The translations under genes were made by a program, and so were the position numbers. The notes below the pieces were generated by a model, which was not told the origin of the DNA, did no database searches, and saw only the letters and a list, made by a program, of their open reading frames with translations. DNA of 64,000 nt from an uncultured Methylibium sp. (GTDB taxonomy: Bacteria; Pseudomonadota; Gammaproteobacteria; Burkholderiales; Burkholderiaceae_C), in the NCBI RefSeq assembly GCF_902826655.1, contig NZ_CADEFR010000002.1:154344-218343 (forward strand), read 5' to 3'. How positions within the stretch are numbered: the stretch's first letter is position 1; each line of letters starts with the position of its first letter. This document shows positions 1 to 64,000 of this stretch, in pieces.

Positions 1-2630
1 GCCTGCACTTCGTCGGTCTGCATGTCGGCGGCCTTCTTGGTCTCGATGAGCAGGTTCAGACCGTCGGTCGCCGCCACGAAGTCCGGCACGTATTCCGGCT
101 GGTCCGCACCTCGCCGGTAGTAGATGTTGAACTGGCCGGCTACAGGGCGCAGCCACTTGCGCGCGTCACGTTCGAGGATGACTGCCAGCACCCTCTCGGT
201 GTCGGACTGGAACTTCTGGTAGCTGTAGGCGCACTTGGTGAAGCCACCGTAGACCAAGGTCGCAATCCGGCTCTTGTCCGGTGGCGCCTGGTGCAGCGGC
301 AGCACGTCACCGTCGGCAGTCACGGCGCCGGGCTTCAGCGGCGTAAAGCCCTGGCTGACCACCACTTCCGACTCACCCGGGTCCTCGAAGTAGTGCAACG
401 TCATCTGCGCGTGGATGTTGTCCGCGATGGCCCTGCCCTGGTTGGCCAGCACGTTGTGCAGCTTCTCGTCGTCGCCCAGGTAGCTGCGGAAGTGCGCCAC
501 CGCCTGGGCTGCCAGCTCGTACAACAGCTCGCCGTGTTGGTCGTAAGCGATGTCGTCGAAGCCGATCAGCTCGCGGACGATGTAATCCTCGGGCCGTCGT
601 TCGGCGACGAACGACGATTGTCCGTACAGCAGCTCCTTGCCCGTCTGCAGCCCACGCCCCACCAACTGCTGGTCCTGCGGCTGGAAGTTCATGCGGCTCA
701 CGTCCAGGCTGAACACCCGGTAGCCGCTGCTCACCGCGCCCTTGGGTTTGACGAGGATGCGCGGAATGTCGATGGTGTGCTGCGCCACCAAGTCCGCTGT
801 CTGCTTGACGATTTCTTCGACACTGGGGCCGGCGGGCGGCAGCAGCTGGCCCTGGGCCGGTGTCACCCGCGCTTGAACGCGCCGCACCAGTTCGGCCTGC
901 ACCTCTGGCAGGGTCAAAGACGCCGTGGTGGGGGCCGTCACCCCACCGGCCGCTGCCGCATCTGCCGGCGCGCCGGGCACGCCAGGCGAGTTTGCCAACC
1001 GGCTCATGTCGTTGATGACATCCATCGCGATGGCCGCCACCTGTGCCTGTTCGCCGGTGTACAGCACCGTCGCAGCCGGCGGCGCAACGTAAGGCGTGCC
1101 GGCGGCCGGGGCCACCGGCGCGGTGATGCCCAGCATCGTGTGCAGTGTTGGCGTGACCGCCACGCTGCGCAGGCCGGTCCCTGCACCGTCTGGCGGCGCC
1201 AGCTTGAGCTGCTTCAGCCGGATCGGCGAATCGCCGCGCCCGGCCTCGTCCACCACCTCCTGGAACTTGTCGTGCGCAATGATGTTCAGCCGGTCCACGG
1301 CCTCGACACCGGTCTTGCGCCCATACGGCAGCCGCAGGCCACGGCCGATGGACTGCTCGATCAGCGTGCGCGCATTGGCCGCCCGCAACGGCACGATGGT
1401 GTAGAGGTTGGTGACGTCCCAGCCTTCCTTGAGCATGTTGACGTGGATGACGATCTCGGTCGGCTCGTCGTAGCTCTCCACAGCCAGCAGCCTTTGCACG
1501 ATCTCGTCGCCCTCGGCGCCGCTGGTGGTGCCGCTGTCCACCTGGATCACCTTGCCGGCGTAGCGCCCGTCGAACAGCTCGACCGAAAGCAGCTTGCTCA
1601 GCGCGGCGGCATGCGTGGTGTCGCGCGCTATCACCAGCATGAAGGGCTTCACCGGCTTCACTTCACCAGAAGCGCCCTTCTGCTGGGCGTAGGTCAGCAG
1701 GTGCACCTTGGTCTCTTCGTGCACCCGAACACCGTCCATCAACTTGATGCGCTCCAACTGCTCGGCGCTGTGCGCTGCGGCGTCGAAGTTCTGCTGCGTC
1801 ACAACAGCCGGCTCCTTGACGAAGCCGTCTTCAATGGCCTGCGCCAGCGGGTAGTCCATCACCACGTTCTTGAACGGCACAGGGCCCTTGTTGCCCGACC
1901 CGCTTTCGGTGAACGGCGTGGCCGTCAACTCCATGGCCAGCAGTGGCTTCAGCTCGTTCAACGCGCGCACACCGGCACTGGCGCGGTAGCGGTGCGACTC
2001 GTCCATCAGCAGCACCAGGTCGGGCAGGCTCGCCAGGTAGTCGAAGTAGCTTTGGCCCAAGTACTCTGACAAGCGCTTGATGCGCGGCGCCCGGCCGCCG
2101 CGCACCTCGGTGTTGATCTTCGAGATGTTGAAGATGTTGATCTGCACCGGCGCGTCGATGGCCTGCGAGACCAGGTCGCCGCGCTGCTCGTAGGTTTCGC
2201 CGGTGATCACCTCCGGCGCCGCGACCGAGAACTCGGCGATGCCCTTGAACACGTACTTCGGTGTGCCCGGCGTGAAGTCGCGGATCAGCTTGTCGTAGAT
2301 CGTCAGGTTGGGCGCAAGCACGAAGAAGTGCTTGTAGCCATAGGCGGCATTCAGGTAGCTGATGAACGCGCCCATCAGCCGCGTCTTGCCCACGCCCGTG
2401 GCCAGCGCGAAACACAGTGACGGGAAGTCGCGCTCGAAGTCGCTCAGGTTCGGAAACTGGCCCTTCAGCGCTTCGACCATCGCGGCCAGGTCGCTGGCGT
2501 CGCGCGCCTTGTGGTCACGCAACGCCGGCACAGCATCCAGGGCCGCGGCCAGCCGGCGCAGGCTCTCGGCCTGGGGCTCACGCAGGCTCAGGCGGCCGGC
2601 CACCGCTCGCAGGGTTTGCTCCAGACTCAT
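1..2630 (-). CDS. res: Type III restriction enzyme, Res helicase/nuclease subunit (3' end beyond window)
   Basis: This is the ATP-dependent translocase and endonuclease subunit of a type III-like restriction system, working with the Mod methyltransferase encoded two genes upstream. The reading frame is open from the ATG at 2630 to the window edge, so about 876 codons are visible and the C-terminus is missing. Residues 77-83 read ATGVGKT (Walker A). A DESH box and an LTATP motif follow, and a helicase C-terminal part contains SIGRGLRLP. Near residue 863, just before the edge, PDF...IETKK fits the PD-(D/E)XK nuclease motif of Res subunits. The start overlaps the stop of the DUF1016 gene as ATGA, which suggests translational coupling at the end of a six-gene operon. 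The family assignment is firm; the exact system type is inferred from neighbours. Confidence 0.9.
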   Translation of the reverse strand, partial: MSLEQTLRAVAGRLSLREPQAESLRRLAAALDAVPALRDHKARDASDLAAMVEALKGQFPNLSDFERDFPSLCFALATGVGKTRLMGAFISYLNAAYGYKHFFVLAPNLTIYDKLIRDFTPGTPKYVFKGIAEFSVAAPEVITGETYEQRGDLVSQAIDAPVQINIFNISKINTEVRGGRAPRIKRLSEYLGQSYFDYLASLPDLVLLMDESHRYRASAGVRALNELKPLLAMELTATPFTESGSGNKGPVPFKNVVMDYPLAQAIEDGFVKEPAVVTQQNFDAAAHSAEQLERIKLMDGVRVHEETKVHLLTYAQQKGASGEVKPVKPFMLVIARDTTHAAALSKLLSVELFDGRYAGKVIQVDSGTTSGAEGDEIVQRLLAVESYDEPTEIVIHVNMLKEGWDVTNLYTIVPLRAANARTLIEQSIGRGLRLPYGRKTGVEAVDRLNIIAHDKFQEVVDEAGRGDSPIRLKQLKLAPPDGAGTGLRSVAVTPTLHTMLGITAPVAPAAGTPYVAPPAATVLYTGEQAQVAAIAMDVINDMSRLANSPGVPGAPADAAAAGGVTAPTTASLTLPEVQAELVRRVQARVTPAQGQLLPPAGPSVEEIVKQTADLVAQHTIDIPRILVKPKGAVSSGYRVFSLDVSRMNFQPQDQQLVGRGLQTGKELLYGQSSFVAERRPEDYIVRELIGFDDIAYDQHGELLYELAAQAVAHFRSYLGDDEKLHNVLANQGRAIADNIHAQMTLHYFEDPGESEVVVSQGFTPLKPGAVTADGDVLPLHQAPPDKSRIATLVYGGFTKCAYSYQKFQSDTERVLAVILERDARKWLRPVAGQFNIYYRRGADQPEYVPDFVAATDGLNLLIETKKAADMQTDEVQ

Positions 2631-3799
2631 TCTTTCCCTTCCCTCGGCTTCTTCTTGGCGGGCGCTGCCGCGGGCAACAACTGCCGCAGCTCGCGCTTCA
2701 GTTCCTGCTGCAGCTGCTTCTCGGTCGGCAGGTGCAGTTGGTAGCGGGTGGCGAAGATGTTGCGCTCCTGCTGTTCACCCAGGGTGTACTTCACGACGGC
2801 GTCGTTCTTGTCGGGGCACAGCACCAGGCCGACGGTCGGGTTGTCGCCCTCGGTGCGGCGCTCGCGGTCGTAGTAGTTGACGTAGAACTGGATCTGCCCC
2901 AGGTCGGCGTGTGTCAGCTTGCCCACCTTCAGGTCCACCAGCACGTAGCACTTCAGCACTGCGTGATAGAAAACCAGGTCGATGAAGAAGTGGTCGCCGT
3001 CCAGCGTGATGCGCTGCTGCCGCGCGACGAATGCGAAGCCCGTGCCCAGCTCCAGCAGAAAGTGCTGCAGGTTCTCGATCAGCGCCTGCTCGAGCTGCGA
3101 CTCGACGAGCCGGTGCGACTCCGGCAACCCCAGGAACTCCATCACCAGCGGGTCTCGCAGCACATCCAGGGGCTTTGTCACTTCGTGCCCGCGGCTTGCC
3201 AGTCGCATCACACCGGCCTTGTCGCGGCTCTTGGCCAAGCGTTCGAACAACAGGCTGCCCGCCTGCCGCGACAGTTCACGCACCGACCAGCCCTGCTTGA
3301 CGGCTTCGATCTCGTAGAAGTCGCGCGCGCCCTGATTGCCCACGCGCAGCAGGCAGCGGTAGTGGCTCCATGAAAGATCGGGGTGCAAGCGGCCCGGCCG
3401 CGGCGGTGCTGTCCCGCTCGTGGCAGCCGATTTCCGAGACACCGTCTCGGAAATGGCCGGCAGTGCCGATTTCCGAAGCACTGTCTCGGAAATGAGTTGC
3501 GGGTAGGCCAGGTAGAACTGCCGAAAGGCTTCGAGGTTGTCTACGGAATAGCCGCGTCCGTAGTTGCGCGTCAAACGCAACGACAGCTGGGCCAGCAAGC
3601 GGGCACCGTAGCCCGCGCGGCGCTGGCCACGCTGCTCCTCCTCGACGATCTCACGGCCCACCAGCCAATTGGCCAGCACCTGCGTGGTGTTGACGGTGCG
3701 CGCGATGCCCGTACGGGCGGCATCCAGAATCTCGAGCACGCGGCCATACAGGGCCGGCGTTGCCTTGTTTGCCTTCGGGTCGCCTGGGGCTTGCGGCAT
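2627..3799 (-). CDS. DUF1016 (YhcG-type) PDDEXK nuclease family protein
   Basis: The protein has 390 residues. It has the DUF1016 N-terminal helical region (LANWLVGREIVEEEQRG, YGRGYSVDNLEAFRQFYLAYP) and a C-terminal PDDEXK-like nuclease domain (FIDLVFYHAVLKCYVLVDLKVG, then GQIQFYVNYYD). Members of this family often sit inside restriction-modification loci and are predicted nucleases; their exact role is not settled. I chose the ATG at 3799, one base after the mod stop, over an upstream in-frame start that would run into mod. The stop overlaps the res start as ATGA. An insert in the middle of the protein (ISETVLRKSA and ISETVSRKSA) is encoded by two copies of a palindromic DNA repeat, described separately. 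Fold and family are confident; the contribution to restriction is inferred. Confidence 0.85.
   Translation of the reverse strand: MPQAPGDPKANKATPALYGRVLEILDAARTGIARTVNTTQVLANWLVGREIVEEEQRGQRRAGYGARLLAQLSLRLTRNYGRGYSVDNLEAFRQFYLAYPQLISETVLRKSALPAISETVSRKSAATSGTAPPRPGRLHPDLSWSHYRCLLRVGNQGARDFYEIEAVKQGWSVRELSRQAGSLLFERLAKSRDKAGVMRLASRGHEVTKPLDVLRDPLVMEFLGLPESHRLVESQLEQALIENLQHFLLELGTGFAFVARQQRITLDGDHFFIDLVFYHAVLKCYVLVDLKVGKLTHADLGQIQFYVNYYDRERRTEGDNPTVGLVLCPDKNDAVVKYTLGEQQERNIFATRYQLHLPTEKQLQQELKRELRQLLPAAAPAKKKPREGKE
3431..3492. repeat. Two copies of a palindromic repeat inside the DUF1016 gene
   Basis: Bases 3431-3453 are a perfect 10-bp inverted repeat around a 3-base centre (TTTCCGAGAC, ACC, GTCTCGGAAA). 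Bases 3470-3492 are a second, slightly degenerate copy of the same 23-mer. In the minus-strand reading frame each copy encodes an ISETVxRKSA decapeptide. The copies are separated by 16 bases that stay in frame. This looks like a small mobile palindromic element that inserted into a linker and remained open for translation. Confidence 0.75.
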
Positions 3800-3800
3800 G

Positions 3801-5474
3801 TCAGCTGTCGGCCGGGTCGAACAGGCCGGTCTGCCGCGCATCCACCTTGCCGGCCCGTGCGCCGGCAGGCCGGCCGGCTTCCTGGCGAGCCTGCGGCAGG
3901 TTCTCGACGTTCAGGCTGTAGTCGTCGTGCCCCCACTCGCACTTCTGCAGCACCATCTTCGGAATCTTCTTCACCGTCAGGTTCGGGAAGCGGTTGGCGA
4001 TGGCCTCGGCACTCAAGCGGAATGCGCCGCAACACACCAGCAGCGTGCGCTTCGGGCCGACCTCATCGGACAAGGCCTGCAAGGCCTCGGCACTGAGTGT
4101 CTGCGTCGTGACGTAGATGAAATCGGTCTCGGTGCTGTGGCCGTGCTGCCAGTAGGCATCGGCGCTCGGCGCGTAGGTGAAGCCCTCGAGCTTGGCCACG
4201 GCCGCTGCCAGCATCTCGGCGTTGTATTCGCGGTTGATCACCCACTGGCCGAAGCGATCCTGCTGCAACAGGCTTGGCGCCAGGCGGTAGTAACGGAAAC
4301 CTCCGCCGCCCTTCCAGCCGGTGCTCTCGGTGACGCCGCCCGCGTCATCGCCGTCGATCACCTTCTTCAGCCGCGGGATGATGTGGGTGTGGCAGTGCTC
4401 GCCCAGTTCCACCATGATCCAGCGGCGGCCCATCTTGTGGGCGACGGCGCCGGTTGTGCCGGAGCCGGCAAAGGAGTCGAGAACCAAATCGCCGGGGTTG
4501 CTGGCGATATGAAGAATTCGGTGAATCAGCCTCTCCGGCTTTGGCGTATCGAATGCATTCTCGCGGCCGAAAATCTCGTGAATCTCTTTCTTTGCCTCGT
4601 CGTTGTGGCCAACCTCCTCGTGCGGCCACCATGTCGACGGCACCAAGCCGTCGACCTCAGACAGGTAGCGAATAAAGCGCGGCACGCCATCGCCATCTTG
4701 GCCAAACCAGAAACGACCCTCCTTTCGCAGGCGCAGGTACTCTGCTTCTAGAGTTGCCCAGTGTCGCCCCTCGGGCGGAAAGTGCTCCCGCCCGCTCGGG
4801 CCGACGATCTTGTACATCTGGTTCGGGCGAAAGCCAGCACCTGTGAACGAGATCGATTGCCATGCTCCTCTTGGATCGTTGTTCGGGTTGCGGTACGGTG
4901 CCTTTGTCTTGGCATCTAGGTCGAGGCGATTTCGAGTTGCCTTGAATCGTTCGACATCACGCGCGTAGACAAGGATATGGTCGTGCGCGTTTCCGAATGC
5001 GGAGTTGTTGTCGCGCGCATAACGCTTCTGCCAAACGCAATTGGCAACAAAGGTCTTGCGACCGAAGACTTCGTCGCACAGGACTCGCAAGTAGTGCGCT
5101 TCGTTGTCGTCAATAGTGATCCATAGTGAACCATCATCCGACATGAGTCGCTTGATGATCTCCAACCGATCACGCATGAGGCCGAGCCATATCGAGTGCT
5201 CCAAGCCGTCGTCATAGTGCGTGAAAGCACTTCCGGTGTTGTACGGAGGGTCGATGAATACGCACTTCACCTGGCCAGCGAACTCCTGCTCCAAGGCTTT
5301 GAGCGCCAGCAGGTTGTCGCCGAAGATCAGGCGGTTGTCGAAGATGTCGTGGTCGGTCACCCGCTGCGCAGCGTGGTGGCTGCGGGCCGGGTCTTCGAGC
5401 AGAACACGCGGCTCCAGCTTCGGGCGCGCGTCCTTGCCGATCCAGGTCAGTTCCAGCCGCTGCTTTTGGCTCAT
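3801..5474 (-). CDS. mod: Type III-like site-specific DNA adenine methyltransferase (Mod)
   Basis: The protein has 557 residues. The order of motifs is that of beta-class N6-adenine methyltransferases: the catalytic motif DPPY at residues 75-78 (FIDPPYNTGSAF) precedes the AdoMet-binding motif DSFAGSGTTG near residue 352. The region between them is the expected target-recognition domain. Mod would set the recognition sequence and protect host DNA while Res cleaves. The ATG at 5474 overlaps the stop of the KwaB-like gene as ATGA, and the stop lies one base from the DUF1016 start. DNA over the central domain (about 4500-5230) is clearly poorer in GC than the two ends of the gene, which suggests exchange of the recognition domain. 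The family call is firm; methylation specificity cannot be read from sequence. Confidence 0.92.
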   Translation of the reverse strand: MSQKQRLELTWIGKDARPKLEPRVLLEDPARSHHAAQRVTDHDIFDNRLIFGDNLLALKALEQEFAGQVKCVFIDPPYNTGSAFTHYDDGLEHSIWLGLMRDRLEIIKRLMSDDGSLWITIDDNEAHYLRVLCDEVFGRKTFVANCVWQKRYARDNNSAFGNAHDHILVYARDVERFKATRNRLDLDAKTKAPYRNPNNDPRGAWQSISFTGAGFRPNQMYKIVGPSGREHFPPEGRHWATLEAEYLRLRKEGRFWFGQDGDGVPRFIRYLSEVDGLVPSTWWPHEEVGHNDEAKKEIHEIFGRENAFDTPKPERLIHRILHIASNPGDLVLDSFAGSGTTGAVAHKMGRRWIMVELGEHCHTHIIPRLKKVIDGDDAGGVTESTGWKGGGGFRYYRLAPSLLQQDRFGQWVINREYNAEMLAAAVAKLEGFTYAPSADAYWQHGHSTETDFIYVTTQTLSAEALQALSDEVGPKRTLLVCCGAFRLSAEAIANRFPNLTVKKIPKMVLQKCEWGHDDYSLNVENLPQARQEAGRPAGARAGKVDARQTGLFDPADS

Positions 5475-6424
5475 GCGCCGGCGCCCGGCTGGGAGACGGC
5501 CTTCTTGGCCGATGAATCGAACACCTCGTCGTTGATGGGCGAGCGCAGGCGGTCGTTGTTCAGCAGTTTCAGCAACAGGTCCATGGTTTCTTCTTCGACG
5601 ACGATCTTGCCGCCTTCGATCTTGAGGTTCCAGCCCTCATCGCGACACACGCGCATCAGGCGCTCGATGTAGGTGGGGCTGCTGTAATAGCCGGCGTTCT
5701 TGATCGCCGCCAGCTTGCGCAGGTGGTGCTGGTTCTCGCCTACGTAGGCCCGGATGGGTTCCACGTCGCTCAGAAATGCCATCGACGCGAACTCTTCCAA
5801 CAGTTCGCGGCTCTTGGCCTTCATGCCCTCGCGGAAGTTCATCGACGACTCGAAGGCCGACTTGCTGGCGATGAAGGTGGTGCCCGCGAAGACGAAGAAA
5901 TCGAAGCGCGGGTCGATCATGAAGACCTCTTCGTCTTCGACATCGACGAGCTTCTGATCCTGGAAGTACAGCGTCTTGGTCCTGACAGCCTTGCGCGGGC
6001 TGTTCAGCGTGTTGATCTTGCTCCACGCGTAGAGGTGTTCGCCGTCCTTCTCGAACAGCACCACGTAGGCAAACGAGCCCAGCAACTCGGCGTGGCTCTT
6101 GGCGCGCGGGTTGTCGAAGCCCTGGCCGATGGCGTCACGAACCTTCGTGAAGTCGGTGGTGTCGGCATCCAGGGTCAGCAGTGATTCGCCGGGGTCGGCG
6201 TTGCTGAAATCGTAGGGCTCCAGGCGGAACTCCCGGTCCTGCACCTGCGCCTTCACGTAGCGCTTCAGCCGCCGCTCCAGCTTCTTGTCGATGCTGACCC
6301 GCAGCACGTTGTAGACAAACGGGGCCTGCGCCGGCTTGCGGTGCACCACCCAGAAGCTGGTGGCCCAAGGCGCCAGGTCTGTCGCCTTCAGCTTCTTGAG
6401 CCGTTGGGCTTCTTTACCGCTCAT
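5471..6424 (-). CDS. kwaB: Kiwa-type defence protein KwaB-like (DUF4868)
   Basis: The protein has 317 residues, counted from the ATG at 6424 (MSGKEAQRLKKL), which lies inside the last codons of the KwaA-like gene. The core resembles the DUF4868/KwaB family: a YVVLFEKDGEHLYAWSKI strand region, then MIDPRFDFFVFAGTTFIASKSAFESSMNF, then a helical C-terminal part (YSSPTYIERLMRVCRDEGW). In the two-gene Kiwa anti-phage system KwaB is a soluble effector that works with membrane protein KwaA. Here the pair is intact and adjacent but sits inside a restriction operon. The stop overlaps the mod start as ATGA. The family call is from remembered motifs and from the neighbouring KwaA-like gene. Confidence 0.75.
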   Translation of the reverse strand: MSGKEAQRLKKLKATDLAPWATSFWVVHRKPAQAPFVYNVLRVSIDKKLERRLKRYVKAQVQDREFRLEPYDFSNADPGESLLTLDADTTDFTKVRDAIGQGFDNPRAKSHAELLGSFAYVVLFEKDGEHLYAWSKINTLNSPRKAVRTKTLYFQDQKLVDVEDEEVFMIDPRFDFFVFAGTTFIASKSAFESSMNFREGMKAKSRELLEEFASMAFLSDVEPIRAYVGENQHHLRKLAAIKNAGYYSSPTYIERLMRVCRDEGWNLKIEGGKIVVEEETMDLLLKLLNNDRLRSPINDEVFDSSAKKAVSQPGAGA

Positions 6425-7013
6425 GCTCACTCCCTGCCTCACCTGCGGTTTCGGGCTCGGCCGCCACATAAAGGTAATGGGCCAGCCGCTCGAACGTGTA
6501 TGTGCCACCTATTTTCAACGGAATGCGCGTGATCACCATCGCCTGCAATTCCGTGGTGCCGCGTTTGAAGGTGGCGTCGATCAGCATGTAGCCCGCCATC
6601 GCCAGCACGGGGTTGACCAGCACCGTCTGCGTGCGGTAGGCAATCACGAACATCATGCCCATGAAGATCAACAGGCTGGCCACGGTGGGCCAGTCGGCGA
6701 GGTCGATGCGCACCACGGAAAGCACATAGGGAATGGTGTAGCCGAACATCTCGCCCGACTTGTTGGCGGCCTTGCTCACCTGCACCTGCAGGCCCTCGCG
6801 AACGCTGCTCATGGTTCGCAATACCACCACGCAACTCAAGACCGCCATCACCAGAAGCCCGCCGAACCACCAGGGGTTCTTGGGCACCGGCAGGTTGCCG
6901 CTGACGTCCAGGTCTTTGATGGCCAAGATCAGCAGCAGCGGCGCATAGGCACTGATGAACACCACCAACGCCACCCAGGGGCGCAGCCGCAGCGACGGAT
7001 CCGGCGTGCTCAT
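6414..7013 (-). CDS. kwaA: KwaA-like four-helix membrane protein of a Kiwa system
   Basis: The protein has 199 residues from the ATG at 7013 (MSTPDPSLRL), which overlaps the SNF2 stop as ATGA; an in-frame ATG four codons upstream is less likely. Four hydrophobic stretches are visible: VALVVFISAYAPLLLILAI, WWFGGLLVMAVLSCVVVL, TVASLLIFMGMMFVIAYR, and a shorter one around NPVLAMAGYMLI. The AYAPLLLILAIKD segment is typical of KwaA. KwaA is the inner-membrane component thought to sense phage infection at the envelope and to anchor KwaB. The gene end overlaps the KwaB-like start by about 11 bases. The topology is seen directly; the name rests on similarity and on the adjacent DUF4868 gene. Confidence 0.7.
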   Translation of the reverse strand: MSTPDPSLRLRPWVALVVFISAYAPLLLILAIKDLDVSGNLPVPKNPWWFGGLLVMAVLSCVVVLRTMSSVREGLQVQVSKAANKSGEMFGYTIPYVLSVVRIDLADWPTVASLLIFMGMMFVIAYRTQTVLVNPVLAMAGYMLIDATFKRGTTELQAMVITRIPLKIGGTYTFERLAHYLYVAAEPETAGEAGSEHER

Positions 7014-9970
7014 TGCATGGCCCACTCGCAGCGCAGCAGTGTCTGGGTGCTCACCTGTTGCTCGAGCTGCAGTTCCAGTGCGTCGATGAGCCCGTCGCGT
7101 TTGGCCTGGATTTCGTCCTGCCGCGCAAACAGTTCACGGCGGCGCCTGTCGCGGGCCGCCTCCAGGTCGCGCTGCTCACGCTGCACGGCCAGCTTTTCCG
7201 CCAGCGTCGCCGCGCCCTTGCTGCGCGTGCGCACCTCCTTGATGCGCCGCTGCAGGTCAGCCAGTTGTTGCTCGAGGCTGGCGCGCTGGTCGTCGGCCCA
7301 GGCGTCCAGTTTTTCGGTCTCGGCCGTGAAGAGCTTCAGGTTGCGCGCCTCCACGGCCCCCAGGACCTGGGCCTGCTGGCGCGACAGTTCGGCCGTCAGT
7401 GCTTCAGTGAGGGTGGAGTCCTGGGACAGGCACGGTTCGGCCGCGCCGGGCAGCGCCAGGAGCCGATCTGCGACATCCGGTTCCAGCACCGTGCCGCCAA
7501 CCGTGGCGGCCACCAGAAGGTGCTCTTCGGCGCTGCCCAGGGACTCCACACGCAGGCACTGCACCACGCAGTGCCCCTGCTCACCACGCAGCGATTCCAG
7601 CACCGACACCTTGGCGTTGTAGGCCGCGTAGTCCAGCTGAAGGCGCCGCGGCAACAGGGAGGCCCGCTTGGCAAGGTCGATCAGGTGCTGTGCCAGCGGA
7701 TGCTGCAGGCGGTAGACATGGGCTTCTTCGCTGCGGCGCGGCAATTCATAGCGCCCGAGCGGGATTGCTGCCTCGGTGCCAGCGATGCCCGACTGGCTTG
7801 CATCGCCCACCGGCTGGCCCGGCAAGGCGTGCAAGGTGAACCCGTTGCCCTCCGGGTCGAACTGCGCGTGGCTGCCGAGCATGCCGCGGGTCAGGCGCAT
7901 CAGCAGCCGTTCCATGCGACCCAACGCCGCCGTCGCGTCGGCCTGGGCCACCTTCAGGCGCTCCTGCACCTCTTCGTCGAAGTTCTCCAGCAGCGCGCGC
8001 CGCGCGCCGAGCATCGCATCGCTGATCTCGCCGGCCAGGTCCAGCTGCAACTGCTCGAATGCGGTGTGAATCTCGTTGGGGTGGCGGCAGTTCTGGTAGA
8101 TGTCGGCGATGCGGCGTTCGAAGTCCACGCCTGACTCCAGCGCACCGAGCACCTCGTCGCTGGCGCCGAACACGCCGTCGAAGAGCTTGAACTTCTGGTC
8201 CAGCAGCTGGAAGACACGGCGGTCGGCTTCGTTGTCGCGGTTGACGAAGTTCACCACCACCACGTCGTGCTTCTGGCCGTAGCGGTGGCAGCGGCCGATG
8301 CGTTGCTCGATGCGTTGCGGGTTCCACGGCAGGTCGTAGTTGATGACCAGCGAGCAGAACTGCAGGTTGATGCCCTCGGCGCCCGCCTCGGTGGCGATCA
8401 TGATCTTGCCGTTGTCGCGGAAGTGGTCCACCAGTGCAGCGCGGGTGTCTGCTGCACGCGAGCCGGTGATGCGGCTGGTGCCGCGGTGCTGCTCCACCCA
8501 CTCGGCATGCAGGCGGCGCGCCAGCGGGTCGCTGTTGCTGCCGTTGAAGAGCACCACCCCGACGGCGTGTTCGGTTTGCCCCAACAGGGCAAGCAGGTAG
8601 TCCTGTGTCCGGCGCGACTCGGTGAAGATGATGGCCTTCTGCGCTGCGCCCAGCTCTTTCAGCCGGCCGAAGGCCACGTCGAGCGCTTTCAGCAAGGCCT
8701 GGCCCTTGGCGTTGTCGGTGATCGACAAGGCCAGGTCGCGAAACCCTTCGAGATCGGCAATCTCGGCTTGGACGGCGGCGCGCTCCTGAACCGTCTTGGC
8801 ACGTTCGGCTGCGATGCCGGCATCTTCTGCCGCTTCAGAGGCTGCTGTTTCGTCGGCTGTCTCGTCCAGGCTTTCGTAGTCGGCGTCGAGCGCTTCGCTC
8901 AGGGTCTCGGACTGCGGTGCCGCCAGCTGGTCGTGCAGAGATTCCTGCAGCCGGCGGATGAGGGTGTCGAGCGCCCCGCCAATGGCGAATGAACTGGATG
9001 CCAGCAGCTTGCGCAACACCAGGGTGATGAGCTGCCGCTGAGCGTTGGGCAGGGCGTAGAGGCGGTCACGCTGCAGGTACTCGGAGACCAGTTCGTACAG
9101 GCGCACCTCGTCGGCGCCGGGCTTGAATTCCTCGAGCAGCGGAATGCGCCGCGTGTACTTGACATAGGCCTCGACCTGCCGGCGCAGGGTGCGTTTGCAG
9201 ACCGGCCCGATGCGGTGCTTCAGCGCTGCGAAGCTGGCTTCGTCCCGCAACGCGCCGAACTGTTGGCGGAAGCTGTCCAGATCACCGAACACGCGGTCGT
9301 CGATGAAGCTGACGAGCCCGTACAGTTCCAGCAGCGTGTTCTGCAGCGGTGTGGCCGTGAGCAGAACCTTGCGCGATGCCGCGAGTGCATCGCGCAACAG
9401 GTTGGCAGTCTTGTTTTCAGGCTTGTAGACGTTGCGCAGCCGGTGCGCTTCGTCAATGACCACCAGGTCCCAAGGCACCGCGGCCAGCTCGCGCGCCTTG
9501 CCTGCCGCGAACTGGTAGGAGCAGATGACGATGCTCGCGGCGCCCGGGCCGTTGCCATCACGGCCTGCCGCGACATCGAACGGGTTGGTGCAACCTTCCT
9601 TCAAGGCCAGGCGGAATGAGCGGGACTCCAGGATCACGGCCGGCAAGGCGAACTTGTCGGCCAGTTCCTGGTGCCACTGCTTGCGCAGGTTTGCGGGGGC
9701 AATGATCAGCAGCCGGCGTCGGCGCTCGGCCCACCGCTGTGCCAGCAACAGGCCCGCCTCGATGGTCTTTCCAAGGCCCACTTCGTCAGCCAGGATCACG
9801 CCCTTGGACAAAGGGTTGCCGGCGGCAAAAAGCGCAGCGTCCACCTGGTGCGGATTCAGATCGACCTGGGCGTCGAAGAGCGCGCCCGCCATGCGATCCA
9901 TCGAGCCCGCCGCGCCGCGCAGCGTGAGCCGATGCGCGAAATAGGCGAGTTGATGGGGGCTGTAGGTCAT
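7010..9970 (-). CDS. SNF2/RapA-type DEAD/DEAH helicase, first gene of the defence operon
   Basis: The protein has 986 residues. It carries a Swi2/Snf2 ATPase core: motif I DEVGLGKT at residues 62-69, DEAH at 173-176, LLTATPLQNTLLELYGL, and in the second lobe GAEGINLQFCSLVINYDLPWNPQRIEQRIGR. The C-terminal third is rich in charged, probably coiled-coil segments (LEQQLADLQRRIKEVRT). Proteins of this kind move on double-stranded DNA and occur in DISARM class 1 (DrmD) and in type III-like restriction clusters. It opens the minus-strand operon, and its stop overlaps the KwaA-like start as ATGA. No DrmA, DrmB or DrmC gene is present, so DISARM is not supported. No convincing ribosome-binding site is seen before the ATG at 9970. 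Confidence 0.88.
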   Translation of the reverse strand: MTYSPHQLAYFAHRLTLRGAAGSMDRMAGALFDAQVDLNPHQVDAALFAAGNPLSKGVILADEVGLGKTIEAGLLLAQRWAERRRRLLIIAPANLRKQWHQELADKFALPAVILESRSFRLALKEGCTNPFDVAAGRDGNGPGAASIVICSYQFAAGKARELAAVPWDLVVIDEAHRLRNVYKPENKTANLLRDALAASRKVLLTATPLQNTLLELYGLVSFIDDRVFGDLDSFRQQFGALRDEASFAALKHRIGPVCKRTLRRQVEAYVKYTRRIPLLEEFKPGADEVRLYELVSEYLQRDRLYALPNAQRQLITLVLRKLLASSSFAIGGALDTLIRRLQESLHDQLAAPQSETLSEALDADYESLDETADETAASEAAEDAGIAAERAKTVQERAAVQAEIADLEGFRDLALSITDNAKGQALLKALDVAFGRLKELGAAQKAIIFTESRRTQDYLLALLGQTEHAVGVVLFNGSNSDPLARRLHAEWVEQHRGTSRITGSRAADTRAALVDHFRDNGKIMIATEAGAEGINLQFCSLVINYDLPWNPQRIEQRIGRCHRYGQKHDVVVVNFVNRDNEADRRVFQLLDQKFKLFDGVFGASDEVLGALESGVDFERRIADIYQNCRHPNEIHTAFEQLQLDLAGEISDAMLGARRALLENFDEEVQERLKVAQADATAALGRMERLLMRLTRGMLGSHAQFDPEGNGFTLHALPGQPVGDASQSGIAGTEAAIPLGRYELPRRSEEAHVYRLQHPLAQHLIDLAKRASLLPRRLQLDYAAYNAKVSVLESLRGEQGHCVVQCLRVESLGSAEEHLLVAATVGGTVLEPDVADRLLALPGAAEPCLSQDSTLTEALTAELSRQQAQVLGAVEARNLKLFTAETEKLDAWADDQRASLEQQLADLQRRIKEVRTRSKGAATLAEKLAVQREQRDLEAARDRRRRELFARQDEIQAKRDGLIDALELQLEQQVSTQTLLRCEWAMQ

Positions 9971-10296
9971 GGCGTCAGGTGTTTCCAGTTTGATTGTCGG
10001 CGCTGGGCCGTCAGCACCAGATCGTCAACAACATCGAGGTGTCGATCGACCATGCCGCGGCGTCTGCTGCCGACTGAATGGACCGAAGCAGCATACTGTA
10101 TAAAACATCAGCCGTGCGGCATTGCGGGTCGCGCCGCGCTGAAGAACGACCGGCCTTGCAGGGTGCGGGCTTTCAGTGCCGAAACCCCCCTCTCATTGGC
10201 TGCATTCCGGGCCGCTCCGCGCGGACGTGCCGCCTACCCTTCCGGTCACCCGCTCCAAAGAGCACCGCCCTCAGTCGATGACCCAGGGATGCGCCC
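9971..10296. other. Divergent intergenic region between defence operon and transfer operon
   Basis: These 326 bases separate the minus-strand defence operon from the plus-strand conjugation block, so both promoters are expected here. I see no convincing coding sequence in it. The only distinct signal is an AT-rich palindrome-like stretch at about 10,094-10,111, described separately. Confidence 0.5.
10096..10111. promoter_or_regulatory. LexA-like box, possible SOS control site
   Basis: The 16-mer CTGTATAAAACATCAG matches the CTGT-N8-ACAG LexA consensus at seven of the eight conserved bases. It is preceded by TA as in strong boxes. It overlaps a TATAAA that could serve as a -10 element for the plus-strand transfer genes. 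SOS control of transfer is known for other mobile elements; here it is only inferred. Confidence 0.35.
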
Positions 10297-10791
10297 ATGA
10301 TCTCCGCTTCGCACAACGCCCCCGACGCCGGTGCCCACGGCAGTTCGCCCGGCGAGCACGCAGACACCGTCGAGACGCGGCTTTTCCTCGACGAGCACGA
10401 GTGGCTGTATGGCCTGCTACGCAGTGACGACAACACGTCGCCCACCTTCCGCTTCCCGGACCTGATCAGCGCCTGCGTGTCGCTGGTCTTCGAGGCGGAC
10501 GACGCGCCCGGTCGCATCTTCGGCTTCCTCGGCACCCACCTCGTGTTGCGCGCACCGAACACGCCGCGCCGGCGCGAGTCGATGTGGCGTCCGCAGTACG
10601 AGCTGCTGCAGGCCGTGCAGCGCTCGCCGGCCAACCGGCACCCGAACCCCAAGTTCCAGCTCGACCAGCTGACCACCGCCTGTGTGGCCCTCGCCCGCCA
10701 GATCGACGACGCCGACACGCGCGTGCTGCGCCAGGCCCGGCTGAACATGGCCGATCGCTCGTCCCGATGGCGACTGCCACGCCCCGGGTGA
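10297..10791 (+). CDS. Conserved-looking hypothetical protein with an internally duplicated motif
   Basis: The protein has 164 residues, and I do not recognise the family. It opens the plus-strand transfer block and has no signal peptide or membrane segment, so it is probably cytoplasmic. Two segments resemble each other: [20 protein letters not shown] near residue 52 and [20 protein letters not shown] near residue 112. Each is followed by an arginine-containing stretch, which suggests an ancient duplication of a small helical unit. The ATG at 10297 lies a few bases after an AGGGA-like site. Its place in front of transfer genes would fit an accessory or regulatory role, but nothing in the sequence proves it. 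Confidence 0.6.
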
Positions 10792-10939
10792 TGCGGTCCT
10801 CGCGCGCGAACGCGCCGACTCGCTGAACACCGTGCCGGCCCCGAAGCCGGCCCACCCGAACCCGACCCTCGCTGGCATCGCCAGCCTTGCCTCGCGGCCT
10901 GCTGGCCAGCGAGCGTGCCGACCTGTCTTCGGAGCTGTG

Positions 10940-11464
10940 ATGTCCGCCACTCTGCCCACCCCGCTGCCTTGCGCCTCGTCCGCCTCGCGGCCGGCTTTGG
11001 CGCGTGTCGTGCAGTGGGCTGCGCTCGGGTTCGTGGCGCTCGGAGCCCTGCCGGCGCGGGCCTGCTGGGAACAGGCGGCGCAGCGCTACGGCGTCGCCGC
11101 CGAACTGCTCTATGCGATCGCCCGCGTCGAGTCGAACCTCAATCCGCGCGCAGTCAACCGGTCCCACGTCGCGCGCACCGGCTCCTACGACATCGGCCTC
11201 ATGCAGATCAACAGCTCGCACCTGCCGCGGCTGGCCCGCCACGGCATCGCAGAAGCGCACCTGTTCGACCCCTGCACCAACATTCAGGTCGGCGCCTGGC
11301 TGCTCGCGGACACGTTCTCGCGTCATGGCGCGACGTGGAACGGGGTTGGAGCCTACAACGCCGCCTGCTCGCAGCTGAAGGGCTCACGGTGCGTCGAAGC
11401 CCGGTCGCGCTACGCCTGGCTGGTCTTCCGCAAGCTGCCGGCGGCCGCGGGGGTCAGGCCGTGA
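10940..11464 (+). CDS. Lytic transglycosylase (VirB1/SLT family)
   Basis: The protein has 174 residues. After an N-terminal hydrophobic signal region ([19 protein letters not shown]) comes an SLT domain, with catalytic Glu64 in [11 protein letters not shown] and the motif [10 protein letters not shown]. These enzymes cleave peptidoglycan glycan strands in the periplasm, opening room for the conjugation channel. The ATG at 10940 has a GGAG site five bases upstream, better than an in-frame ATG 36 codons earlier that would give a long unusual N-terminus. The stop overlaps the next gene's GTG start as GTGA. Confidence 0.9.
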
Positions 11465-12171
11465 AGCGCCCCGCCATTAGCTCGCTGCTGGCGTGGATTG
11501 CGCTTGGCGTGGCCGCCTGCGGTTCGATGGAACTGGCTGGACCCAATCCCTCGATGTCACCGGCAACTGCGGCGGCTGGCATGGGCGCAGCACGCATCGC
11601 GCAGTCCGGCTTCGGTCGCGACGCCCGCTTCGCGATGTGCCAGCCGCCGGCCTGCCCCCGGCCAAGCGCCAAGTCACTCCCCGCGCCCGCGTCAACGCCC
11701 GTCGCCGTGGTGCCGACGCCTGCGCGCGTGCCCATCGCGCAAGATGCGTTGCCGCTGACGCCGACGGCTTCGCGCACGTCACCTCAAGCTGCGCCGTCCG
11801 AGGTGATCGAAGACCCGCCGCCGCTGCGCGTTGTCGTGCACTTCGGCTTCGGTCGCTCGGACCTCGATGTCGCGGGCCGCGATGCACTTGACCTCGCGGC
11901 CGCACAGCCGCTGCCAGTTCGCCGTGTGTTGATCGCAGGGCGTACCGACAGCGTCGGGCCCGCTGCATCGAATCAGGCTCTGGCGCAGGCCCGCGCCGAG
12001 GCGGTGCAGCGCTACCTGACGGCGCGCCACTCGCACGTGCTGGCTGCCGCCGAAGTGCGCGTGCAGTCGCAAGGTGCGTGCTGCTACGCCGCCGCCAACG
12101 ACAGCGCTTCGGGCCGGGCAGCCAACCGGCGTGTCGAGGTCATCTTCGAACGTGACGGAGGCGCGTTGTGA
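11461..12171 (+). CDS. OmpA-family lipoprotein
   Basis: The protein has 236 residues from a GTG start that overlaps the transglycosylase stop. The N-terminus has a lipoprotein signal with lipobox VAAC, then a proline/alanine-rich linker. The C-terminal half is an OmpA-like peptidoglycan-binding domain: [41 protein letters not shown] and [12 protein letters not shown]. It would tie the outer membrane to the cell wall at the transfer apparatus. Such a gene beside a transglycosylase at the start of a type IV secretion operon fits an envelope-anchoring role, which is an inference from position. Confidence 0.82.
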
Positions 12172-12318
12172 GCCCGAGGGTGCGCTCCTGCGGCGCAGTC
12201 CGGCCCGCGTGGCGCTGGTCCAGCTGCCGGGCACCGCCGGCCGGCGCCCGCACGCCCAAGCCAGCACGTCATCCGCCAACCCGCGTTCCTCTTTCCACGC
12301 TCAACCGATGAGGTTTCC

Positions 12319-12675
12319 ATGACCACCACCACCCTTGCCGTTCCCCCGCTCACCCGCCGCGCAGCACGCCGGCCGTGGACCATCGCTGCCCTGCTGTGCC
12401 TGATCGCACTCGGCCTGGGCATCGCCTTCCCCGGCCATGCGCTGGACCTGGTCGCCTTCACCGGCATCACCGGCCCGCTGACTTCCGCGCTCACCGCCAT
12501 CGCCAGCCTCGGCCCCGGCATCAAGGCGCTGGTCGGCTTCGTGGGCTTCGTCGTCGCGCTGATCTCGCTGGCGGCTCTGCGCAACTTCGGGCCGGTGCTG
12601 TTCTACGTCGGCCTGGCGATCTTCGCCGCCGTCGGCCTGGTGATCGCCGGCGCGATCATGGGCGCGGTTGTTTGA
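12319..12675 (+). CDS. traA: Conjugative pilin precursor, TraA-like
   Basis: The protein has 118 residues, close to F pro-pilin size. A basic N-terminus and long leader end at FPGHA, giving predicted cleavage after Ala41 and a mature peptide of about 77 residues (F pilin is about 70). The mature part has two hydrophobic segments, GIKALVGFVGFVVALISLAAL and a final FYVGLAIFAAVGLVIAGAI, separated by a short polar loop, as in F-type pilins. It lies directly before traL, the usual place. The neighbouring S26 peptidase gene could supply leader processing. Confidence 0.8.
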   Translation: MTTTTLAVPPLTRRAARRPWTIAALLCLIALGLGIAFPGHALDLVAFTGITGPLTSALTAIASLGPGIKALVGFVGFVVALISLAALRNFGPVLFYVGLAIFAAVGLVIAGAIMGAVV

Positions 12676-12715
12676 GCCGCCGCGGCCCGCCCTGCACGCA
12701 CCGCCCGGAGGCTCC

Positions 12716-13015
12716 ATGCACGCCGACACCTACATCCCGCGGCGCCTCGACGACCAGTGGAAGATCGGCTTCTGGGATGTCGACGTCGCCGCGCCCGCGC
12801 TGCTGGGCCTGTTCATGGGCTACATGTCGGGCTCGAAGCTCTCGTTCGCGCTGTGCTTCGCCGCCGGGCTGTTCACCTCGCGCTGGATCGCCCGCATCAA
12901 GGCCGACAAGCACCCGGCCTTCGCGATCCACTGGCTCTACTGGCACCTGCCGACCAGCCCGCTGACCGCGATGCGCGCGACCCCGCCCTCGCACATCCGC
13001 CGCATGGTCGGCTGA
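12716..13015 (+). CDS. traL: Type IV secretion pilus assembly protein TraL
   Basis: The protein has 99 residues (F TraL about 91). It has a short N-terminal polar region with IPRRLDDQWKIGFWDVD and two close hydrophobic segments (VAAPALLGLFMGYMSG and LSFALCFAAGLFTS). The C-terminus carries HWLYWHLP. TraL is a VirB3-like inner-membrane protein needed for pilus assembly. The ATG at 12716 follows a strong GGAGG site, so upstream in-frame starts are rejected. It is followed by traE, traK and traB in the canonical order. Confidence 0.9.
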   Translation: MHADTYIPRRLDDQWKIGFWDVDVAAPALLGLFMGYMSGSKLSFALCFAAGLFTSRWIARIKADKHPAFAIHWLYWHLPTSPLTAMRATPPSHIRRMVG

Positions 13016-13034
13016 CAGCCGGAGCGCGCCCACC

Positions 13035-13601
13035 ATGGACTTCGAACGGCTCAGCGGCGACCTGAAGGAACTGCGGTGCCGCAACCGCACGCTCGGCGCG
13101 GCCGTCGGCCTGCTAGCGGCCGGCCATCTGCTGGCGCTGGCCGTGGTGCTGAACCTGCTGGGTGCCGTGCGCACGGTGGTCGTGCCGCCGTCGATCAACA
13201 AGTCGTTCTGGGTCACGCGCGACAAGGCCAGCGGCGAGTACCTGGAACAGATGGGCAGCTTCGTCGCCTGGTTGGTGCTCGACGTGACACCCGCATCCAT
13301 CGACTGGAAGAAAGACATCCTGCTCGGCTACGTCGAGCCCGAACAGCACGGCGGTCTGAAGACCCGGCAGGAGCTCGAGGCGGCGCGGCTCAAGCGCATC
13401 AACGCCAGCACTGCGTTCGCGCCGCAGCAGCTGGTGCCCAGCGAGGAAGGCCAGTCGGTGGTGGTGCGCGGCCGGCTGCGCACGCTGGTCAACGGCGTCG
13501 AAACCGCGAACGACCTGAAGGCCTACCTCGTGGAGTTCAGCTACGCCGGCGGCCGCGTGCATCTCAAGACCTTCAAGGAGCTTCCCCATGCCGCCTCGTA
13601 G
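13035..13601 (+). CDS. traE: Type IV secretion system protein TraE (VirB5/VirB8-like)
   Basis: The protein has 188 residues, the usual TraE length. One N-terminal membrane helix (LLAAGHLLALAVVLNLLGAV) is followed by a periplasmic domain with the typical INKSFWVTRDKASGEYLEQM region. TraE belongs to the inner-membrane scaffold of F-type transfer systems. The last codons overlap the traK start by 14 bases, consistent with coupled translation. Confidence 0.9.
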   Translation: MDFERLSGDLKELRCRNRTLGAAVGLLAAGHLLALAVVLNLLGAVRTVVVPPSINKSFWVTRDKASGEYLEQMGSFVAWLVLDVTPASIDWKKDILLGYVEPEQHGGLKTRQELEAARLKRINASTAFAPQQLVPSEEGQSVVVRGRLRTLVNGVETANDLKAYLVEFSYAGGRVHLKTFKELPHAAS

Positions 13602-14439
13602 TCTCACGGGCGCGCGGAGACACGTCTCGGCTGCGCTGATCGCGCTGGTCTGCACTCCCGCAAGCCACGCGCTGCAGATCGTCGAAGCGCGCGACGGTGT
13701 GGCGGTGGAAGCGATCCTCTCGATCAAGGAGCCGACGCGCATCCGCATCGAGGGTGCGCCGATCACCGATGTCTTCGGCAACATCCACTCCAGCTCTTGC
13801 GGCGGCATGCCCGCTGGTACGTCCGGCTCGCCCGGCTCACCGGTGGCACCACTCTCACCGGTGGTCAACCCCGCCGGCGAGATCGTCGTCGAGTGCGACC
13901 GCGACAAGGGCGAGATCTACGTGCGGCCCGTCGCCACCGCCAGCGATGGCAGCGCCGCCGCGGCCAAGCCGGTCAACCTGTTCATCTCGTCGGCGCACGC
14001 CACCTACACGCTGATCCTGCGCCGGGCCGACACGCCGGCCGACACCATCCTGATCCGCGACCGCAGCGCCCCTCCCGCCGCGGCTGGCCCGTCGAGTACG
14101 TCGGCGCACCACGTGCGCGCCATGAAAGCGCTGCTGGTGGCGATGGCGTCGGACCGCGTGCCACCGGACCTGCGTGTGGACGAACTCAACCAGCCGGTGC
14201 AACTGTGGGCCGAGGTGCGCTTCGCGCTGATGCGCCGCTACGAAGGCCGCGGCCTGAGCGGCGAGAAGTACCTGCTGCAGAACATCGGCGCGGCCGTGAT
14301 GGTGCTCGCCGAACAGGAGTTCGACCGCCCCGACAGCAAGGCCGGCGGCCAGGTGCTGGGTGTCGCGGTCGAGCACCACCAGCTGCGGCCCGGCGAGAGC
14401 ACCAGCGTCTACGTGATCCGCCGCGGAGGCGAACGATGA
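13588..14439 (+). CDS. traK: Type IV secretion system secretin-like protein TraK
   Basis: The protein has 283 residues with a signal peptide ending near SHA. The periplasmic part contains LSIKEPTRIRIEGAPITDVFGN, typical of TraK (VirB9-like), and a C-terminal beta-rich domain ending in [13 protein letters not shown]. TraK forms the outer-membrane core ring with TraV and TraB. A Gly/Ser/Pro-rich loop near residues 72-90 looks like an insertion in a surface loop. The stop overlaps the traB start as ATGA. Confidence 0.88.
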   Translation: MPPRSLTGARRHVSAALIALVCTPASHALQIVEARDGVAVEAILSIKEPTRIRIEGAPITDVFGNIHSSSCGGMPAGTSGSPGSPVAPLSPVVNPAGEIVVECDRDKGEIYVRPVATASDGSAAAAKPVNLFISSAHATYTLILRRADTPADTILIRDRSAPPAAAGPSSTSAHHVRAMKALLVAMASDRVPPDLRVDELNQPVQLWAEVRFALMRRYEGRGLSGEKYLLQNIGAAVMVLAEQEFDRPDSKAGGQVLGVAVEHHQLRPGESTSVYVIRRGGER

Positions 14440-15788
14440 ACCTGCCCGTACCGATGCGCTCGCTCGTCGAGCGCCTAACGCCCCGGCAGCGCCAATACGC
14501 CATGCTCGGCGCGATCCTGCTGGGCGGCGTCGGCCTGCTGTGGCTGGTCTTCGCTTTCGCCGAAAGCGCGCCCTCGGGCCAGGCAGGCAAGGCCAGCGGC
14601 GGCACGCCCGGCCCGGTCACCAACATCGGCGTGATGCCGCCCGGCCAGCAGGTCAACCCGGTGGATCAGTGGGTCGGCACGGCCGGCAGCAAGCTCGCGC
14701 AGTACGAGAGCGAGCGCGAGGAGCAGGGCCGGCTGAACAAGGATCGCCAGGCCTTCGAGGCGCGCACGATGCAGCGCTTCGCCGAACTCGAGCAGCGGTT
14801 GACCGCGACCACGCAGGCGGTGCAGCCGCCCGTGCCGGCGCCCGTTCCGAGTCCGGCTGCGGCAGCACCGCCGCTGCCGCCGCCTTCGGCCCTGCCTCCG
14901 CCGCCCCCTGCGCCACGCGGGCCGGCTGCAGGGGCGGTACCGGCGATGCCGCCCGGCGTCCCGCCGGCACCGCTCTCTTCGGCGCTGCCTCTTCAGGCAC
15001 CGGCCGCGCCGGTCCTGATGCGCATCGCGGTGGCCGATCGCGCTGCCACCAGCGCGCAGCCTCCTGCGACCGCGGACGCACGCACGGTGTCGACCTTCCT
15101 GCCCGTGAGCTTCACGCGCGGCACGCTGCTCGGCGGCCTGGACGCGCCCACCGGCGGCCAGTCGCAATCGAATCCCCACCCGGTGCTGATCCGCCTCTCG
15201 GACAACTCGGTGCTGCCCAACCGCTTCCGCGGCGAGTACCGCGACTGTTTCGTGATCGCGGCGGGCTATGGCGACATCAGCTCCGAACGCGCTTACCTGC
15301 GCACCGAGAACCTTTCCTGCGTACGTGCCGATGGCGCGGCGCTGGAGGTTCGCATCCAGGGCAGCGTGTACGGCGAAGACGGCAAGGTCGGCATGCGCGG
15401 CCGTCTGGTCACCAAGCAGGGGCAGATGCTGGCCAACGCGCTGCTGGCCGGCGTGGTCAGCGGCATCGGCCAGGGGCTGGCCACCTCGTCAACCAGCTAT
15501 AGCACGTCGGCGCTGGGCACGATTGCCACCGCCTCGGGCGCCGATGCCTACCGCGCCGGCCTGGGCACCGGCGTCGGGCGCGCGCTCGACCGGCTGGCGC
15601 AGTACTACATCAAGCTCGCCGAGAACACCTTTCCGGTGATCGAGGTCGATGCCGGCCGCGAGATCGACGTCGTGATCACCAAGGGCGTGCGCATCGACCT
15701 GCCCCCGTCCGGCGCCGAGCAGCGCTCCGGAGCGAACCCGCCTTCAACCACCCGCAGCCCGGAGGCCGACGACGATGGCTCCTACTGA
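14436..15788 (+). CDS. traB: Type IV secretion system core protein TraB (VirB10-like)
   Basis: The protein has 450 residues. One N-terminal membrane helix ([21 protein letters not shown]) is followed by a coiled-coil region and a long proline-rich stretch that spans the periplasm. A C-terminal beta-barrel-like VirB10 domain contains [26 protein letters not shown] and the conserved end [18 protein letters not shown]. TraB links inner and outer membrane parts of the channel. It starts in the traK stop and its end overlaps dsbC by 14 bases. Length and order match F TraB (about 475). Confidence 0.92.
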
Positions 15789-16587
15789 CCCGCTCCGCCG
15801 CAGGCCGCTGGCCCGGCCCGCAACACTCGCAATGCTGAGCTTCGCGCTGCTGTCGCCGCTGCCTGCAGCCGTGGCGGCTGGCCCGAGTGACGACGAGGCC
15901 CGACTGCTCGCCTCACTACGCAAGGCCCATCCCGGCACGCGCTTCACCGAGGTCGCGCGTTCGCCCGTGCCCGGCGTCTACGAGGTCTGGATGAACGGCA
16001 ACGTGGCCTTCGTCGCCGCCCGCGACCCGCGCTACTTCATCTTCGGTCGCCTCTTCGACACGCGCACGATGACCGACCTGACCGGGCCGCGCCTGCTGGC
16101 CGCTGCCCGCGCCGAACCGGCGGCGACCGAGTCCCCTTCGGCGGCAACCATCGCTTTCGGCTCGCTGCCCGTCGCGGACGCGATCACGACGGTGCGCGGC
16201 AACGGCCGCCGCCAGCTCGCGGTCTTCAGCGACCCCGGCTGCAGCTTTTGCCGCCGGCTCGAACCCGAACTCGATGGCCTCGATGACGTCACGATCCACA
16301 CCTTCCTTCTGCCCTTCCAGGGCATGGCGCGACCCGTCGCGATCTGGTGCGCGCCAGATCGCGCACAGGCATGGCGACAGGCGATGCACGACGGCGTTGC
16401 GCCAGCTGCGGCATCAGCGTCCTCCTGCGAGCACCCGGTCGACCGCAACCTCGCACTCGCCCGCCAGTTGGGCGTCAACGGAACGCCGACCCTGTTCTGG
16501 GCAGACGGGACGCGCACCGAAGGTTTCGTCACCCGGCCGGTGATCGAGGACCGTCTGGCGCGCACTTCGCCAGAGGCCAGGCCATGA
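15775..16587 (+). CDS. dsbC: DsbC-family thiol:disulfide interchange protein
   Basis: The protein has 270 residues with a signal peptide, an N-terminal dimerisation-type domain and a thioredoxin-fold domain. The active site is CSFC at residues 156-159, and a cis-proline loop appears as [11 protein letters not shown]. It would isomerise disulfides in the periplasm, and the operon's cysteine-rich TraN, TraU and TraH are likely clients. A dsbC copy inside the transfer operon is typical of SXT-like elements. It overlaps traB upstream and traV downstream (ATGA). Confidence 0.92.
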
Positions 16588-17174
16588 ACGCGCACCACAT
16601 CGGCCGCCTTGCGGCCGCGCTCGGCAGCGCGGTGTCGCTCGCGGGCTGCATGAGCCTGTCCGGCCTGAGCGGCAACTCCAGCTATGCCTGCAAGGCTCCG
16701 GACGGCGTCACCTGCCAGTCCGTGTCCGGAACCTATGCCAACGCGGTAGCGAACAACCTGCCAGCACAGCGGGCTCGCGCGACGCCGGCCGCTACGCCCG
16801 ACTTGACACCCCCTGCGGCGGCAGCAAGCACACCGACCGCGCGCAACGCACCGGCCGACGCCGCGCAGGTGCTCCCGTTGCGCTCCGCACCGCGCATCCT
16901 GCGGCTTTGGTTCAAGCCCTGGGAGGACGCCGACCGCGATCTCTACGACCAGGGCTATGTGTACGTGCAGGTCGACGGCGGCCGTTGGCTCGTCGACCAC
17001 GCCCAGCGGGCGATCCGCGAAGCCTACGCACCCGTGCGTGCACCCGCCGGACGCGCAGCCGCGGACCCCGCACCCCGAGCGCCCGCCACGGGTGTGCAGC
17101 GTCCGCCCGGTCTCGACCAGTTGATCCCTGGCCTGCGGCCCGCCGCGCCTGCCACTGGCGACAACCCCGACTGA
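16584..17174 (+). CDS. traV: Type IV secretion lipoprotein TraV
   Basis: The protein has 196 residues with a lipoprotein signal ending in the lipobox LAGC. The TraV hallmark [22 protein letters not shown] follows, with two conserved cysteines. The middle is Ala/Pro-rich, and the C-terminal part contains [21 protein letters not shown]. TraV anchors the TraK ring in the outer membrane. The start overlaps the dsbC stop, and traC begins seven bases after its end. Confidence 0.9.
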
Positions 17175-17181
17175 GGCCGCG

Positions 17182-19734
17182 ATGAACGCCCGCCTGCCCC
17201 ATGTCGAACGCGCCGGCCTCGCGGACTGGCTGCCCTTCGGCGCGGAGGCCGACTCGCCCGCCGAACAGTTCGCCGCCTGGCTGCCCTACTCGGCCTACCT
17301 GGCCGACGAGAAGCTGTTCGTCAATCGCGACGGCCTCGGCTTCCTGCTCGAGCTGATGCCGCAGTCCGGTGCCGACGAACGCATGGCCGAGGTGCTGGTG
17401 TCGCTCTACGCGACTTGCCCGCCCGGCACCGGGGTTCAGTTCCACCTGTTCGCCTCGCCGCACATCCGCGAGCAGTTGTGCCGCTATGCCAACCTGCGCG
17501 TCGAGGACAGCGATCAGGCCGAGAAGGCCAAGCACTGGGGCCGGCCAGCGCGCAACGACAACCTCTTCCACCGTCTGGCACGCCAGCGCGTCGGCCATCT
17601 GCTGGGCGGCGCCCAGCGGTCGCTGACGTCGGGCTTCCACTACACGATCCGCGACTTCCGGCTGATGATGAGCGTGGCATTGCCCGGCGATGCCGGTCAG
17701 CTCAACCGCCGCGACGAACTGGTGGCGCTGCGCGAGTCGATGGCTTCGACGCTGCGCTCGGCCTCGCTGCCGAACCGCGTGTGCGACGCTGCCGACCTGA
17801 TCAACTGGTGCGCGCTGTTCACCAACCCGGACCGCATCTCGCAGGCTGACGCTCCGAACCTGCACTACGACGACGGCCGCGAGATCCGCGACCAGATCGT
17901 CGACTTCGACACCATCCAGGATCCGCAGCCCGGCGGCCTGACCCTGTGGAAGGAAGGCAGCGAGCACCGGCTCGAAGCCCGCTTCTATTCAATCAAGTCC
18001 TTTCCCGAGCGCTTCGCACTCTGGCAGATGGGCTCTCTGATCGGCGACCTGATGCAGCCCGCGCTGCAGTACAGCGCACCCTTCCTGCTGACGATGGGCG
18101 TACACGTGCTCGACCCGAACGTCACCAAGTCAGTGGTCACGGCCAACCATGTGCGCGCGACGCAGAACGCACGCAGCAAGATGGCCGAGGTGATGCCCGA
18201 CGTGGGCAAGAAGCTGCAGGACTGGACCGCGGCGGCCAACGCGATCGACGTCGGCAGCAACCTGGTGAGCCTGTACCACCAGCTCGCGATCTTCTCGCCA
18301 CCCGGCAAGTCAGTCGCCGCGCAGGAGACCGCAAACGCGATCTGGCGCGGCCGCGGCTTCCAGCTCAACGCGGATGTCTACATGCACCGACAGGCGCTGC
18401 TGGCCAGCCTGCCGATGACGCTGTCCGAGCGCTTTCACCGCGACCTGGCCAAGATGCGCCGCGTGTCGCGCAAGACGATGGCCAATGCCATCCACCTGGC
18501 GCCGCTGATCGCCGAGTGGCGCGGCACGCGCACGCCGGCCCTGGTCTTCGGCGGCCGGCGCGGCCAGCTGATGACGCTGGACATCTTCGACAACGACCTC
18601 GGCAACTACAACTTCGCGATCATCGGCGCGCCGGGCTCGGGAAAGTCGGTGCTGATGAACGAGATGGCCTGGTCCTACCGCGCCATCGACGCCAAGGTCT
18701 GGATGCTGGACCTCGGACGTTCGTTCGAGAAGCTGTGCCGCAAGGCCAAGGGCACCTACATCGAGTTCAAGCCCGATGTCGCCATCTGTCTGAACCCCTT
18801 CACCCACATCGTCGACATCAACGAAGACATCGACATGCTGGTGCCGGCCATCTCGAAGATGGCCTCGATGTCGCGGCCACTGGACGAAGTTCAGTACAAG
18901 GCCATCTCGGCGATGGTGCTCAAGCTGTTCCGCGCGCACGGCAACGAGCTGACCGTCACCGCGCTGCGCGACGCCTTCAAGGCCGGAACGATCGAGGAAC
19001 TGGGCGTGCGCGAGGATCCGCGCATCAAGGACCTGGCGATCATGCTTAACCCCTATGCACGGGGCGGGCAGTACGAGCGCTTCTTCGAGGGCCGCAACAG
19101 CATCGACTTCGAGAACGACTTCGTCGTCATCGAGAACGAGGAGCTGAAGCGCCGGCCCGACCTGCACGCGGTGGTCAACATCCTGCTGCTGCACCAGATC
19201 ACCGGCGAGATGTACCTGACGCGCAACCGGCGCAAGGTGCTCTTCATCGACGAGTTGAAGCAGCAGCTGGGCGACATCGGCGCCGACGATCCGGTCAAGG
19301 CCGCCGTCGTCGAAGAGGCCGCGCGGCGCGCCCGCAAGTACGGCGGCTCGCTCGGCACCGCGACGCAGAGCGCCGACGACTACTACGGCTCGGCGCAGAT
19401 GGAAGCGGCCTTCAACTGCTCGGACTGGGTGTTCCTGCTGCGCCAGAAACCCGAGTCCATTGAGATGCTCGACCGCCAGGGGCGGCTGTCGATGGACGAG
19501 CCGAAGAAGCGGCTGCTGAATTCGCTGCGCACCGAGCCCGGTGTGTTCTCGGAGGTCTACATCTCGTCGCCCGTCGGCGAGGGCGTGGCGCGCAACATCC
19601 TCGATCCGGCGACTCACCTGCTGTTCTCGAACAAGCTCGAAGACAACGCACCAATCGACGAACTGCGCGCACAGGGCCTGTCGATCGACGAGGCGATCGC
19701 GGAACTGCTGCGTCGCCGGGGGCATGTGTCGTGA
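17182..19734 (+). CDS. traC: Type IV secretion system ATPase TraC (VirB4-like)
   Basis: The protein has 850 residues (F TraC about 875). Walker A is GAPGSGKS at residues 482-489 and Walker B ends in FIDE at about 690-691. A conserved RKYGGSLGTATQSADDYYGS segment follows. TraC is the cytoplasmic ATPase that powers pilus assembly and is the most conserved protein of the mating-pair system. Its presence with full-length motifs shows that the system is not obviously decayed. The stop overlaps the trbI GTG start. Confidence 0.95.
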   Translation: MNARLPHVERAGLADWLPFGAEADSPAEQFAAWLPYSAYLADEKLFVNRDGLGFLLELMPQSGADERMAEVLVSLYATCPPGTGVQFHLFASPHIREQLCRYANLRVEDSDQAEKAKHWGRPARNDNLFHRLARQRVGHLLGGAQRSLTSGFHYTIRDFRLMMSVALPGDAGQLNRRDELVALRESMASTLRSASLPNRVCDAADLINWCALFTNPDRISQADAPNLHYDDGREIRDQIVDFDTIQDPQPGGLTLWKEGSEHRLEARFYSIKSFPERFALWQMGSLIGDLMQPALQYSAPFLLTMGVHVLDPNVTKSVVTANHVRATQNARSKMAEVMPDVGKKLQDWTAAANAIDVGSNLVSLYHQLAIFSPPGKSVAAQETANAIWRGRGFQLNADVYMHRQALLASLPMTLSERFHRDLAKMRRVSRKTMANAIHLAPLIAEWRGTRTPALVFGGRRGQLMTLDIFDNDLGNYNFAIIGAPGSGKSVLMNEMAWSYRAIDAKVWMLDLGRSFEKLCRKAKGTYIEFKPDVAICLNPFTHIVDINEDIDMLVPAISKMASMSRPLDEVQYKAISAMVLKLFRAHGNELTVTALRDAFKAGTIEELGVREDPRIKDLAIMLNPYARGGQYERFFEGRNSIDFENDFVVIENEELKRRPDLHAVVNILLLHQITGEMYLTRNRRKVLFIDELKQQLGDIGADDPVKAAVVEEAARRARKYGGSLGTATQSADDYYGSAQMEAAFNCSDWVFLLRQKPESIEMLDRQGRLSMDEPKKRLLNSLRTEPGVFSEVYISSPVGEGVARNILDPATHLLFSNKLEDNAPIDELRAQGLSIDEAIAELLRRRGHVS

Positions 19735-20099
19735 GCCCTGGCGCGAAGTCGCTTCTGCTGAACGCGGGCATGGCCTGCGCGATCGTGCTCGGCACGCTGG
19801 CCGCCTACGACCGCGTCGTAGTCCGACCGGCGCAGCTGATCGGCGTGGTCGATGTCGCCGAGGTCTACCGGCAGAAGGAAGCCGAGTTCACGCTGATCCT
19901 CACGCGCGCCGCGAGCGACGGCGAGCGCGAACAGGCGATGCGCATGGCGCGCAGCTTCGCGCAGCGCCTGCCGCTGGCGCTGGAGGAACTACCGCGCGAC
20001 TGCGGCTGCCTCGTCGTGCTGAAGACCGCTGTCGCGGCGCCCGCGCCGCGGACCGTCGACCTGACGGCGCATCTGCGCCGCAAGGTGGAGGCGCCATGA
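19731..20099 (+). CDS. trbI: TrbI-like type IV secretion accessory protein
   Basis: The protein has 122 residues from a GTG start that overlaps the traC stop. One N-terminal membrane helix is followed by DVAEVYRQKEAEFTLILTR and a region ending in CGCLVVLKTAVA, as in F-type TrbI (about 128 residues), a bitopic protein linked to pilus retraction. Its place between traC and the S26 peptidase gene is the normal one. The stop overlaps the next gene as ATGA. Confidence 0.8.
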   Translation: MSPGAKSLLLNAGMACAIVLGTLAAYDRVVVRPAQLIGVVDVAEVYRQKEAEFTLILTRAASDGEREQAMRMARSFAQRLPLALEELPRDCGCLVVLKTAVAAPAPRTVDLTAHLRRKVEAP

Positions 20100-20647
20100 C
20101 CCGGCGCATCGACCGCCTCCGCATCGGCGCCCGCGATTTCGGCGCCCACCTGCGCCAGCGCTGGTACCTGTACCTGCCAGTCTTTGCGATCTGGGGCTTC
20201 GCCTACACGCGCCTGTTCATCGACCCCACGCCGCGGCTGCCGGTGCTCTTCAACTGGACACCGAGCCTGCCCTGCCGGGTGGCGCTGCTGCAGTACGGCC
20301 CGAACGCGCTCAAGCGCGGCGACTACGTGGTGTTCGCCTTCGACGGCGAAGCCCAGGCGCGCTATCCGGGTCTGCGTGGCCAGCCATTCTTCAAGATCGT
20401 GCGCGGCCTGCCCGGTGACCGCATCACAGTGGAAGGCCGCGCCGTCGCGATCAACGGCGAGATCGTCGGCCGGGCCAAGACCCACACCCACGACCGGCAA
20501 GCGCTCGAGCCGATCCTTGCCGCCGTGATTCCAGCCGGCCACTACTACGTGCAGGGCACCAGTCCGGATTCCTTCGACTCGCGCTACCGGGCCAGCGGCC
20601 TCGTGCGCGCGGACCAAGTGCTCGGCACCGTGATCCCTCTGTTCTGA
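20096..20647 (+). CDS. S26-family signal peptidase of the conjugative system (TraF/TrhF-like)
   Basis: The protein has 183 residues. An N-terminal membrane anchor (YLYLPVFAIWGFAYTRLFI) is followed by LepB-like boxes: the serine region TPSLPCRVALL, the lysine region FFKIVRGLPGDRI, and box E GTSPDSFDSRY. It should cut pilin leader peptides, most plausibly that of the upstream TraA-like pro-pilin. It is unrelated to the thioredoxin-like TraF later in the operon. ATGA overlap with trbI indicates coupled translation. Confidence 0.88.
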   Translation: MTRRIDRLRIGARDFGAHLRQRWYLYLPVFAIWGFAYTRLFIDPTPRLPVLFNWTPSLPCRVALLQYGPNALKRGDYVVFAFDGEAQARYPGLRGQPFFKIVRGLPGDRITVEGRAVAINGEIVGRAKTHTHDRQALEPILAAVIPAGHYYVQGTSPDSFDSRYRASGLVRADQVLGTVIPLF

Positions 20648-20659
20648 CGAGGCACGGCG

Positions 20660-21034
20660 ATGCAACACGCTCGACACCTTGCCGCCACCCTGTTGGCCGT
20701 GTTCGCTCTCGCAGCGGCTGGACTCGGTTCTGTACGCGCTCAAACCTCACCCGCACAGCCAGGTACTCCCGGGACCGGCGAGATGCCGATCGAGGACTAC
20801 CTGGCACTGCTGGCGCGCATCGCGCCGGCCGCTCATGACGGTGCGCGTGCGTACCAGCAGGCCTGGTTGCAGCGCTGCGGCCGTTCGTTGACGACCGCGG
20901 AACTGCGCGTGGCGATGGCGGTGGTAGACGGCAACCCGGTGCTGATGGGCATGATCCGAGCGAGCCATCTGCGCGACGCCGCGGCGCTCGCCAGCCTCAC
21001 GGCCCAGATCGATTGCACGCGGGGGGCGCGATGA
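20660..21034 (+). CDS. Small periplasmic protein of unknown function in the transfer operon
   Basis: The protein has 124 residues with a clear signal peptide (LAATLLAVFALAAAGLGSVRAQ). The mature part is small and mainly helical (PIEDYLALLARIAPAAHDGARAY), with two cysteines. I do not recognise a family. Its position between the S26 peptidase and traW, and the ATGA overlap with traW, tie it to the transfer apparatus. A role in pilus assembly or pilin handling is plausible but not shown. Confidence 0.7.
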   Translation: MQHARHLAATLLAVFALAAAGLGSVRAQTSPAQPGTPGTGEMPIEDYLALLARIAPAAHDGARAYQQAWLQRCGRSLTTAELRVAMAVVDGNPVLMGMIRASHLRDAAALASLTAQIDCTRGAR

Positions 21035-21660
21035 GCCGGGCCACCACGTCGTTGCTGGTTGCGGCCTTGTTGATCGTCTGTGGCAAGGCCAGCGCAGTCG
21101 ATCTCGGCGCCATCGGTCCGACCTACGAGATCGCCGAGCCGCACCTGCTGGCCTTCATCGAGCAGCGGCTGCGCGAGAAAGAACGCAGCGGCGAGTTGCA
21201 GCGGCTCGCGGAGGCGGCACGGGCGCGCGGCATCGACACCGTGCGCCAGCCGCCGCCGGTCGAAGGCCTGCGGACCACCGAGCGCCCGCGCACCTTCTAC
21301 GTCGATCCGAGCTTCACGCTCGACCGCAACATCACCGACCCGCAAGGCCGCCTGATGTTCGCCGCCGGCACGCGCAAGAACCCGCTCGAGGTCGTGTCGC
21401 TGTCGCGCCACCTGCTGTTCTTCGACGCCCGCGATCCGCGGCAGGTGAAACACGCGCGCGAGCTGAGCGGTCGCTTCGCGGGCCGCATCAAGCCGATCCT
21501 GACGGGAGGCTCCTACCTCGACCTGATGAAGGCCTGGCGCGTGCCCGTGTACTACGACCAGTCCGGCACCCTCACGCGCCGCTTCGGCATCCGCCAGGTG
21601 CCGGCCCTGGTCTCGCAGGACGGACTGCGCCTGCGCATCGACGAACTGGGGCTGCCATGA
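21031..21660 (+). CDS. traW: Type IV secretion system protein TraW
   Basis: The protein has 209 residues (F TraW 210) with a signal peptide ending at KASA. It has the typical GPTYEIAEPHLLAFIEQRLREKE N-terminal region (conserved IAE.D/H), the RTFYVDPSFTLDRNITDPQGRL core, and a C-terminal thioredoxin-like part (IRQVPALVSQDG). TraW acts in the periplasm in pilus assembly together with TrbC. I chose the ATG overlapping the previous stop. Confidence 0.92.
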   Translation: MSRATTSLLVAALLIVCGKASAVDLGAIGPTYEIAEPHLLAFIEQRLREKERSGELQRLAEAARARGIDTVRQPPPVEGLRTTERPRTFYVDPSFTLDRNITDPQGRLMFAAGTRKNPLEVVSLSRHLLFFDARDPRQVKHARELSGRFAGRIKPILTGGSYLDLMKAWRVPVYYDQSGTLTRRFGIRQVPALVSQDGLRLRIDELGLP

Positions 21661-22679
21661 ACATCGGCCGATACCTGCGTGCCTGCGCCGCGATGCTGGC
21701 CGCCGCACTAGCAACCGGCCCCGGGCTGGCCGGCGACAGCCTGACCTGCACCGGCCGGTTCCCGAACCCCATCACCGATATCTGCTGGAGCTGCATCCTG
21801 CCGATCACGCTGGGCGGTACCACGCTGGCCAACCTCGACGGGCAGGAAGACATCGCCAATCCTTCCAGCCCCGTCTGCAGTTGCGGCGTGAACCCGACGG
21901 TCGGCCTGTCGATCGGCTTCTGGGAGCCCGCCCGCCATGTCGAGGCCGTGCGCAAGCCCTTCTGTCTGGCGTCGCTCGGCGGCGTCGACCTGGATCCCGG
22001 CATCGATGCGCCGACTGCCGCGCGCTTCACGCGGCCCGAGGGCGACGGTGACGGCGGCAGCTTCTACCAGGCGCACTTCTACATGAACCCGGTGCTGTAC
22101 TGGCTGGAGGTCGTGACGGATTTTCCGTGCCTGGAACGCGGCTCGTTCGATCTCGCGTACCTCACCGAAGTCGACCCGCTGTGGAACGACGACGAACTGA
22201 CACTCATCCTCAACCCGGAGGCGGTGCTGTTCGCCAATCCGGTGGCGGTGGCGGCCTGCGCGGCCGACTGCGTCGCGGCGACCGTCGGCTTCGGCATGCC
22301 CGAGCTGTTCTGGTGTGCCGGCTGCCAGGGCGGCCTCTATCCGCTCGACGGCCACGTGCCTTACCACCTGGGCGGCGTGCGCACGGCGGCGCTGATCGCC
22401 CAGCGCCTGACCGCCAAGATGCACCGCGAACTGTTGGCCTGGGGCTGGCACGGGAGAGCCGGGCTCTGCGGCCCCTACTTCCTGCCGGCGATGGACAAGA
22501 CCGCCTACAAGACCCAGCTGACCTACCCGGTGGCGAACACCGCCAAGGACGGTGGGCGTTGCTGCCAGCCCTTCGGCCGCAGCACCATCGTCTGGGGCGC
22601 CGGCAAGGAGTACCCGGTGCGCGGCGAGGACTTCGCCTTCATGTTGTTCCGCAAGAGGAACTGCTGTGTGGGCTACTGA
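21657..22679 (+). CDS. traU: Mating-pair/DNA transfer protein TraU
   Basis: The protein has 340 residues (F TraU about 330). After a signal peptide comes the TraU signature CTGRFPNPITDICWSCILPIT, followed by many cysteines, including CSCGVNPTVGLSIGFWEPAR. It ends in KRNCCVGY. TraU is a periplasmic protein needed mainly for DNA transfer. Its conserved cysteines make it a client of the operon's DsbC. The start overlaps traW as ATGA, and the trbC GTG start lies within its final codons. Confidence 0.94.
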   Translation: MNIGRYLRACAAMLAAALATGPGLAGDSLTCTGRFPNPITDICWSCILPITLGGTTLANLDGQEDIANPSSPVCSCGVNPTVGLSIGFWEPARHVEAVRKPFCLASLGGVDLDPGIDAPTAARFTRPEGDGDGGSFYQAHFYMNPVLYWLEVVTDFPCLERGSFDLAYLTEVDPLWNDDELTLILNPEAVLFANPVAVAACAADCVAATVGFGMPELFWCAGCQGGLYPLDGHVPYHLGGVRTAALIAQRLTAKMHRELLAWGWHGRAGLCGPYFLPAMDKTAYKTQLTYPVANTAKDGGRCCQPFGRSTIVWGAGKEYPVRGEDFAFMLFRKRNCCVGY

Positions 22680-23310
22680 ATTCCCTCGCCTCGCCGCACG
22701 CGTGGCCGCGGCCGGGCTCTTGTTCGCTGCCGAGGCGGTGCGCGCGCAAGCCCCCGTCGGTCTACCTCCCTCCAAAGTGATGCCGCGGATCGATGCCCTG
22801 CCCGCACCGGCCACGCAGGTTCCGTTGGACCTGGAGGCGCTGGCGCGGGGATTCGCCAGCGCGACAGGCGCGCCCGCGCTGCCAGGCGCCGACGAGCCGC
22901 GTCTGATCGTTTTCATCAGCCTGTCCATGCCCGAAGCCACGTTGGCGCGCCTTGTAGACCAGGCCGCGCGTGCTCGGGCGCAGTTGCTGCTGCGCGGACT
23001 GTCCGAAGGTTCGCTGCCACGCACCGCTGCGCGCATCCAGCAACTGATCGGCACACGTCCGGTGGCCGTGCAAATCGATCCGCGGGCCTTCGATCGCTAT
23101 GCGATCCAGCGCGTGCCGTCGTTCGTGCTCACCCGAGGCGGCAAACCGAACACCGCCTGCAGCGGCGACCAATGTACGCGGTCCGACGAGCACGTCATGG
23201 CGACTGGCGACGTCAGCCTGGACTATGCGCTGGCCCACTTCCAGCGTTCGGCGCCGACCTTCGCGAAGGACGCCGACCGTTTCCTGACCCGCCTCGGCCG
23301 CCGGGAGTGA
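22666..23310 (+). CDS. trbC: Type IV secretion pilus assembly protein TrbC
   Basis: The protein has 214 residues (F TrbC 212). The GTG at 22666 follows an AAGAGG site by seven bases and overlaps the traU end; upstream in-frame starts would lie deep inside traU. A signal peptide is followed by LIVFISLSMPEATLARLVDQAARARAQLLLRGL and a thioredoxin-like core (VQIDPRAFDRYAIQRVPSFVL). TrbC and TraW, often found together or fused, act in pilus assembly in the periplasm. Confidence 0.9.
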   Translation: MWATEFPRLAARVAAAGLLFAAEAVRAQAPVGLPPSKVMPRIDALPAPATQVPLDLEALARGFASATGAPALPGADEPRLIVFISLSMPEATLARLVDQAARARAQLLLRGLSEGSLPRTAARIQQLIGTRPVAVQIDPRAFDRYAIQRVPSFVLTRGGKPNTACSGDQCTRSDEHVMATGDVSLDYALAHFQRSAPTFAKDADRFLTRLGRRE

Positions 23311-23314
23311 CGCC

Positions 23315-25708
23315 ATGCGCAAGCTGATCGCCTGCTTCACCGCGTTCTGCGTAGCTGTGACCCCGGTGACGGCGCCAGCCGGCCCGCACGAGGAAGGTGT
23401 CGCGGCAGGCCAGGCCGCCAACCCGGCCGCCCGAGCCACCGTCAACGCGCCCAGCGCCACCAGCGTCGTGCCGGGATACACCGCCACGCCGCCCGAGTCC
23501 GCGTACTACCGGCAGCCCAACCTGTCGTCGCAGGGAAGCGCGCGTCTGTCACTCTGCGCCACGTTGCCGAACGATCCGGTGTGCCACGCGCAGCGTGGCG
23601 CTATGGGGTCAGCGAACCTGCCACGGCCGGCCATCGGTCCCGGCGACCCCTCGGTGTCCGCGGCACATGGTATTGCCCGTGCGCCGTCCAGCGTGCTCGA
23701 GAACCTGGCGTCGTACTACAGCGGCTGCACGACCACGACAACATCCGTCCCCGCCGGCACGCAGACCCGCAGCTGCCTGCGCTACGAAGGCATCGGCAGC
23801 TACCGCTGCACACGCAGCCTCACGGTTGGCATTGAGCGCAGCACCAACTGCACGCCCGGTGACTGGTTCGCCCACGCCGGCGCGGGCCGCACCGGCGTGG
23901 ACGTGCAATGCCTGCCCGATCGCCCGGAGACGGCGCAGCACTTCCGCGTCACGCAGGACGCATCGCCGCTGGCTTTCTTCGACGTCGACATGACGACACC
24001 GGTGGTGTTCCCGCAGATGGTCGCGGTGCTGGGCACGAGCTACTCCTGGAGCACCGGCACGGAGATCCGCACCGGCGTCTGGGTTGCCGACAAGGCCTGC
24101 ACCGGCGACGCCTGCGCACTGACGGCCATGATCGCCGCCGAGCGGGCCGATATCTGCACCGGCGGCGGCGACTCTGGCTACAGCTGCACCAGCGTCGAGC
24201 CCTTCCTGAGGCGCTACGCGGCCTGCCCGGCTGGTACGCAAAGCGGCGACCTGGTCCAGGACACCATCTGCCAGGGCGACAACGGCTGCACGACGACGGC
24301 GCTCGACAGCACGCGCTGCTATGCGCCGGCCGGCGGCGCTACGGCGCTGACCGGCTACGACGTGACGGGCAGCCTGCCCGGCTACTACTGGAACCTCGAC
24401 AGCGAGCGCACGGTCGTCGGCTGGGACCCGAACCCGGCCTACGGTCCGATCCCGACGATGCGGATGTCGTACACCCGACCCCGCACCACCCTCGCCGAAA
24501 CTGACCGCTGGGACGACCAATGCCTCGCCGTCGCCGACGGCAGCCGCTGCACCGTGCAGACCGCGGCTGTGTGCGCCGACGGCCCGGCGACCAAGGTGAT
24601 CGACGGGGCATCGGTGACCCGCGACTGCTGGCAGTACGAGAGCACGATGAACTGCAGCGGCACGGCGCCGGCCAGCCAGTGCGGACCGCTGGCCGCCGCC
24701 GGCTGCACGCCCTCGGGCTCGGTCTGCCGGCGCAGCAATTCCGTCACCAGCGCCTGCGAGGTGTACGAGGACAGCTACAGCTGCCCGGTGCCGGCGCAGA
24801 CGGTAACAAGTGCCAGCAACTGCCCGTCGAACGTCTTCTGCCTGCAGGGCAACTGCTACGACATCAGCCACGCGAACGACGCCGACTTCGCGCGCAGCAT
24901 GTCGATGCTCGAGGCCGCGCGCGAAGCCGGCGTCTACCTCGACACCGACCGCATGCAGGTGTTCAAGGGCGAGGAGAACCGCTGCCGTGACCGGCTGCTG
25001 AACAACTGCTGCTACGCCGACAGCGCCGGCGCCGGCATGACCAACCAGAGCCTGTTCGGCGTGGGCTCGAGGCTGGTCTACGACGTGCTGATGAACGCGG
25101 AGAACAGGCAGTTCATCTACCAGGGCATGCAGGCCTTGCTGCTCGGGGGCGGTTTCAGCGGCACCTTCACCACCTACGGCGTCACCGTGGCGGTCAATGG
25201 CGCGGCGCTGCCCGCCGGCTCGGCGGTGCTCTACGCCGGCGACAGCTTGGTGGTCGCCTTCGATCCGTGGAGCCTTGCTATCGCGGTGGTCATCTACGTC
25301 GTGATGTCGGCGATGTCCTGCGACGAGGAGGAAGGCAAGCTGGCGATGAAGGAAGGCGCCGGGCTCTGCCACTCCGTCGGCACCTACTGCTCGTCCTGCA
25401 TCCGCGTCCTCGGCTCCTGCGTCTCGTGCATCACGCACACCACGCGCAAGTGCTGCTTCAACAGCATGCTGGCCCGCATCGTCAACGAGCAGGGACGAAC
25501 GCAGGTCGGCAAGGGCTGGGGCAGCGCGCGGAACCCGGACTGCTCGGGCTTCACGATCGCGCAGTTGCAGTCCCTGGACTTCGCGGCGATGGACCTGAGC
25601 GAGTTCTACGCCTCGCTGGTGCCAACCCTGCCCAACGTGGCCACGCTGCAGGGCCAGAGCAGCGGGCGCATCCCGACCTGCTACTACGGCCAGGGGAGGT
25701 GCCAATGA
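23315..25708 (+). CDS. traN: Mating-pair stabilisation protein TraN
   Basis: The protein has 797 residues, longer than F TraN (about 602) and nearer the larger TraN of SXT-like elements. A signal peptide is followed by a very cysteine-rich protein with many CxxC-like spacings. It carries the conserved C-terminal region with CFNSMLARIVNEQGRTQVGKGWGS and PDCSGFTIAQLQSLDFAAMDLSEFYASL. TraN sits in the outer membrane and contacts the recipient cell, so its variable middle part helps set recipient choice. The next gene begins in its stop. Confidence 0.93.
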   Translation: MRKLIACFTAFCVAVTPVTAPAGPHEEGVAAGQAANPAARATVNAPSATSVVPGYTATPPESAYYRQPNLSSQGSARLSLCATLPNDPVCHAQRGAMGSANLPRPAIGPGDPSVSAAHGIARAPSSVLENLASYYSGCTTTTTSVPAGTQTRSCLRYEGIGSYRCTRSLTVGIERSTNCTPGDWFAHAGAGRTGVDVQCLPDRPETAQHFRVTQDASPLAFFDVDMTTPVVFPQMVAVLGTSYSWSTGTEIRTGVWVADKACTGDACALTAMIAAERADICTGGGDSGYSCTSVEPFLRRYAACPAGTQSGDLVQDTICQGDNGCTTTALDSTRCYAPAGGATALTGYDVTGSLPGYYWNLDSERTVVGWDPNPAYGPIPTMRMSYTRPRTTLAETDRWDDQCLAVADGSRCTVQTAAVCADGPATKVIDGASVTRDCWQYESTMNCSGTAPASQCGPLAAAGCTPSGSVCRRSNSVTSACEVYEDSYSCPVPAQTVTSASNCPSNVFCLQGNCYDISHANDADFARSMSMLEAAREAGVYLDTDRMQVFKGEENRCRDRLLNNCCYADSAGAGMTNQSLFGVGSRLVYDVLMNAENRQFIYQGMQALLLGGGFSGTFTTYGVTVAVNGAALPAGSAVLYAGDSLVVAFDPWSLAIAVVIYVVMSAMSCDEEEGKLAMKEGAGLCHSVGTYCSSCIRVLGSCVSCITHTTRKCCFNSMLARIVNEQGRTQVGKGWGSARNPDCSGFTIAQLQSLDFAAMDLSEFYASLVPTLPNVATLQGQSSGRIPTCYYGQGRCQ

Positions 25709-26091
25709 GCCGCCAGCACGTCCGTCGGGCATTGCCGCTGGGGCTTGCCATGGCCGTCTTCTCGTCCGTGGCCACGGCCCAGGAACGCCTCGCGGTACCC
25801 GACGCGCGCCCGCTGCTGCTGGCGGCCATCGACGCGGCGGATGGGCGTGCACACGGCGTGCTGTCGGGACCGATGGCGGATGCCATCACGGCGCGCTTCA
25901 AGGCCACCTCGCCGGTCTACATCGACGTCAGCACGGAGCGCCGCTATGCGCAGCCGGGCTGCCGGCGCCTGAAGGTGAGCTTCTGGCAGGACGGCGTGCA
26001 GCTTCCCGGAGGGCCGGGTCCTCGCCGGCGGACCATCGACTTCGGCATCAACTACTGCCGCGACGGCCTGCCGCCGCGCTCGCTGTCCTGA
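25705..26091 (+). CDS. Small secreted protein of unknown function between traN and traF
   Basis: The protein has 128 residues with a signal peptide ending at ATAQ. The mature part holds two cysteines and a segment QPGCRRLKVSFWQDGVQLPGG that ends in a beta-rich domain with FGINYCRDG. I do not recognise a named family. ATGA overlap with traN ties it to the mating-pair operon. Two cysteines and a periplasmic location suggest a disulfide-stabilised accessory factor. Confidence 0.72.
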   Translation: MSRQHVRRALPLGLAMAVFSSVATAQERLAVPDARPLLLAAIDAADGRAHGVLSGPMADAITARFKATSPVYIDVSTERRYAQPGCRRLKVSFWQDGVQLPGGPGPRRRTIDFGINYCRDGLPPRSLS

Positions 26092-26099
26092 GGTGCGCG

Positions 26100-26957
26100 A
26101 TGCATGGCACCCACCGCCTGATGTTGCTCGTGCTTGCCGGCGCATGTGCTTCATCGGCAGCAAGCGGGGCCGAGAACGATTCACCCCGCTTCTGGGGTGA
26201 CACTTGGCGCGGGTGGCACTTCTACGAAGAACCGGTGCCCGAAGCCGAGCCACCTCGATCCGTTCCGCCAAAGCCCTCGACTCCACCTGTCACGGCGCGC
26301 GGTCCACTCCGACACACCCGGCCGCCCGAACTCGTGGAACTCGAACGCCTGCGCCAGCGGGTCGAGGATCTTCGCGGCATCGCGGTCATGCGGCCCACCG
26401 AGGCCAACGTGCGGCGCTACATGGAGCTGGAGGCCAAGGTCGTCGCCCAGGCCTCGACCTTCGCCGACGTGGCGCAACGGGTCGCCTGGACCACGCCCGA
26501 GCTCGATCCTTCGCTGCAGGGCCGCCCGGTCAACGCCAAGGCGCTGGAAGTCTTCGAAGCCCGGCAACTGGGCGAACGCTCGCGCTCGATCGCCGAGCTG
26601 GGTCGCGACCATGTGCTGCTGTTCTTCTTCCGCGGCGACTGCCCCTACTGCCATGCTTTCGCGCCGACGCTCGAAGCATTTCAGGGGCGCCACGGCATCC
26701 GCGTCGAAGCCGTCAGCCTGGACGGCGGCACGCTGCCGGCTTTCGCGTCAGCGCGCCGCGACAACGGTGCGGCCACCGCGCTTCGCGTGACCCAGGTGCC
26801 CGCCGTCTACCTGGCGCAGCCCTTCACCGGCCGCATCGTGCCGATCGGCTTCGGTGTGCTGTCCGAGTCGCAACTGCTCGAGCGCATCTCGGCCGCCGCG
26901 GCACCCGGCTTCGAGGCCATGGTGCCCAGTGCCGTGCGTCAGCTCGGGATGCCCTGA
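26100..26957 (+). CDS. traF: Conjugal transfer protein TraF (thioredoxin-like)
   Basis: The protein has 285 residues (F TraF 247) with a signal peptide ending near SGA. It contains RFWGDTWRGWHFYEEP, typical of TraF, and a C-terminal thioredoxin fold with CPYC at residues 181-184 and a cis-Pro loop TQVPAVYL. F-plasmid TraF lacks a CXXC as far as I recall, so this version may be redox-active. It acts in the periplasm with TraH and TraW in pilus assembly. Confidence 0.92.
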   Translation: MHGTHRLMLLVLAGACASSAASGAENDSPRFWGDTWRGWHFYEEPVPEAEPPRSVPPKPSTPPVTARGPLRHTRPPELVELERLRQRVEDLRGIAVMRPTEANVRRYMELEAKVVAQASTFADVAQRVAWTTPELDPSLQGRPVNAKALEVFEARQLGERSRSIAELGRDHVLLFFFRGDCPYCHAFAPTLEAFQGRHGIRVEAVSLDGGTLPAFASARRDNGAATALRVTQVPAVYLAQPFTGRIVPIGFGVLSESQLLERISAAAAPGFEAMVPSAVRQLGMP

Positions 26958-26979
26958 CTCCTTTCGCTGGAGGATCGTC

Positions 26980-28419
26980 ATGCCCACCCGCTTCACCCAA
27001 CGCACCTGTGCCACCCTCGTCGCCATGGCCATCGCGTGGCACGCGGGTTCCGCACGAGCCGGCGACCTCAACGCCGAGGTGAACACGATGTTCAACAACC
27101 TGGGCACGATCGGGAACTACACCGCGCCGGGCGCATTTCGCGGGCAGACCTTCAACACCTATACCGGCGGCAGCCTGTTCATGCGCTCGCCGAACAAGGT
27201 CTACCAGCTCGCCGCGATCCAGTTCCCCAGCGCCAAGGCCGGCTGCGGCGGCATCGACGTCTTCGGCGGCTCGTTCTCGCACATCTCGGCCGAGGAGTTC
27301 AAGAACATGCTGCGCAACATCACGGCCGCGCTGCCCGGCATCGCCTTCCAGCTCGCGCTGGAGTCGGTCTCGCCGCTGCTGGGCGGCCTGACCAAGTGGG
27401 CGAAGGGCCTGGAGACCTGGATCAACAACGCGCGCATCAACTCCTGCGAAACCGCCAAGGCCATCGTCAGCACGGCGGCCGAGGCCACGGGCTACAGCTC
27501 GCAGGAGGCCTGTGCCGACCTGGCGATCGAGATGGGGCTAGAGAGTGACCGCGACGCGGCCCGGCGCCGATGCGCCAGCGACCGGCCGGGCATCCTGGCC
27601 TCGGCGCGCAGTTCCGCCGATCCCAATGTGCGCAACAAGGCGCCGTTCGTCGGCAACCTCACCTGGAAGGCTCTGCAGCGCACCGGCACGGCGCTGGACG
27701 ACGCCGAGCGCGAACTCATCATGAGCATCGTCGGCACGGTCATCTTCCATCCGGAGAGCGCGAACCGCGACCCGGAGCCCGTGCCGCCGACGATCACCTC
27801 CATCAGCCAGCTGCTTTACGGCCAGGCGGCCGGGACCGGCACGAACGTCACCCAGCACCTGCTGCGCTGCAACGACTACACGAACTGCGATGTCGTCACG
27901 CTGAACACGGGCTACACGCACACGCCCTTCACGGCCCGCGTCGAGACCATGATGCGGTCGATCGCCGACAAGATCGCGACGCGCACCGCGATCCCGAACA
28001 ACTCGGCCGAGGTCGGCTTCGTCAACCAGACCACCGAGCCGGTGTACCGCATGTTGTCGATCGGCGCGACCATCCCTGGCTCGGGCTTGGCCGACAGCCT
28101 GATCGGCCAGTACCGCGACGTGATCGCGGCCGACTATGCCTACGTCTTCCTCGAACGGAACCTGCGGCTGGGCATGGCCGCGCTCGACAAGGGCTACACG
28201 CTGCAGCAGAGCCAGCGCGAACTCGCCAACCAGGTGCGCCAGCGTGCCCAGGCCATGCTGCTGCAGTTGTCGCAGGAGAAGAACCTGCTGTACCAGAAGG
28301 TCGGCTCCTTCCGCGCCGTCTCCAGCCACCTGGAGCAACTCGAGCGGCAACTGCGCTCCAGCATGCCGCAGCACGTGATGGACATGCTGGGGCAGCGCGC
28401 GGCCTACGTGGCCCGGTAG
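26980..28419 (+). CDS. traH: Conjugal transfer pilus assembly protein TraH
   Basis: The protein has 479 residues (F TraH 458). The ATG at 26980 follows GGAGG; longer in-frame forms would overlap traF. A signal peptide is followed by the TraH signature DLNAEVNTMFNNLGTIGNYT, then FRGQTFNTYTGGSLFMRSP and AGCGGIDVFGGSFSHI, and a C-terminal coiled-coil region. TraH is a periplasmic/outer-membrane part of the pilus assembly complex. Confidence 0.94.
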   Translation: MPTRFTQRTCATLVAMAIAWHAGSARAGDLNAEVNTMFNNLGTIGNYTAPGAFRGQTFNTYTGGSLFMRSPNKVYQLAAIQFPSAKAGCGGIDVFGGSFSHISAEEFKNMLRNITAALPGIAFQLALESVSPLLGGLTKWAKGLETWINNARINSCETAKAIVSTAAEATGYSSQEACADLAIEMGLESDRDAARRRCASDRPGILASARSSADPNVRNKAPFVGNLTWKALQRTGTALDDAERELIMSIVGTVIFHPESANRDPEPVPPTITSISQLLYGQAAGTGTNVTQHLLRCNDYTNCDVVTLNTGYTHTPFTARVETMMRSIADKIATRTAIPNNSAEVGFVNQTTEPVYRMLSIGATIPGSGLADSLIGQYRDVIAADYAYVFLERNLRLGMAALDKGYTLQQSQRELANQVRQRAQAMLLQLSQEKNLLYQKVGSFRAVSSHLEQLERQLRSSMPQHVMDMLGQRAAYVAR

Positions 28420-28443
28420 CCGCTCCGATGCCTCGAGGCGGCC

Positions 28444-31218
28444 ATGTGGGAGATCTTCGCCTACCAGAACGCGGACAGCCTGTTCGGCATCTTCAATGCC
28501 GCGGCCGCCATCCATGCGTCGAGCGACTACGCGGCCGCTGTCGCGGCGGTCGCCTTCTGCGGGTTCATCGCAGCCCTGCTCGCCTACGCCTTCGCCCCCG
28601 ACAAGCTGCAGGGCTGGAAGTGGCTGGCCACCGTGCTGCTGGTGTTCTCGGTGCTGATCGTGCCCCGCGTGACGGTGGGCATCGTGGACAAGACCGGCGG
28701 CTCGGCGGTGAAGGTGGTCGCCAACGTCCCGTTCGGCGTGGCGATGCTCGGCAGCATCACCAGCACCATCGGCCACACACTGACTGGCCTCTTCGAGACC
28801 GCGTTTCAGGTCATCCCCGGCGCGGGCGCAATGCCCGCGGAGCTGAGCTACGAACGCAACGGCCTGATGTTCGGCAACCGCCTGATCCGCGAGACCGGCA
28901 ACGTCGTTTTCCAGGACCCTACCTTCCGCACCGACCTGATCAACTTCATCCACAACTGCACCATGTACGACCTGATCGACGGCACCGTCGATCCGGCAGC
29001 GTTCTCCACGTCCGACGACGTGTGGGCGCTGATGGCCACGCCGAACCCGGCCCGCTTCAGCACGGTGACCGGTGCCGGCGGGGCGGTCACCGTCGACACT
29101 TGCCCCAACGTCTACGGCAACCTGAACGGCCGCCTGCCGGCGCAGGTGACGCGCATCGAGGGCCGGCTGGCTTTCCAGCTCAACCCCACGCTGCCCAGCG
29201 CGGCGGCGACTGCGGCGATCGCCGGCCAGATCCAGCAGGCCTACATCCGCAACAGCATCGCGACGGCGGCCGCGACGGCAACGGACCTGATCCGGCAGAA
29301 CGCCGTGCTCAATGCCATCAGCGACACCAGCAACATCATCGGCCAGAAGGTGAACGACCCGGCGGCGATGGTGCTCGCGGTCGGCCGGGCGCAGGCGGTG
29401 GCGCAGCAGAACGCGACCTGGATGAACTACGGCAAGGTCGCCGAACAGTCGCTGCCGGTGTTCCGCAATGTCATCGAGGCCCTCACCTACGCCCTGTTCC
29501 CGCTCTTCGTGCTGTTGCTCCTACTGACCAGCGGACGCGAGTCGATGATTGCCTTCAAGGGCTATGCGGCGATCCTGATCTGGATCCAGCTTTGGCCGCC
29601 GCTGTACGCGGTGCTCAACTACATGGCTTCGGTGTATGCCGCCTACGACCTGGCCGCCGCGTCGGACCTGGGCACCGGCACCAAGGCCCTCGCGCTGCAG
29701 ACTGCATCGATGATCTACTCGCGGGCGATCTCCGGCGAAGCGGTTGTCGGCTACCTGGCCATCAGCATCCCCTTCATCGCCTGGGCCGCGCTCAAGCGCA
29801 TGGAGAACTTCGGCACCGCGCTCGTCGGCGGCTTGTCCGGGCTGCAGGGCATGCTGGCCGGCAGCACCGCAGGAGCCGCCGTCGGCAACGTGGCTATGGG
29901 CAACGTCGCGATGGATCAGCTGCAGTTGGCGCCGAACCGCACGTCGGCGTTCATGAGTTCGTGGCAGAGCGATCTCAGCGGCAACACCTTCACGTCGAGC
30001 GCACTCACCGGACGCACGGCTGCGAACCTGCTGCGCAACCAGGGCTTCGCCTCGCGCGTGGTGTCGATGCGGGTCAGCGAACAGGACGTCACCGAGGCGA
30101 GCCGTCAGGCCGACACCGCGCGCGGCGAGATGGTGTCCGCGAGCAACGAGCGATCCGCCGTCTTGACCGAGGCTTTCACCAAGGGGCTGGCCAAGCTCAA
30201 GTCCTCGCGCAGTTCCTCGGGCACCTCGACGAGCAGCTTCGAGCAACTGGGTGAGACGCTGACGCGGCTGGACCAGATCACGAAGAGCGTCGCGGACAAC
30301 ACCGGGCTCACGCAGTCGCAGGTAGCCCGCATAGCGTTCGGTGCCTCCGGCCGCCTCGGCTTCAACGCGGGCGTAGCAGGAGCGCAGGTCGATGCCAGCG
30401 GGGACAAGGCCTACATGAGCGGCCTCTCCGCGGAGCAAAGGAAGGTGCTCGGATCCATGACAAGCGATCAGATCGCCGAGTTCAAGCAGTTCGGAGACCG
30501 CGTCTCGCGTGACGCCACCTTGGTCAGCGCGATATCCGACGATGCGCGCCAGGCGCGGGAATTGGGGAGCCGCCTGGCGACTACCGCGTCGCGAGCCCAG
30601 CAGGCTCAGGCCTCATACGGCGAGCGCAGCGCATTGGCTGAGCGCGTCTCAGAGGCCCGCGAGCGTGGCGAGTCCATCGCTATCGACATCGCCCAGGATC
30701 CCTACAACCTCGCGATGTTCCTGCGCTACGCCGAGCGCTACGGCGGTGACAGCGCGGCGGCTGCCACATTGCTCGACGCGGAGTTGGCGCGGCAGGGGCT
30801 TCGTCCGTCACGCAGTTTCTCCGACGGAGCCGCGCTGCCCACGTCCTTCGAGGACCTGCGCAATCGGTGGGCCGCGTCGGCGTCCGACCCCGCCTTGAAT
30901 CCCGACTTGGTCGCGCGCAACGCCCAGAACCGCGGCGCCGTTGCGCGCGCACTCGGAAGCGAACCGCCGCCCGCCTCCGAGCAGCCGCGACCCGGCATCA
31001 GGCCAGAGGTCGCCCTCAGTGGAGCAGCCATCCGCGAACAGGCGGACCGGTCACGTCGCGGATTCGACGCCGAGGCGGAAGTCAGCAGGTCCGCCGACGG
31101 GACCGTTTCCACCAAGAAGTCGCTGCTTCTGCAGTCCGGGCGGCAGGTTGCGGCCGATGCCGGCGCCACTCTGGACGAGGCCAAAGAGACGGTGAAAGGA
31201 GTGCTCAAGAAGAAGTAG
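28444..31218 (+). CDS. traG: Conjugal transfer mating-pair stabilisation protein TraG
   Basis: The protein has 924 residues (F TraG 938). The N-terminal half has several membrane helices (for example AAVAAVAFCGFIAALLAYAF and LFPLFVLLLLLTSGRES) followed by YAAILIWIQLWPPLYAVLNYM, as in TraG. The large C-terminal part is hydrophilic and helical. TraG is needed for pilus assembly and mating-pair stabilisation and, in F, also for entry exclusion. It is the last clear gene of the transfer block. Confidence 0.94.
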   Translation: MWEIFAYQNADSLFGIFNAAAAIHASSDYAAAVAAVAFCGFIAALLAYAFAPDKLQGWKWLATVLLVFSVLIVPRVTVGIVDKTGGSAVKVVANVPFGVAMLGSITSTIGHTLTGLFETAFQVIPGAGAMPAELSYERNGLMFGNRLIRETGNVVFQDPTFRTDLINFIHNCTMYDLIDGTVDPAAFSTSDDVWALMATPNPARFSTVTGAGGAVTVDTCPNVYGNLNGRLPAQVTRIEGRLAFQLNPTLPSAAATAAIAGQIQQAYIRNSIATAAATATDLIRQNAVLNAISDTSNIIGQKVNDPAAMVLAVGRAQAVAQQNATWMNYGKVAEQSLPVFRNVIEALTYALFPLFVLLLLLTSGRESMIAFKGYAAILIWIQLWPPLYAVLNYMASVYAAYDLAAASDLGTGTKALALQTASMIYSRAISGEAVVGYLAISIPFIAWAALKRMENFGTALVGGLSGLQGMLAGSTAGAAVGNVAMGNVAMDQLQLAPNRTSAFMSSWQSDLSGNTFTSSALTGRTAANLLRNQGFASRVVSMRVSEQDVTEASRQADTARGEMVSASNERSAVLTEAFTKGLAKLKSSRSSSGTSTSSFEQLGETLTRLDQITKSVADNTGLTQSQVARIAFGASGRLGFNAGVAGAQVDASGDKAYMSGLSAEQRKVLGSMTSDQIAEFKQFGDRVSRDATLVSAISDDARQARELGSRLATTASRAQQAQASYGERSALAERVSEARERGESIAIDIAQDPYNLAMFLRYAERYGGDSAAAATLLDAELARQGLRPSRSFSDGAALPTSFEDLRNRWAASASDPALNPDLVARNAQNRGAVARALGSEPPPASEQPRPGIRPEVALSGAAIREQADRSRRGFDAEAEVSRSADGTVSTKKSLLLQSGRQVAADAGATLDEAKETVKGVLKKK

Positions 31219-31270
31219 CAAACGGCAGGGGATGACGAACGACTTGCGCCGGACCTGGGCTCTCGTTGGC

Positions 31271-31591
31271 CTAAACGGGCGGACGGCCTTTGTCGCGCCA
31301 GAAGTTCGCTGCCATGTCTGCCGTCGTCGTGCCCATGCCTGGGATCTCTCGGCGCTCCGGAGGCCGTTGCCCAAGCTTGACCGCGGCACCACCCACCGCA
31401 GCACCGACAAGCGCACCAAGCCCCGCCATCACCACGCGAAGACCCCAGTCCCCGTTGATCGCAGCGACAACGCCAACCAGGGCGCCAACCCCGACGAGAG
31501 TGAGAAAGATTGCCTTCCGCAGCATCACATGCCTCTGGTTCGCAAGGTAGCGCCGATGGGCCGCCGTTGCAATGCTCTCGGGCGAACGCAT
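31271..31591 (-). CDS. Small membrane protein of unknown function at the island edge
   Basis: The protein has 106 residues from the ATG at 31591; an alternative ATG at 31525 (84 residues, MLRKAIFLTL) has a better AGAGG site. Two hydrophobic segments, AIFLTLVGVGALVGVVAAI and VVMAGLGALVGAAVGGAAV, are rich in glycine and separated by a short loop. The C-terminus is polar. The gene converges on traG and is divergent from the toxin-antitoxin genes. I recognise no family; a small inner-membrane protein is all that can be said. Confidence 0.55.
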   Translation of the reverse strand: MRSPESIATAAHRRYLANQRHVMLRKAIFLTLVGVGALVGVVAAINGDWGLRVVMAGLGALVGAAVGGAAVKLGQRPPERREIPGMGTTTADMAANFWRDKGRPPV

Positions 31592-31636
31592 ACCCGCGCG
31601 CCGAGATTCGCCACTGCACCGCACGATCCCATAGGT

Positions 31637-31673
31637 TGTCAAAGTTGACATACGAGACAAACGAGACTACCCT
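31637..31673 (+). promoter_or_regulatory. Promoter with operator-like repeats for the toxin-antitoxin genes
   Basis: TTGACA (31645-31650) and TACCCT (31668-31673) are 17 bases apart, a good -35/-10 pair. TTGACA is also one arm of an inverted repeat, TGTCAA-AG-TTGACA (31637-31650). The spacer holds two direct copies of ACGAGAC (31652-31658 and 31661-31667). The layout suggests autorepression by the antitoxin encoded from 31705. Confidence 0.5.
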
Positions 31674-31704
31674 GCCGTACCTCACCTCGCACGCGGAGTT
31701 CGCC

Positions 31705-32349
31705 ATGCGCAAGGCACAGGGTGCGGTGGCTGTGGACAAGCCACTCGTCACCGCGACGGAAGTTCGCCGCTTCGACAAGGCGGTCACCGTTCGCGACCGT
31801 GGCGCATTCTTGTTCGAGCTTGACCGCCTTGTTCGAGAAAAGCTGGCGGCTGCCACGAACACCACCATCGATAAGTCACCTCTGACAGAAACACTGGGCC
31901 GGAAGGCCGCGTCGCTGCGCGCGGCCACGTCCTGGGCGCCGACGGCCGCCGACGTCCAGCGTGGCCGCGCTGAACTGCTGCGCGAGTTCGAGCGACCGCA
32001 CAACCTGCCACTGGCCGACTTCGTGCGCCTGGCCCACAAGTCCCGCCAGCAGATCTACAAAGACATCGCCGCCCGCAGATTGCTTGCGCTGGACGTCGGC
32101 CGTCGCGGCCAGCGCATCCCAGACTGGCAGTTGGAGGCACCGGGGCTGCAGCTGACGCGCATCGTTCTCCAGGCCGCGGAAGATGTCGATGCCTGGACGG
32201 TGTACCGCTCCTTGGTGGAGCCCTCCGAAGCCCTTGGCAGCCAATCTCCGGTGGCGAGCGTCAACCGAGGCAATGTCGACGCGACGGTGCGCGTGGTGCT
32301 TGCTTCGCTCGGCGTGCAGCGGGCGGAGCGTGCCGGTGCCGACGCCTGA
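31705..32349 (+). CDS. Antitoxin with MbcA/ParS-type toxin-binding C-terminus (RES partner)
   Basis: The protein has 214 residues. The C-terminal part, AWTVYRSLVEPSEALGSQSPVASV followed by a hydrophobic helix, fits the Xre/MbcA/ParS toxin-binding domain. A central segment (DFVRLAHKSRQQIYKDIAARRLLAL) has helix-turn-helix character. The N-terminal about 100 residues are unassigned and atypical for Xre antitoxins. It precedes, and overlaps by 14 bases, a RES-domain gene, the standard partner. Its promoter shows operator-like repeats. The role as antitoxin rests on domain and pairing. Confidence 0.78.
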   Translation: MRKAQGAVAVDKPLVTATEVRRFDKAVTVRDRGAFLFELDRLVREKLAAATNTTIDKSPLTETLGRKAASLRAATSWAPTAADVQRGRAELLREFERPHNLPLADFVRLAHKSRQQIYKDIAARRLLALDVGRRGQRIPDWQLEAPGLQLTRIVLQAAEDVDAWTVYRSLVEPSEALGSQSPVASVNRGNVDATVRVVLASLGVQRAERAGADA

Positions 32350-32938
32350 TGTTCCGACCCGAATCATCCCAGCAGGGGAACTGCTCCAGCACGTGAGTCG
32401 TGCTGCCTATCGCGGCACGGCCCTTCACTTCGGCCGCTCGGGTGGCAATCGCTACGACGACCGGGCTCACCGGTTTGGCACGCTCTACGTCGGCTTCGAC
32501 CTGGCAACCGCGCTCATGGAGTCGGTCTTCCGCCAGCACCGTTGGAGCCGCCGCGTCAAGCGCGTGATCACGCGAACCGAGGTGTACGCGCGCATGGTCA
32601 GGGCGATCGGCGTCCTCGAGCCGCTGTCGCTCGCCGATCTCACTGCGTCCGGCGTGATGGCATCGCAGTTCGGACTGAACCTGGCACAGCTGGCCAGCCG
32701 TCGCTACGTTCACACGCAGCGAATCGCTGCGCTGGCACACGCGCTCGCCGAGCCCGGTGGCGCGCCTCGATTCGACGGCGTGCTCTACCCGTCGCGCAAC
32801 AATCACCCGGCCGCGTGCGCCGCACTGTTCGACCGTGCAGCCGAGAAGCTCTCGCTCGTCGACGACATCGCGCTGCGCGACCACGTCGACTGGCCGAGTT
32901 TCCTCATGACGTACCAAGTCGTCGTCCTGCCCGCTTGA
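32336..32938 (+). CDS. RES-domain toxin (predicted NAD-targeting)
   Basis: The protein has 200 residues. The GTG at 32336 has GGCGGAG seven bases upstream and overlaps the antitoxin end; no ATG is suitably placed. The RES fold is seen in SRAAYRGTALHFGRSGGNRYDDR, FGTLYVGFDLATALMESVF (conserved arginine and glutamate) and later GVLYPSRNNHPAACAALFDR. RES toxins degrade NAD+ or modify proteins with it, and are held inactive by the cognate antitoxin. In mobile elements such pairs stabilise the element or act in abortive defence. Confidence 0.82.
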   Translation: MPTPDVPTRIIPAGELLQHVSRAAYRGTALHFGRSGGNRYDDRAHRFGTLYVGFDLATALMESVFRQHRWSRRVKRVITRTEVYARMVRAIGVLEPLSLADLTASGVMASQFGLNLAQLASRRYVHTQRIAALAHALAEPGGAPRFDGVLYPSRNNHPAACAALFDRAAEKLSLVDDIALRDHVDWPSFLMTYQVVVLPA

Positions 32939-33187
32939 GGGCCGTCAGTTGTCCCGTTCTGCAGGAGCCAATCAGTACAAGAGGCAACTGCGCACTCAGG
33001 TTGTCGACGCCGTCACGGAGAACCTCACCAACCACGCAGCCCTCCCAGTTCGGCTGGGGTTGCTTGCCGCACTCTTCTCGAGCGGCAAGTACGATTGCCC
33101 CAGATGCTGCAGCCTTGCACGACCACCACGGCTTGTCGGCGGTAGATGGTTGGCACTGCTCCGTATCAGGCGATCCCTGGAGAGGTC

Positions 33188-33292
33188 ATGCCGGCTCGAC
33201 GAAAGTGGGTAGCTAGACGGGTAGCCAGAAGAAAAAAAGCGCCGCAACCCTCTGAAAACACTATAAAAATCAACAGCGTAGAGATAACATGA
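33188..33292 (+). CDS. Possible small basic ORF overlapping the xthA start
   Basis: This is a 34-codon frame, very rich in arginine and lysine at its N-terminus (MPARRKWVARRVARRKKA). A GGAG site lies five bases upstream, and the stop overlaps the xthA start as ATGA. It uses AGA, ATA and GTA codons, and the 60 bases from 33241 have 26 G+C, unlike its neighbours. It could be a translated leader that couples to xthA, the end of the mobile element, or chance. No homologue is known to me. Confidence 0.3.
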   Translation: MPARRKWVARRVARRKKAPQPSENTIKINSVEIT

Positions 33293-34059
33293 AACTCGCC
33301 ACCTGGAACGTCAACTCGCTCGCCGTGCGCCTGCCGCAGCTGCTGGACTGGCTGCTCGCCAATCCGGTCGACGCGATCGTGCTGCAGGAAACCAAGCTCA
33401 CCGACGACAAGTTTCCGCACGCCGAGATCGAGGCTGCCGGCTACCAGGTCCAGTGGCACGGCCAGAAGACGTACAACGGCGTGGCGCTGCTGTCGAAGCC
33501 GACCGCCACCGGCATCGTGCGCAACATCCCCGGCTTCGACGACGCGCAGGCGCGGGTGATCGCCGGGACAGTCGGCGAGTTGCGCGTGATCGGTGCCTAC
33601 TTCCCCAACGGCCAGGCGCCCGGCAGCGAGAAGTTCGACTACAAGATGCAGTGGCTGCGCGCCTTGCGCGACTGGGTGCGCGAGGAACTGGCCGCGCATC
33701 CGCGTCTGGTGCTGATGGGCGACTACAACATCGCTCCGGACGACCGCGACGTCTACGACCCGGTCGCCTGGGAAGGCCAGATCCACTGCACGCCCGAGGA
33801 GCGCGAGCACTTCCGCCAGCTGCTGGGCCTGGGCCTGCACGACGCCTTCCGGCTGTTCGAGCAGCCCCCCAGGAGCTGGAGCTGGTGGGACTACCGCAAC
33901 CTCGCCTTCCGCAAGAACCAGGGCCTGCGCATCGACCACATCCTGGTCAGCGAGGCCCTGAAGCCGCGGGTCGCCGCCTGCACGATCGACAAGCTGCCGC
34001 GCAAGAACGAGCGGCCGAGCGACCACGCGCCGGTGATCGTCGAGCTGGTTGCGGCGTGA
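33289..34059 (+). CDS. xthA: Exodeoxyribonuclease III
   Basis: The protein has 256 residues, the usual ExoIII size. It has the expected motifs MKLATWNVNSL, LQETKLTDDKFP, MGDYNIAPDD, and the C-terminal SDHAPV with catalytic histidine. It is an AP endonuclease and 3'-5' exonuclease of base-excision repair. No clear ribosome-binding site lies before the ATG; the preceding small ORF overlaps it. It is the first recognisable core gene after the mobile region. Confidence 0.96.
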   Translation: MKLATWNVNSLAVRLPQLLDWLLANPVDAIVLQETKLTDDKFPHAEIEAAGYQVQWHGQKTYNGVALLSKPTATGIVRNIPGFDDAQARVIAGTVGELRVIGAYFPNGQAPGSEKFDYKMQWLRALRDWVREELAAHPRLVLMGDYNIAPDDRDVYDPVAWEGQIHCTPEEREHFRQLLGLGLHDAFRLFEQPPRSWSWWDYRNLAFRKNQGLRIDHILVSEALKPRVAACTIDKLPRKNERPSDHAPVIVELVAA

Positions 34060-34071
34060 GCCGCGCCGCGC

Positions 34072-34644
34072 TCAGGGCTTGGCCGGCGCTTTCAGCGGCT
34101 TGACGTCGCCGCAGTCGGCGCCGAGCCAGCGGCCCTCGCCCTGCATTGCCATCGCGCGGCCCTTGTCGTCGCTGCCCTTCATCTTCATCGTGTAGCGCTC
34201 GGGACTCAGCGCCGTCAGCTCGACCTCACCCTGCGATGGCGGCTTGGTACAGACGTACTTGAGGCGTGTCGTGTTGCCGCTGCGTTGCGGCTCGTAGCTG
34301 CAGTCGGCGCGCTTGTCCACCGGCACGCCGTCCCGCGCGGCATCTTCCTTGGTGAGGCAGATCCTTGCGACGGTCCCGCCGCTGGCGGGGTCCATGCCGG
34401 CGCCGTGCTTGCCCATCATCTGCTCGACCTGCTTGCGCTGCGCCTCGGGCATCGCGGCCATCTGCTTGCGCATCTCGTCCATCTGCTTCTGCTGGGCCGG
34501 GTCACCCTGGACCTGCTGGCGGATCTCCCACAGGCCGGGCTTGCTGGCCTGCGCCCCGACCGCGGCAGGCTGCGCGATGGCCACGAGGCCGATCGCGAAG
34601 GCGGCCAAGCGCCGCGCCTTCGAAGACCTTCGATGTTGCGTCAC
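34072..34644 (-). CDS. DUF3617 domain-containing periplasmic protein
   Basis: The protein has 190 residues from the GTG at 34644, which follows GGAG by seven bases; an upstream in-frame ATG is less likely. A signal peptide (LAAFAIGLVAIAQPAAVGAQ) precedes the DUF3617 core: KPGLWEIRQQVQGDPAQ, then a charged helix, ARICLTKEDAARDG and YTMKMKGSDDKGRAM. DUF3617 proteins are small secreted proteins of unknown function common in Burkholderiales. Nothing here suggests a link with NtrC. Confidence 0.82.
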   Translation of the reverse strand: MTQHRRSSKARRLAAFAIGLVAIAQPAAVGAQASKPGLWEIRQQVQGDPAQQKQMDEMRKQMAAMPEAQRKQVEQMMGKHGAGMDPASGGTVARICLTKEDAARDGVPVDKRADCSYEPQRSGNTTRLKYVCTKPPSQGEVELTALSPERYTMKMKGSDDKGRAMAMQGEGRWLGADCGDVKPLKAPAKP

Positions 34645-34708
34645 GTTCGCTCTCCAGGAGCGCCGGACAGCTTCGTCGTCCGGCACGACGCGGCGTGCAC
34701 CGCACGCC

Positions 34709-36196
34709 TCACTCGTCCAAGCCGAGTTCCTGGATTTTGCGCGTGATCGTGTTGCGCCCGATACCGAGCTTGTGCGCAGCCTCGATGCGGCGGCCGCGGG
34801 TGATGTCGAGCGCGGTATGGATGAGCTGGGCCTCGAACTTGTGGGTCAGCGCCTCCCAGACATCGGGCACGCCGGCCTCGAGCAGGCTGCGCGCCTCGCG
34901 CTCGAGGTCGTCGAGCCACAGGCCCGGGGTCGGCGGAGCGGCCACCGCTGGTGCAGCGACGGCAGCCGCCATGCCGACCTCGGTCGACGGCGCGGGAGCG
35001 GCATCGGCCGGCACCGGCGGCCTCGGCGCCGGGGCCACGATCTCGGGCGGCAGGTCCTTCGCATCGACCAGCTGCGCCGGTGCCATGACCGTGAGCCAGT
35101 GGCAGATGTTCTCGAGCTGGCGCACGTTGCCCGGGTAGTCGAAGCTCAGCAGCCGCGCCAGTGCCGCCTCGCTCAGGCGCTTGGCCTCGACGCCCAGCTC
35201 CTTGGCGCTCTTCTGCAGGAAGGAGCGTGCCAGGGCCGGGATGTCCTCGCGCCGCTCGCGCAGCGCCGGCAGGCGCAGGCGGATCACGTTGAGGCGGTGG
35301 AACAGGTCCTCGCGGAAGGCGCCCTGCTTGACGCGCTGCTCCAGGTCCTGGTGGGTCGCGGCGATGACGCGCACGTTGCTCTTCAGCGGGTTGTGGCCGC
35401 CGACGCGGTAGAACTGCCCGTCGCTCAGCACGCGCAGCAGGCGCGTCTGAAGGTCGAAGGGCATGTCGCCGATCTCGTCGAGGAAGAGCGTGCCGCCGTC
35501 GGCCTGCTCGAAGCGCCCGCGCCGCGTGGTCTGCGCGCCGGTGAAGGCACCGCGCTCGTGGCCGAAGAGTTCGCTCTCCAGCAGGTCCTTCGGGATCGCC
35601 GCGGTGTTGATCGCGACGAACGGGCCCTTGCTGCCACCATCCCCGCGCGGGCTGTGCTTGTGCAGAGCGCGCGCCACCAGCTCCTTGCCGGAGCCGCTCT
35701 CGCCGGTGATCAGCACCGTGACGTTGCTCTGGCTCAGGCGGCCGATCGCGCGGAACACGTCCTGCATCGCCGGCGCCTGGCCCAGCATCTCGGGCACCTG
35801 CGCGAGGCGCTCGTCGCCCTCGTCCTCGCGCAGACTTTCCTCGAGCGCACGGCGGATCAGTTCGACCGCCTTGGGCAGGTCGAAGGGCTTGGGCAGGTAC
35901 TCGAAGGCGCCGCCCTGGAAGGCCGAGACGGCGCTGTCCAGGTCGGAGTAGGCGGTCATGATGATGACCGGCAGGCCGGGGAGGCGCTCCTTCACCGTGG
36001 CCAGCAGATCCAGGCCGGATCCGCCGGGCATGCGGATGTCGCTCACCAGGACCTGGGGGGCGTCGCCGGCCTCGATCGCCGCGAGCACGTCGCGCGGATT
36101 GGAGAAGCTGCGCACCGGCAGCTCGTCGCGCACCAGCGCCTTCTCGAGCACGAAGCGGATGGATTGGTCGTCGTCAACGATCCAGATGGGTTTCAT
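34709..36196 (-). CDS. ntrC: Nitrogen regulation response regulator NtrC (GlnG)
   Basis: The protein has 495 residues from the ATG at 36196. It has an N-terminal receiver domain with Asp53 (LVSDIRMPGGS), a sigma-54-interacting AAA+ domain with GESGSGKELVARALH and the loop GAFTGA, and a C-terminal Fis-type helix-turn-helix ending in GIGRNTITRKIQELGL. When phosphorylated by NtrB it activates sigma-54 promoters such as that of glnA. It follows ntrB on the same strand, 49 bases apart. Confidence 0.96.
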   Translation of the reverse strand: MKPIWIVDDDQSIRFVLEKALVRDELPVRSFSNPRDVLAAIEAGDAPQVLVSDIRMPGGSGLDLLATVKERLPGLPVIIMTAYSDLDSAVSAFQGGAFEYLPKPFDLPKAVELIRRALEESLREDEGDERLAQVPEMLGQAPAMQDVFRAIGRLSQSNVTVLITGESGSGKELVARALHKHSPRGDGGSKGPFVAINTAAIPKDLLESELFGHERGAFTGAQTTRRGRFEQADGGTLFLDEIGDMPFDLQTRLLRVLSDGQFYRVGGHNPLKSNVRVIAATHQDLEQRVKQGAFREDLFHRLNVIRLRLPALRERREDIPALARSFLQKSAKELGVEAKRLSEAALARLLSFDYPGNVRQLENICHWLTVMAPAQLVDAKDLPPEIVAPAPRPPVPADAAPAPSTEVGMAAAVAAPAVAAPPTPGLWLDDLEREARSLLEAGVPDVWEALTHKFEAQLIHTALDITRGRRIEAAHKLGIGRNTITRKIQELGLDE

Positions 36197-36245
36197 GCGG
36201 CCCCGTGATCCTGAGCATCTTGCGCACCGCACCCCCGACGGATGG

Positions 36246-37331
36246 TCAGGGCAGCGGCATCGTGATTTTGAACAGCGTCCTGCCCGGTTCGCTGTCGCAG
36301 TCGATCGTGCCCTGATGTTGCGCCACGAAGGTCTGCGCCAGCGTCAACCCCAGTCCCGACCCGCCATCGCGCCCCGATACCAGCGGGTAGAAGATGCGAT
36401 CGCGGATCGCCTCGGGGATGCCCGGGCCGTTGTCCTCAATATGCAATTCCAGTGCCAATCGATAGCGGCGCTTGCCCAGCGTGACCTGGCGTGCGATGCG
36501 CGTCCGCAGGTTCAGCCGCGCATCGCCGGCGGCGATCCGCTCGGACAGCGCCTGCGCGGCGTTGTGCGCGATGTTCAGCACCGCCTGGATCAGCTGCTCG
36601 CGGTCGCCGCGGAAGTCGGGAATCGACGCATCGTAGTCGCGTTCGATCGTCAGGCCGCGCGGAAACTCCGCCAGGATCAGCGAGCGGACCCGTTCGCAGA
36701 CCTCGTGGATGTTGACGTCGCCCACCACGTGCGGCCGGCGGTGCGGCGCCAGCAGCCGGTCGACCAGGGCCTGCAGACGGTCGGCCTCGTGGATGATGAC
36801 CTGGGCGTACTCGCCGAGCGCCTTGGACTCGACCTCCATCTGCAGCAGCTGGGCCGCGCCGCGGATGCCGCCCAGCGGGTTCTTGATCTCGTGCGCCAGG
36901 TTGCGGATCAGCTCCTTGTTCGCCTGCACCTGGCCGCGGGCCCGCTCTTCGCGGTCCTGGCGCGTCTGCTGCTCGATCTCGATCAGTTCGACCAGGGTCG
37001 CGTCGCTGTCCTCGAGCTGGTTGACGATGACGTGGACGAGCAGCGGCTCGCCGGGGCTGGAGAACGGGCGCTTGAGCTGCGCGTCGAGCCGGCTGGTCGA
37101 GAACTCGTTGCGCGCGACCGCGGCCACCGTCTCGCGCAGCAGGTCGGACTCGACGAACCAGTCGAACCACTCGCGCCGCAGCACGCTGCGGCGCGACAGG
37201 CCCAGCACGTTCTCGAAGGCGGCATTGGCGAACAGGCAGACGCCGTCCGGGCGGACCAGCGCCACCATCGTGGCCAGCAGGTCGAAGGCCTCGTGGCCGG
37301 AGCGTTGCGGTGCAGGAGGCGGCAGGCTCAT
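36246..37331 (-). CDS. ntrB: Nitrogen regulation sensor kinase NtrB (GlnL)
   Basis: The protein has 361 residues. It has a PAS domain (ALVRPDGVCLFANAAFENVLG), a histidine phosphotransfer helix with NLAHEIKNPLGGIRGAAQLL, and an ATPase domain with DNGPGIPEAIRDRIFYPL and GSGLGLTLAQTF. There are no membrane segments, as expected for this cytoplasmic kinase controlled by PII. It precedes ntrC and lies downstream of glnA and a DUF4124 gene. Confidence 0.96.
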   Translation of the reverse strand: MSLPPPAPQRSGHEAFDLLATMVALVRPDGVCLFANAAFENVLGLSRRSVLRREWFDWFVESDLLRETVAAVARNEFSTSRLDAQLKRPFSSPGEPLLVHVIVNQLEDSDATLVELIEIEQQTRQDREERARGQVQANKELIRNLAHEIKNPLGGIRGAAQLLQMEVESKALGEYAQVIIHEADRLQALVDRLLAPHRRPHVVGDVNIHEVCERVRSLILAEFPRGLTIERDYDASIPDFRGDREQLIQAVLNIAHNAAQALSERIAAGDARLNLRTRIARQVTLGKRRYRLALELHIEDNGPGIPEAIRDRIFYPLVSGRDGGSGLGLTLAQTFVAQHQGTIDCDSEPGRTLFKITMPLP

Positions 37332-37374
37332 CACAGCAGCATGCCGGCGGGACCGCGAGACTCGCGGTGCCCGG

Positions 37375-37875
37375 TCAGTTGTTGTTGAGCTTGCCGAGCT
37401 CGCGACGCAGGGCGGCGACGTCGCTCTCGGAGCGCTCGAGATTGGCCTTCAGCTCGGCGGTCCGGTCCAGGTACTTCTGGTAGTTCTTCTCGTCGCCGCG
37501 TCGTTCGGGCTGGCCGTTGTTGTACTCGGCCTTCAGCGTGGCCAGCCGGTCTTCCTCGCGCCGCAGTTCGGTCTCGAGGATGCGGCGCTTGTCGGCGTCG
37601 CGGGCCGCCTGATCGCCCGGATTGACCTTCGTGTCGGCGGGGCGCGAGGCACTGTCGCCACCGCTCGTCGCCGGCGGCCGCCGGGCCGGTCCCTGGATGA
37701 CGGTCACCGGCGCGCCTTCGAGCGTCTTGCAGTTGCGGGCCGCCGCTTCCTTGGCACTGATGCTGTCGGTGTAGAGGTTGCCGGGGCACTTGTAGACCGT
37801 CTGAGCGAGGACTTCCGCCGCCGACAGGCCCAGCAGCATTGCCAGCAAGAGCTTGCCCGACCCCGATGACCCCAT
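37375..37875 (-). CDS. DUF4124 domain-containing secreted protein
   Basis: The protein has 166 residues from the ATG at 37875, after a GAGGAG site. A signal peptide (LLLAMLLGLSAAEVLAQ) precedes the DUF4124 core TVYKCPGNLYTDSISAKEAAARNCK. A low-complexity linker follows, then a charged coiled coil (RRILETELRREEDRLATLKAEY and later ELKANLERSESDVAALRREL). The function is unknown. It lies between glnA and ntrB in many related genomes, so its position says little about its job. Confidence 0.82.
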   Translation of the reverse strand: MGSSGSGKLLLAMLLGLSAAEVLAQTVYKCPGNLYTDSISAKEAAARNCKTLEGAPVTVIQGPARRPPATSGGDSASRPADTKVNPGDQAARDADKRRILETELRREEDRLATLKAEYNNGQPERRGDEKNYQKYLDRTAELKANLERSESDVAALRRELGKLNNN

Positions 37876-37980
37876 CCGCTGCTCCTCGTCGCGGCGCGCG
37901 CGGCGCACCTTCGCTGCCGAGTATCCGGCATACGACAGGCAACGCGGCGCAGCGTCGGCCCGTGCACACGAGCCAAAGGA

Positions 37981-38008
37981 AAAGGGACGGCGCAGGCCGT
38001 CCCTTTTT
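37981..38008. terminator. Rho-independent terminator after glnA
   Basis: A perfect 10-bp stem (AAAGGGACGG and CCGTCCCTTT) closes a 6-base loop, followed by T's on the plus strand. It lies about 50 bases after the glnA stop. The minus-strand flank is CCCTTTCCTTT, so it can end glnA transcription as well. Confidence 0.8.
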
Positions 38009-38058
38009 CACGCACGACGTGAGCCGGAGCGCAGGCACCGGGGCCCGCGCGAGCCGGA

Positions 38059-39474
38059 TCACAGGCTGTAGTACATGTCGAACTCGACCGGATGCGTCGT
38101 CATGCGGAAGCGCGTCACTTCCTGCATCTTCAGTTCGATGTAGGCGTCGAGGTAGGCATCGGTAAACACGCCGCCCTTGGTCAGGAAGGCACGGTCCTTG
38201 TCCAGGTAGTCCAGCGCCTGGTCCAGGCTGTGGCAGACGGTCGGGATCTTCGCGTCCTCTTCCGGCGGCAGGTGGTACAGATCCTTGGTGGCGGCCTCGC
38301 CGGGGTGGATCTTGTTCTCCACGCCGTCCAGGCCCGCCATCAGCAGCGCCGTGAAGGCCAGGTAGGGGTTGGCGGTCGGGTCCGGGAAGCGCGCCTCGAT
38401 GCGACGGCCCTTCGGGTTGGCCACATACGGGATGCGGATGGACGCCGAGCGGTTCTTGGCCGAGTAGGCCAGCTTCACCGGCGCCTCGAAGCCCGGCACC
38501 AGACGCTTGTAGCTGTTGGTACCCGGGTTCGTGATCGCGTTCAGCGCGCGGGCGTGCTTGATGATGCCGCCGATGTAGAACAGCGCGAACTCGCTCAGGC
38601 CGGCGTAGCCGTCGCCGGCGAACAGGTTCTTGCCGTCCTTCCACACCGACTGGTGCACGTGCATGCCCGAACCGTTGTCGCCCACGATGGGCTTGGGCAT
38701 GAAGGTCGCCGTCTTGCCGTAGGAGTGCGCGACGTTCTGGATCACGTACTTCTGCAGCTGCAGCCAGTCGGCGCGCTGGACCAGGGTGCTGAACTTCGTG
38801 CCCAGCTCCATCTGGCCGGCGGTCGCCACCTCGTGGTGGTGGACCTCGACCGGGATGCCCAGCGATTCGAGGATCAGGCACATCTCCGAGCGCATGTCCT
38901 GGAAGCTGTCGACCGGCGGCACGGGGAAGTAGCCGCCCTTCACCGTCGGGCGGTAGCCGGAGTTGCCGTGCTCGTAGTCCTTGCCGGAGTTCCAGGCGGC
39001 TTCCTCGGACTCGATCTTCACGAAGCAGCCCGACATGTCGGTGCCCCAGCGCACGCTGTCGAAGACGAAGAACTCGGGCTCGGGGCCGAAGTAGGCCGCG
39101 TCGCCCAGGCCGGAGGCCTTCATGTAGGCCTCGGCGCGCTTGGCCAGCGAACGCGGATCGCGCTCGTAGGGCTTGCCGTCGCCCGGCTCGAGCACGTCGC
39201 AGGTCAGGATCAGCGTCGGCTCTTCGAAGAACGGATCGATGTTGGCCGTGATCGGGTCCGGCATCAGCAGCATGTCGGAGGCTTCGATGCCCTTCCAGCC
39301 GGCAATCGACGAGCCGTCGAAAGCGTGGCCCGACGTGAACTTGTCTTCATCGAACGCGGAAACGGGCACGGACACGTGCTGTTCCTTGCCGCGGGTGTCG
39401 GTGAAGCGGAAGTCGACGAACTTGACTTCGTTCTCCTTCACCATCTTCATCACGTCGGCGACGGTCTTGGCCAT
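38059..39474 (-). CDS. glnA: Glutamine synthetase type I
   Basis: The protein has 471 residues, the normal bacterial GSI length. It has the beta-grasp N-terminus ([21 protein letters not shown]), [12 protein letters not shown], the active-site strands [15 protein letters not shown] and the latch region. [10 protein letters not shown] holds the tyrosine adenylylated in GSI-beta enzymes. It makes glutamine from glutamate, ammonia and ATP. The ATG follows AGGAG. A possible sigma-54 promoter lies upstream, consistent with NtrC control by the ntrBC genes downstream on the same strand. Confidence 0.97.
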
Positions 39475-39562
39475 CAGGTTCTCCTAGCGGGGACGTTGGT
39501 GTTTCGGGGGTTTGGGGGCGAAAGCGACCCCGGTCATGGCCAGAAAGGCTCGCGGAAATTTA

Positions 39563-39576
39563 GCAGAAAGCATGCC
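39563..39576 (-). promoter_or_regulatory. Possible sigma-54 (-24/-12) promoter of glnA
   Basis: On the minus strand GG and GC are separated by exactly ten bases (GGCATGCTTTCTGC), matching the invariant -24/-12 pair. GGCA-G and TGC agree with the consensus, with mismatches at other positions. It lies 89 bases before the glnA ATG. NtrC control of glnA is well known; NtrC-binding sites were not identified. Confidence 0.35.
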
Positions 39577-39687
39577 CAAGACGAGGGCAGCTCCGGGGCG
39601 TAGAACACGGGCTGCATGGCCCGAGCGGTCATATCGACCGAAGCAGGCACCCGAATGATGCGCATCGTGCCCCGACTCGGGGCGTCC

Positions 39688-40500
39688 TCATCGCACCATT
39701 TCGGGGCCGATGCGGGCGCCGTGCTGCGCCAGGCCCTCGATCAGCTGGCGGTAGGCCGCCGCCAGGAGGGCCGCGTCGCCCTTCACGCCCAGCTCGATGT
39801 GCCGGCCATGCTCGGGATGGTCCACGCTCGGCAGGCTGAACACCTTGACGCCGGGGTGACCGAGTTCGATCGCCTCCATCAGCGGCGTCAACGCGGCCTC
39901 CATCGCGCCGTAGACGACGACCGAGCGTTCCGCCTGGTGCGCGCTGCCGTGCAACTGCGGGTACAGCGTGTCCAGCACCCAGGCCATCATCGGCCACGCC
40001 ATCACCGGGAAGCCGGGCACGAAGTGCACGGCGCCCTGCCCGCCCGGGCTGGCAAGGCTGAAGCCGGCGATCTTGTTGTACGGATTGGGGATGATCTCGG
40101 CGCCTTCCGGGAAGACGCCCATGTTCAGGCGGTGCACGTTGTCGTCGCGATCGGGCTCATAGGGCAGGCCCTGCTCGGCGGCGATGTCGCGCATGCGCTC
40201 GAGGATGAAGTCGCGCGCCTGCGGATGCAGCCGCAGCGGCCGCTCCAGCGCCGCGGCGGCGCTCTGGCGGGTGTGGTCGTCGGGCGTCGCGCCGATGCCG
40301 CCGCACGAGAACACCACCGCGCCGCTCGCGAAGGCCTGCCGCAGCTCGGCGGTGATCGCCGCGCGGTCGTCGCCGACGTAGCGCGCCCACGCGAGCTGCA
40401 GCCCGCGCTCCGCCAGCAGCTCGATCGCCTTGGCGAGATGCTGGTCCTTGCGCTTGCCGGAGAGGATCTCGTCGCCGACGATCAGGATGCCGAACTGCAT
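39688..40500 (-). CDS. Molybdopterin-binding (CinA N-terminal-like) protein
   Basis: The protein has 270 residues. MQFGILIVGDEILSGKRKDQHL, SCGGIGATPDDHT and FVPGFPVMAW are typical of the MoCF-biosynthesis fold found at the N-terminus of CinA. The C-terminal deamidase domain of CinA is absent, so this is the short form common in beta- and alphaproteobacteria. Its reaction is unsure; relatives hydrolyse ADP-ribose or bind molybdopterin. It lies 14 bases after the EI24 gene on the same strand. Confidence 0.85.
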   Translation of the reverse strand: MQFGILIVGDEILSGKRKDQHLAKAIELLAERGLQLAWARYVGDDRAAITAELRQAFASGAVVFSCGGIGATPDDHTRQSAAAALERPLRLHPQARDFILERMRDIAAEQGLPYEPDRDDNVHRLNMGVFPEGAEIIPNPYNKIAGFSLASPGGQGAVHFVPGFPVMAWPMMAWVLDTLYPQLHGSAHQAERSVVVYGAMEAALTPLMEAIELGHPGVKVFSLPSVDHPEHGRHIELGVKGDAALLAAAYRQLIEGLAQHGARIGPEMVR

Positions 40501-40514
40501 GCGCGCCTCGCTGC

Positions 40515-41387
40515 TCACGGAGACCCCTGCGACACCGGGCCCGCCGGTGCCGGCAGCACGTCGACGATCTCGGCGGCCGGCGCCTGCACGGCTCGCCGCG
40601 CACGCAGCGCCTGCAGCGCCGCCAGCCCGTAATGGCTGAACCAGAGTGCGGAGAACGCGAACACCAGCGTGTACAGCCACATCGACACCACGATCAGCAG
40701 CGGTGCGAATGCGAGCGCGACCGCGCCGACCGCCCACACCAGCGCCGGCGCCGCGCCCAGGTAGCCGGTGACGACGCCGATGCCCAGCAGCGGCAGGCGG
40801 TGCTCGCGCATCAGTTCGCGACGCTCCTCGGCAGAGGCATGCTCGGCCAGCGCGTCGTAGCTCATCACGCGGTAGCCGAGCCAGCCCCAGATCAGCGGCG
40901 GCAGCACCAGCGCCAGTGGCGGGATCAGCCACAGCGGCACCGACGCCACCAGCGCCAGCAAGGCCACGGCCGTCGCCGCGAGCGACCAGGCCGCAGCCTG
41001 CCACCAAGCCGCGCCATGCTTGCGCTCCAGATCGGCGAAGCGACGCCTGGCCACCAGATCCACCAGCCGCGGCATCATGAAGAGCGCCACCACCAGCAAC
41101 GAGACGATGACCAGCACCGGCAGCGTCAGCGCCAGCACGATCAGCGGACCGATCAGCGTGCGCAGGCCGTCGGCGCCGACACCGGTGAGCCAGTCGAGCG
41201 CCGCGCCGGTCAGCGACCAGGCGTCGAGCCGCGAACGCACGGCCGCCAGCGCCGCCTCCCAGAACAGGTAGCCCAGCCCGCCCGCCAGCACGCCGGTCAG
41301 CACGAAGGGCAGCAGCGACAGCAGGATGACCCGCGGGTGCAGGCAGTAGGCGGCGGCCCGCCAGAACGCATCGACGATGAGCTTCAT
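40515..41387 (-). CDS. EI24-domain inner-membrane protein
   Basis: The protein has 290 residues from the ATG at 41387. It has several membrane helices (LLSLLPFVLTGVLAGGLGYL, IVLALTLPVLVIVSLLVVALF, ALVASVPLWLIPPLALVLPP and others) and the EI24/CysZ-family segment WGWLGYRVMSYDALAEHASAEER. Members are related to CysZ sulfate permeases, but many have unknown substrates. It is just upstream of, and likely cotranscribed with, the CinA-like gene. Confidence 0.85.
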   Translation of the reverse strand: MKLIVDAFWRAAAYCLHPRVILLSLLPFVLTGVLAGGLGYLFWEAALAAVRSRLDAWSLTGAALDWLTGVGADGLRTLIGPLIVLALTLPVLVIVSLLVVALFMMPRLVDLVARRRFADLERKHGAAWWQAAAWSLAATAVALLALVASVPLWLIPPLALVLPPLIWGWLGYRVMSYDALAEHASAEERRELMREHRLPLLGIGVVTGYLGAAPALVWAVGAVALAFAPLLIVVSMWLYTLVFAFSALWFSHYGLAALQALRARRAVQAPAAEIVDVLPAPAGPVSQGSP

Positions 41388-41418
41388 GAGCCGAGCATAG
41401 CGGCGCGCGCCGAAGGCC

Positions 41419-42393
41419 TCAGCCGCGCCCGAAGAGCCTGAGCAGCCCGAGCCGCTGCTGCGCCCAGAAACCGCGACCGTAGTCGCGAGGGCCGGCCTGC
41501 GGCAGCTGGTCGCGCACGCCGGTCGGCTCGACGGGCGATCGGAAGTCGGCCGTGCCGAAGGCGATGTCCCAGACCGGGAACAGCACCGCGAAATTGCAGC
41601 CGCCCAGGGACCCCGGGCCGCGCGATTCGTGGCCGACGCCGATGGCATGGTGAACGCGATGGAAGCGCGGGCTGACCAGCAGCCGGCTGCCGACGCGGCC
41701 GAAGTCGAGCCGCAGGTTGGCGTGCTGCAGGCTCTCGAGCAGCTGCGTCAGCGCCACCACCGCGACGAACTGCCCGGGTGCAACGCCGATCGCGTGCGCC
41801 AGCAGCACCAGCAGGCTGTCGCGCAGCACGTCGTCGAGCAGGTGGTTGCGGTTGTCGCTCCACATCGTCATCTGCCGCTGGCTGTGGTGCAGCGCGTGCA
41901 GCGCCCACCACGCCTTGAAGCCGTGCTGGCCGCGATGGATCCAGTAGTCGACCAGGTCGAACACCAGCAGGTACAGGCCGAAGGCGAACCACGCGCTGTC
42001 GGTGACGCCGGGCCACCAGGGCGCGGCCCACTGGTCGAGCTGCCAGCCGGCGTAGCCCTGGAGGCCGAGCGTGCCGAAGAGCGCGTCCCACAGCGGGTCG
42101 ACAGCGAAGAACATCGCGACGCGAAACAGCCCCAGGCGATGCAGCAGGGTGTAGATCACGTCGACGCGCACGGCCTGCCGGTCGGTGACCGGCTCGACCG
42201 GGCGCCAGCGCTGCAGCGGCGCGATCACGGCCAGCATGATCGCCAGCTGCAGCAGGCCGACGAGCAGCCAGCCGGTCGCGTCGTAGCCGTCCTCGAGCAG
42301 GTTGCCCAGCCCGGCCGCGAACAGCAATGGCTGCACGAGACTCTCGAACAGCACCTGCTGCGCGCGCCCGAACAGGTCGATCAGCGAGTCCAC
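41419..42393 (-). CDS. Fatty acid hydroxylase / sterol desaturase family protein
   Basis: The protein has 324 residues. The three histidine clusters of the di-iron family are visible: HRGQH, HALHHSQRQM and HRVHHAIG. Hydrophobic helices flank them. Enzymes of this membrane family use O2 and a di-iron centre to hydroxylate or desaturate lipids; the substrate cannot be told from sequence. It lies 26 bases before the EI24 start on the same strand. Confidence 0.88.
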   Translation of the reverse strand: MDSLIDLFGRAQQVLFESLVQPLLFAAGLGNLLEDGYDATGWLLVGLLQLAIMLAVIAPLQRWRPVEPVTDRQAVRVDVIYTLLHRLGLFRVAMFFAVDPLWDALFGTLGLQGYAGWQLDQWAAPWWPGVTDSAWFAFGLYLLVFDLVDYWIHRGQHGFKAWWALHALHHSQRQMTMWSDNRNHLLDDVLRDSLLVLLAHAIGVAPGQFVAVVALTQLLESLQHANLRLDFGRVGSRLLVSPRFHRVHHAIGVGHESRGPGSLGGCNFAVLFPVWDIAFGTADFRSPVEPTGVRDQLPQAGPRDYGRGFWAQQRLGLLRLFGRG

Positions 42394-42400
42394 CGTGGCC

Positions 42401-43192
42401 TCAAGGTCGCGGGTGCGCGGCGATCCACGCGCGGTAGTCCGGATGCTCGCGCAGCGTCGCGAAGCACAGGCCGCGGGCCTTCAGGCCTTCGATCAGCGGC
42501 TCCAGCACCGCCGGCGCCCACGGATCCCGGCGCGACCAGATGCCCAGATGGGCCAGCAGGATGTCGCCGGGCCGGATCTCGCGCAGGGCCTGGGCCAGCA
42601 GCGTCGCGTTCGGATACGCCTCGCTCGGCAGCTCGTCGCCCAGGAAGCCGGCGGACGTCCACGGCACGTGCCTGAAGCCGCAGGCCTCGGCCGCCTTCAG
42701 CAGCGCCGGCGACGTGCGGCCGGCCGGCGCACGAAACAGCGGCAGGCCTCGCTCGCCGCTCATCTGCCGCAGCCGATCGAGCGGCCGGCGCAGCGCCTCG
42801 CAGTAGGCCGCGGCATCGACCTTCAGCGTGCGCCCGGCCTGCGGCCCGGCAGTCGGCCGCACGGCGAAGCCCGGCTTGCCGTCGGCGCGCCAGACCCAGT
42901 GATCCCAGGTGTGCGAGCCGAAGGCATGCCCTTCGGCCGCGCGTGCCTTCCACCAGGCCGCCCAGTCGTCGTCGAGGCTGGCGCCGCCGCTGCGGGTCGG
43001 CTCGTTGGCGAGGAAGAAGGTCGCCTTGACCTGCTGCCGCTGCAGCACGTCGGCCACCAGCGGCGCGACGCCCATGTGGCCGGTGTCGAAGGTGAGGTAG
43101 ACCGGCTTCTCGCAAGCCGCTGCCGTCGCCGCAAGGGCCGGCAGCAGCGCGACGAGCATGTACCGCAGGATGGCTTCAGCGCCGTGGTGCAT
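42401..43192 (-). CDS. Polysaccharide deacetylase family protein with altered first motif
   Basis: The protein has 263 residues with a signal peptide (LVALLPALAATAAA). The NodB-type fold is clear, with SHTWDHW as the second, metal-binding motif and APAGRTSP-like later motifs. The first motif reads TFDTGHMG rather than TFDDG, so the usual second aspartate is a threonine. It may bind metal differently or act on an unusual substrate. It starts inside the end of the beta-propeller gene, overlapping by 17 bases. An in-frame ATG at 43159 is an alternative start. Confidence 0.84.
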   Translation of the reverse strand: MHHGAEAILRYMLVALLPALAATAAACEKPVYLTFDTGHMGVAPLVADVLQRQQVKATFFLANEPTRSGGASLDDDWAAWWKARAAEGHAFGSHTWDHWVWRADGKPGFAVRPTAGPQAGRTLKVDAAAYCEALRRPLDRLRQMSGERGLPLFRAPAGRTSPALLKAAEACGFRHVPWTSAGFLGDELPSEAYPNATLLAQALREIRPGDILLAHLGIWSRRDPWAPAVLEPLIEGLKARGLCFATLREHPDYRAWIAAHPRP

Positions 43193-44213
43193 GGTCCAGG
43201 GTCCAGACGCCGTGCGGCGAGCGGCCCACCGCGACCTGCCGCACCACCTGGCGCTTCACCGGATCGATCACGGTCAGCTTGCGCGCCCAGCGCGAGGTGA
43301 CGAGGATGCTCTTGTTGCCGGCGGCATCGACCATCACGTCGATGCAGTCCGGCCCGCCCGGCGCCGGGTAGGTGTCGACGACTTCCAGCGTCTGCAGGTC
43401 GACCCGGCTGATGGTGTTGGCGACGCGATTGCTGACCAGCACGTGGCGCCCGTCGCCCCAGGCGCGGAAGGCATGCGCTCCGGTGCCGGTCCGGATGCGC
43501 TTCAGCAGCCGGGCCGGGTTGGCGACGACGTCGTAGACCTCGACGAACTCGTCGCCCGTCAGGCCCACCAGCAGGTGGCGATCGTCCGGCGTCAGATAGA
43601 CGTCGGCCGGCAGCTTGCCGGTCGACACGGTCCAGCGCGGCGTCTGCGTCGCCAGCTCGATCGCCATCAGCTGGTCGCTGTCCTGCAGCGAGGCGTAGAC
43701 CACGCGGCTCGCGCCGTCGATCGCCAGGTGGCTGGGCGTCTTGGCGGCCGGCACCTTCTTGACGAGCGTCAGCTCGGCGCCCTCGGCGTCGCCGTTCCAG
43801 CGGTAGATCGCCACGTGATTGAGCCGGTTGGCGGCCGTGACGAACCACTTCATGTCGGGCGAGAAACGCAGGTGATAGGGATCGGGCACGCCGGTGATGG
43901 TGCGCTGGATCTCGCCGGTCCTCGGGTCGACCAGCGTCAGCGAATCCGCCATCGCGTTGGCCACCAGCAGCGAGCGCTCGTCCGGCGACAGGTAGAGGTG
44001 GTGCGGCTCCTTGCCGGTGGGCAGGCGACGCAGCTCGGTGAAGCTCGCGGGGTCGATGACGCTGATGCTCGCGTCCAGCGAGTTCAGCACGAAGATCGGC
44101 GCCGGCTCGGCGGCAGCCACGAGCGCTGGCAGCCCCGCCAGCGCCAGCGCACCCACCCAGGCCGCGAGGCCACCCCGCAACCCTCGCCGCCCCCTGCTCC
44201 CGAAACGATTCAA
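43176..44213 (-). CDS. YncE-like periplasmic beta-propeller protein
   Basis: The protein has 345 residues if started at the TTG at 44213, which gives an ideal signal peptide (RGRRGLRG then AWVGALALAGLPALVAAAEP). A GTG at 44279 is also open but would add an unlikely Pro/Arg-rich head. The rest is seven-bladed propeller repeats with the YVTN-like pattern (FVLNSLDASISVIDPAS, HHLYLSPDERSLLVANAMAD, VLVSNRVANTISRVDLQTL). Such proteins often accompany quinoprotein or cytochrome systems; no partner is adjacent here. The start is uncertain. Confidence 0.82.
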   Translation of the reverse strand: MNRFGSRGRRGLRGGLAAWVGALALAGLPALVAAAEPAPIFVLNSLDASISVIDPASFTELRRLPTGKEPHHLYLSPDERSLLVANAMADSLTLVDPRTGEIQRTITGVPDPYHLRFSPDMKWFVTAANRLNHVAIYRWNGDAEGAELTLVKKVPAAKTPSHLAIDGASRVVYASLQDSDQLMAIELATQTPRWTVSTGKLPADVYLTPDDRHLLVGLTGDEFVEVYDVVANPARLLKRIRTGTGAHAFRAWGDGRHVLVSNRVANTISRVDLQTLEVVDTYPAPGGPDCIDVMVDAAGNKSILVTSRWARKLTVIDPVKRQVVRQVAVGRSPHGVWTLDHAPRR

Positions 44214-44290
44214 GCCCTGCCCCGATGTCGAATGAGCGCGAATTCTAGGAGGCCGCGGCGGCTTCGCCGGCAGGCACACTAGCCGGCAGC

Positions 44291-45232
44291 ATGAGCCCTG
44301 CTGACTCTCACCCGCCCGCGCTCGGCATCGACCTCGGCGGCAGCAAGATCGAAGCCCTGCTGCTGGACGCGCAAGGCGCCGAGCGCTGGCGGCGCCGCAT
44401 CGCGACGCCCCAGGGCGACTACGCCGCCACGCTGGCCGCCATCGCCGCGCTGGTCGGCGAAGCCCGCACGTCGGCTGGTGGCGCGCTGACGATCGGCATC
44501 GGCGGCCCCGGCACGACGACGGCCGACGGCCGGATCAAGAACGCCAACTCGACCTGCCTGAACCACCGGCCGCTGCAGGCCGACCTCGAAGCGCTGCTGG
44601 GTCAGCCGGTCGCCCTGGCCAACGACGCCAACTGCCTGGCACTGTCCGAGGCCACCGATGGCGCCGGAGCCGGGGCCGCGGTGGTCTTCGCGGTCATCCT
44701 GGGCACCGGGGTCGGCGCCGGCATCGCCGTGCACGGCCGCGTGCTGCAGGGACCCAACGGACTGGCCGGCGAGTGGGGCCACAACCCCCTGCCCTGGCCC
44801 GTCGACGACGAACGGCCCGGGCCGCGCTGCTACTGCGGCGCCAGTGGTTGCGTCGAGGCCTGGCTCAGCGGGCCGGCGGTCGCGGCGGACCATCGGCGCC
44901 GTGGCGGCGACTCGATCGACACCGCCGCGATCGCGCAGGCCGCACTGCGTGGCGATGCCACCTGCCGCGCAACGCTCGAGCGCCATGCCGAGCGCCTGGC
45001 CCGCGCGCTTTCGTCGGTCGTCAACCTGCTGGACCCGGACGTCATCGTCTTCGGGGGCGGGCTGTCGCAGTTGCCCGGCCTGGTCGAAGGCCTGCCGGCG
45101 CGCTGGTCCGCGCGGGTGTTCGGTGCGCGCGACGACCTGCCAGTGCGCACTCGCGTGGCCCGCGCGCAGCATGGCGATGCCTCGGGTGTGCGGGGCGCGG
45201 CCTGGCTCGGGCGCGGTCACGGCATGCGCTGA
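44291..45232 (+). CDS. ROK-family sugar kinase (fructokinase/N-acetylglucosamine kinase type)
   Basis: The protein has 313 residues. It has the phosphate-binding motif GIDLGGSKIEALLLD, ROK signature residues NDANCLALSEATDG, GTGVGAGIAVHGRVLQGPNGLAGEWGH, and the zinc cluster CYCGASGCVEAWLSGPA. It phosphorylates a hexose or amino sugar; the exact sugar cannot be fixed. There is no N-terminal helix-turn-helix, so it is a kinase rather than a ROK repressor. It diverges from the beta-propeller gene. Confidence 0.92.
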   Translation: MSPADSHPPALGIDLGGSKIEALLLDAQGAERWRRRIATPQGDYAATLAAIAALVGEARTSAGGALTIGIGGPGTTTADGRIKNANSTCLNHRPLQADLEALLGQPVALANDANCLALSEATDGAGAGAAVVFAVILGTGVGAGIAVHGRVLQGPNGLAGEWGHNPLPWPVDDERPGPRCYCGASGCVEAWLSGPAVAADHRRRGGDSIDTAAIAQAALRGDATCRATLERHAERLARALSSVVNLLDPDVIVFGGGLSQLPGLVEGLPARWSARVFGARDDLPVRTRVARAQHGDASGVRGAAWLGRGHGMR

Positions 45233-45370
45233 TCGCCGCCGATCGGACCGGTTCATCACCGCCGACGGCGGCTCGCGACGCGCAGACAGCCGTTCATCGC
45301 AGGGCGCTCGCGCAACGGGGACGGACTTCCTAGAGTGCATGCAACGACATCCACAACCAGGGAGCCCCTC

Positions 45371-45559
45371 ATGTTCATGCGCCTGCTCGACAGCCTGCTG
45401 CCCGCCACCGTGCTGGTGGCCCTGGTGCTGGCGATGGCGACCAGCTTCGGCATGCTGAGCCACGCGCCGGTGGCGCGCGTCTCGCAAGGCGAGCCGGCGC
45501 CGGCCCATGCCGCGCCCTGCGCTACATCTGCCGGAACAGCGACAGGTAGCTGCGGCTGA
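45371..45559 (+). CDS. Small single-helix membrane or secreted peptide
   Basis: The protein has 62 residues (MFMRLLDSLLPATVLVALVL...), one hydrophobic segment and a cysteine-containing tail. It overlaps the 3' end of the LytTR gene on the other strand by 38 bases. I recognise no family. Good hydrophobic pattern and an ATG after an imperfect site make it plausible but unproven. Confidence 0.4.
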   Translation: MFMRLLDSLLPATVLVALVLAMATSFGMLSHAPVARVSQGEPAPAHAAPCATSAGTATGSCG

Positions 45560-46298
45560 CCGACAGCAGCTCGGTGCGGCCCTTCAGCTGCACCTCCGCG
45601 GTTTCGTTCGCGCCGCGGATGACCTGCACGACCTGGTGCAGGTTGACGATGGTGGAGCGGTGGATCTGCGCGAAGCGTTCGGGGTCCAGCTCGTCGGCCA
45701 GTTCGCGGATCGAGCGGCGGATCAGCACTTCGCCGCCCTCCCAGACGACCAGCGTGTACTTCTCGTCGGAGCGCAGGTAGTGCACCTGCTCGACCGGGAT
45801 CAGCCGCACGTTGCTGCCGACCGACGCCTTGATCCACTGCAGCCACGGCTTGCCCGGCGCGCCGCCCTGCTGGAGCCGGGCGGCCAACTGCTCGAGCACG
45901 GCGTCGAGCGCAGCGCCGTCGGGCGGCGCCGACGCCAAGCGCTGCTGCAGGCGCTGCACGGTGTCGGCCAGGCGCTGCGCATCGAGCGGCTTGACCACGT
46001 AATCGATCGCGCCCTGCTCGAAAGCCTGCACCGCGTACTGGTCGTAGGCGGTGATGAAGACGACCTGCGCGCGTCGCGCGATCGCCCGTGCCGCCTCGAC
46101 GCCGTTGACGCCGGGCATGTGGATGTCGAGGAAGACCACCTCGGGCTCGTGCTCGTCGAACAGCTCGACGGCCTCGCGGCCGTTGCGTGCCTGGGCGACG
46201 ATCTCGAGCTCCGGCCACAGGCGCCCCAGCAGCACCGCCAGGTGCTCGCGCAGCAGCGGCTCGTCGTCGGCGAGCAGCGCACGCGGCCTCGAAGTCAT
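45522..46298 (-). CDS. LytTR-family response regulator
   Basis: The protein has 258 residues. The receiver domain has phospho-acceptor Asp in VVFLDIHMPGVNG. The C-terminal LytTR DNA-binding domain has VEQVHYLRSDEKYTLVV, RRSIRELADEL, QIHRSTIVNLHQV and SRSYLSLF. It is paired with the kinase encoded directly upstream (ATGA overlap). Such AlgR/LytR-like regulators bind direct repeats at target promoters; targets are not visible here. Confidence 0.92.
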   Translation of the reverse strand: MTSRPRALLADDEPLLREHLAVLLGRLWPELEIVAQARNGREAVELFDEHEPEVVFLDIHMPGVNGVEAARAIARRAQVVFITAYDQYAVQAFEQGAIDYVVKPLDAQRLADTVQRLQQRLASAPPDGAALDAVLEQLAARLQQGGAPGKPWLQWIKASVGSNVRLIPVEQVHYLRSDEKYTLVVWEGGEVLIRRSIRELADELDPERFAQIHRSTIVNLHQVVQVIRGANETAEVQLKGRTELLSVSRSYLSLFRQM

Positions 46299-47383
46299 GC
46301 GCGCCGCTCCGTCGACGGCAGCACGACCTCGGCGCGCAGGCCGCGGCCGCCGCGGCCGTCGCCGTCCAGCAGATCGAGCCGCGCGCCGGGGCCGTAGAAC
46401 GCCGCGAGGCGTTGCTTCAGATTGGCGAGCCCGCTTCCCGGCGGCGCACTCGGATTCAGCCCGACGCCGCTGTCGCCGACCCAGACGCGCAGGCCGTCGC
46501 CTTCGCGCCGGGCGCCGATCTCGATGCGGCCGCCCTGCTCGGCCGGGTCGATGCCGTGGCGGACCGCGTTCTCCACCAGCGTCAGCAGCGCCATCGACGG
46601 GAAGCGCACGGACTCCAGCTCCGCGGGCACGGCGATGTCGAACTGCAGGCGATCCGGGATGCGCATCTGCATCACGTCCAGGTAGGCGCGCGCCAGCGCG
46701 AGCTCGCCGCCCAGCGTGCCCTCGGACTCGCGCAGGCGCGGCAGCGCGGCGCGCAGGTAGCCGATCAGGCTGCGCAGCACCGGCGCGGCGCGCGCCGAGC
46801 CGGTCTCGACCAGGGCCTGCACGTTGGCCAGGGTGTTCAGCAGGAAGTGCGGCTCGATCTGAGCCGTCATCACTCGCAGCTGCGCGTCCAGCGCCTGGCG
46901 CTCCAGCGTTTCCTTCTCGAGCGCGAAGCGCAGCGCCTGGGCATTGGCCAGCGCCTCGCGCTCGCGCACCAGTGCGACCAGCGTCGCGATCAGGCCGACG
47001 CCGAGACAGAGGAACAGCACCCAGAAGAAGCCGGCGACGCGGTGACGGTCGTTCAGGACCGCGTCGATGTTGCCGTGCGTGTCGACGATGGCCTCGATCA
47101 CGGCGCACAACGGCGCCAGCAGCACGACCGCGAGGATCTGCACGTGCCAGCGCGCCACGTAGGTCTGCGGCCAGTTGCCGGCCAGCGTGTAGGCGAGCAT
47201 CAGCACGCAGCCGATCAGCAAGCCGCGCGACCACAGCTCCAGGAAGGTGTTCTTGAACAGCGGGTTGACCGCGGCGACGACCAGCGTGACCAGGCCCAGG
47301 ACGAGCGCGATCCGCTCGACACTCAGCCCGGCGAACCAGTCGCGCCAGGATCGCTGGGCGACGTTCGACTCGGAAATCTGCAT
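46295..47383 (-). CDS. LytS-type membrane histidine kinase
   Basis: The protein has 362 residues from the ATG at 47383. Several N-terminal membrane helices are followed by the His_kinase family motif IEPHFLLNTLANVQALVE and an ATP-binding domain (LVENAVRHGIDP, SGVGLN, GSGLANLKQRLAAFYG). It senses an envelope signal and phosphorylates the LytTR regulator just downstream. The upstream in-frame part (to 47449) is Arg-rich and unlikely to be translated. Confidence 0.92.
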   Translation of the reverse strand: MQISESNVAQRSWRDWFAGLSVERIALVLGLVTLVVAAVNPLFKNTFLELWSRGLLIGCVLMLAYTLAGNWPQTYVARWHVQILAVVLLAPLCAVIEAIVDTHGNIDAVLNDRHRVAGFFWVLFLCLGVGLIATLVALVREREALANAQALRFALEKETLERQALDAQLRVMTAQIEPHFLLNTLANVQALVETGSARAAPVLRSLIGYLRAALPRLRESEGTLGGELALARAYLDVMQMRIPDRLQFDIAVPAELESVRFPSMALLTLVENAVRHGIDPAEQGGRIEIGARREGDGLRVWVGDSGVGLNPSAPPGSGLANLKQRLAAFYGPGARLDLLDGDGRGGRGLRAEVVLPSTERRA

Positions 47384-47501
47384 GGCCGCGACGATAGCCC
47401 CGCCGTCGGAGCGCGCCAAGCGCCGGGCCGGGGCCGTGCGACGAAGCACGGGTTCCGGGGAGCGAGCGGCGGCCGGTGCCGCGCCGCGGCCCCGGCCGGA
47501 C

Positions 47502-50252
47502 TCAGGCGGTCGGCCGCACGACCTTGGCCTCGAGCGCGAGGCGCAGGGTCTCGGCGCTGTCCTGCAGGTGGGCCCGCGCCTCGGCGCTCAGGCCGCCGCG
47601 GCGCGAGGCCGCCTCGACGCGCGCCAGCAGGTCGCGGGCCTCGGCACGCAGCAGGCTGCGCGCGTCGGCGCGCACCGACGGCGACGGCCGCAGCAGCTGC
47701 GCCGAGAGCCGGTTCACGTGCTCGCGCTGCAGCCCGCGGCGGACAGCGGCGATATCGCCCGCGCTGCCGATCTCGCTCCAGACGTCGCGCGTGAGGCGCC
47801 CGTACAGCTCGGACAGGCGGAAGGCCCCGGCGCGCTTGTCGGTCTTGGCCTCGCTGTCGAGGATGCGGGCCGCGACGGCGTCGCTCATCAACTGGCCCAG
47901 CAGTCCCCGCTGCAGGTCGAGCAGGGTCTGCGTCAACGAGAAGTCGGTCGCCACCGAGGCGTCGCCGGTGCCGAGCGCTTCCAGCCGCTCGGCATAGTCC
48001 GGCGCCATGCGGCGCAGCAGCGCCGGCGACAGCTGCAGCGCGTCGGCCGAGAACAGGTTGCGCGACAGCAGCTCCAGCGCCTCGCGCTGCGTCGCAGCCG
48101 GCACCGGCTGCAGCGGGTCACGGCCGCTGCCCGGGTAGTCGCGCAGCGTGACCACGCCGCCGATCTGGCGCGCCAGCGCGTTGGCCGCGCGGCCCATGTC
48201 GCGCAGCGCGAAAGCCACCGAGCGGCGCAGCACCGCGTAGTCCTCGGTCGGCTTCAGCGCGCGCGCCTCCTGGCGCGCCAGCAGGTCGCGCGCGATGGCG
48301 AAGCGCTTCTTCGCGAAGCCGACGGTGTCGTTGCCCAGGTCGAACTGCACGGCCTCGGGGTCGACGCCGAGGATGTTGTCCTCGTCGGTCGCGTAGGCCA
48401 GGTCGGGCTCGGCGCTGCGGCCGGCGATACGGGCCAGTTCGCCGTCTTCGGATTGCGCCGCGATCGGCTTGTAGCCGTACTCGATCGCCCAGTAGTCGTA
48501 GGGGCCGAGCGTGACCTCGAAGCCGGCGACCGGCGGACGGCCGGGCGCGGCCAGGTTGACCGGCGAGTACTCCATCACCGAGCCGGTCAGCGACTGGCTG
48601 CGCGTGAAGGCGGGGTCGCTCAGCTGCGCGTCGGTGCGCAGGCGCGACGCGCGGAAGTTGTGGCGCAGGCCGAGCGTGTGGCCGACCTCGTGCATCGTCA
48701 CGTCCTTCAGGTAGTCGAGCACGAACTGGTTGGCCTCCGGACCGTCGGGCTCGAGGTCGCCGCGCGCCTCCAGCACGTCGAGCGCGTAGCTCAGCTGCTC
48801 GGCCGCCTCGGCGGCGTGCGTGCAGACCCGCGGATCGTGGACGTGCGGCAGCCCCTCGCCGCCCGACGCACCGCCCTCGCCGGCCAGCGGGCCGAGGATC
48901 TGCGAGCGCACCGCGCGCAGGTTGCGCGAGCTGAGACTCTCGAAGCCGATGTCGGCGTCGAGGATCTCGCCGGAGCGGGGGTCGACGTGGCTCGGCCCGA
49001 TGGCGCCGAAGCTGGCGCCGGCGTTGGTCATCCAGCGCACCGAGGCACGGTTGGTGTCCAGGGTATCGAAGTCGGCGTCGGCCGGCTGCTGCAGCACGAC
49101 GACCGCGTTCTTGAAGCCGATGCGCTCGTAGGCCTTGTTCCATTCGAGGATGCCGGCCGCGATCGCGCCGCGGTACTTCTCGGGGATGTTGCGGTCGAGC
49201 CAGAAGGTGATCGGCTTGACCGGCTCGGACAGCGCGGCCGCCGGGTCCTTCTTGTCGAGCCGCCAGCGGTTCACGTAGCGCTGCTTCGGGGTGCGTGCGA
49301 GGTCGTCGCTGAAATCCTGCACCAGCGTCTGGAAGTAGCCGATGCGCGGATCGGCCTTGCGCGGGCGCATCGGCTCGGCCGGCAACTTCGTCAGCGAGTA
49401 GTGCGTCGTCAGGAACATGCTGCGCGGGTCGGGCAGCGTCTGCGGCAGGCTCGGCGCGGGCGTGCCCGGCGGCTGGTTCGGTTGCGGCACGGCGATGGCC
49501 GCGGTCGCGTAGTGGCCCTGCACCTCGATCACCAGCTGGTCCGGCGTGCCGCGCACCGCCGTGATGGCCGAGTTGCGCGCATCGAAGCCGTAGTTCTGGC
49601 GATACAGGCGGTTCAGCGAAATGCCGAGCCCCGGCCAGTCGCCGACGAACAGGCTGCCGGCATCGACCAGCACCGACTTGCGTTCCGGATGCGCCCCGCT
49701 CGCCACGACCGTGCTGCCGACCAGGCTGGGCGAAAAGGCCGACTTCACGGCCTGCGCCTCGGGCGTGCCGGCCTTGGCAGCGAAGTCGAAGTTCACCGCC
49801 ACCAGCTGGATCTGGTTGTTGATGCGGCGGAACTGCACCGCCTGCGCACCGGCCGGGGTCTGCAGCCAGCCGCCGTACATCAGCCCGCCGTAGAGCATGC
49901 GTTCGCCGATGCCGGTCGCGAGCTTGGGGCTCAGGAAGAAGATCTGGCTGAAGTCCTCGGGCTTGAGCTCGAGCCAGACCTTGTCGTCCTTGCGCCAGAC
50001 CGTGAAGAGGCCGTCGCTGGACTTGGCGTCCTTGATCACGGTCGCGAAGGCCGGGGGGCTGCCGGGCGCGGGGGCCGCCGGCGCAGCGGCCGAGGCGGCA
50101 CCGGCCGGCGGCTTGGCGGCCGCCGGGGCGGCGGCGGGCGTGGCCGCCGAGGCGGTCGGGCCGGGTGCCTGCGTGGTGGCACAACCCGCCAGCACCAAGG
50201 CGGCGAGCGGAATCAGGGGAGTGGACAGGAACGAGGTCGACGTACGGCTCAT
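47502..50252 (-). CDS. Zinc-dependent metalloprotease lipoprotein (DUF5117/DUF4953)
   Basis: The protein has 916 residues. It has a lipoprotein signal with LAGC, an Ala/Pro-rich linker, a DUF5117-like domain, and a metzincin-type zinc motif HEVGHTLGLRHNF near residue 520. The downstream segment has GSVMEYSPVN, as the Met-turn region in this family. It is probably exported and anchored to the outer membrane; the substrate is unknown. It stands alone between the kinase gene and ettA. Confidence 0.9.
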   Translation of the reverse strand: MSRTSTSFLSTPLIPLAALVLAGCATTQAPGPTASAATPAAAPAAAKPPAGAASAAAPAAPAPGSPPAFATVIKDAKSSDGLFTVWRKDDKVWLELKPEDFSQIFFLSPKLATGIGERMLYGGLMYGGWLQTPAGAQAVQFRRINNQIQLVAVNFDFAAKAGTPEAQAVKSAFSPSLVGSTVVASGAHPERKSVLVDAGSLFVGDWPGLGISLNRLYRQNYGFDARNSAITAVRGTPDQLVIEVQGHYATAAIAVPQPNQPPGTPAPSLPQTLPDPRSMFLTTHYSLTKLPAEPMRPRKADPRIGYFQTLVQDFSDDLARTPKQRYVNRWRLDKKDPAAALSEPVKPITFWLDRNIPEKYRGAIAAGILEWNKAYERIGFKNAVVVLQQPADADFDTLDTNRASVRWMTNAGASFGAIGPSHVDPRSGEILDADIGFESLSSRNLRAVRSQILGPLAGEGGASGGEGLPHVHDPRVCTHAAEAAEQLSYALDVLEARGDLEPDGPEANQFVLDYLKDVTMHEVGHTLGLRHNFRASRLRTDAQLSDPAFTRSQSLTGSVMEYSPVNLAAPGRPPVAGFEVTLGPYDYWAIEYGYKPIAAQSEDGELARIAGRSAEPDLAYATDEDNILGVDPEAVQFDLGNDTVGFAKKRFAIARDLLARQEARALKPTEDYAVLRRSVAFALRDMGRAANALARQIGGVVTLRDYPGSGRDPLQPVPAATQREALELLSRNLFSADALQLSPALLRRMAPDYAERLEALGTGDASVATDFSLTQTLLDLQRGLLGQLMSDAVAARILDSEAKTDKRAGAFRLSELYGRLTRDVWSEIGSAGDIAAVRRGLQREHVNRLSAQLLRPSPSVRADARSLLRAEARDLLARVEAASRRGGLSAEARAHLQDSAETLRLALEAKVVRPTA

Positions 50253-50394
50253 GGCAGACGGAGGTGGCGTTGAATGACGACGGCCGACCGGTCGGGTCGG
50301 CCGTCTGCAGCGGCGGTGGTCTCCGCCCTGCGAGAAGCATGCCCGGTGCCCCGGGGGCCGGCCATCGGGAGTGACCCGCGCCGTCGCCGCGAAC

Positions 50395-52062
<1,668 letters not shown>

Positions 52063-52236
52063 GGGGCGGGTGTTCCTGGGAATGGGCGTAAGGCACGGCA
52101 CGTGCCGCGCGACCCACGGATTGTCGCCGAGAGCCTCGCCGGGGCTGCCCGCCCCGCGACCAGGCCACTGACAAGTGCCGGCGTTCGGCGCATGATTCAC
52201 CCCTGGCGAGCCGTCGAGCCGCGACCGGAGACCTGC

Positions 52237-53058
52237 ATGACGACCTTCCCACGCTTCCTCGGTGCCAGCCTGCTGATCCTGTCGGGGCTGCTGGCCGGCC
52301 CGGCGGCGGCCTATGACCTCAAGGCCCAGAACGAACGCTGGGAGTCCGTGCGCAAGGGGCTGTTCGCGGACCGGCCGATCTCGGAGGACGCGAGCGGCGT
52401 GCTCGAGCTCGAGGCGCCGGTCCGGGCCTTCGATGCCGCCCTGGTGCCCGTGGCCATCCGCTCGCGCCTGCCGCAGGCCTCGCCGCGCCACGTGCGCAAG
52501 GTCTGGCTGGTCATCGACGGCAACCCCTCGCCGGTCGGCGCGACCTTCAGCTTCACGCCCGACAGCGGCCGGGCCGACATCGAGACCCGCGTGCGCATCG
52601 AGGAGTACACGCACGTGCGAGCGATCGCCGAACTCAGCGACGGCCAGCTGGTGATGGCCAAGCGCTACGTCAAGGCGTCCGGCGGCTGCTCGGCGCCGGC
52701 CGGCAAAGATCTCGCGGAGGCGCTGGCCTCGATCGGCAAGATGAAGCTCAAGGTCGAAGGCGAGCCGGTCGCCGGCAAGCCGATCCTGGCCCAGTTGCTG
52801 GTCAGCCACCCCAACATCTCCGGCCTCGCGATCGACCAGCTGACGCGCCTGGCCCCGGCGCCGTACTTCGTGCGCAGCGTGGAGGTCAGCTATGGCGGCA
52901 AGCCGGTGCTCAGCGCCGACGTCGACTTCACGATCAGCGAGAACCCATCGTTCCGCTTCTACTTCGTACCCAAGGCCGAAGGCGAGCTCAAGGTCCAGGT
53001 GGTCGACAGCAAGGACCAGAAGTTCGAGAGCGCCCTCGCCGTCCGGTCGCAACTCTGA
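52237..53058 (+). CDS. Fused SoxY-SoxZ-like sulfur carrier (quinoprotein-dehydrogenase-associated type)
   Basis: The protein has 273 residues with a signal peptide (LGASLLILSGLLAGPAAAY). The N-terminal SoxY-like half ends at Cys151 in a flexible GGC segment (KASGGCSAPAGK). A SoxZ-like half (MKLKVEGEPVAGKPILAQLLVSHPNISGL) follows in the same chain. In separate SoxY the carrier cysteine sits at the C-terminus; here it is in the linker. It should carry sulfur intermediates in the periplasm. It is followed two bases later by soxC. Confidence 0.85.
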   Translation: MTTFPRFLGASLLILSGLLAGPAAAYDLKAQNERWESVRKGLFADRPISEDASGVLELEAPVRAFDAALVPVAIRSRLPQASPRHVRKVWLVIDGNPSPVGATFSFTPDSGRADIETRVRIEEYTHVRAIAELSDGQLVMAKRYVKASGGCSAPAGKDLAEALASIGKMKLKVEGEPVAGKPILAQLLVSHPNISGLAIDQLTRLAPAPYFVRSVEVSYGGKPVLSADVDFTISENPSFRFYFVPKAEGELKVQVVDSKDQKFESALAVRSQL

Positions 53059-53059
53059 C

Positions 53060-54337
53060 GTGGGCCGCGAGCGCGACGCGCTGCGGCCCGTGGCGGGCAA
53101 CGGCCTGCTGCATCGGCGGGCCCTGCTGACGCGCGGGCTGGTGCTGGCCTCGGCCGGTGCGGCCGCCACGGCCCCGGCGGCCGAACCGGCCGTGCCCGGC
53201 GACCCGGCGCCGCCGTGGATGCGCACACCGGGCAAGCCCTTCAGCATCTATGGCCAGCCCTCGAAGCACGAGGAACAGGTGATCCGCCGCATCAGCGGCA
53301 ATCGGCTGCTGCCCGGCAATGGCGTCTCGCTGACGCCGCTGGAGGACCTGGAGGGCTTCATCACGCCGACCGGCCTGCACTTCGAGCGTCACCACAACGG
53401 CGTGCCCGACATCGACCCGGCACTGCACCGGCTGCTGATCCACGGGCGCGTGAAGCGGCCGTTGAGCTTCGGCGTCGAGGACCTGCTGCGTTACCCGCTG
53501 CGCTCGCACCTGATCTTCCTGGAGTGCGGCGGCAACAGCAATGCCGGCTGGCACCCCGAGCCCATCCAGCGGCCGCCCGGCTCCTTCCACGGCCTGGTGT
53601 CGTGCAGCGAGTGGACGGGAGTGCCGCTGTCGCTGCTGCTGGACGAGGCCGGCGTGGACCGCCAGGCCGGCTGGTGCATCGCCGAGGGCGCCGATGCCTT
53701 CGCGATGAATGTCAGCCTGCCGGTCGCCAAGCTGATGGACGACGCGATCGTCGCGCTCTTCCAGAACGGCGAGCGCCTGCGCCCCGAGCACGGCTACCCG
53801 CTGCGGCTGATCGTGCCGGGCTGGGAAGGCGTGCTCAACGTCAAGTGGCTGCGTCGCCTGCAACTCGCCGAGCAGCCGGCGATGGCACGCAACGAGACCG
53901 CCAAGTACACCGAGCTGCTGCCCGATGGCAAGGCGCGCCAGTTCACCTTCGTGATGGAGGCCAAGTCGCTGATCACCTCGCCTTCGCACGGGCAACGGCT
54001 GCGCGGGCCGGGCTACTACGAGATCCGCGGCCTGGCCTGGAGCGGCCGCGGGCGCGTGCGCAAGGTCGAGGTGTCGGCCGACGGTGGCCGCAGCTGGGCC
54101 GCGGCCGCACTGCAGGAGCCGGTGCTGGCCAAGTGCATGACGCGATTCCGCGCCGCATGGCAGTGGGATGGCCGACCCGTGGTGCTGCAGAGCCGCGCCA
54201 TCGACGAGACCGGCTACGTGCAACCGGCGCGCGCCGCGCTGGTCGCGCAGCGCGGCATCAACGGCTACTTCCACTACAACGCGATCGTCTCCTGGGCGAT
54301 CGACGAGGAAGGGGCGGTGACGCATGTCTACGCGTGA
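53060..54337 (+). CDS. soxC: SoxC-like sulfane/sulfite dehydrogenase molybdopterin subunit
   Basis: The protein has 425 residues from a GTG start. A twin-arginine signal (HRRALLTRG then a hydrophobic stretch) fits export of a folded cofactor protein. The sulfite oxidase fold has the molybdenum-ligating Cys156 in FLECGGNSNAGWHPEP and a C-terminal dimerisation domain. It oxidises sulfite, or sulfur bound to a carrier, and passes electrons to the neighbouring cytochrome. It overlaps the next gene by 14 bases. Confidence 0.9.
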   Translation: MGRERDALRPVAGNGLLHRRALLTRGLVLASAGAAATAPAAEPAVPGDPAPPWMRTPGKPFSIYGQPSKHEEQVIRRISGNRLLPGNGVSLTPLEDLEGFITPTGLHFERHHNGVPDIDPALHRLLIHGRVKRPLSFGVEDLLRYPLRSHLIFLECGGNSNAGWHPEPIQRPPGSFHGLVSCSEWTGVPLSLLLDEAGVDRQAGWCIAEGADAFAMNVSLPVAKLMDDAIVALFQNGERLRPEHGYPLRLIVPGWEGVLNVKWLRRLQLAEQPAMARNETAKYTELLPDGKARQFTFVMEAKSLITSPSHGQRLRGPGYYEIRGLAWSGRGRVRKVEVSADGGRSWAAAALQEPVLAKCMTRFRAAWQWDGRPVVLQSRAIDETGYVQPARAALVAQRGINGYFHYNAIVSWAIDEEGAVTHVYA

Positions 54338-54863
54338 TTCGCGCGCACTCGTCGCCGCGGTGTTGCTGGGTCTGGCCGCCATCGCCGCGGCCGCCGAATC
54401 CACGCCGCGCCTGGGCCGACCGGTCAGCCCCGAGCAGGCTGCCACCTGGGACCGCAGCGTCTTCCCTGATGGCCGCGGCCTGCCTGCCGGCCGCGGCAGC
54501 GCCGTCGAAGGTGGTCCTCTCTTCGACCGGCATTGCGCCGCCTGCCACGGCGCCGGCGCGCGCGGCGCCAGCGCCGAAGAGCTGGCCGGCGGCTCGGAGC
54601 CGCTGACCAGCGCCACGCCGGACAAGACCATCGGCCTGTACTGGCCCTACGCGACGACGATCTTCGACTTCACCCGGCGGGCCAAGCCGATGGGCGCACC
54701 CGGCTCGCTGAGCGCCGACGAGGTCTACGCGCTGACGGCCTGGCTGCTGTTTGCCAACGGCGTGATCGGCGAGCGCGACGAGATGAACGCGAGCACGCTG
54801 CCGCGCGTGCGCATGCCCAACCGCGACGGATTCGTCGGTATCGACGCGCGCCCACCGCGCTGA
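54324..54863 (+). CDS. soxD: SoxD-like cytochrome c
   Basis: The protein has 179 residues with a signal peptide (VAAVLLGLAAIAAAAE). There is one haem-binding site, CAACH at residues 71-75, and a likely axial methionine at 123 (KPMGAPGSL). GLYWPYATTIFDFTRRAKPMG is typical of SoxD and sulfite-dehydrogenase cytochromes. It takes electrons from the SoxC-like enzyme. Together with the SoxYZ fusion this forms a compact unit without soxXAB. Confidence 0.9.
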   Translation: MSTRDSRALVAAVLLGLAAIAAAAESTPRLGRPVSPEQAATWDRSVFPDGRGLPAGRGSAVEGGPLFDRHCAACHGAGARGASAEELAGGSEPLTSATPDKTIGLYWPYATTIFDFTRRAKPMGAPGSLSADEVYALTAWLLFANGVIGERDEMNASTLPRVRMPNRDGFVGIDARPPR

Positions 54864-55027
54864 GAGGACGCGCGCAGCGGGGCTCGCCTACAATCCGAGG
54901 GCAGCGCGCAGTTCCAGTCCTTGCGCTGCAGTCGATCCCGACCTTCCTCCGCCTCCTGGCCTTCGACTGGCGCCCGTGCCCCGCACGCGGCGGCAGGCCG
55001 ACCTAGACGCCCCACGGGCGCCACTTC

Positions 55028-56380
55028 ATGTCCTTCAAAGAACTGGGGCTCGCCGAGCCCCTGCTGCAAGCCATTGCCGACGTCGGCTACGACACGCCGA
55101 CACCGATCCAGAAACAGGCGATTCCCGCCGTCCTGCTGGGCGGCGACCTGCTCGCCGGCGCCCAGACCGGCACCGGCAAGACCGCCGGCTTCGTGCTGCC
55201 GATGCTGCACCGCCTGATGGCCAAGCCGGCCGTCAAGGACGCGCGCGGCAAGAGCCCGATCCGCGCGCTGATCCTGACCCCGACCCGCGAGCTCGCGGCC
55301 CAGGTCGAGGAAAGCGTGCGCGTCTACGGCAAGCACGCCAAGCTCACGTCGATGGTGATGTTCGGCGGCGTCGGCATGCAGCCGCAGGTCGACCGCCTGA
55401 AGCGCGGCGTCGACATCCTCGTCGCCACGCCCGGCCGCCTGCTCGACCACCACCAGCAAGGCACGCTGGACATCGGCAAGATCGAGATCTTCGTGCTCGA
55501 CGAGGCCGACCGCATGCTGGACATGGGCTTCATCCACGACATCAAGAAGGTCCTGGCGATCGTCCCGAAGGCCAAGCAGAGCCTGCTGTTCAGCGCCACC
55601 TTCAGCGACGAGATCAAGACCCTGGCCGACCGGCTGTTGAACAGCCCGCAGGTCATCGAGGTGGCGCGCCGCAACACGACCGCCGAGACCATCGCGCAGA
55701 AGCTGCACCCGGTCGACCGCGACAAGAAGAAGGAACTGCTGGCGCACCTGATCAAGCGCCAGGACTGGCACCAGGTGCTGGTGTTCTGCCGCATGAAGCA
55801 CGGCGCCAACCGCCTGACCGACTACCTGAACGACCAGGGCGTCACTGCGATGGCGATCCACGGCAACAAGAGCCAGAGCGCGCGCACCAAGGCGCTGGCC
55901 GACTTCAAGGCCGGCGACCTGCAGGTGCTGGTGGCGACCGACATCGCGGCGCGCGGCATCGACATCGACATGCTGCCCCACGTCGTGAACTTCGAGCTGC
56001 CGAACGTGCCCGAGGACTACGTGCACCGCATCGGCCGCACTGGCCGCGCCGGCGCGCAGGGCGAGGCGATCTCGCTGGTGTGCGTCGACGAGTTCGGCTT
56101 CCTGCGCGACATCGAGAAGCTGATCAAGCGCAGCATCCCGCGCGAGGTGGTGCCGGGCTACGAGCCGGATCCGGGGGCGGTCGCGCAGCCGATCCAGATC
56201 GGCCGCCAGACGCTCAACGGCGGCCTGCGGTCCGGCGCGGGTCGCAGCGGCGGCGGCGCCCGGCCGGGCGGCGGTGGTGGTGGCCGCGGCGGCGATCGCG
56301 GCGCGCGGCCGGCCGGCGCCGGTGGTGGCCGCCCGCGCAGCGGTGGCGGTGGCGGCGGGGGACGCGGCCGGAGCCGCTGA
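55028..56380 (+). CDS. rhlE: DEAD-box RNA helicase RhlE
   Basis: The protein has 450 residues. It has the Q motif [27 protein letters not shown] (45-52), [13 protein letters not shown] (158-161), SAT, and the C-terminal [16 protein letters not shown]. The tail of about 60 residues is glycine/arginine-rich ([18 protein letters not shown]), typical of RhlE. It remodels RNA structure and ribosomal or decay complexes. It has no obvious operon partner. Confidence 0.95.
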
Positions 56381-56505
56381 GCCACGGCGCCGCGCAGCAA
56401 CGGCGCGGCGGCGTTGGCAAGCGACTCTCGCCAACGCACACAGGCATTGCATTTGGACGCGCCTCGACACAGTGTGTCGGTCGGCGCGCTCCTAGAGTGC
56501 AGGCG

Positions 56506-57039
56506 ATGCGATCTGCCTTCGACCTGTCGACCCAATGGAGCACGGCATGGTCCGGCACCGACATCCTGGTGCTGCGCAATGACGCCGAAGTGGACCGGGT
56601 GAGTGCTCCGGACATCCGCCGCATCGTGTTCGTGCAGCCGGTCGAGACCGAAAGCGCCGGAGATCTGTCGTTCGCGCTGGTCGAGCTCGACGACGAGTTC
56701 ATCGTCTTTCCACCCGAGACAGGCTTCGCGGGTCGGGTGAACTTCGAGCGCCAGTCCTTCTGGGCCGCCAAGGCCTGCATCTATTGGGCCGACTCGCTGT
56801 CGGCACGGCTGCCGGGCCACCTGCTGGCGCGCCGCGGCTTCGCGCTCGTCCGGCGCGCTCCCAGCTATGGCCGCGTACCACGCGACGAGCTTCAACCGGT
56901 GCTGGAGCACTGGCTGCTCGAAGGACCGCACAGCTGGGACGAGCGCCGCTGGCAACGCATCCAGCGTTCCCGGCCCTTTGCCCGCATCGACACGACGGTG
57001 CACGTGCCGCCGCCGCAGGCCGGCGCGCCTCAGGGCTGA
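56506..57039 (+). CDS. Hypothetical cytoplasmic protein
   Basis: The protein has 177 residues. I recognise no family. It begins with MRSAFDLSTQWSTAWSGTDILVLRND and contains RRIVFVQPVETESAGDLSFALVELDDEFIVFPPETGF, suggesting a small beta-rich domain. No signal peptide or membrane helix is seen. Codon use matches core genes. A hairpin lies just after its stop. Confidence 0.72.
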   Translation: MRSAFDLSTQWSTAWSGTDILVLRNDAEVDRVSAPDIRRIVFVQPVETESAGDLSFALVELDDEFIVFPPETGFAGRVNFERQSFWAAKACIYWADSLSARLPGHLLARRGFALVRRAPSYGRVPRDELQPVLEHWLLEGPHSWDERRWQRIQRSRPFARIDTTVHVPPPQAGAPQG

Positions 57040-57049
57040 TCGGGGCAAC

Positions 57050-57077
57050 GAGAAACCCGGCCGCAGCCGGGTTTCTC
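57050..57077. terminator. Hairpin terminator between convergent genes
   Basis: A perfect 12-bp stem (GAGAAACCCGGC and GCCGGGTTTCTC) with a CGCA loop lies between the convergent genes ending at 57039 and 57101. There is no long T-tract, so termination efficiency is uncertain. Confidence 0.6.
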
Positions 57078-57100
57078 GGGCCGGCCGCAGGGCCGCGACG

Positions 57101-57307
57101 TCAGGCCGCGGGCTTGGCGGCCTTCTTGGCCTTCTTCTTCTTGGCGACCTTCTTCTCGACCTTCATGTCGGCCTTCTTGTCGACCTTGGCGGCAACTGCC
57201 GGCGCCGCAGGCGCCGCCGGAGCGGCCGGCGCCGCCGGGGCAGCGGCTTGGGCGTAGGCACCCAGCGCAAACATCGAAGCAACGAGACCGGCGATCAGCT
57301 TGTTCAT
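57101..57307 (-). CDS. Small secreted alanine/proline/lysine-rich protein
   Basis: The protein has 68 residues with a signal peptide (LIAGLVASMFALGAYAQ). The mature part consists of AAP repeats followed by a lysine/alanine-rich tail (KKVAKKKKAKKAAKPAA). It resembles small histone-H1-like or envelope-associated low-complexity proteins but has an export signal. The ATG has AGGAG upstream. Function unknown. Confidence 0.7.
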   Translation of the reverse strand: MNKLIAGLVASMFALGAYAQAAAPAAPAAPAAPAAPAVAAKVDKKADMKVEKKVAKKKKAKKAAKPAA

Positions 57308-57439
57308 GAACGAACTCCTCGAGAGGCAGTGACGAGCGGGATGCTCGCCTGCACAACGTCCGCGGACAAGAGCGTGCCGACCATCCGCCGCGCCGGTCAG
57401 CCGGCTGTCAATCAGGACGCGTCCGCGCAGCCCGCCCGG

Positions 57440-58300
57440 TCAGTCGAAGCGCCCGACCCTCAGCCACTTGGTGGCAACCCACTTCTCGCCTTCGAGCACC
57501 GGCGCACCACCATGCAGGCTGCGCGTCACCGGATGCGGGCGGTCGTAGCTGAAGAAGACCGCGTGGCCTTTCAGCGGCGCGACCTCCAGACCGACATCCG
57601 GGAACGTCGTGCCGCCGCCGCGCAGCGGCGTGTTCAGGTAGGTCACGATGGTGGCGACGCGCTGGCCGCCGCGCTTGAGGATGGTCGGCGTGCCGGGCTG
57701 TGCCGGGTCGAAGTAGTCGTAGTGCGGCTTGTACTCGGCGCCAGGCCGGTAGTGCAGGATCTGCAGGCCCTCGCCGTTCTCGAGCGGCCAGTTGACCAGC
57801 GCCGCGAGCCGCGCCTCGAAACGGGCGACGACGGCGTGCTCGCCGCGGTTGAAGAACATGCCGTCGCTGGTGCGGGCCGCGTTGATCTCGCTGTCGCCCG
57901 TCGCGGTATCCACCGTGTGCGAACGTGCCAGCCGCACGCGCGCGAGGTCGACGATCTCGTCGCACTCCTCGTCCGACAGCAGGTTCGAGAACACCACGAC
58001 ACGCGGATCGCGCATCGCCATCACGACCTGCACTTCGCGGTCGTGCGCCCAGAGCGCGACCGGCGAAGCGGCGAGCGCCGGCTCCGGCACGACGTTCGGC
58101 GGCGGCAGGCTGGGGCTCTGCGCGTGCTCCTTCAGCAGACTGGACAGGACGGACTCCAGGACGTCGAGCGCCACGTCCTCCTTCCAGCCGCTGGACTTCA
58201 TCGACTCGAGCAGCGCCTCGGGCCGATGCCCGGCACGCGCCTGCTCGATGATCCAGTCGCGCAGCGCCGGCGTGACATGCTGGGTGGAGGTAGCGCTCAT
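57440..58300 (-). CDS. 2OG-Fe(II) dioxygenase, prolyl 4-hydroxylase-like
   Basis: The protein has 286 residues. The iron ligands fit His193 and Asp195 (PHYDYF) with distal His263 (SLHGGAPV), and Lys273 binds 2-oxoglutarate (EKWVATKW). The preceding RTSDGMFFNRGEHAVVARFE and LQILHYRPGAEYK are typical of the P4Hc domain. The N-terminal about 90 residues are unassigned. Bacterial members hydroxylate proline in proteins; the target is unknown. Confidence 0.88.
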   Translation of the reverse strand: MSATSTQHVTPALRDWIIEQARAGHRPEALLESMKSSGWKEDVALDVLESVLSSLLKEHAQSPSLPPPNVVPEPALAASPVALWAHDREVQVVMAMRDPRVVVFSNLLSDEECDEIVDLARVRLARSHTVDTATGDSEINAARTSDGMFFNRGEHAVVARFEARLAALVNWPLENGEGLQILHYRPGAEYKPHYDYFDPAQPGTPTILKRGGQRVATIVTYLNTPLRGGGTTFPDVGLEVAPLKGHAVFFSYDRPHPVTRSLHGGAPVLEGEKWVATKWLRVGRFD

Positions 58301-58460
58301 GACGGAGTCGGTGGGACGAACGGGCGCCAAGCGTACCAGCGCGCCCAGGCAAGACCGAGGCCCACCGGCCGGCGGATTCAAGTCGATACAAGCAGGCCGC
58401 CGCCGCCGGGCCTCAGGTTCACGATGCAGGAAGCACCCGAACCGAGCGAGAATCCACGCT

Positions 58461-59228
58461 ATGAAACGCACTGAGGGCCAGACCCCGACGATCCAGGTGA
58501 TGGAGCGCATGTTCTCGCTGCTGAACGTGCTGGCTGCCCATCCCGACCCGGTGTCGCTCAAGCATGTGAGCGAACAGACCGGCCTGCATCCGTCGACCGC
58601 GCATCGCATCCTCAACGACCTGGCGATCGGCCGCTTCGTCGACCGACCCGAGGCCGGCAGCTACCGGCTGGGCATGCGACTGCTCGAACTGGGCAACCTG
58701 GTGAAGGCTCGCCTGGACGTGCGCGACGCGGCGCTGGGACCGATGCGGGAGCTCCACAAGCTGACTCATCAGCCGGTCAACCTGTCGATGCGCCAGGGCG
58801 ACGAGATCGTCTACATCGAGCGCACCTACAGCGAGCGCTCCGGCATGCAGGTCGTGCGCGCGGTCGGCGGACGCGCTCCGCTGCACCTCACCTCGGTCGG
58901 CAAGCTCTTTCTCGCTCACGACGATGCGCCGCGCGTCCGCGCCTACGCCACGCGCACGGGCCTGGCCGGCCACACCCGCAACAGCATCACCGACCTGGCG
59001 GTGCTGGAGCGCGAACTGGCAAAGGTGCTGCAGTACGGCAGCGCCCGGGACAACGAGGAACTGGAACTGGGCGTGCGCTGCATGGCCGCCGGCATCTTCG
59101 ACGACCAGAGCAAGCTCATCGCGGGTTTGTCGATCTCGGCGCCCGCCGACCGCCTCGAGGAGGCCTGGCTCGAGCGACTGCGCGCGACGGCCGCCCAGAT
59201 TTCATCGGCGCTGGGGCACCGCGGCTGA
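58461..59228 (+). CDS. IclR-family transcriptional regulator
   Basis: The protein has 255 residues. An N-terminal winged helix-turn-helix (QVMERMFSLLNVLAAHPDPVSLKHVSEQTGLHPSTAHRIL) is followed by the IclR effector domain (GRAPLHLTSVGKLFLAHDD, AGIFDDQSKLIAGLSISAP). It diverges from the dioxygenase gene, so that gene could be a target, but this is inference. Confidence 0.93.
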   Translation: MKRTEGQTPTIQVMERMFSLLNVLAAHPDPVSLKHVSEQTGLHPSTAHRILNDLAIGRFVDRPEAGSYRLGMRLLELGNLVKARLDVRDAALGPMRELHKLTHQPVNLSMRQGDEIVYIERTYSERSGMQVVRAVGGRAPLHLTSVGKLFLAHDDAPRVRAYATRTGLAGHTRNSITDLAVLERELAKVLQYGSARDNEELELGVRCMAAGIFDDQSKLIAGLSISAPADRLEEAWLERLRATAAQISSALGHRG

Positions 59229-59248
59229 AGCCGCGGCGATCGACCAAC

Positions 59249-60268
59249 TCAGGAAGCGAGTTGCAGCGCGGCCGCGCCGCGCACGGCCGGCGGTGCGATC
59301 TCCGGGGCCGGGGCGGCTTCGATCCAGTGGCGAACGCGCTCGGCGTCGCCCAGCCGCGAGTACTTGCCGGTGGAATCGAGGAACACCATGATCAGCTTGC
59401 GGCCTGCGAGCTGTGCCTGCATCACGAGGCAACGGCCGGCCTCGACGATGTAGCCGGTCTTCTGAAGGCCGATATCCCAGGACGGGTTCTGCACGAGGCG
59501 ATTGGTGTTGCGGTACTGCAGTGTGCGGCGCCCGACGGCGACGCTGTACTCGTGCGAGGTCGAGAGTTCTCGGATCAGCGGATGCTCGTAGGCGACCCCG
59601 ACCAGCGCGGCGAGGTCGCGCGCGCTCGATTGATTGCGGCTCGACAGGCCGGTCGGTTCGACGTAGCGGGTGTCGCCCATGCCGAGCAGCGCCGCCTTGG
59701 CGTTCATCGCCGACACGAAGGCTGCCATGCCACCCGGATGATGGCGGCCCAGCGCATGGGCAGCACGGTTCTCCGAGGCCATCAGCGCCAGGTGCAGCAT
59801 CTCTTCGCGGGTCAGGCGCGTGCCGACGGCCAGGCGCGAGCCGCTGCCCTTCTCCATGTCCACGTCGTCCTGCGTGATCGACAGCATCTCGTCGAGCGGA
59901 GCGCCCGACTCGAGGACGACGACCGAGGTCATCAGCTTGGTCAGCGAGGCGATCGGCAGCACGGCCTGCGAGTTCTTGTTCAGCAGGACTTCCTGCGTGT
60001 CCTGGTCCACCACCAGCGCGACGCTGGAGCGCAGGTCCAGCGGATCCTCGGTCCGGCGCAAGCCGACCAGTTCACCGACCGAAGGCCGGGCGATCACGAT
60101 CCGCCTGGTCTTGGATTTGGCTTTCGCCTTGGGCTTGCCGCTGGAGATGGACGCGCTCTTGCGCTTGGTGGCTGCGTCGGCACTGGGGGTCGCCAGCCCG
60201 AGCGCCAGCACGGCCATCAAGCCGGCCATCGCCAAACGCCATCTGAACACTGGAAACAGATTCAACAC
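59249..60268 (-). CDS. pbpG: D-alanyl-D-alanine endopeptidase PbpG-like (S11)
   Basis: The protein has 339 residues from the GTG at 60268, preceded by a G-rich site; ATGs further in (60229) or upstream (60328) are possible. A signal peptide is followed by a Lys/Arg-rich stretch, then the S11 motifs SLTK (Ser108, Lys111), SEN and KTG. It cleaves D,D-crosslinks in peptidoglycan. The upstream part overlaps the leuA terminator region, so its promoter likely lies within 60269-60330. Confidence 0.88.
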   Translation of the reverse strand: MLNLFPVFRWRLAMAGLMAVLALGLATPSADAATKRKSASISSGKPKAKAKSKTRRIVIARPSVGELVGLRRTEDPLDLRSSVALVVDQDTQEVLLNKNSQAVLPIASLTKLMTSVVVLESGAPLDEMLSITQDDVDMEKGSGSRLAVGTRLTREEMLHLALMASENRAAHALGRHHPGGMAAFVSAMNAKAALLGMGDTRYVEPTGLSSRNQSSARDLAALVGVAYEHPLIRELSTSHEYSVAVGRRTLQYRNTNRLVQNPSWDIGLQKTGYIVEAGRCLVMQAQLAGRKLIMVFLDSTGKYSRLGDAERVRHWIEAAPAPEIAPPAVRGAAALQLAS

Positions 60269-60308
60269 GTGGTCCCCCACCCGATCGGGCCGGAGTCTAG
60301 GGTAAAGG

Positions 60309-60340
60309 AAAAAAGCGCGCAAGATCAAAAACTTACGCGC
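60309..60340 (-). terminator. Rho-independent terminator of leuA
   Basis: On the minus strand GCGCGTAAG and CTTGCGCGC form a 9-bp stem with one G-T pair and an 8-base loop. Six T's follow directly. It lies 36 bases after the leuA stop and is a classic intrinsic terminator. Confidence 0.85.
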
Positions 60341-60375
60341 TCTTCCTCAATTCCACGTGAAGAATGCCTCAGGTG

Positions 60376-61917
60376 TCAGCCCTGGGCGGCGACGCGCTCG
60401 TTCTTGCTGTGCAGCTTGTTCAGGGCCGACAGATAGGCCTTGGCCGACGCCACCACGATGTCGGGATCGGCTCCCACGCCGTTCACGACCCGTCCACCGT
60501 GCTGAAGCCTGACCGTGACCTCGCCCTGGGATTCTGTCGAGCCGCTGGTGATGGCATTGACCGAATAGAGCAGCATTTCCGCGCCGGTTTGCAGCTTCGA
60601 CTCGATGGCCTTCAGGCTGGCGTCGACCGGGCCGTTGCCGTCGCTCTCGGCGTGGAACTCGCTGTCGCCGACGGTAAAGGCCACGCGTGCGTGCGGTCGC
60701 TCTCCGGTCGCCGACTGCTGCTCGAGCGACAGCAGGCGGTAGGTCTCCTGCTCGTGCGTGACGCTCTCGTCACCGACGAGGGCGATGATGTCCTCGTCGA
60801 AGATGTCGCTCTTGCGGTCGGCCAGGTCCTTGAAGCGCGCGAAGGCCGCGTTGATGTCGCTCTCGCTCTCGAGCTCGATGCCGAGCTCCTGCAGGCGCTG
60901 CTTGAAGGCGTTGCGACCGCTGAGCTTGCCCAGGACGATCTTGTTGGCGCTCCAGCCCACGTCCTCGGCGCGCATGATCTCGTAGGTGTCGCGGGCCTTC
61001 AGCACGCCGTCCTGGTGGATCCCGCTGGCATGCGCAAAGGCGTTCGCGCCGACCACGGCCTTGTTGGGCTGCACGATGAAGCCGGTGGTCTGTGACACCA
61101 GCCGCGAGGCCGGCACGATCTGTGTGGCGTCGATGTTCACGTCGAGGCCGAAGTGGTCGCGGCGCGTGCGCACCGCCATGACGACCTCCTCCAGCGAGCA
61201 GTTGCCCGCGCGCTCGCCCAGGCCGTTGATGGTGCACTCGACCTGGCGCGCACCACCCAGCTTGACGCCGGCCAGCGAGTTGGCAACCGCCATGCCCAGA
61301 TCGTTGTGGCAATGCACCGACCAGACCGCCTTGTCCGAGTTGGGCACACGCTCGCGCAGGTGGCGGATGAACTGCCCATAGAGCTCGGGCACCGCGTAGC
61401 CGACGGTGTCGGGGATATTGATGGTCGTCGCACCTTCCGTGATCACGGCCTCGAGCACGCGGCACAGGAAGTCCGGGTCGCTGCGATAGCCGTCCTCGGG
61501 CGAAAACTCGATGTCGTCGCGCAGATTGCGCGCGAAGCGGATCGACAACCGGGCCTGCTCCAGCACCTGCTCGCGTGTCATGCGCAGCTTCTTCTCCATG
61601 TGGAGTTCACTGGTCGCGATGAAGGTGTGGATGCGCGCGCGACTGGCGCCCCGCAGGGCTTCGGCGGCTCGCGAGATGTCTCGGTCGTTGGCGCGTGCCA
61701 GCGAGCACACCGTCGACTCCTTGATGACATCGGCGATCGCCTTCACGGCCTCGAAGTCGCCATTGCTCGACGCCGCGAATCCGGCCTCGATCACGTCGAC
61801 CCGCAGGCGCTCCAGCTGACGCGCGATGCGCAGCTTCTCGTCCTTGGTCATCGAGGCACCGGGCGACTGCTCGCCGTCACGCAAGGTCGTGTCGAAGATG
61901 ATCAGCTTGTCGGACAT
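60376..61917 (-). CDS. leuA: 2-Isopropylmalate synthase
   Basis: The protein has 513 residues, the bacterial long form with a regulatory domain. It has the motif [17 protein letters not shown], the metal site [17 protein letters not shown], and a C-terminal leucine-binding domain ([19 protein letters not shown] in the reading frame, with [20 protein letters not shown]). It condenses acetyl-CoA with 2-oxoisovalerate, the first step of leucine synthesis, and is feedback-inhibited by leucine. A leader peptide and attenuator precede it. The leader, pssA, psd and ilvC lie upstream on the same strand. Confidence 0.96.
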
Positions 61918-61940
61918 GGGACTCTCCAGCGATTGGCAGG

Positions 61941-61980
61941 AACAAAAACAAACGGCCCGGGCGGGATGCGCGCGGGCCGT
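61941..61980 (-). terminator. Attenuator (intrinsic terminator) in the leuA leader
   Basis: On the minus strand ACGGCCCG and CGGGCCGT form an 8-bp stem with a 13-base loop, followed by TTGTTTTTGTT, ending 23 bases before the leuA ATG. A segment of the leader gene (62011-62018) is perfectly complementary over 8 bases to 61967-61974. That target includes two bases of the stem, giving a possible competing antiterminator helix. Confidence 0.75.
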
Positions 61981-62006
61981 GGATGCAGGACGTGGGACGT
62001 GTGCAG

Positions 62007-62066
62007 TCAGCGCGCGCAGGGCACTCCTAGAAGTAGCAGCAGCGAGGACTGGGCACGAAACAACAT
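62007..62066 (-). CDS. leuL: leuA leader peptide (leucine attenuation)
   Basis: The 19-residue peptide [19 protein letters not shown] contains five consecutive leucine codons, CTG CTG CTA CTT CTA, including rare CTA and CTT, plus TTG at position two. It is followed by the attenuator hairpin and leuA. When charged tRNA-Leu is scarce, ribosomes would stall on these codons and favour the antiterminator. No ribosome-binding site precedes the ATG, and a -10 element ends 7 bases before it, so a leaderless start is possible. Too short to be found by homology; the codon run is the evidence. Confidence 0.85.
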
Positions 62067-62072
62067 GGTTTC

Positions 62073-62081
62073 AATATAGCA
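62073..62081 (-). promoter_or_regulatory. Extended -10 promoter element before the leader peptide
   Basis: On the minus strand TGCTATATT has an extended -10 (TG, one base, TATATT). Its end is 7 bases upstream of the leader ATG, which would put the transcription start at or next to that ATG. No good -35 is seen. Read-through from pssA is the alternative. Confidence 0.4.
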
Positions 62082-62099
62082 CGGCCGGGCGGCGGCGCG

Positions 62100-62948
62100 T
62101 CAGCGATGCAAGCCTTCTTCGTCGGGCTCCGTGGTCGACGTCGCGATCACGCTGACCGGCTTGCCCTGGGTCTTCCGCCACGCATAGACCGCATACCCCG
62201 ACACGCCGTAGCAGATGAACAGGCTGAACAACACCAGCGGTGGATGCAGGTTGATGACCGCGATGAACAGCGCGATCGCCACGATCACGATGAAAGGCAC
62301 GGTCCGCTTGAAACTCACGTCCTTGAAACTGTAGAAAGGAACGTTCGTCACCATCGTCAGGCCGGCATACAGGGTGAACGCGAACGCCAGCCAAGCCAGC
62401 CAGTCGGTGCCGCCGCTCCCCTTGAAGCCGGCATCGTCCATCAGCCAGATGAACCCCACCACCAGCGCCGCCGCGGCCGGGCTGGGCAAGCCCTGGAAGA
62501 AGCGCTTGTCGACCACGCCGATGTTGGTATTGAACCGGGCGAGCCGCAAGGCCGCGCACGAGCAATAGACGAAGGCCGCGATCCAGCCCCAGCGCCCGAG
62601 TCCCTTGAGCGCCCACTCGTAGACGATCAGCGCCGGCGCCGCGCCGAATGACACCATGTCCGAGAGGCTGTCCATCTGCTCCCCGAAGGCGCTCTGCGTG
62701 TTGGTCATCCGCGCCACGCGCCCATCCAGGCTGTCGAGCACCATCGCGCAGAACACACCGATCGCCGCCTGCTCGAAGCGGTCGTTCATCGCCATCACGA
62801 TGGCGTAGAAGCCGCCGAACAGTGCTGCCAGCGTGAACAGGTTCGGCAGGATGTAGATGCCCTTGCGTCGCGGACGCGGCACGGGCGGCTCGTCGACGTC
62901 ATCGTGCGCGGCATCGCCGCCGCGGTCGTCGTGCGTTCCGTCGTGCAT
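62100..62948 (-). CDS. pssA: CDP-diacylglycerol-serine O-phosphatidyltransferase
   Basis: The protein has 282 residues from the ATG at 62948. The CDP-alcohol phosphotransferase motif is complete: LDSLDGRVARM, then FGEQMDSLSDMV. Several membrane helices follow (LYAGLTMVTNVPFY, FIVIVAIALFIAVINL). It makes phosphatidylserine, which the psd product decarboxylates. Psd lies seven bases upstream on the same strand. The N-terminal 30 residues are acidic and unstructured. Confidence 0.95.
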   Translation of the reverse strand: MHDGTHDDRGGDAAHDDVDEPPVPRPRRKGIYILPNLFTLAALFGGFYAIVMAMNDRFEQAAIGVFCAMVLDSLDGRVARMTNTQSAFGEQMDSLSDMVSFGAAPALIVYEWALKGLGRWGWIAAFVYCSCAALRLARFNTNIGVVDKRFFQGLPSPAAAALVVGFIWLMDDAGFKGSGGTDWLAWLAFAFTLYAGLTMVTNVPFYSFKDVSFKRTVPFIVIVAIALFIAVINLHPPLVLFSLFICYGVSGYAVYAWRKTQGKPVSVIATSTTEPDEEGLHR

Positions 62949-62955
62949 GGTCACG

Positions 62956-63597
62956 TCAGCCCGGCAGGATTGCCAGCACCGTTGAAGTCGCGGACACCGT
63001 ATCGCCCGCCGCGACACGCGGCGTCGCTTCGGGAGGCAGGTAGACGTCGACGCGCGAGCCGAAGCGGATGAAGCCGTAGCGCTGACCGCGCGTCAGCACG
63101 TCGCCGGTCTTGACGTAACACAGGATGCGCCGGGCGACCAGCCCGGCCACCTGCACCAGCGTGATCGTGTGCCCGCCCGCAGAGATCACGATCGCGTTGC
63201 GTTCGTTCTCCGTCGACGCCTTGTCCAGATCGGCGTTGACGAACTTGCCTGGAAAGTACTGGACTTTCTGCACCGTGCCGTCGACGCTGGAACGGTTGCT
63301 GTGCACGTTGAAGACGTTCATGAACACGCTGATCAGCAGCGCGTCGCGATCCGCATAGGGATCCCGCACTTTCTCGATCTTCACGATCCGGCCGTCGGCG
63401 GGTGACAAGACGGCGCCCGCCTCGCTCGGCACCGCACGCGGCGGGTCGCGGAAGAACTGCACGACGAAAGCCAGCGCCAGCCAGCACAGCAGGGCCAGCA
63501 CGGCAGGCAGGAAGAACGAGGCGAAGACGGCGACGAAGAAGGCAATGGCAATGAAAGGCCAGCCTTCCTTGGCAAGGATGGGATGCGGATAGTCCAT
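62956..63597 (-). CDS. psd: Phosphatidylserine decarboxylase (short, archaeal-type)
   Basis: The protein has 213 residues. A membrane segment ([23 protein letters not shown]) is followed by [26 protein letters not shown] and [13 protein letters not shown]. Self-cleavage between Gly180 and Ser181 should produce the pyruvoyl cofactor. It converts phosphatidylserine to phosphatidylethanolamine. It precedes pssA in a likely operon. Confidence 0.94.
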
Positions 63598-63680
63598 GGG
63601 CGCGAAGGATACCGCAGCGACTCGACGAAAAAGGCCGCGCGCCTCACGGCGTCGCGGCCTCGATCCGGCGTGCTCGCGGC

Positions 63681-64000
<320 letters not shown>

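Follow-up and report, generated by a model that had tools for sequence, protein, structure and literature searches.

The operon at one end of the window (the whole stretch of DNA analysed, 64,000 nucleotides) is probably a modular SNF2-Mod-Res chassis with exchangeable cargo, the Kiwa gene pair being carried along as an autonomous second layer of defence. Six minus-strand open reading frames follow one another head to tail and encode, in this order, SNF2, KwaA, KwaB, a Mod of type III-like sequence, DUF1016 and Res. Their genes, the two intervals (slots) of variable content, the junctions and the neighbouring conjugation genes are as follows:

7010..9970, minus strand: SNF2-family ATPase, DrmD/RapA-like, 986 aa, first chassis gene (PF00176 113 bits, PF00271 72 bits)
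6414..7013, minus strand: KwaA-like membrane protein, 199 aa, slot-1 cargo (PADLOC KwaA PDLC00215 178 bits)
5471..6424, minus strand: KwaB-like protein, 317 aa, slot-1 cargo (PADLOC KwaB PDLC00235 414 bits; PF16162)
3801..5474, minus strand: type III-like adenine methyltransferase Mod, 557 aa (PF01555; PADLOC MTase_III 724 bits)
2627..3799, minus strand: DUF1016/YhcG PD-(D/E)XK nuclease, slot-2 cargo (PF17761, PF06250; PADLOC PDC-S02 455.7 bits)
1..2630, minus strand, continuing outside the window: Res, SF2 helicase with C-terminal PD..ExK, 929 aa (PF04851; PADLOC REase_III 568 bits)
5475..7009, minus strand: slot 1, the SNF2-Mod interval, content differing among orthologous loci
2631..3800, minus strand: slot 2, the Mod-Res interval, content variable among loci
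KwaA start 7013, SNF2 stop ending at 7010, minus strand: SNF2-KwaA junction, 4-nt overlap, ATGA
KwaB start 6424, minus strand: KwaA-KwaB junction, 11-nt overlap
Mod start 5474, minus strand: KwaB-Mod junction, 4-nt overlap
DUF1016 start 3799, minus strand: Mod-DUF1016 junction, 1-nt gap
Res start 2630, minus strand: DUF1016-Res junction, 4-nt overlap
13035..22676, plus strand: F-type conjugation genes near the operon (TraE, TraK-like, TraC, TraU-like), profile matches

When re-read from the sequence, the four overlapping starts (7013, 6424, 5474 and 2630) and the nearly abutting DUF1016 start (3799) are as the earlier note had described them. Its view that all six genes form one tightly packed unit is borne out by the junctions, and the ordered set was found again in a second locus, L157. 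Co-translation of the six genes may be expected from this arrangement. Both in the window and in L157, the genes of one defence unit stand between the subunit genes of another, on the same strand. Res runs past the window edge and ends, 160 bases further on, with a stop at C2:154184 of the contig.

The gene identities initially proposed (SNF2, a Kiwa-like pair, Mod/Res and a DUF1016 nuclease) are upheld by Pfam and PADLOC profiles. The SNF2 protein matches the PADLOC DrmD profile PDLC02619 at 673 bits, and its top PDB sequence matches are RapA chains. Mod contains DPPY and FxGxG motifs and matches the type III Mod 6k0w and EcoP15I 4zcf among PDB sequences, while GVGKT, DESH and PD-x-ExK motifs were found in Res, for which the profile scan used the protein minus its last 53 residues. 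A single operon hence combines the adenine methyltransferase motifs of a type III Mod with the SF2 helicase/endonuclease motif of a type III Res. In the DUF1016 protein, both DUF1016_N and the YhcG_C PDDEXK domain were detected (124.9 and 193.4 bits against cut-offs of 32.8 and 32.5). The operon proteins are presumably catalytically active.

The KwaB-like protein carries the KwaB (DUF4868) domain (PF16162, 149.1 bits against a cut-off of 26.3), and its predicted structure (pLDDT 74.9) retrieves KwaB in all six top PDB fold matches, with a TM of about 0.5. KwaA sits directly upstream of KwaB and carries hydrophobic segments, as fits a membrane partner. It gave no match when scanned against Pfam, and its structure model was poor (pLDDT 54.9) and of no help to identification. 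As both proteins score outside the narrow NCBIfam equivalogs (KwaA, NF041622, 40.5 of 100 bits; KwaB, NF041623, 48.6 of 200), we call the pair, which looks complete as a system, Kiwa-type.

SNF2-Mod-Res recurs as a chassis in which cargo can occupy two positions. Among the loci that the Mod and plasmid searches gave, 22 have a resolved slot 1; 19 are genomic (the window included) and three lie on plasmids. The slot is occupied in 19 of the 22 and empty in three (L076, L133, L097); Kiwa fills it in the window alone, and the other 18 hold different content (1.1 kb in L098). By profile, the slot-1 cargo comprises Dsr2 (478 bits, L070), HEC-06/GmrSD (777, L068), HEC-01A (521, L067), OLD (321, L069), AIPR (L071, L078), SLFN_AlbA_2 (L069, L072), PLD (L080) and AAA (L125, L128, L130). 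Slot 2 contains DUF1016, RhuM, zeta- or PIN-like genes, or is empty. Upstream of Mod in two SNF2-less loci, a Septu-like PtuB (L066) and IetAS (L126) were found. Eight of nine slot proteins scanned with PADLOC, a hand-picked set in which the AAA profiles are broad, matched defence profiles; judged by such matches, much of the exchangeable slot cargo is defence genes.

The Mod searches yielded 37 stretches (20 and 17, a part of all matches), of which 18 enter the 22. We do not regard a further nine as chassis: L081, L082, L084, L085 and L134-L136 have only a distant Res and no SNF2 match, L139 lacks a Res match and the L083 stretch is truncated. Ten more lie outside the 22, either with no SNF2 found (L066, L126, L138) or with contig-end cuts or a full SNF2 absent from the contig (L077, L079, L124, L131, L132, L137, L140). 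For L069, L074, L137 and the L138 Mod, gene calls were used, stray matches having inflated the spans.

The ordered set SNF2-KwaA-KwaB-Mod-DUF1016-Res, for which the earlier note had proposed a genome search, came up in one further genome when we searched by KwaB. The locus there, L157, shows the identical six-gene order with an ATGA overlap at all five junctions. It is therefore very unlikely that the layout arose by chance or is an assembly artefact, and this explanation was rejected. SNF2, KwaA, KwaB and Res of the two loci are 52-58% identical; the L157 DUF1016 protein is 32% like that of the window and 86% like that of L070. The AU test rejected sisterhood of the window and L157 for SNF2 (p 9e-26) and Res (p 9e-68) and, with less force, for Mod (p 0.019), so inheritance of the six genes as a single block is rejected by the first two trees and only weakly by the third. 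The window's tree partners are L068 (SNF2), L066/L124/L067 (Res) and L066/L067 (Mod), and those of L157 are L125 (SNF2, Res) and L163 (Mod); none carries Kiwa. These trees indicate that cargo and chassis have different histories. The six-gene layout probably arose by assembly more than once, which suggests a modular stacking of defences; the Kiwa-bearing chassis loci found are two, and L157 came from a search using KwaB itself.

The KwaAB pair nearest to that of the window (65/68% identical) is L156; it belongs to a related conjugative element, where conjugation genes surround it and no RM genes could be confirmed. A weak trace resembling an SNF2 C-terminus lies just upstream of it (tblastn E 0.004), on account of which L156 could be a decayed chassis and not a free unit; a search with a profile of 23 SNF2 proteins did not confirm the trace. 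All seven rows of the sister KwaB group adjoin type I RM genes. In the final KwaB tree, RM-linked members number 9 of 11 on the window's side versus 1 of 12 on the other, a distribution that could mean a real dependence of the window's KwaB group on RM. In a 27-row KwaB tree, the RM label needs 5 changes, whereas shuffled labels need 9.1 on average and came as low in 6 of 500 shuffles; this tree includes eight distant rows, RM-linked (L030, L031, L032, L034) or labelled lone (L029, L033, L035, L103), which later KwaB trees omit. By the final tree, the window's KwaB group is not typical free-living Kiwa. That this Kiwa lineage always resides in RM operons had been suggested by the eight closest KwaB loci (8/8), and was weakened by the lone L156.

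Several points define these samples. L091, L027 and L028 were omitted from the KwaB trees as too short, and L101 is labelled lone with a contig edge 259 bases past KwaB. Scanning genome contigs with the KwaB alignment gave seven loci and no second chassis copy; L020, L021 and L025 are the same loci as L092, L089 and L090, refound in that scan. The scan of viral contigs gave one locus, with type I RM genes preceding Kiwa. Nine plasmid records matched KwaB, and in the six contexts examined our own query set detected no RM subunit. At one plasmid locus, L142, a cytosine methyltransferase gene lies about 1 kb off on the opposite strand. Nine other genomes have a KwaB match and seven stretches were taken, of which L156, L157 and L160 entered the tree; the remaining L158, L159, L161 and L162 lack RM neighbours, save for a 67-residue stretch in L159 that is 31% like Mod.

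Under the reading that we favour, host DNA would be marked by Mod, and unmarked incoming DNA would be cut by Res together with Mod, the SNF2 ATPase probably helping. Separately, KwaA-KwaB would detect phage entry at the membrane and bind the incoming DNA, this second layer meeting the phages that escape restriction. The overlapping start and stop codons would keep both layers co-translated. In the available text of PMC12904381, Kiwa is reported to sense infection at the membrane, with its own trigger there, and KwaB to bind phage DNA. Both the autonomy of the Kiwa pair and a two-layer benefit are what the sequence comparisons would lead us to expect; alternatively, the precise overlaps that border the slot on either side could stem from the formation of a stoichiometric complex.

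A rival reading is an integrated machine of all six proteins, in which KwaA-KwaB, on sensing injection, would recruit SNF2, Mod and Res or license their action. Such a machine is consistent with the co-translation geometry of both six-gene loci, with the presence of the same set, DUF1016 gene included, on two chassis branches, and with the type I RM genes beside the sister KwaB group. We nevertheless consider it improbable: of the 22 chassis loci that the Mod and plasmid searches resolved, 21 have a slot that is empty or filled by something other than Kiwa, unrelated protein families fill the slot, so that no dedicated interface is expected, and the nearest KwaAB pair (L156) has no confirmed RM genes around it. 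On the first and last of these observations, the suggestion of the earlier note that the Kiwa-like proteins may take part in restriction, and are no separate system, is not supported as worded. Decidedly improbable is a guard or back-up role, the cargo being silent or restrained during restriction and freed when a phage blocks or evades RM. The precedent is PrrC, whose gene lies within EcoprrI and which is set off when RM is inhibited (PMC12707154, in part); HEPN and RhuM-like genes embedded in RM operons have been proposed as further defence layers (PMC3710099, in part), AIPR genes are described as frequent in such operons (PMC2292703, in part), and several slot genes are toxin-like (zeta, PIN, RhuM). 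Kiwa's own reported membrane trigger (PMC12904381, as excerpted) argues against this role, as does TgvAB, two genes within a type I RM operon that protect alone, although against several phages the complete cluster protects better (PMC11411939, as excerpted).

Taking slot 1 for a recombination-prone site of a mobile restriction operon, Kiwa could also have hitch-hiked, with no benefit beyond co-transfer. The cargo is highly diverse, none of the five same-genus genomes listed has a KwaB match, and F-type conjugation genes lie near the operon; of their profiles, TIGR02761 (197 bits over 109) and TIGR02746 (929 over 567) pass the threshold, and PRK13737 (292.7, just under 298) and TraK (30.7 of 124) stay below it. 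Against this stand the defence-profile matches of the slot proteins (eight of the nine, hand-picked and with broad AAA profiles), the overlapping codons on both sides of the cargo in the two Kiwa loci, and the same Kiwa type in the slot on two chassis branches, and we regard hitch-hiking as very improbable indeed. The earlier note would have given up its reading had Kiwa been a chance insertion, absent from orthologous loci with the same RM genes, and had there been no shared phage phenotype. Half of this holds: RM orthologues without Kiwa do exist, but Kiwa is not there merely by chance, because it takes the same position on two chassis branches and type I RM genes accompany its sister KwaB group.

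It is unlikely, in our judgement, that SNF2-Mod-Res is a selected carrier for mechanistically different second immune units with the Kiwa complex functionally tied to the restriction enzymes. The tie could be recruitment at the injection site, or release upon restriction inhibition; if it existed, a restriction system would have gained a membrane sensor by convergent assembly. For the modular chassis that we prefer, the restriction operon would resemble a rack, whose two fixed bays accept whole defence units, Kiwa included, at constant chassis gene order. The two apparently independent assemblies make cooperation of embedded defences with their host RM directly testable. They also come with a search rule, namely to inspect SNF2-Mod and Mod-Res intervals for undescribed defence genes, such as the slot proteins of L071 and L129.

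Among known systems, DISARM class 1 combines the DrmD SNF2 helicase with a methyltransferase. The window SNF2 scores best against DrmD profiles, but stays under the DrmD equivalog cut-offs (NF038318 682.6 of 950; NF038317 269 of 610 bits), and the six genes lack DrmA, DrmB and DrmC, the one DrmA profile match listed for the six proteins being the SNF2 helicase region; a DISARM identity was rejected on these grounds. Type III RM of the EcoP15I type is matched by Mod (PF01555, DPPY, FxGxG), by Res (SF2 helicase, PD-ExK) and by the EcoP15I matches of both, whereas in the window an additional SNF2 gene precedes them, and cargo separates SNF2 from Mod and Mod from Res. With Kiwa, the window shares the KwaA-KwaB pair and its order, the PADLOC profiles of both proteins, the Pfam KwaB domain and the KwaB fold matches; unlike it, both proteins fall under the NCBIfam equivalog cut-offs and the pair is placed inside an RM operon. 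A defence unit between RM-type subunit genes is also seen with PrrC in EcoprrI, TgvAB, DarTG2 and the HEC genes in Hma (PMC12707154, PMC11411939 and PMC12255303, in their available parts). The hosts there are type I RM or Hma, whereas here the host is a two-slot SNF2-Mod-Res and the guest is Kiwa. Polymorphic RM operons in which SF2 helicases accompany AIPR, RhuM or HEPN genes were described by Iyer 2008 and Anantharaman 2013 (PMC2292703, PMC3710099), and resemble ours in joining SNF2 or type III-like helicases with GHKL/AIPR/HEPN genes; in the excerpts available, they feature neither an SNF2-slot-Mod-slot-Res chassis nor Kiwa cargo. The earlier note was aware of no reported system made up of precisely these genes, in agreement with our search of open-licence PMC papers. 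Defence genes inside RM operons are known; within that literature, the SNF2-Mod-Res chassis and its Kiwa cargo look new.

The earlier note had read six coupled genes in window 1..9970 (minus strand): SNF2, KwaA, KwaB, a type III-like Mod, DUF1016 and Res. We confirmed that all six are real and that their junctions, read from the sequence, are those it described. In the window, overlaps of 4 nt join SNF2 to KwaA, KwaB to Mod and DUF1016 to Res; KwaA and KwaB overlap by 11 nt, and a gap of 1 nt separates Mod from DUF1016. Res is truncated by the window edge; its full version on the contig (C2) has 929 aa, with the stop at C2:154184. Profile matches back the names of all six genes, that of Res having been scanned with the 876 aa inside the window. 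Catalytic motifs can be recognised: DPPY and FAGSG in Mod, GVGKT, DESH and PD-x-ExK in Res, D-x-DxK in DUF1016 and a DEAH box in SNF2. A fold search with the structure model of KwaB (pLDDT 74.9) gave KwaB chains in the top six PDB places (E 1e-10 to 6e-7, TM about 0.5), yet the group is remote by sequence from solved KwaB (profile E 0.007) and both KwaA and KwaB score under the NCBIfam equivalog cut-offs. The pair is therefore Kiwa-type and belongs to a divergent subgroup.

Mod was searched for in 300 genomes of the same order, 30 of which matched at E up to 1e-60 (own genome among them; 20 stretches fetched), and in 274 of the same class, 18 of which matched at E up to 1e-100 (own genome again among them; 17 fetched). 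SNF2, Mod and Res occur in the same order in a set of loci, SNF2 identity being 40-67%. We refer to these three genes as the chassis, to the SNF2-Mod and Mod-Res spans as slots 1 and 2, and to the slot genes as cargo. Slot 1 was readable in 22 loci, 19 genomic (window included) and three on plasmids (L097-L099). Of these, only the window has KwaAB there; in L076, L133 and L097 the slot is closed, SNF2 and Mod lying 5-8 bases apart by alignment, and 18 loci have other content, a count that includes 1.1 kb in L098. Slot contents by locus are as follows:

L070, slot 1: Dsr2
L068, slot 1: HEC-06/GmrSD
L067, slot 1: HEC-01A with DUF4276, KilA-N, Bro-N, DUF2130 and an AAA protein
L069, slot 1: OLD-like and AlbA_2
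L071, slot 1: AIPR with AAA
L078, slot 1: AIPR
L099 (plasmid), slot 1: AIPR, from annotation
L072, slot 1: AlbA_2
L080, slot 1: PLD
L125, L128, L130, slot 1: AAA
Window, L068, L070, L074, L128, L140, L157, slot 2: DUF1016
L067, L074, slot 2: RhuM
L124, slot 2: zeta- and PIN-like genes
L071-L073 and L076, among others, slot 2: no called gene

A Pfam family above cut-off was obtained for 26 of the 30 scanned proteins of the two slots, a subset of the slot genes. A 359-aa slot-1 protein without a Pfam family (L129:5037-6113) is a candidate undescribed defence protein. Another, of 665 aa (L071 7114-9111), has no PADLOC or Pfam match and is GHKL-like in appearance; by eye, it resembles the N-terminal part of a 719-aa ORF that faces Res outside the window (L002:15967-18126) and gave no PADLOC or NCBIfam match in profile scans. 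By annotation alone, SNF2, methyltransferase and helicase genes lie in a row on three more plasmid records (L164, L166, L167), slot 2 of L166 containing DUF262, and L165 has AAA and DUF4276 in slot 1; L164-L167 stand outside the 22, and the methyltransferases of L165-L167 are putative members of the Mod family. Two loci without SNF2 carry a Septu-like AAA-PtuB pair (L066) or IetAS (L126) ahead of Mod.

The SNF2 3′ ends of 24 loci were inspected by eye. ATGA is found at the SNF2 stop in nine, and its ATG starts the next called gene in six (window, L157, L067, L069, L070, L080); in L072, L073 and L125 ATGA is present, yet the next called gene begins further on. One-base overlaps occur in L071, L097 and L164, the Mod start overlapping the SNF2 stop in L097, where slot 1 is empty, and the remaining loci have a short or longer gap. 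Cargo is therefore often, though not always, joined by translation overlap to neighbouring genes that are intact.

A KwaB search of 379 same-family genomes gave a match in 10, own included, and in none of the five same-genus genomes listed. One locus, L157, has SNF2-KwaA-KwaB-Mod-DUF1016-Res on one strand in the layout of the window, all five junctions being ATGA; identities are 57% (SNF2), 55-57% (KwaA), 52% (KwaB), 63-74% (Mod), 32% (DUF1016) and 58% (Res). Because L157 was found via KwaB, it is uninformative on the frequency of Kiwa in the slot. The same search gave L156, a KwaA-KwaB pair 65/68% identical to that of the window, with no confirmed RM genes near it; it is surrounded by conjugation genes that share up to 93% identity with those close to the window's operon. 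Just upstream of its KwaA start, on the same strand, tblastn picks up the C-terminal region of SNF2 weakly (E 0.004; L156:9404-9535), a trace unconfirmed by profile search.

In the SNF2 tree the window clusters with L068 (100/100) and L157 with L125 (100/98), and a constraint uniting the window and L157 is rejected (p 9e-26). In the Res tree the window falls with L067, L066 and L124 (100/99) and L157 with L125 (100/98), the joint grouping again being rejected (p 9e-68). For Mod, L066 and L067 fall with the window and L163 with L157, and rejection is weaker (p 0.019); because the L157 Mod groups with L163 and does not track L125, Mod may recombine. L157's DUF1016 shares 86% identity with the one in L070 but 32% with the window's. 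KwaB joins the window to L156 (98/98), and then to L157 (95/93). Since this tree disagrees with those of SNF2, Res and Mod, cargo and chassis differ in history, and the six-gene layout would most simply have been built twice. An ancestral Kiwa-bearing chassis followed by many replacements is possible, but requires more events than two assemblies.

Thirty KwaB loci were examined for neighbouring RM subunits. Same-strand subunits are present in all eight loci nearest the window's KwaB (window included); the other 22 have them on the same strand in five (L023, L030, L031, L032, L034), on the opposite strand in two (L022, L035) and, in 15, show no match or a weak distant one only. A later KwaB tree of 23 rows (distant and short rows removed; L155, L156, L157 and L160 added) splits 11 to 12 at 100/100, with 9 of 11 RM-linked on one side versus 1 of 12 on the other (Fisher p 0.0006, ignoring shared descent and near copies). 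The RM label changes four times on this tree versus a shuffled mean of 7.7, and 3 of 500 shuffles were as low; the label of L101 is provisional, as its contig ends there. In L030:3214-10033 a distant KwaA-KwaB pair comes immediately after another type III-like Mod and Res (28% and 25% identical, partial length); L155, on a contig listed as viral, has type I HsdM-HsdS-HsdR and then KwaA-KwaB, and its HsdM shares 96% identity with the HsdM of L088.

Near the operon, window 13035-31218 contains F-type conjugation genes (TraE, TraC, TraU-like, TraG-like), so that the operon is probably carried by a conjugative element. The same contig (L002:7610-10859) also contains a gene for TcmP, a three-Cys-motif partner protein (103 bits over 53), close to which a radical SAM mobile-pair protein is matched weakly (98.8 of 355).

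Unmodified DNA is cut by type III enzymes. According to PMC12904381, KwaA and KwaB of Kiwa form a lattice embedded in the membrane, which senses infection and binds the injected DNA but does not cut it. In the simplest working model, Kiwa and restriction would act as two independent layers, expressed from one transcript and both carried by a mobile chassis. Among precedents, TgvAB, embedded in a type I RM operon, protects alone (PMC11411939), DarTG2 and the type I RM operon around it have one repressor in common (PMC12255303) and PrrC offers a guard precedent (PMC12707154). We recognised no description of the SNF2-slot-Mod-slot-Res chassis, or of Kiwa as RM cargo, in searches of open-licence PMC papers. 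That RM operons can harbour embedded defence genes is already established (PMC12707154, PMC11411939, PMC12255303, PMC12629846, PMC3710099, PMC2292703).
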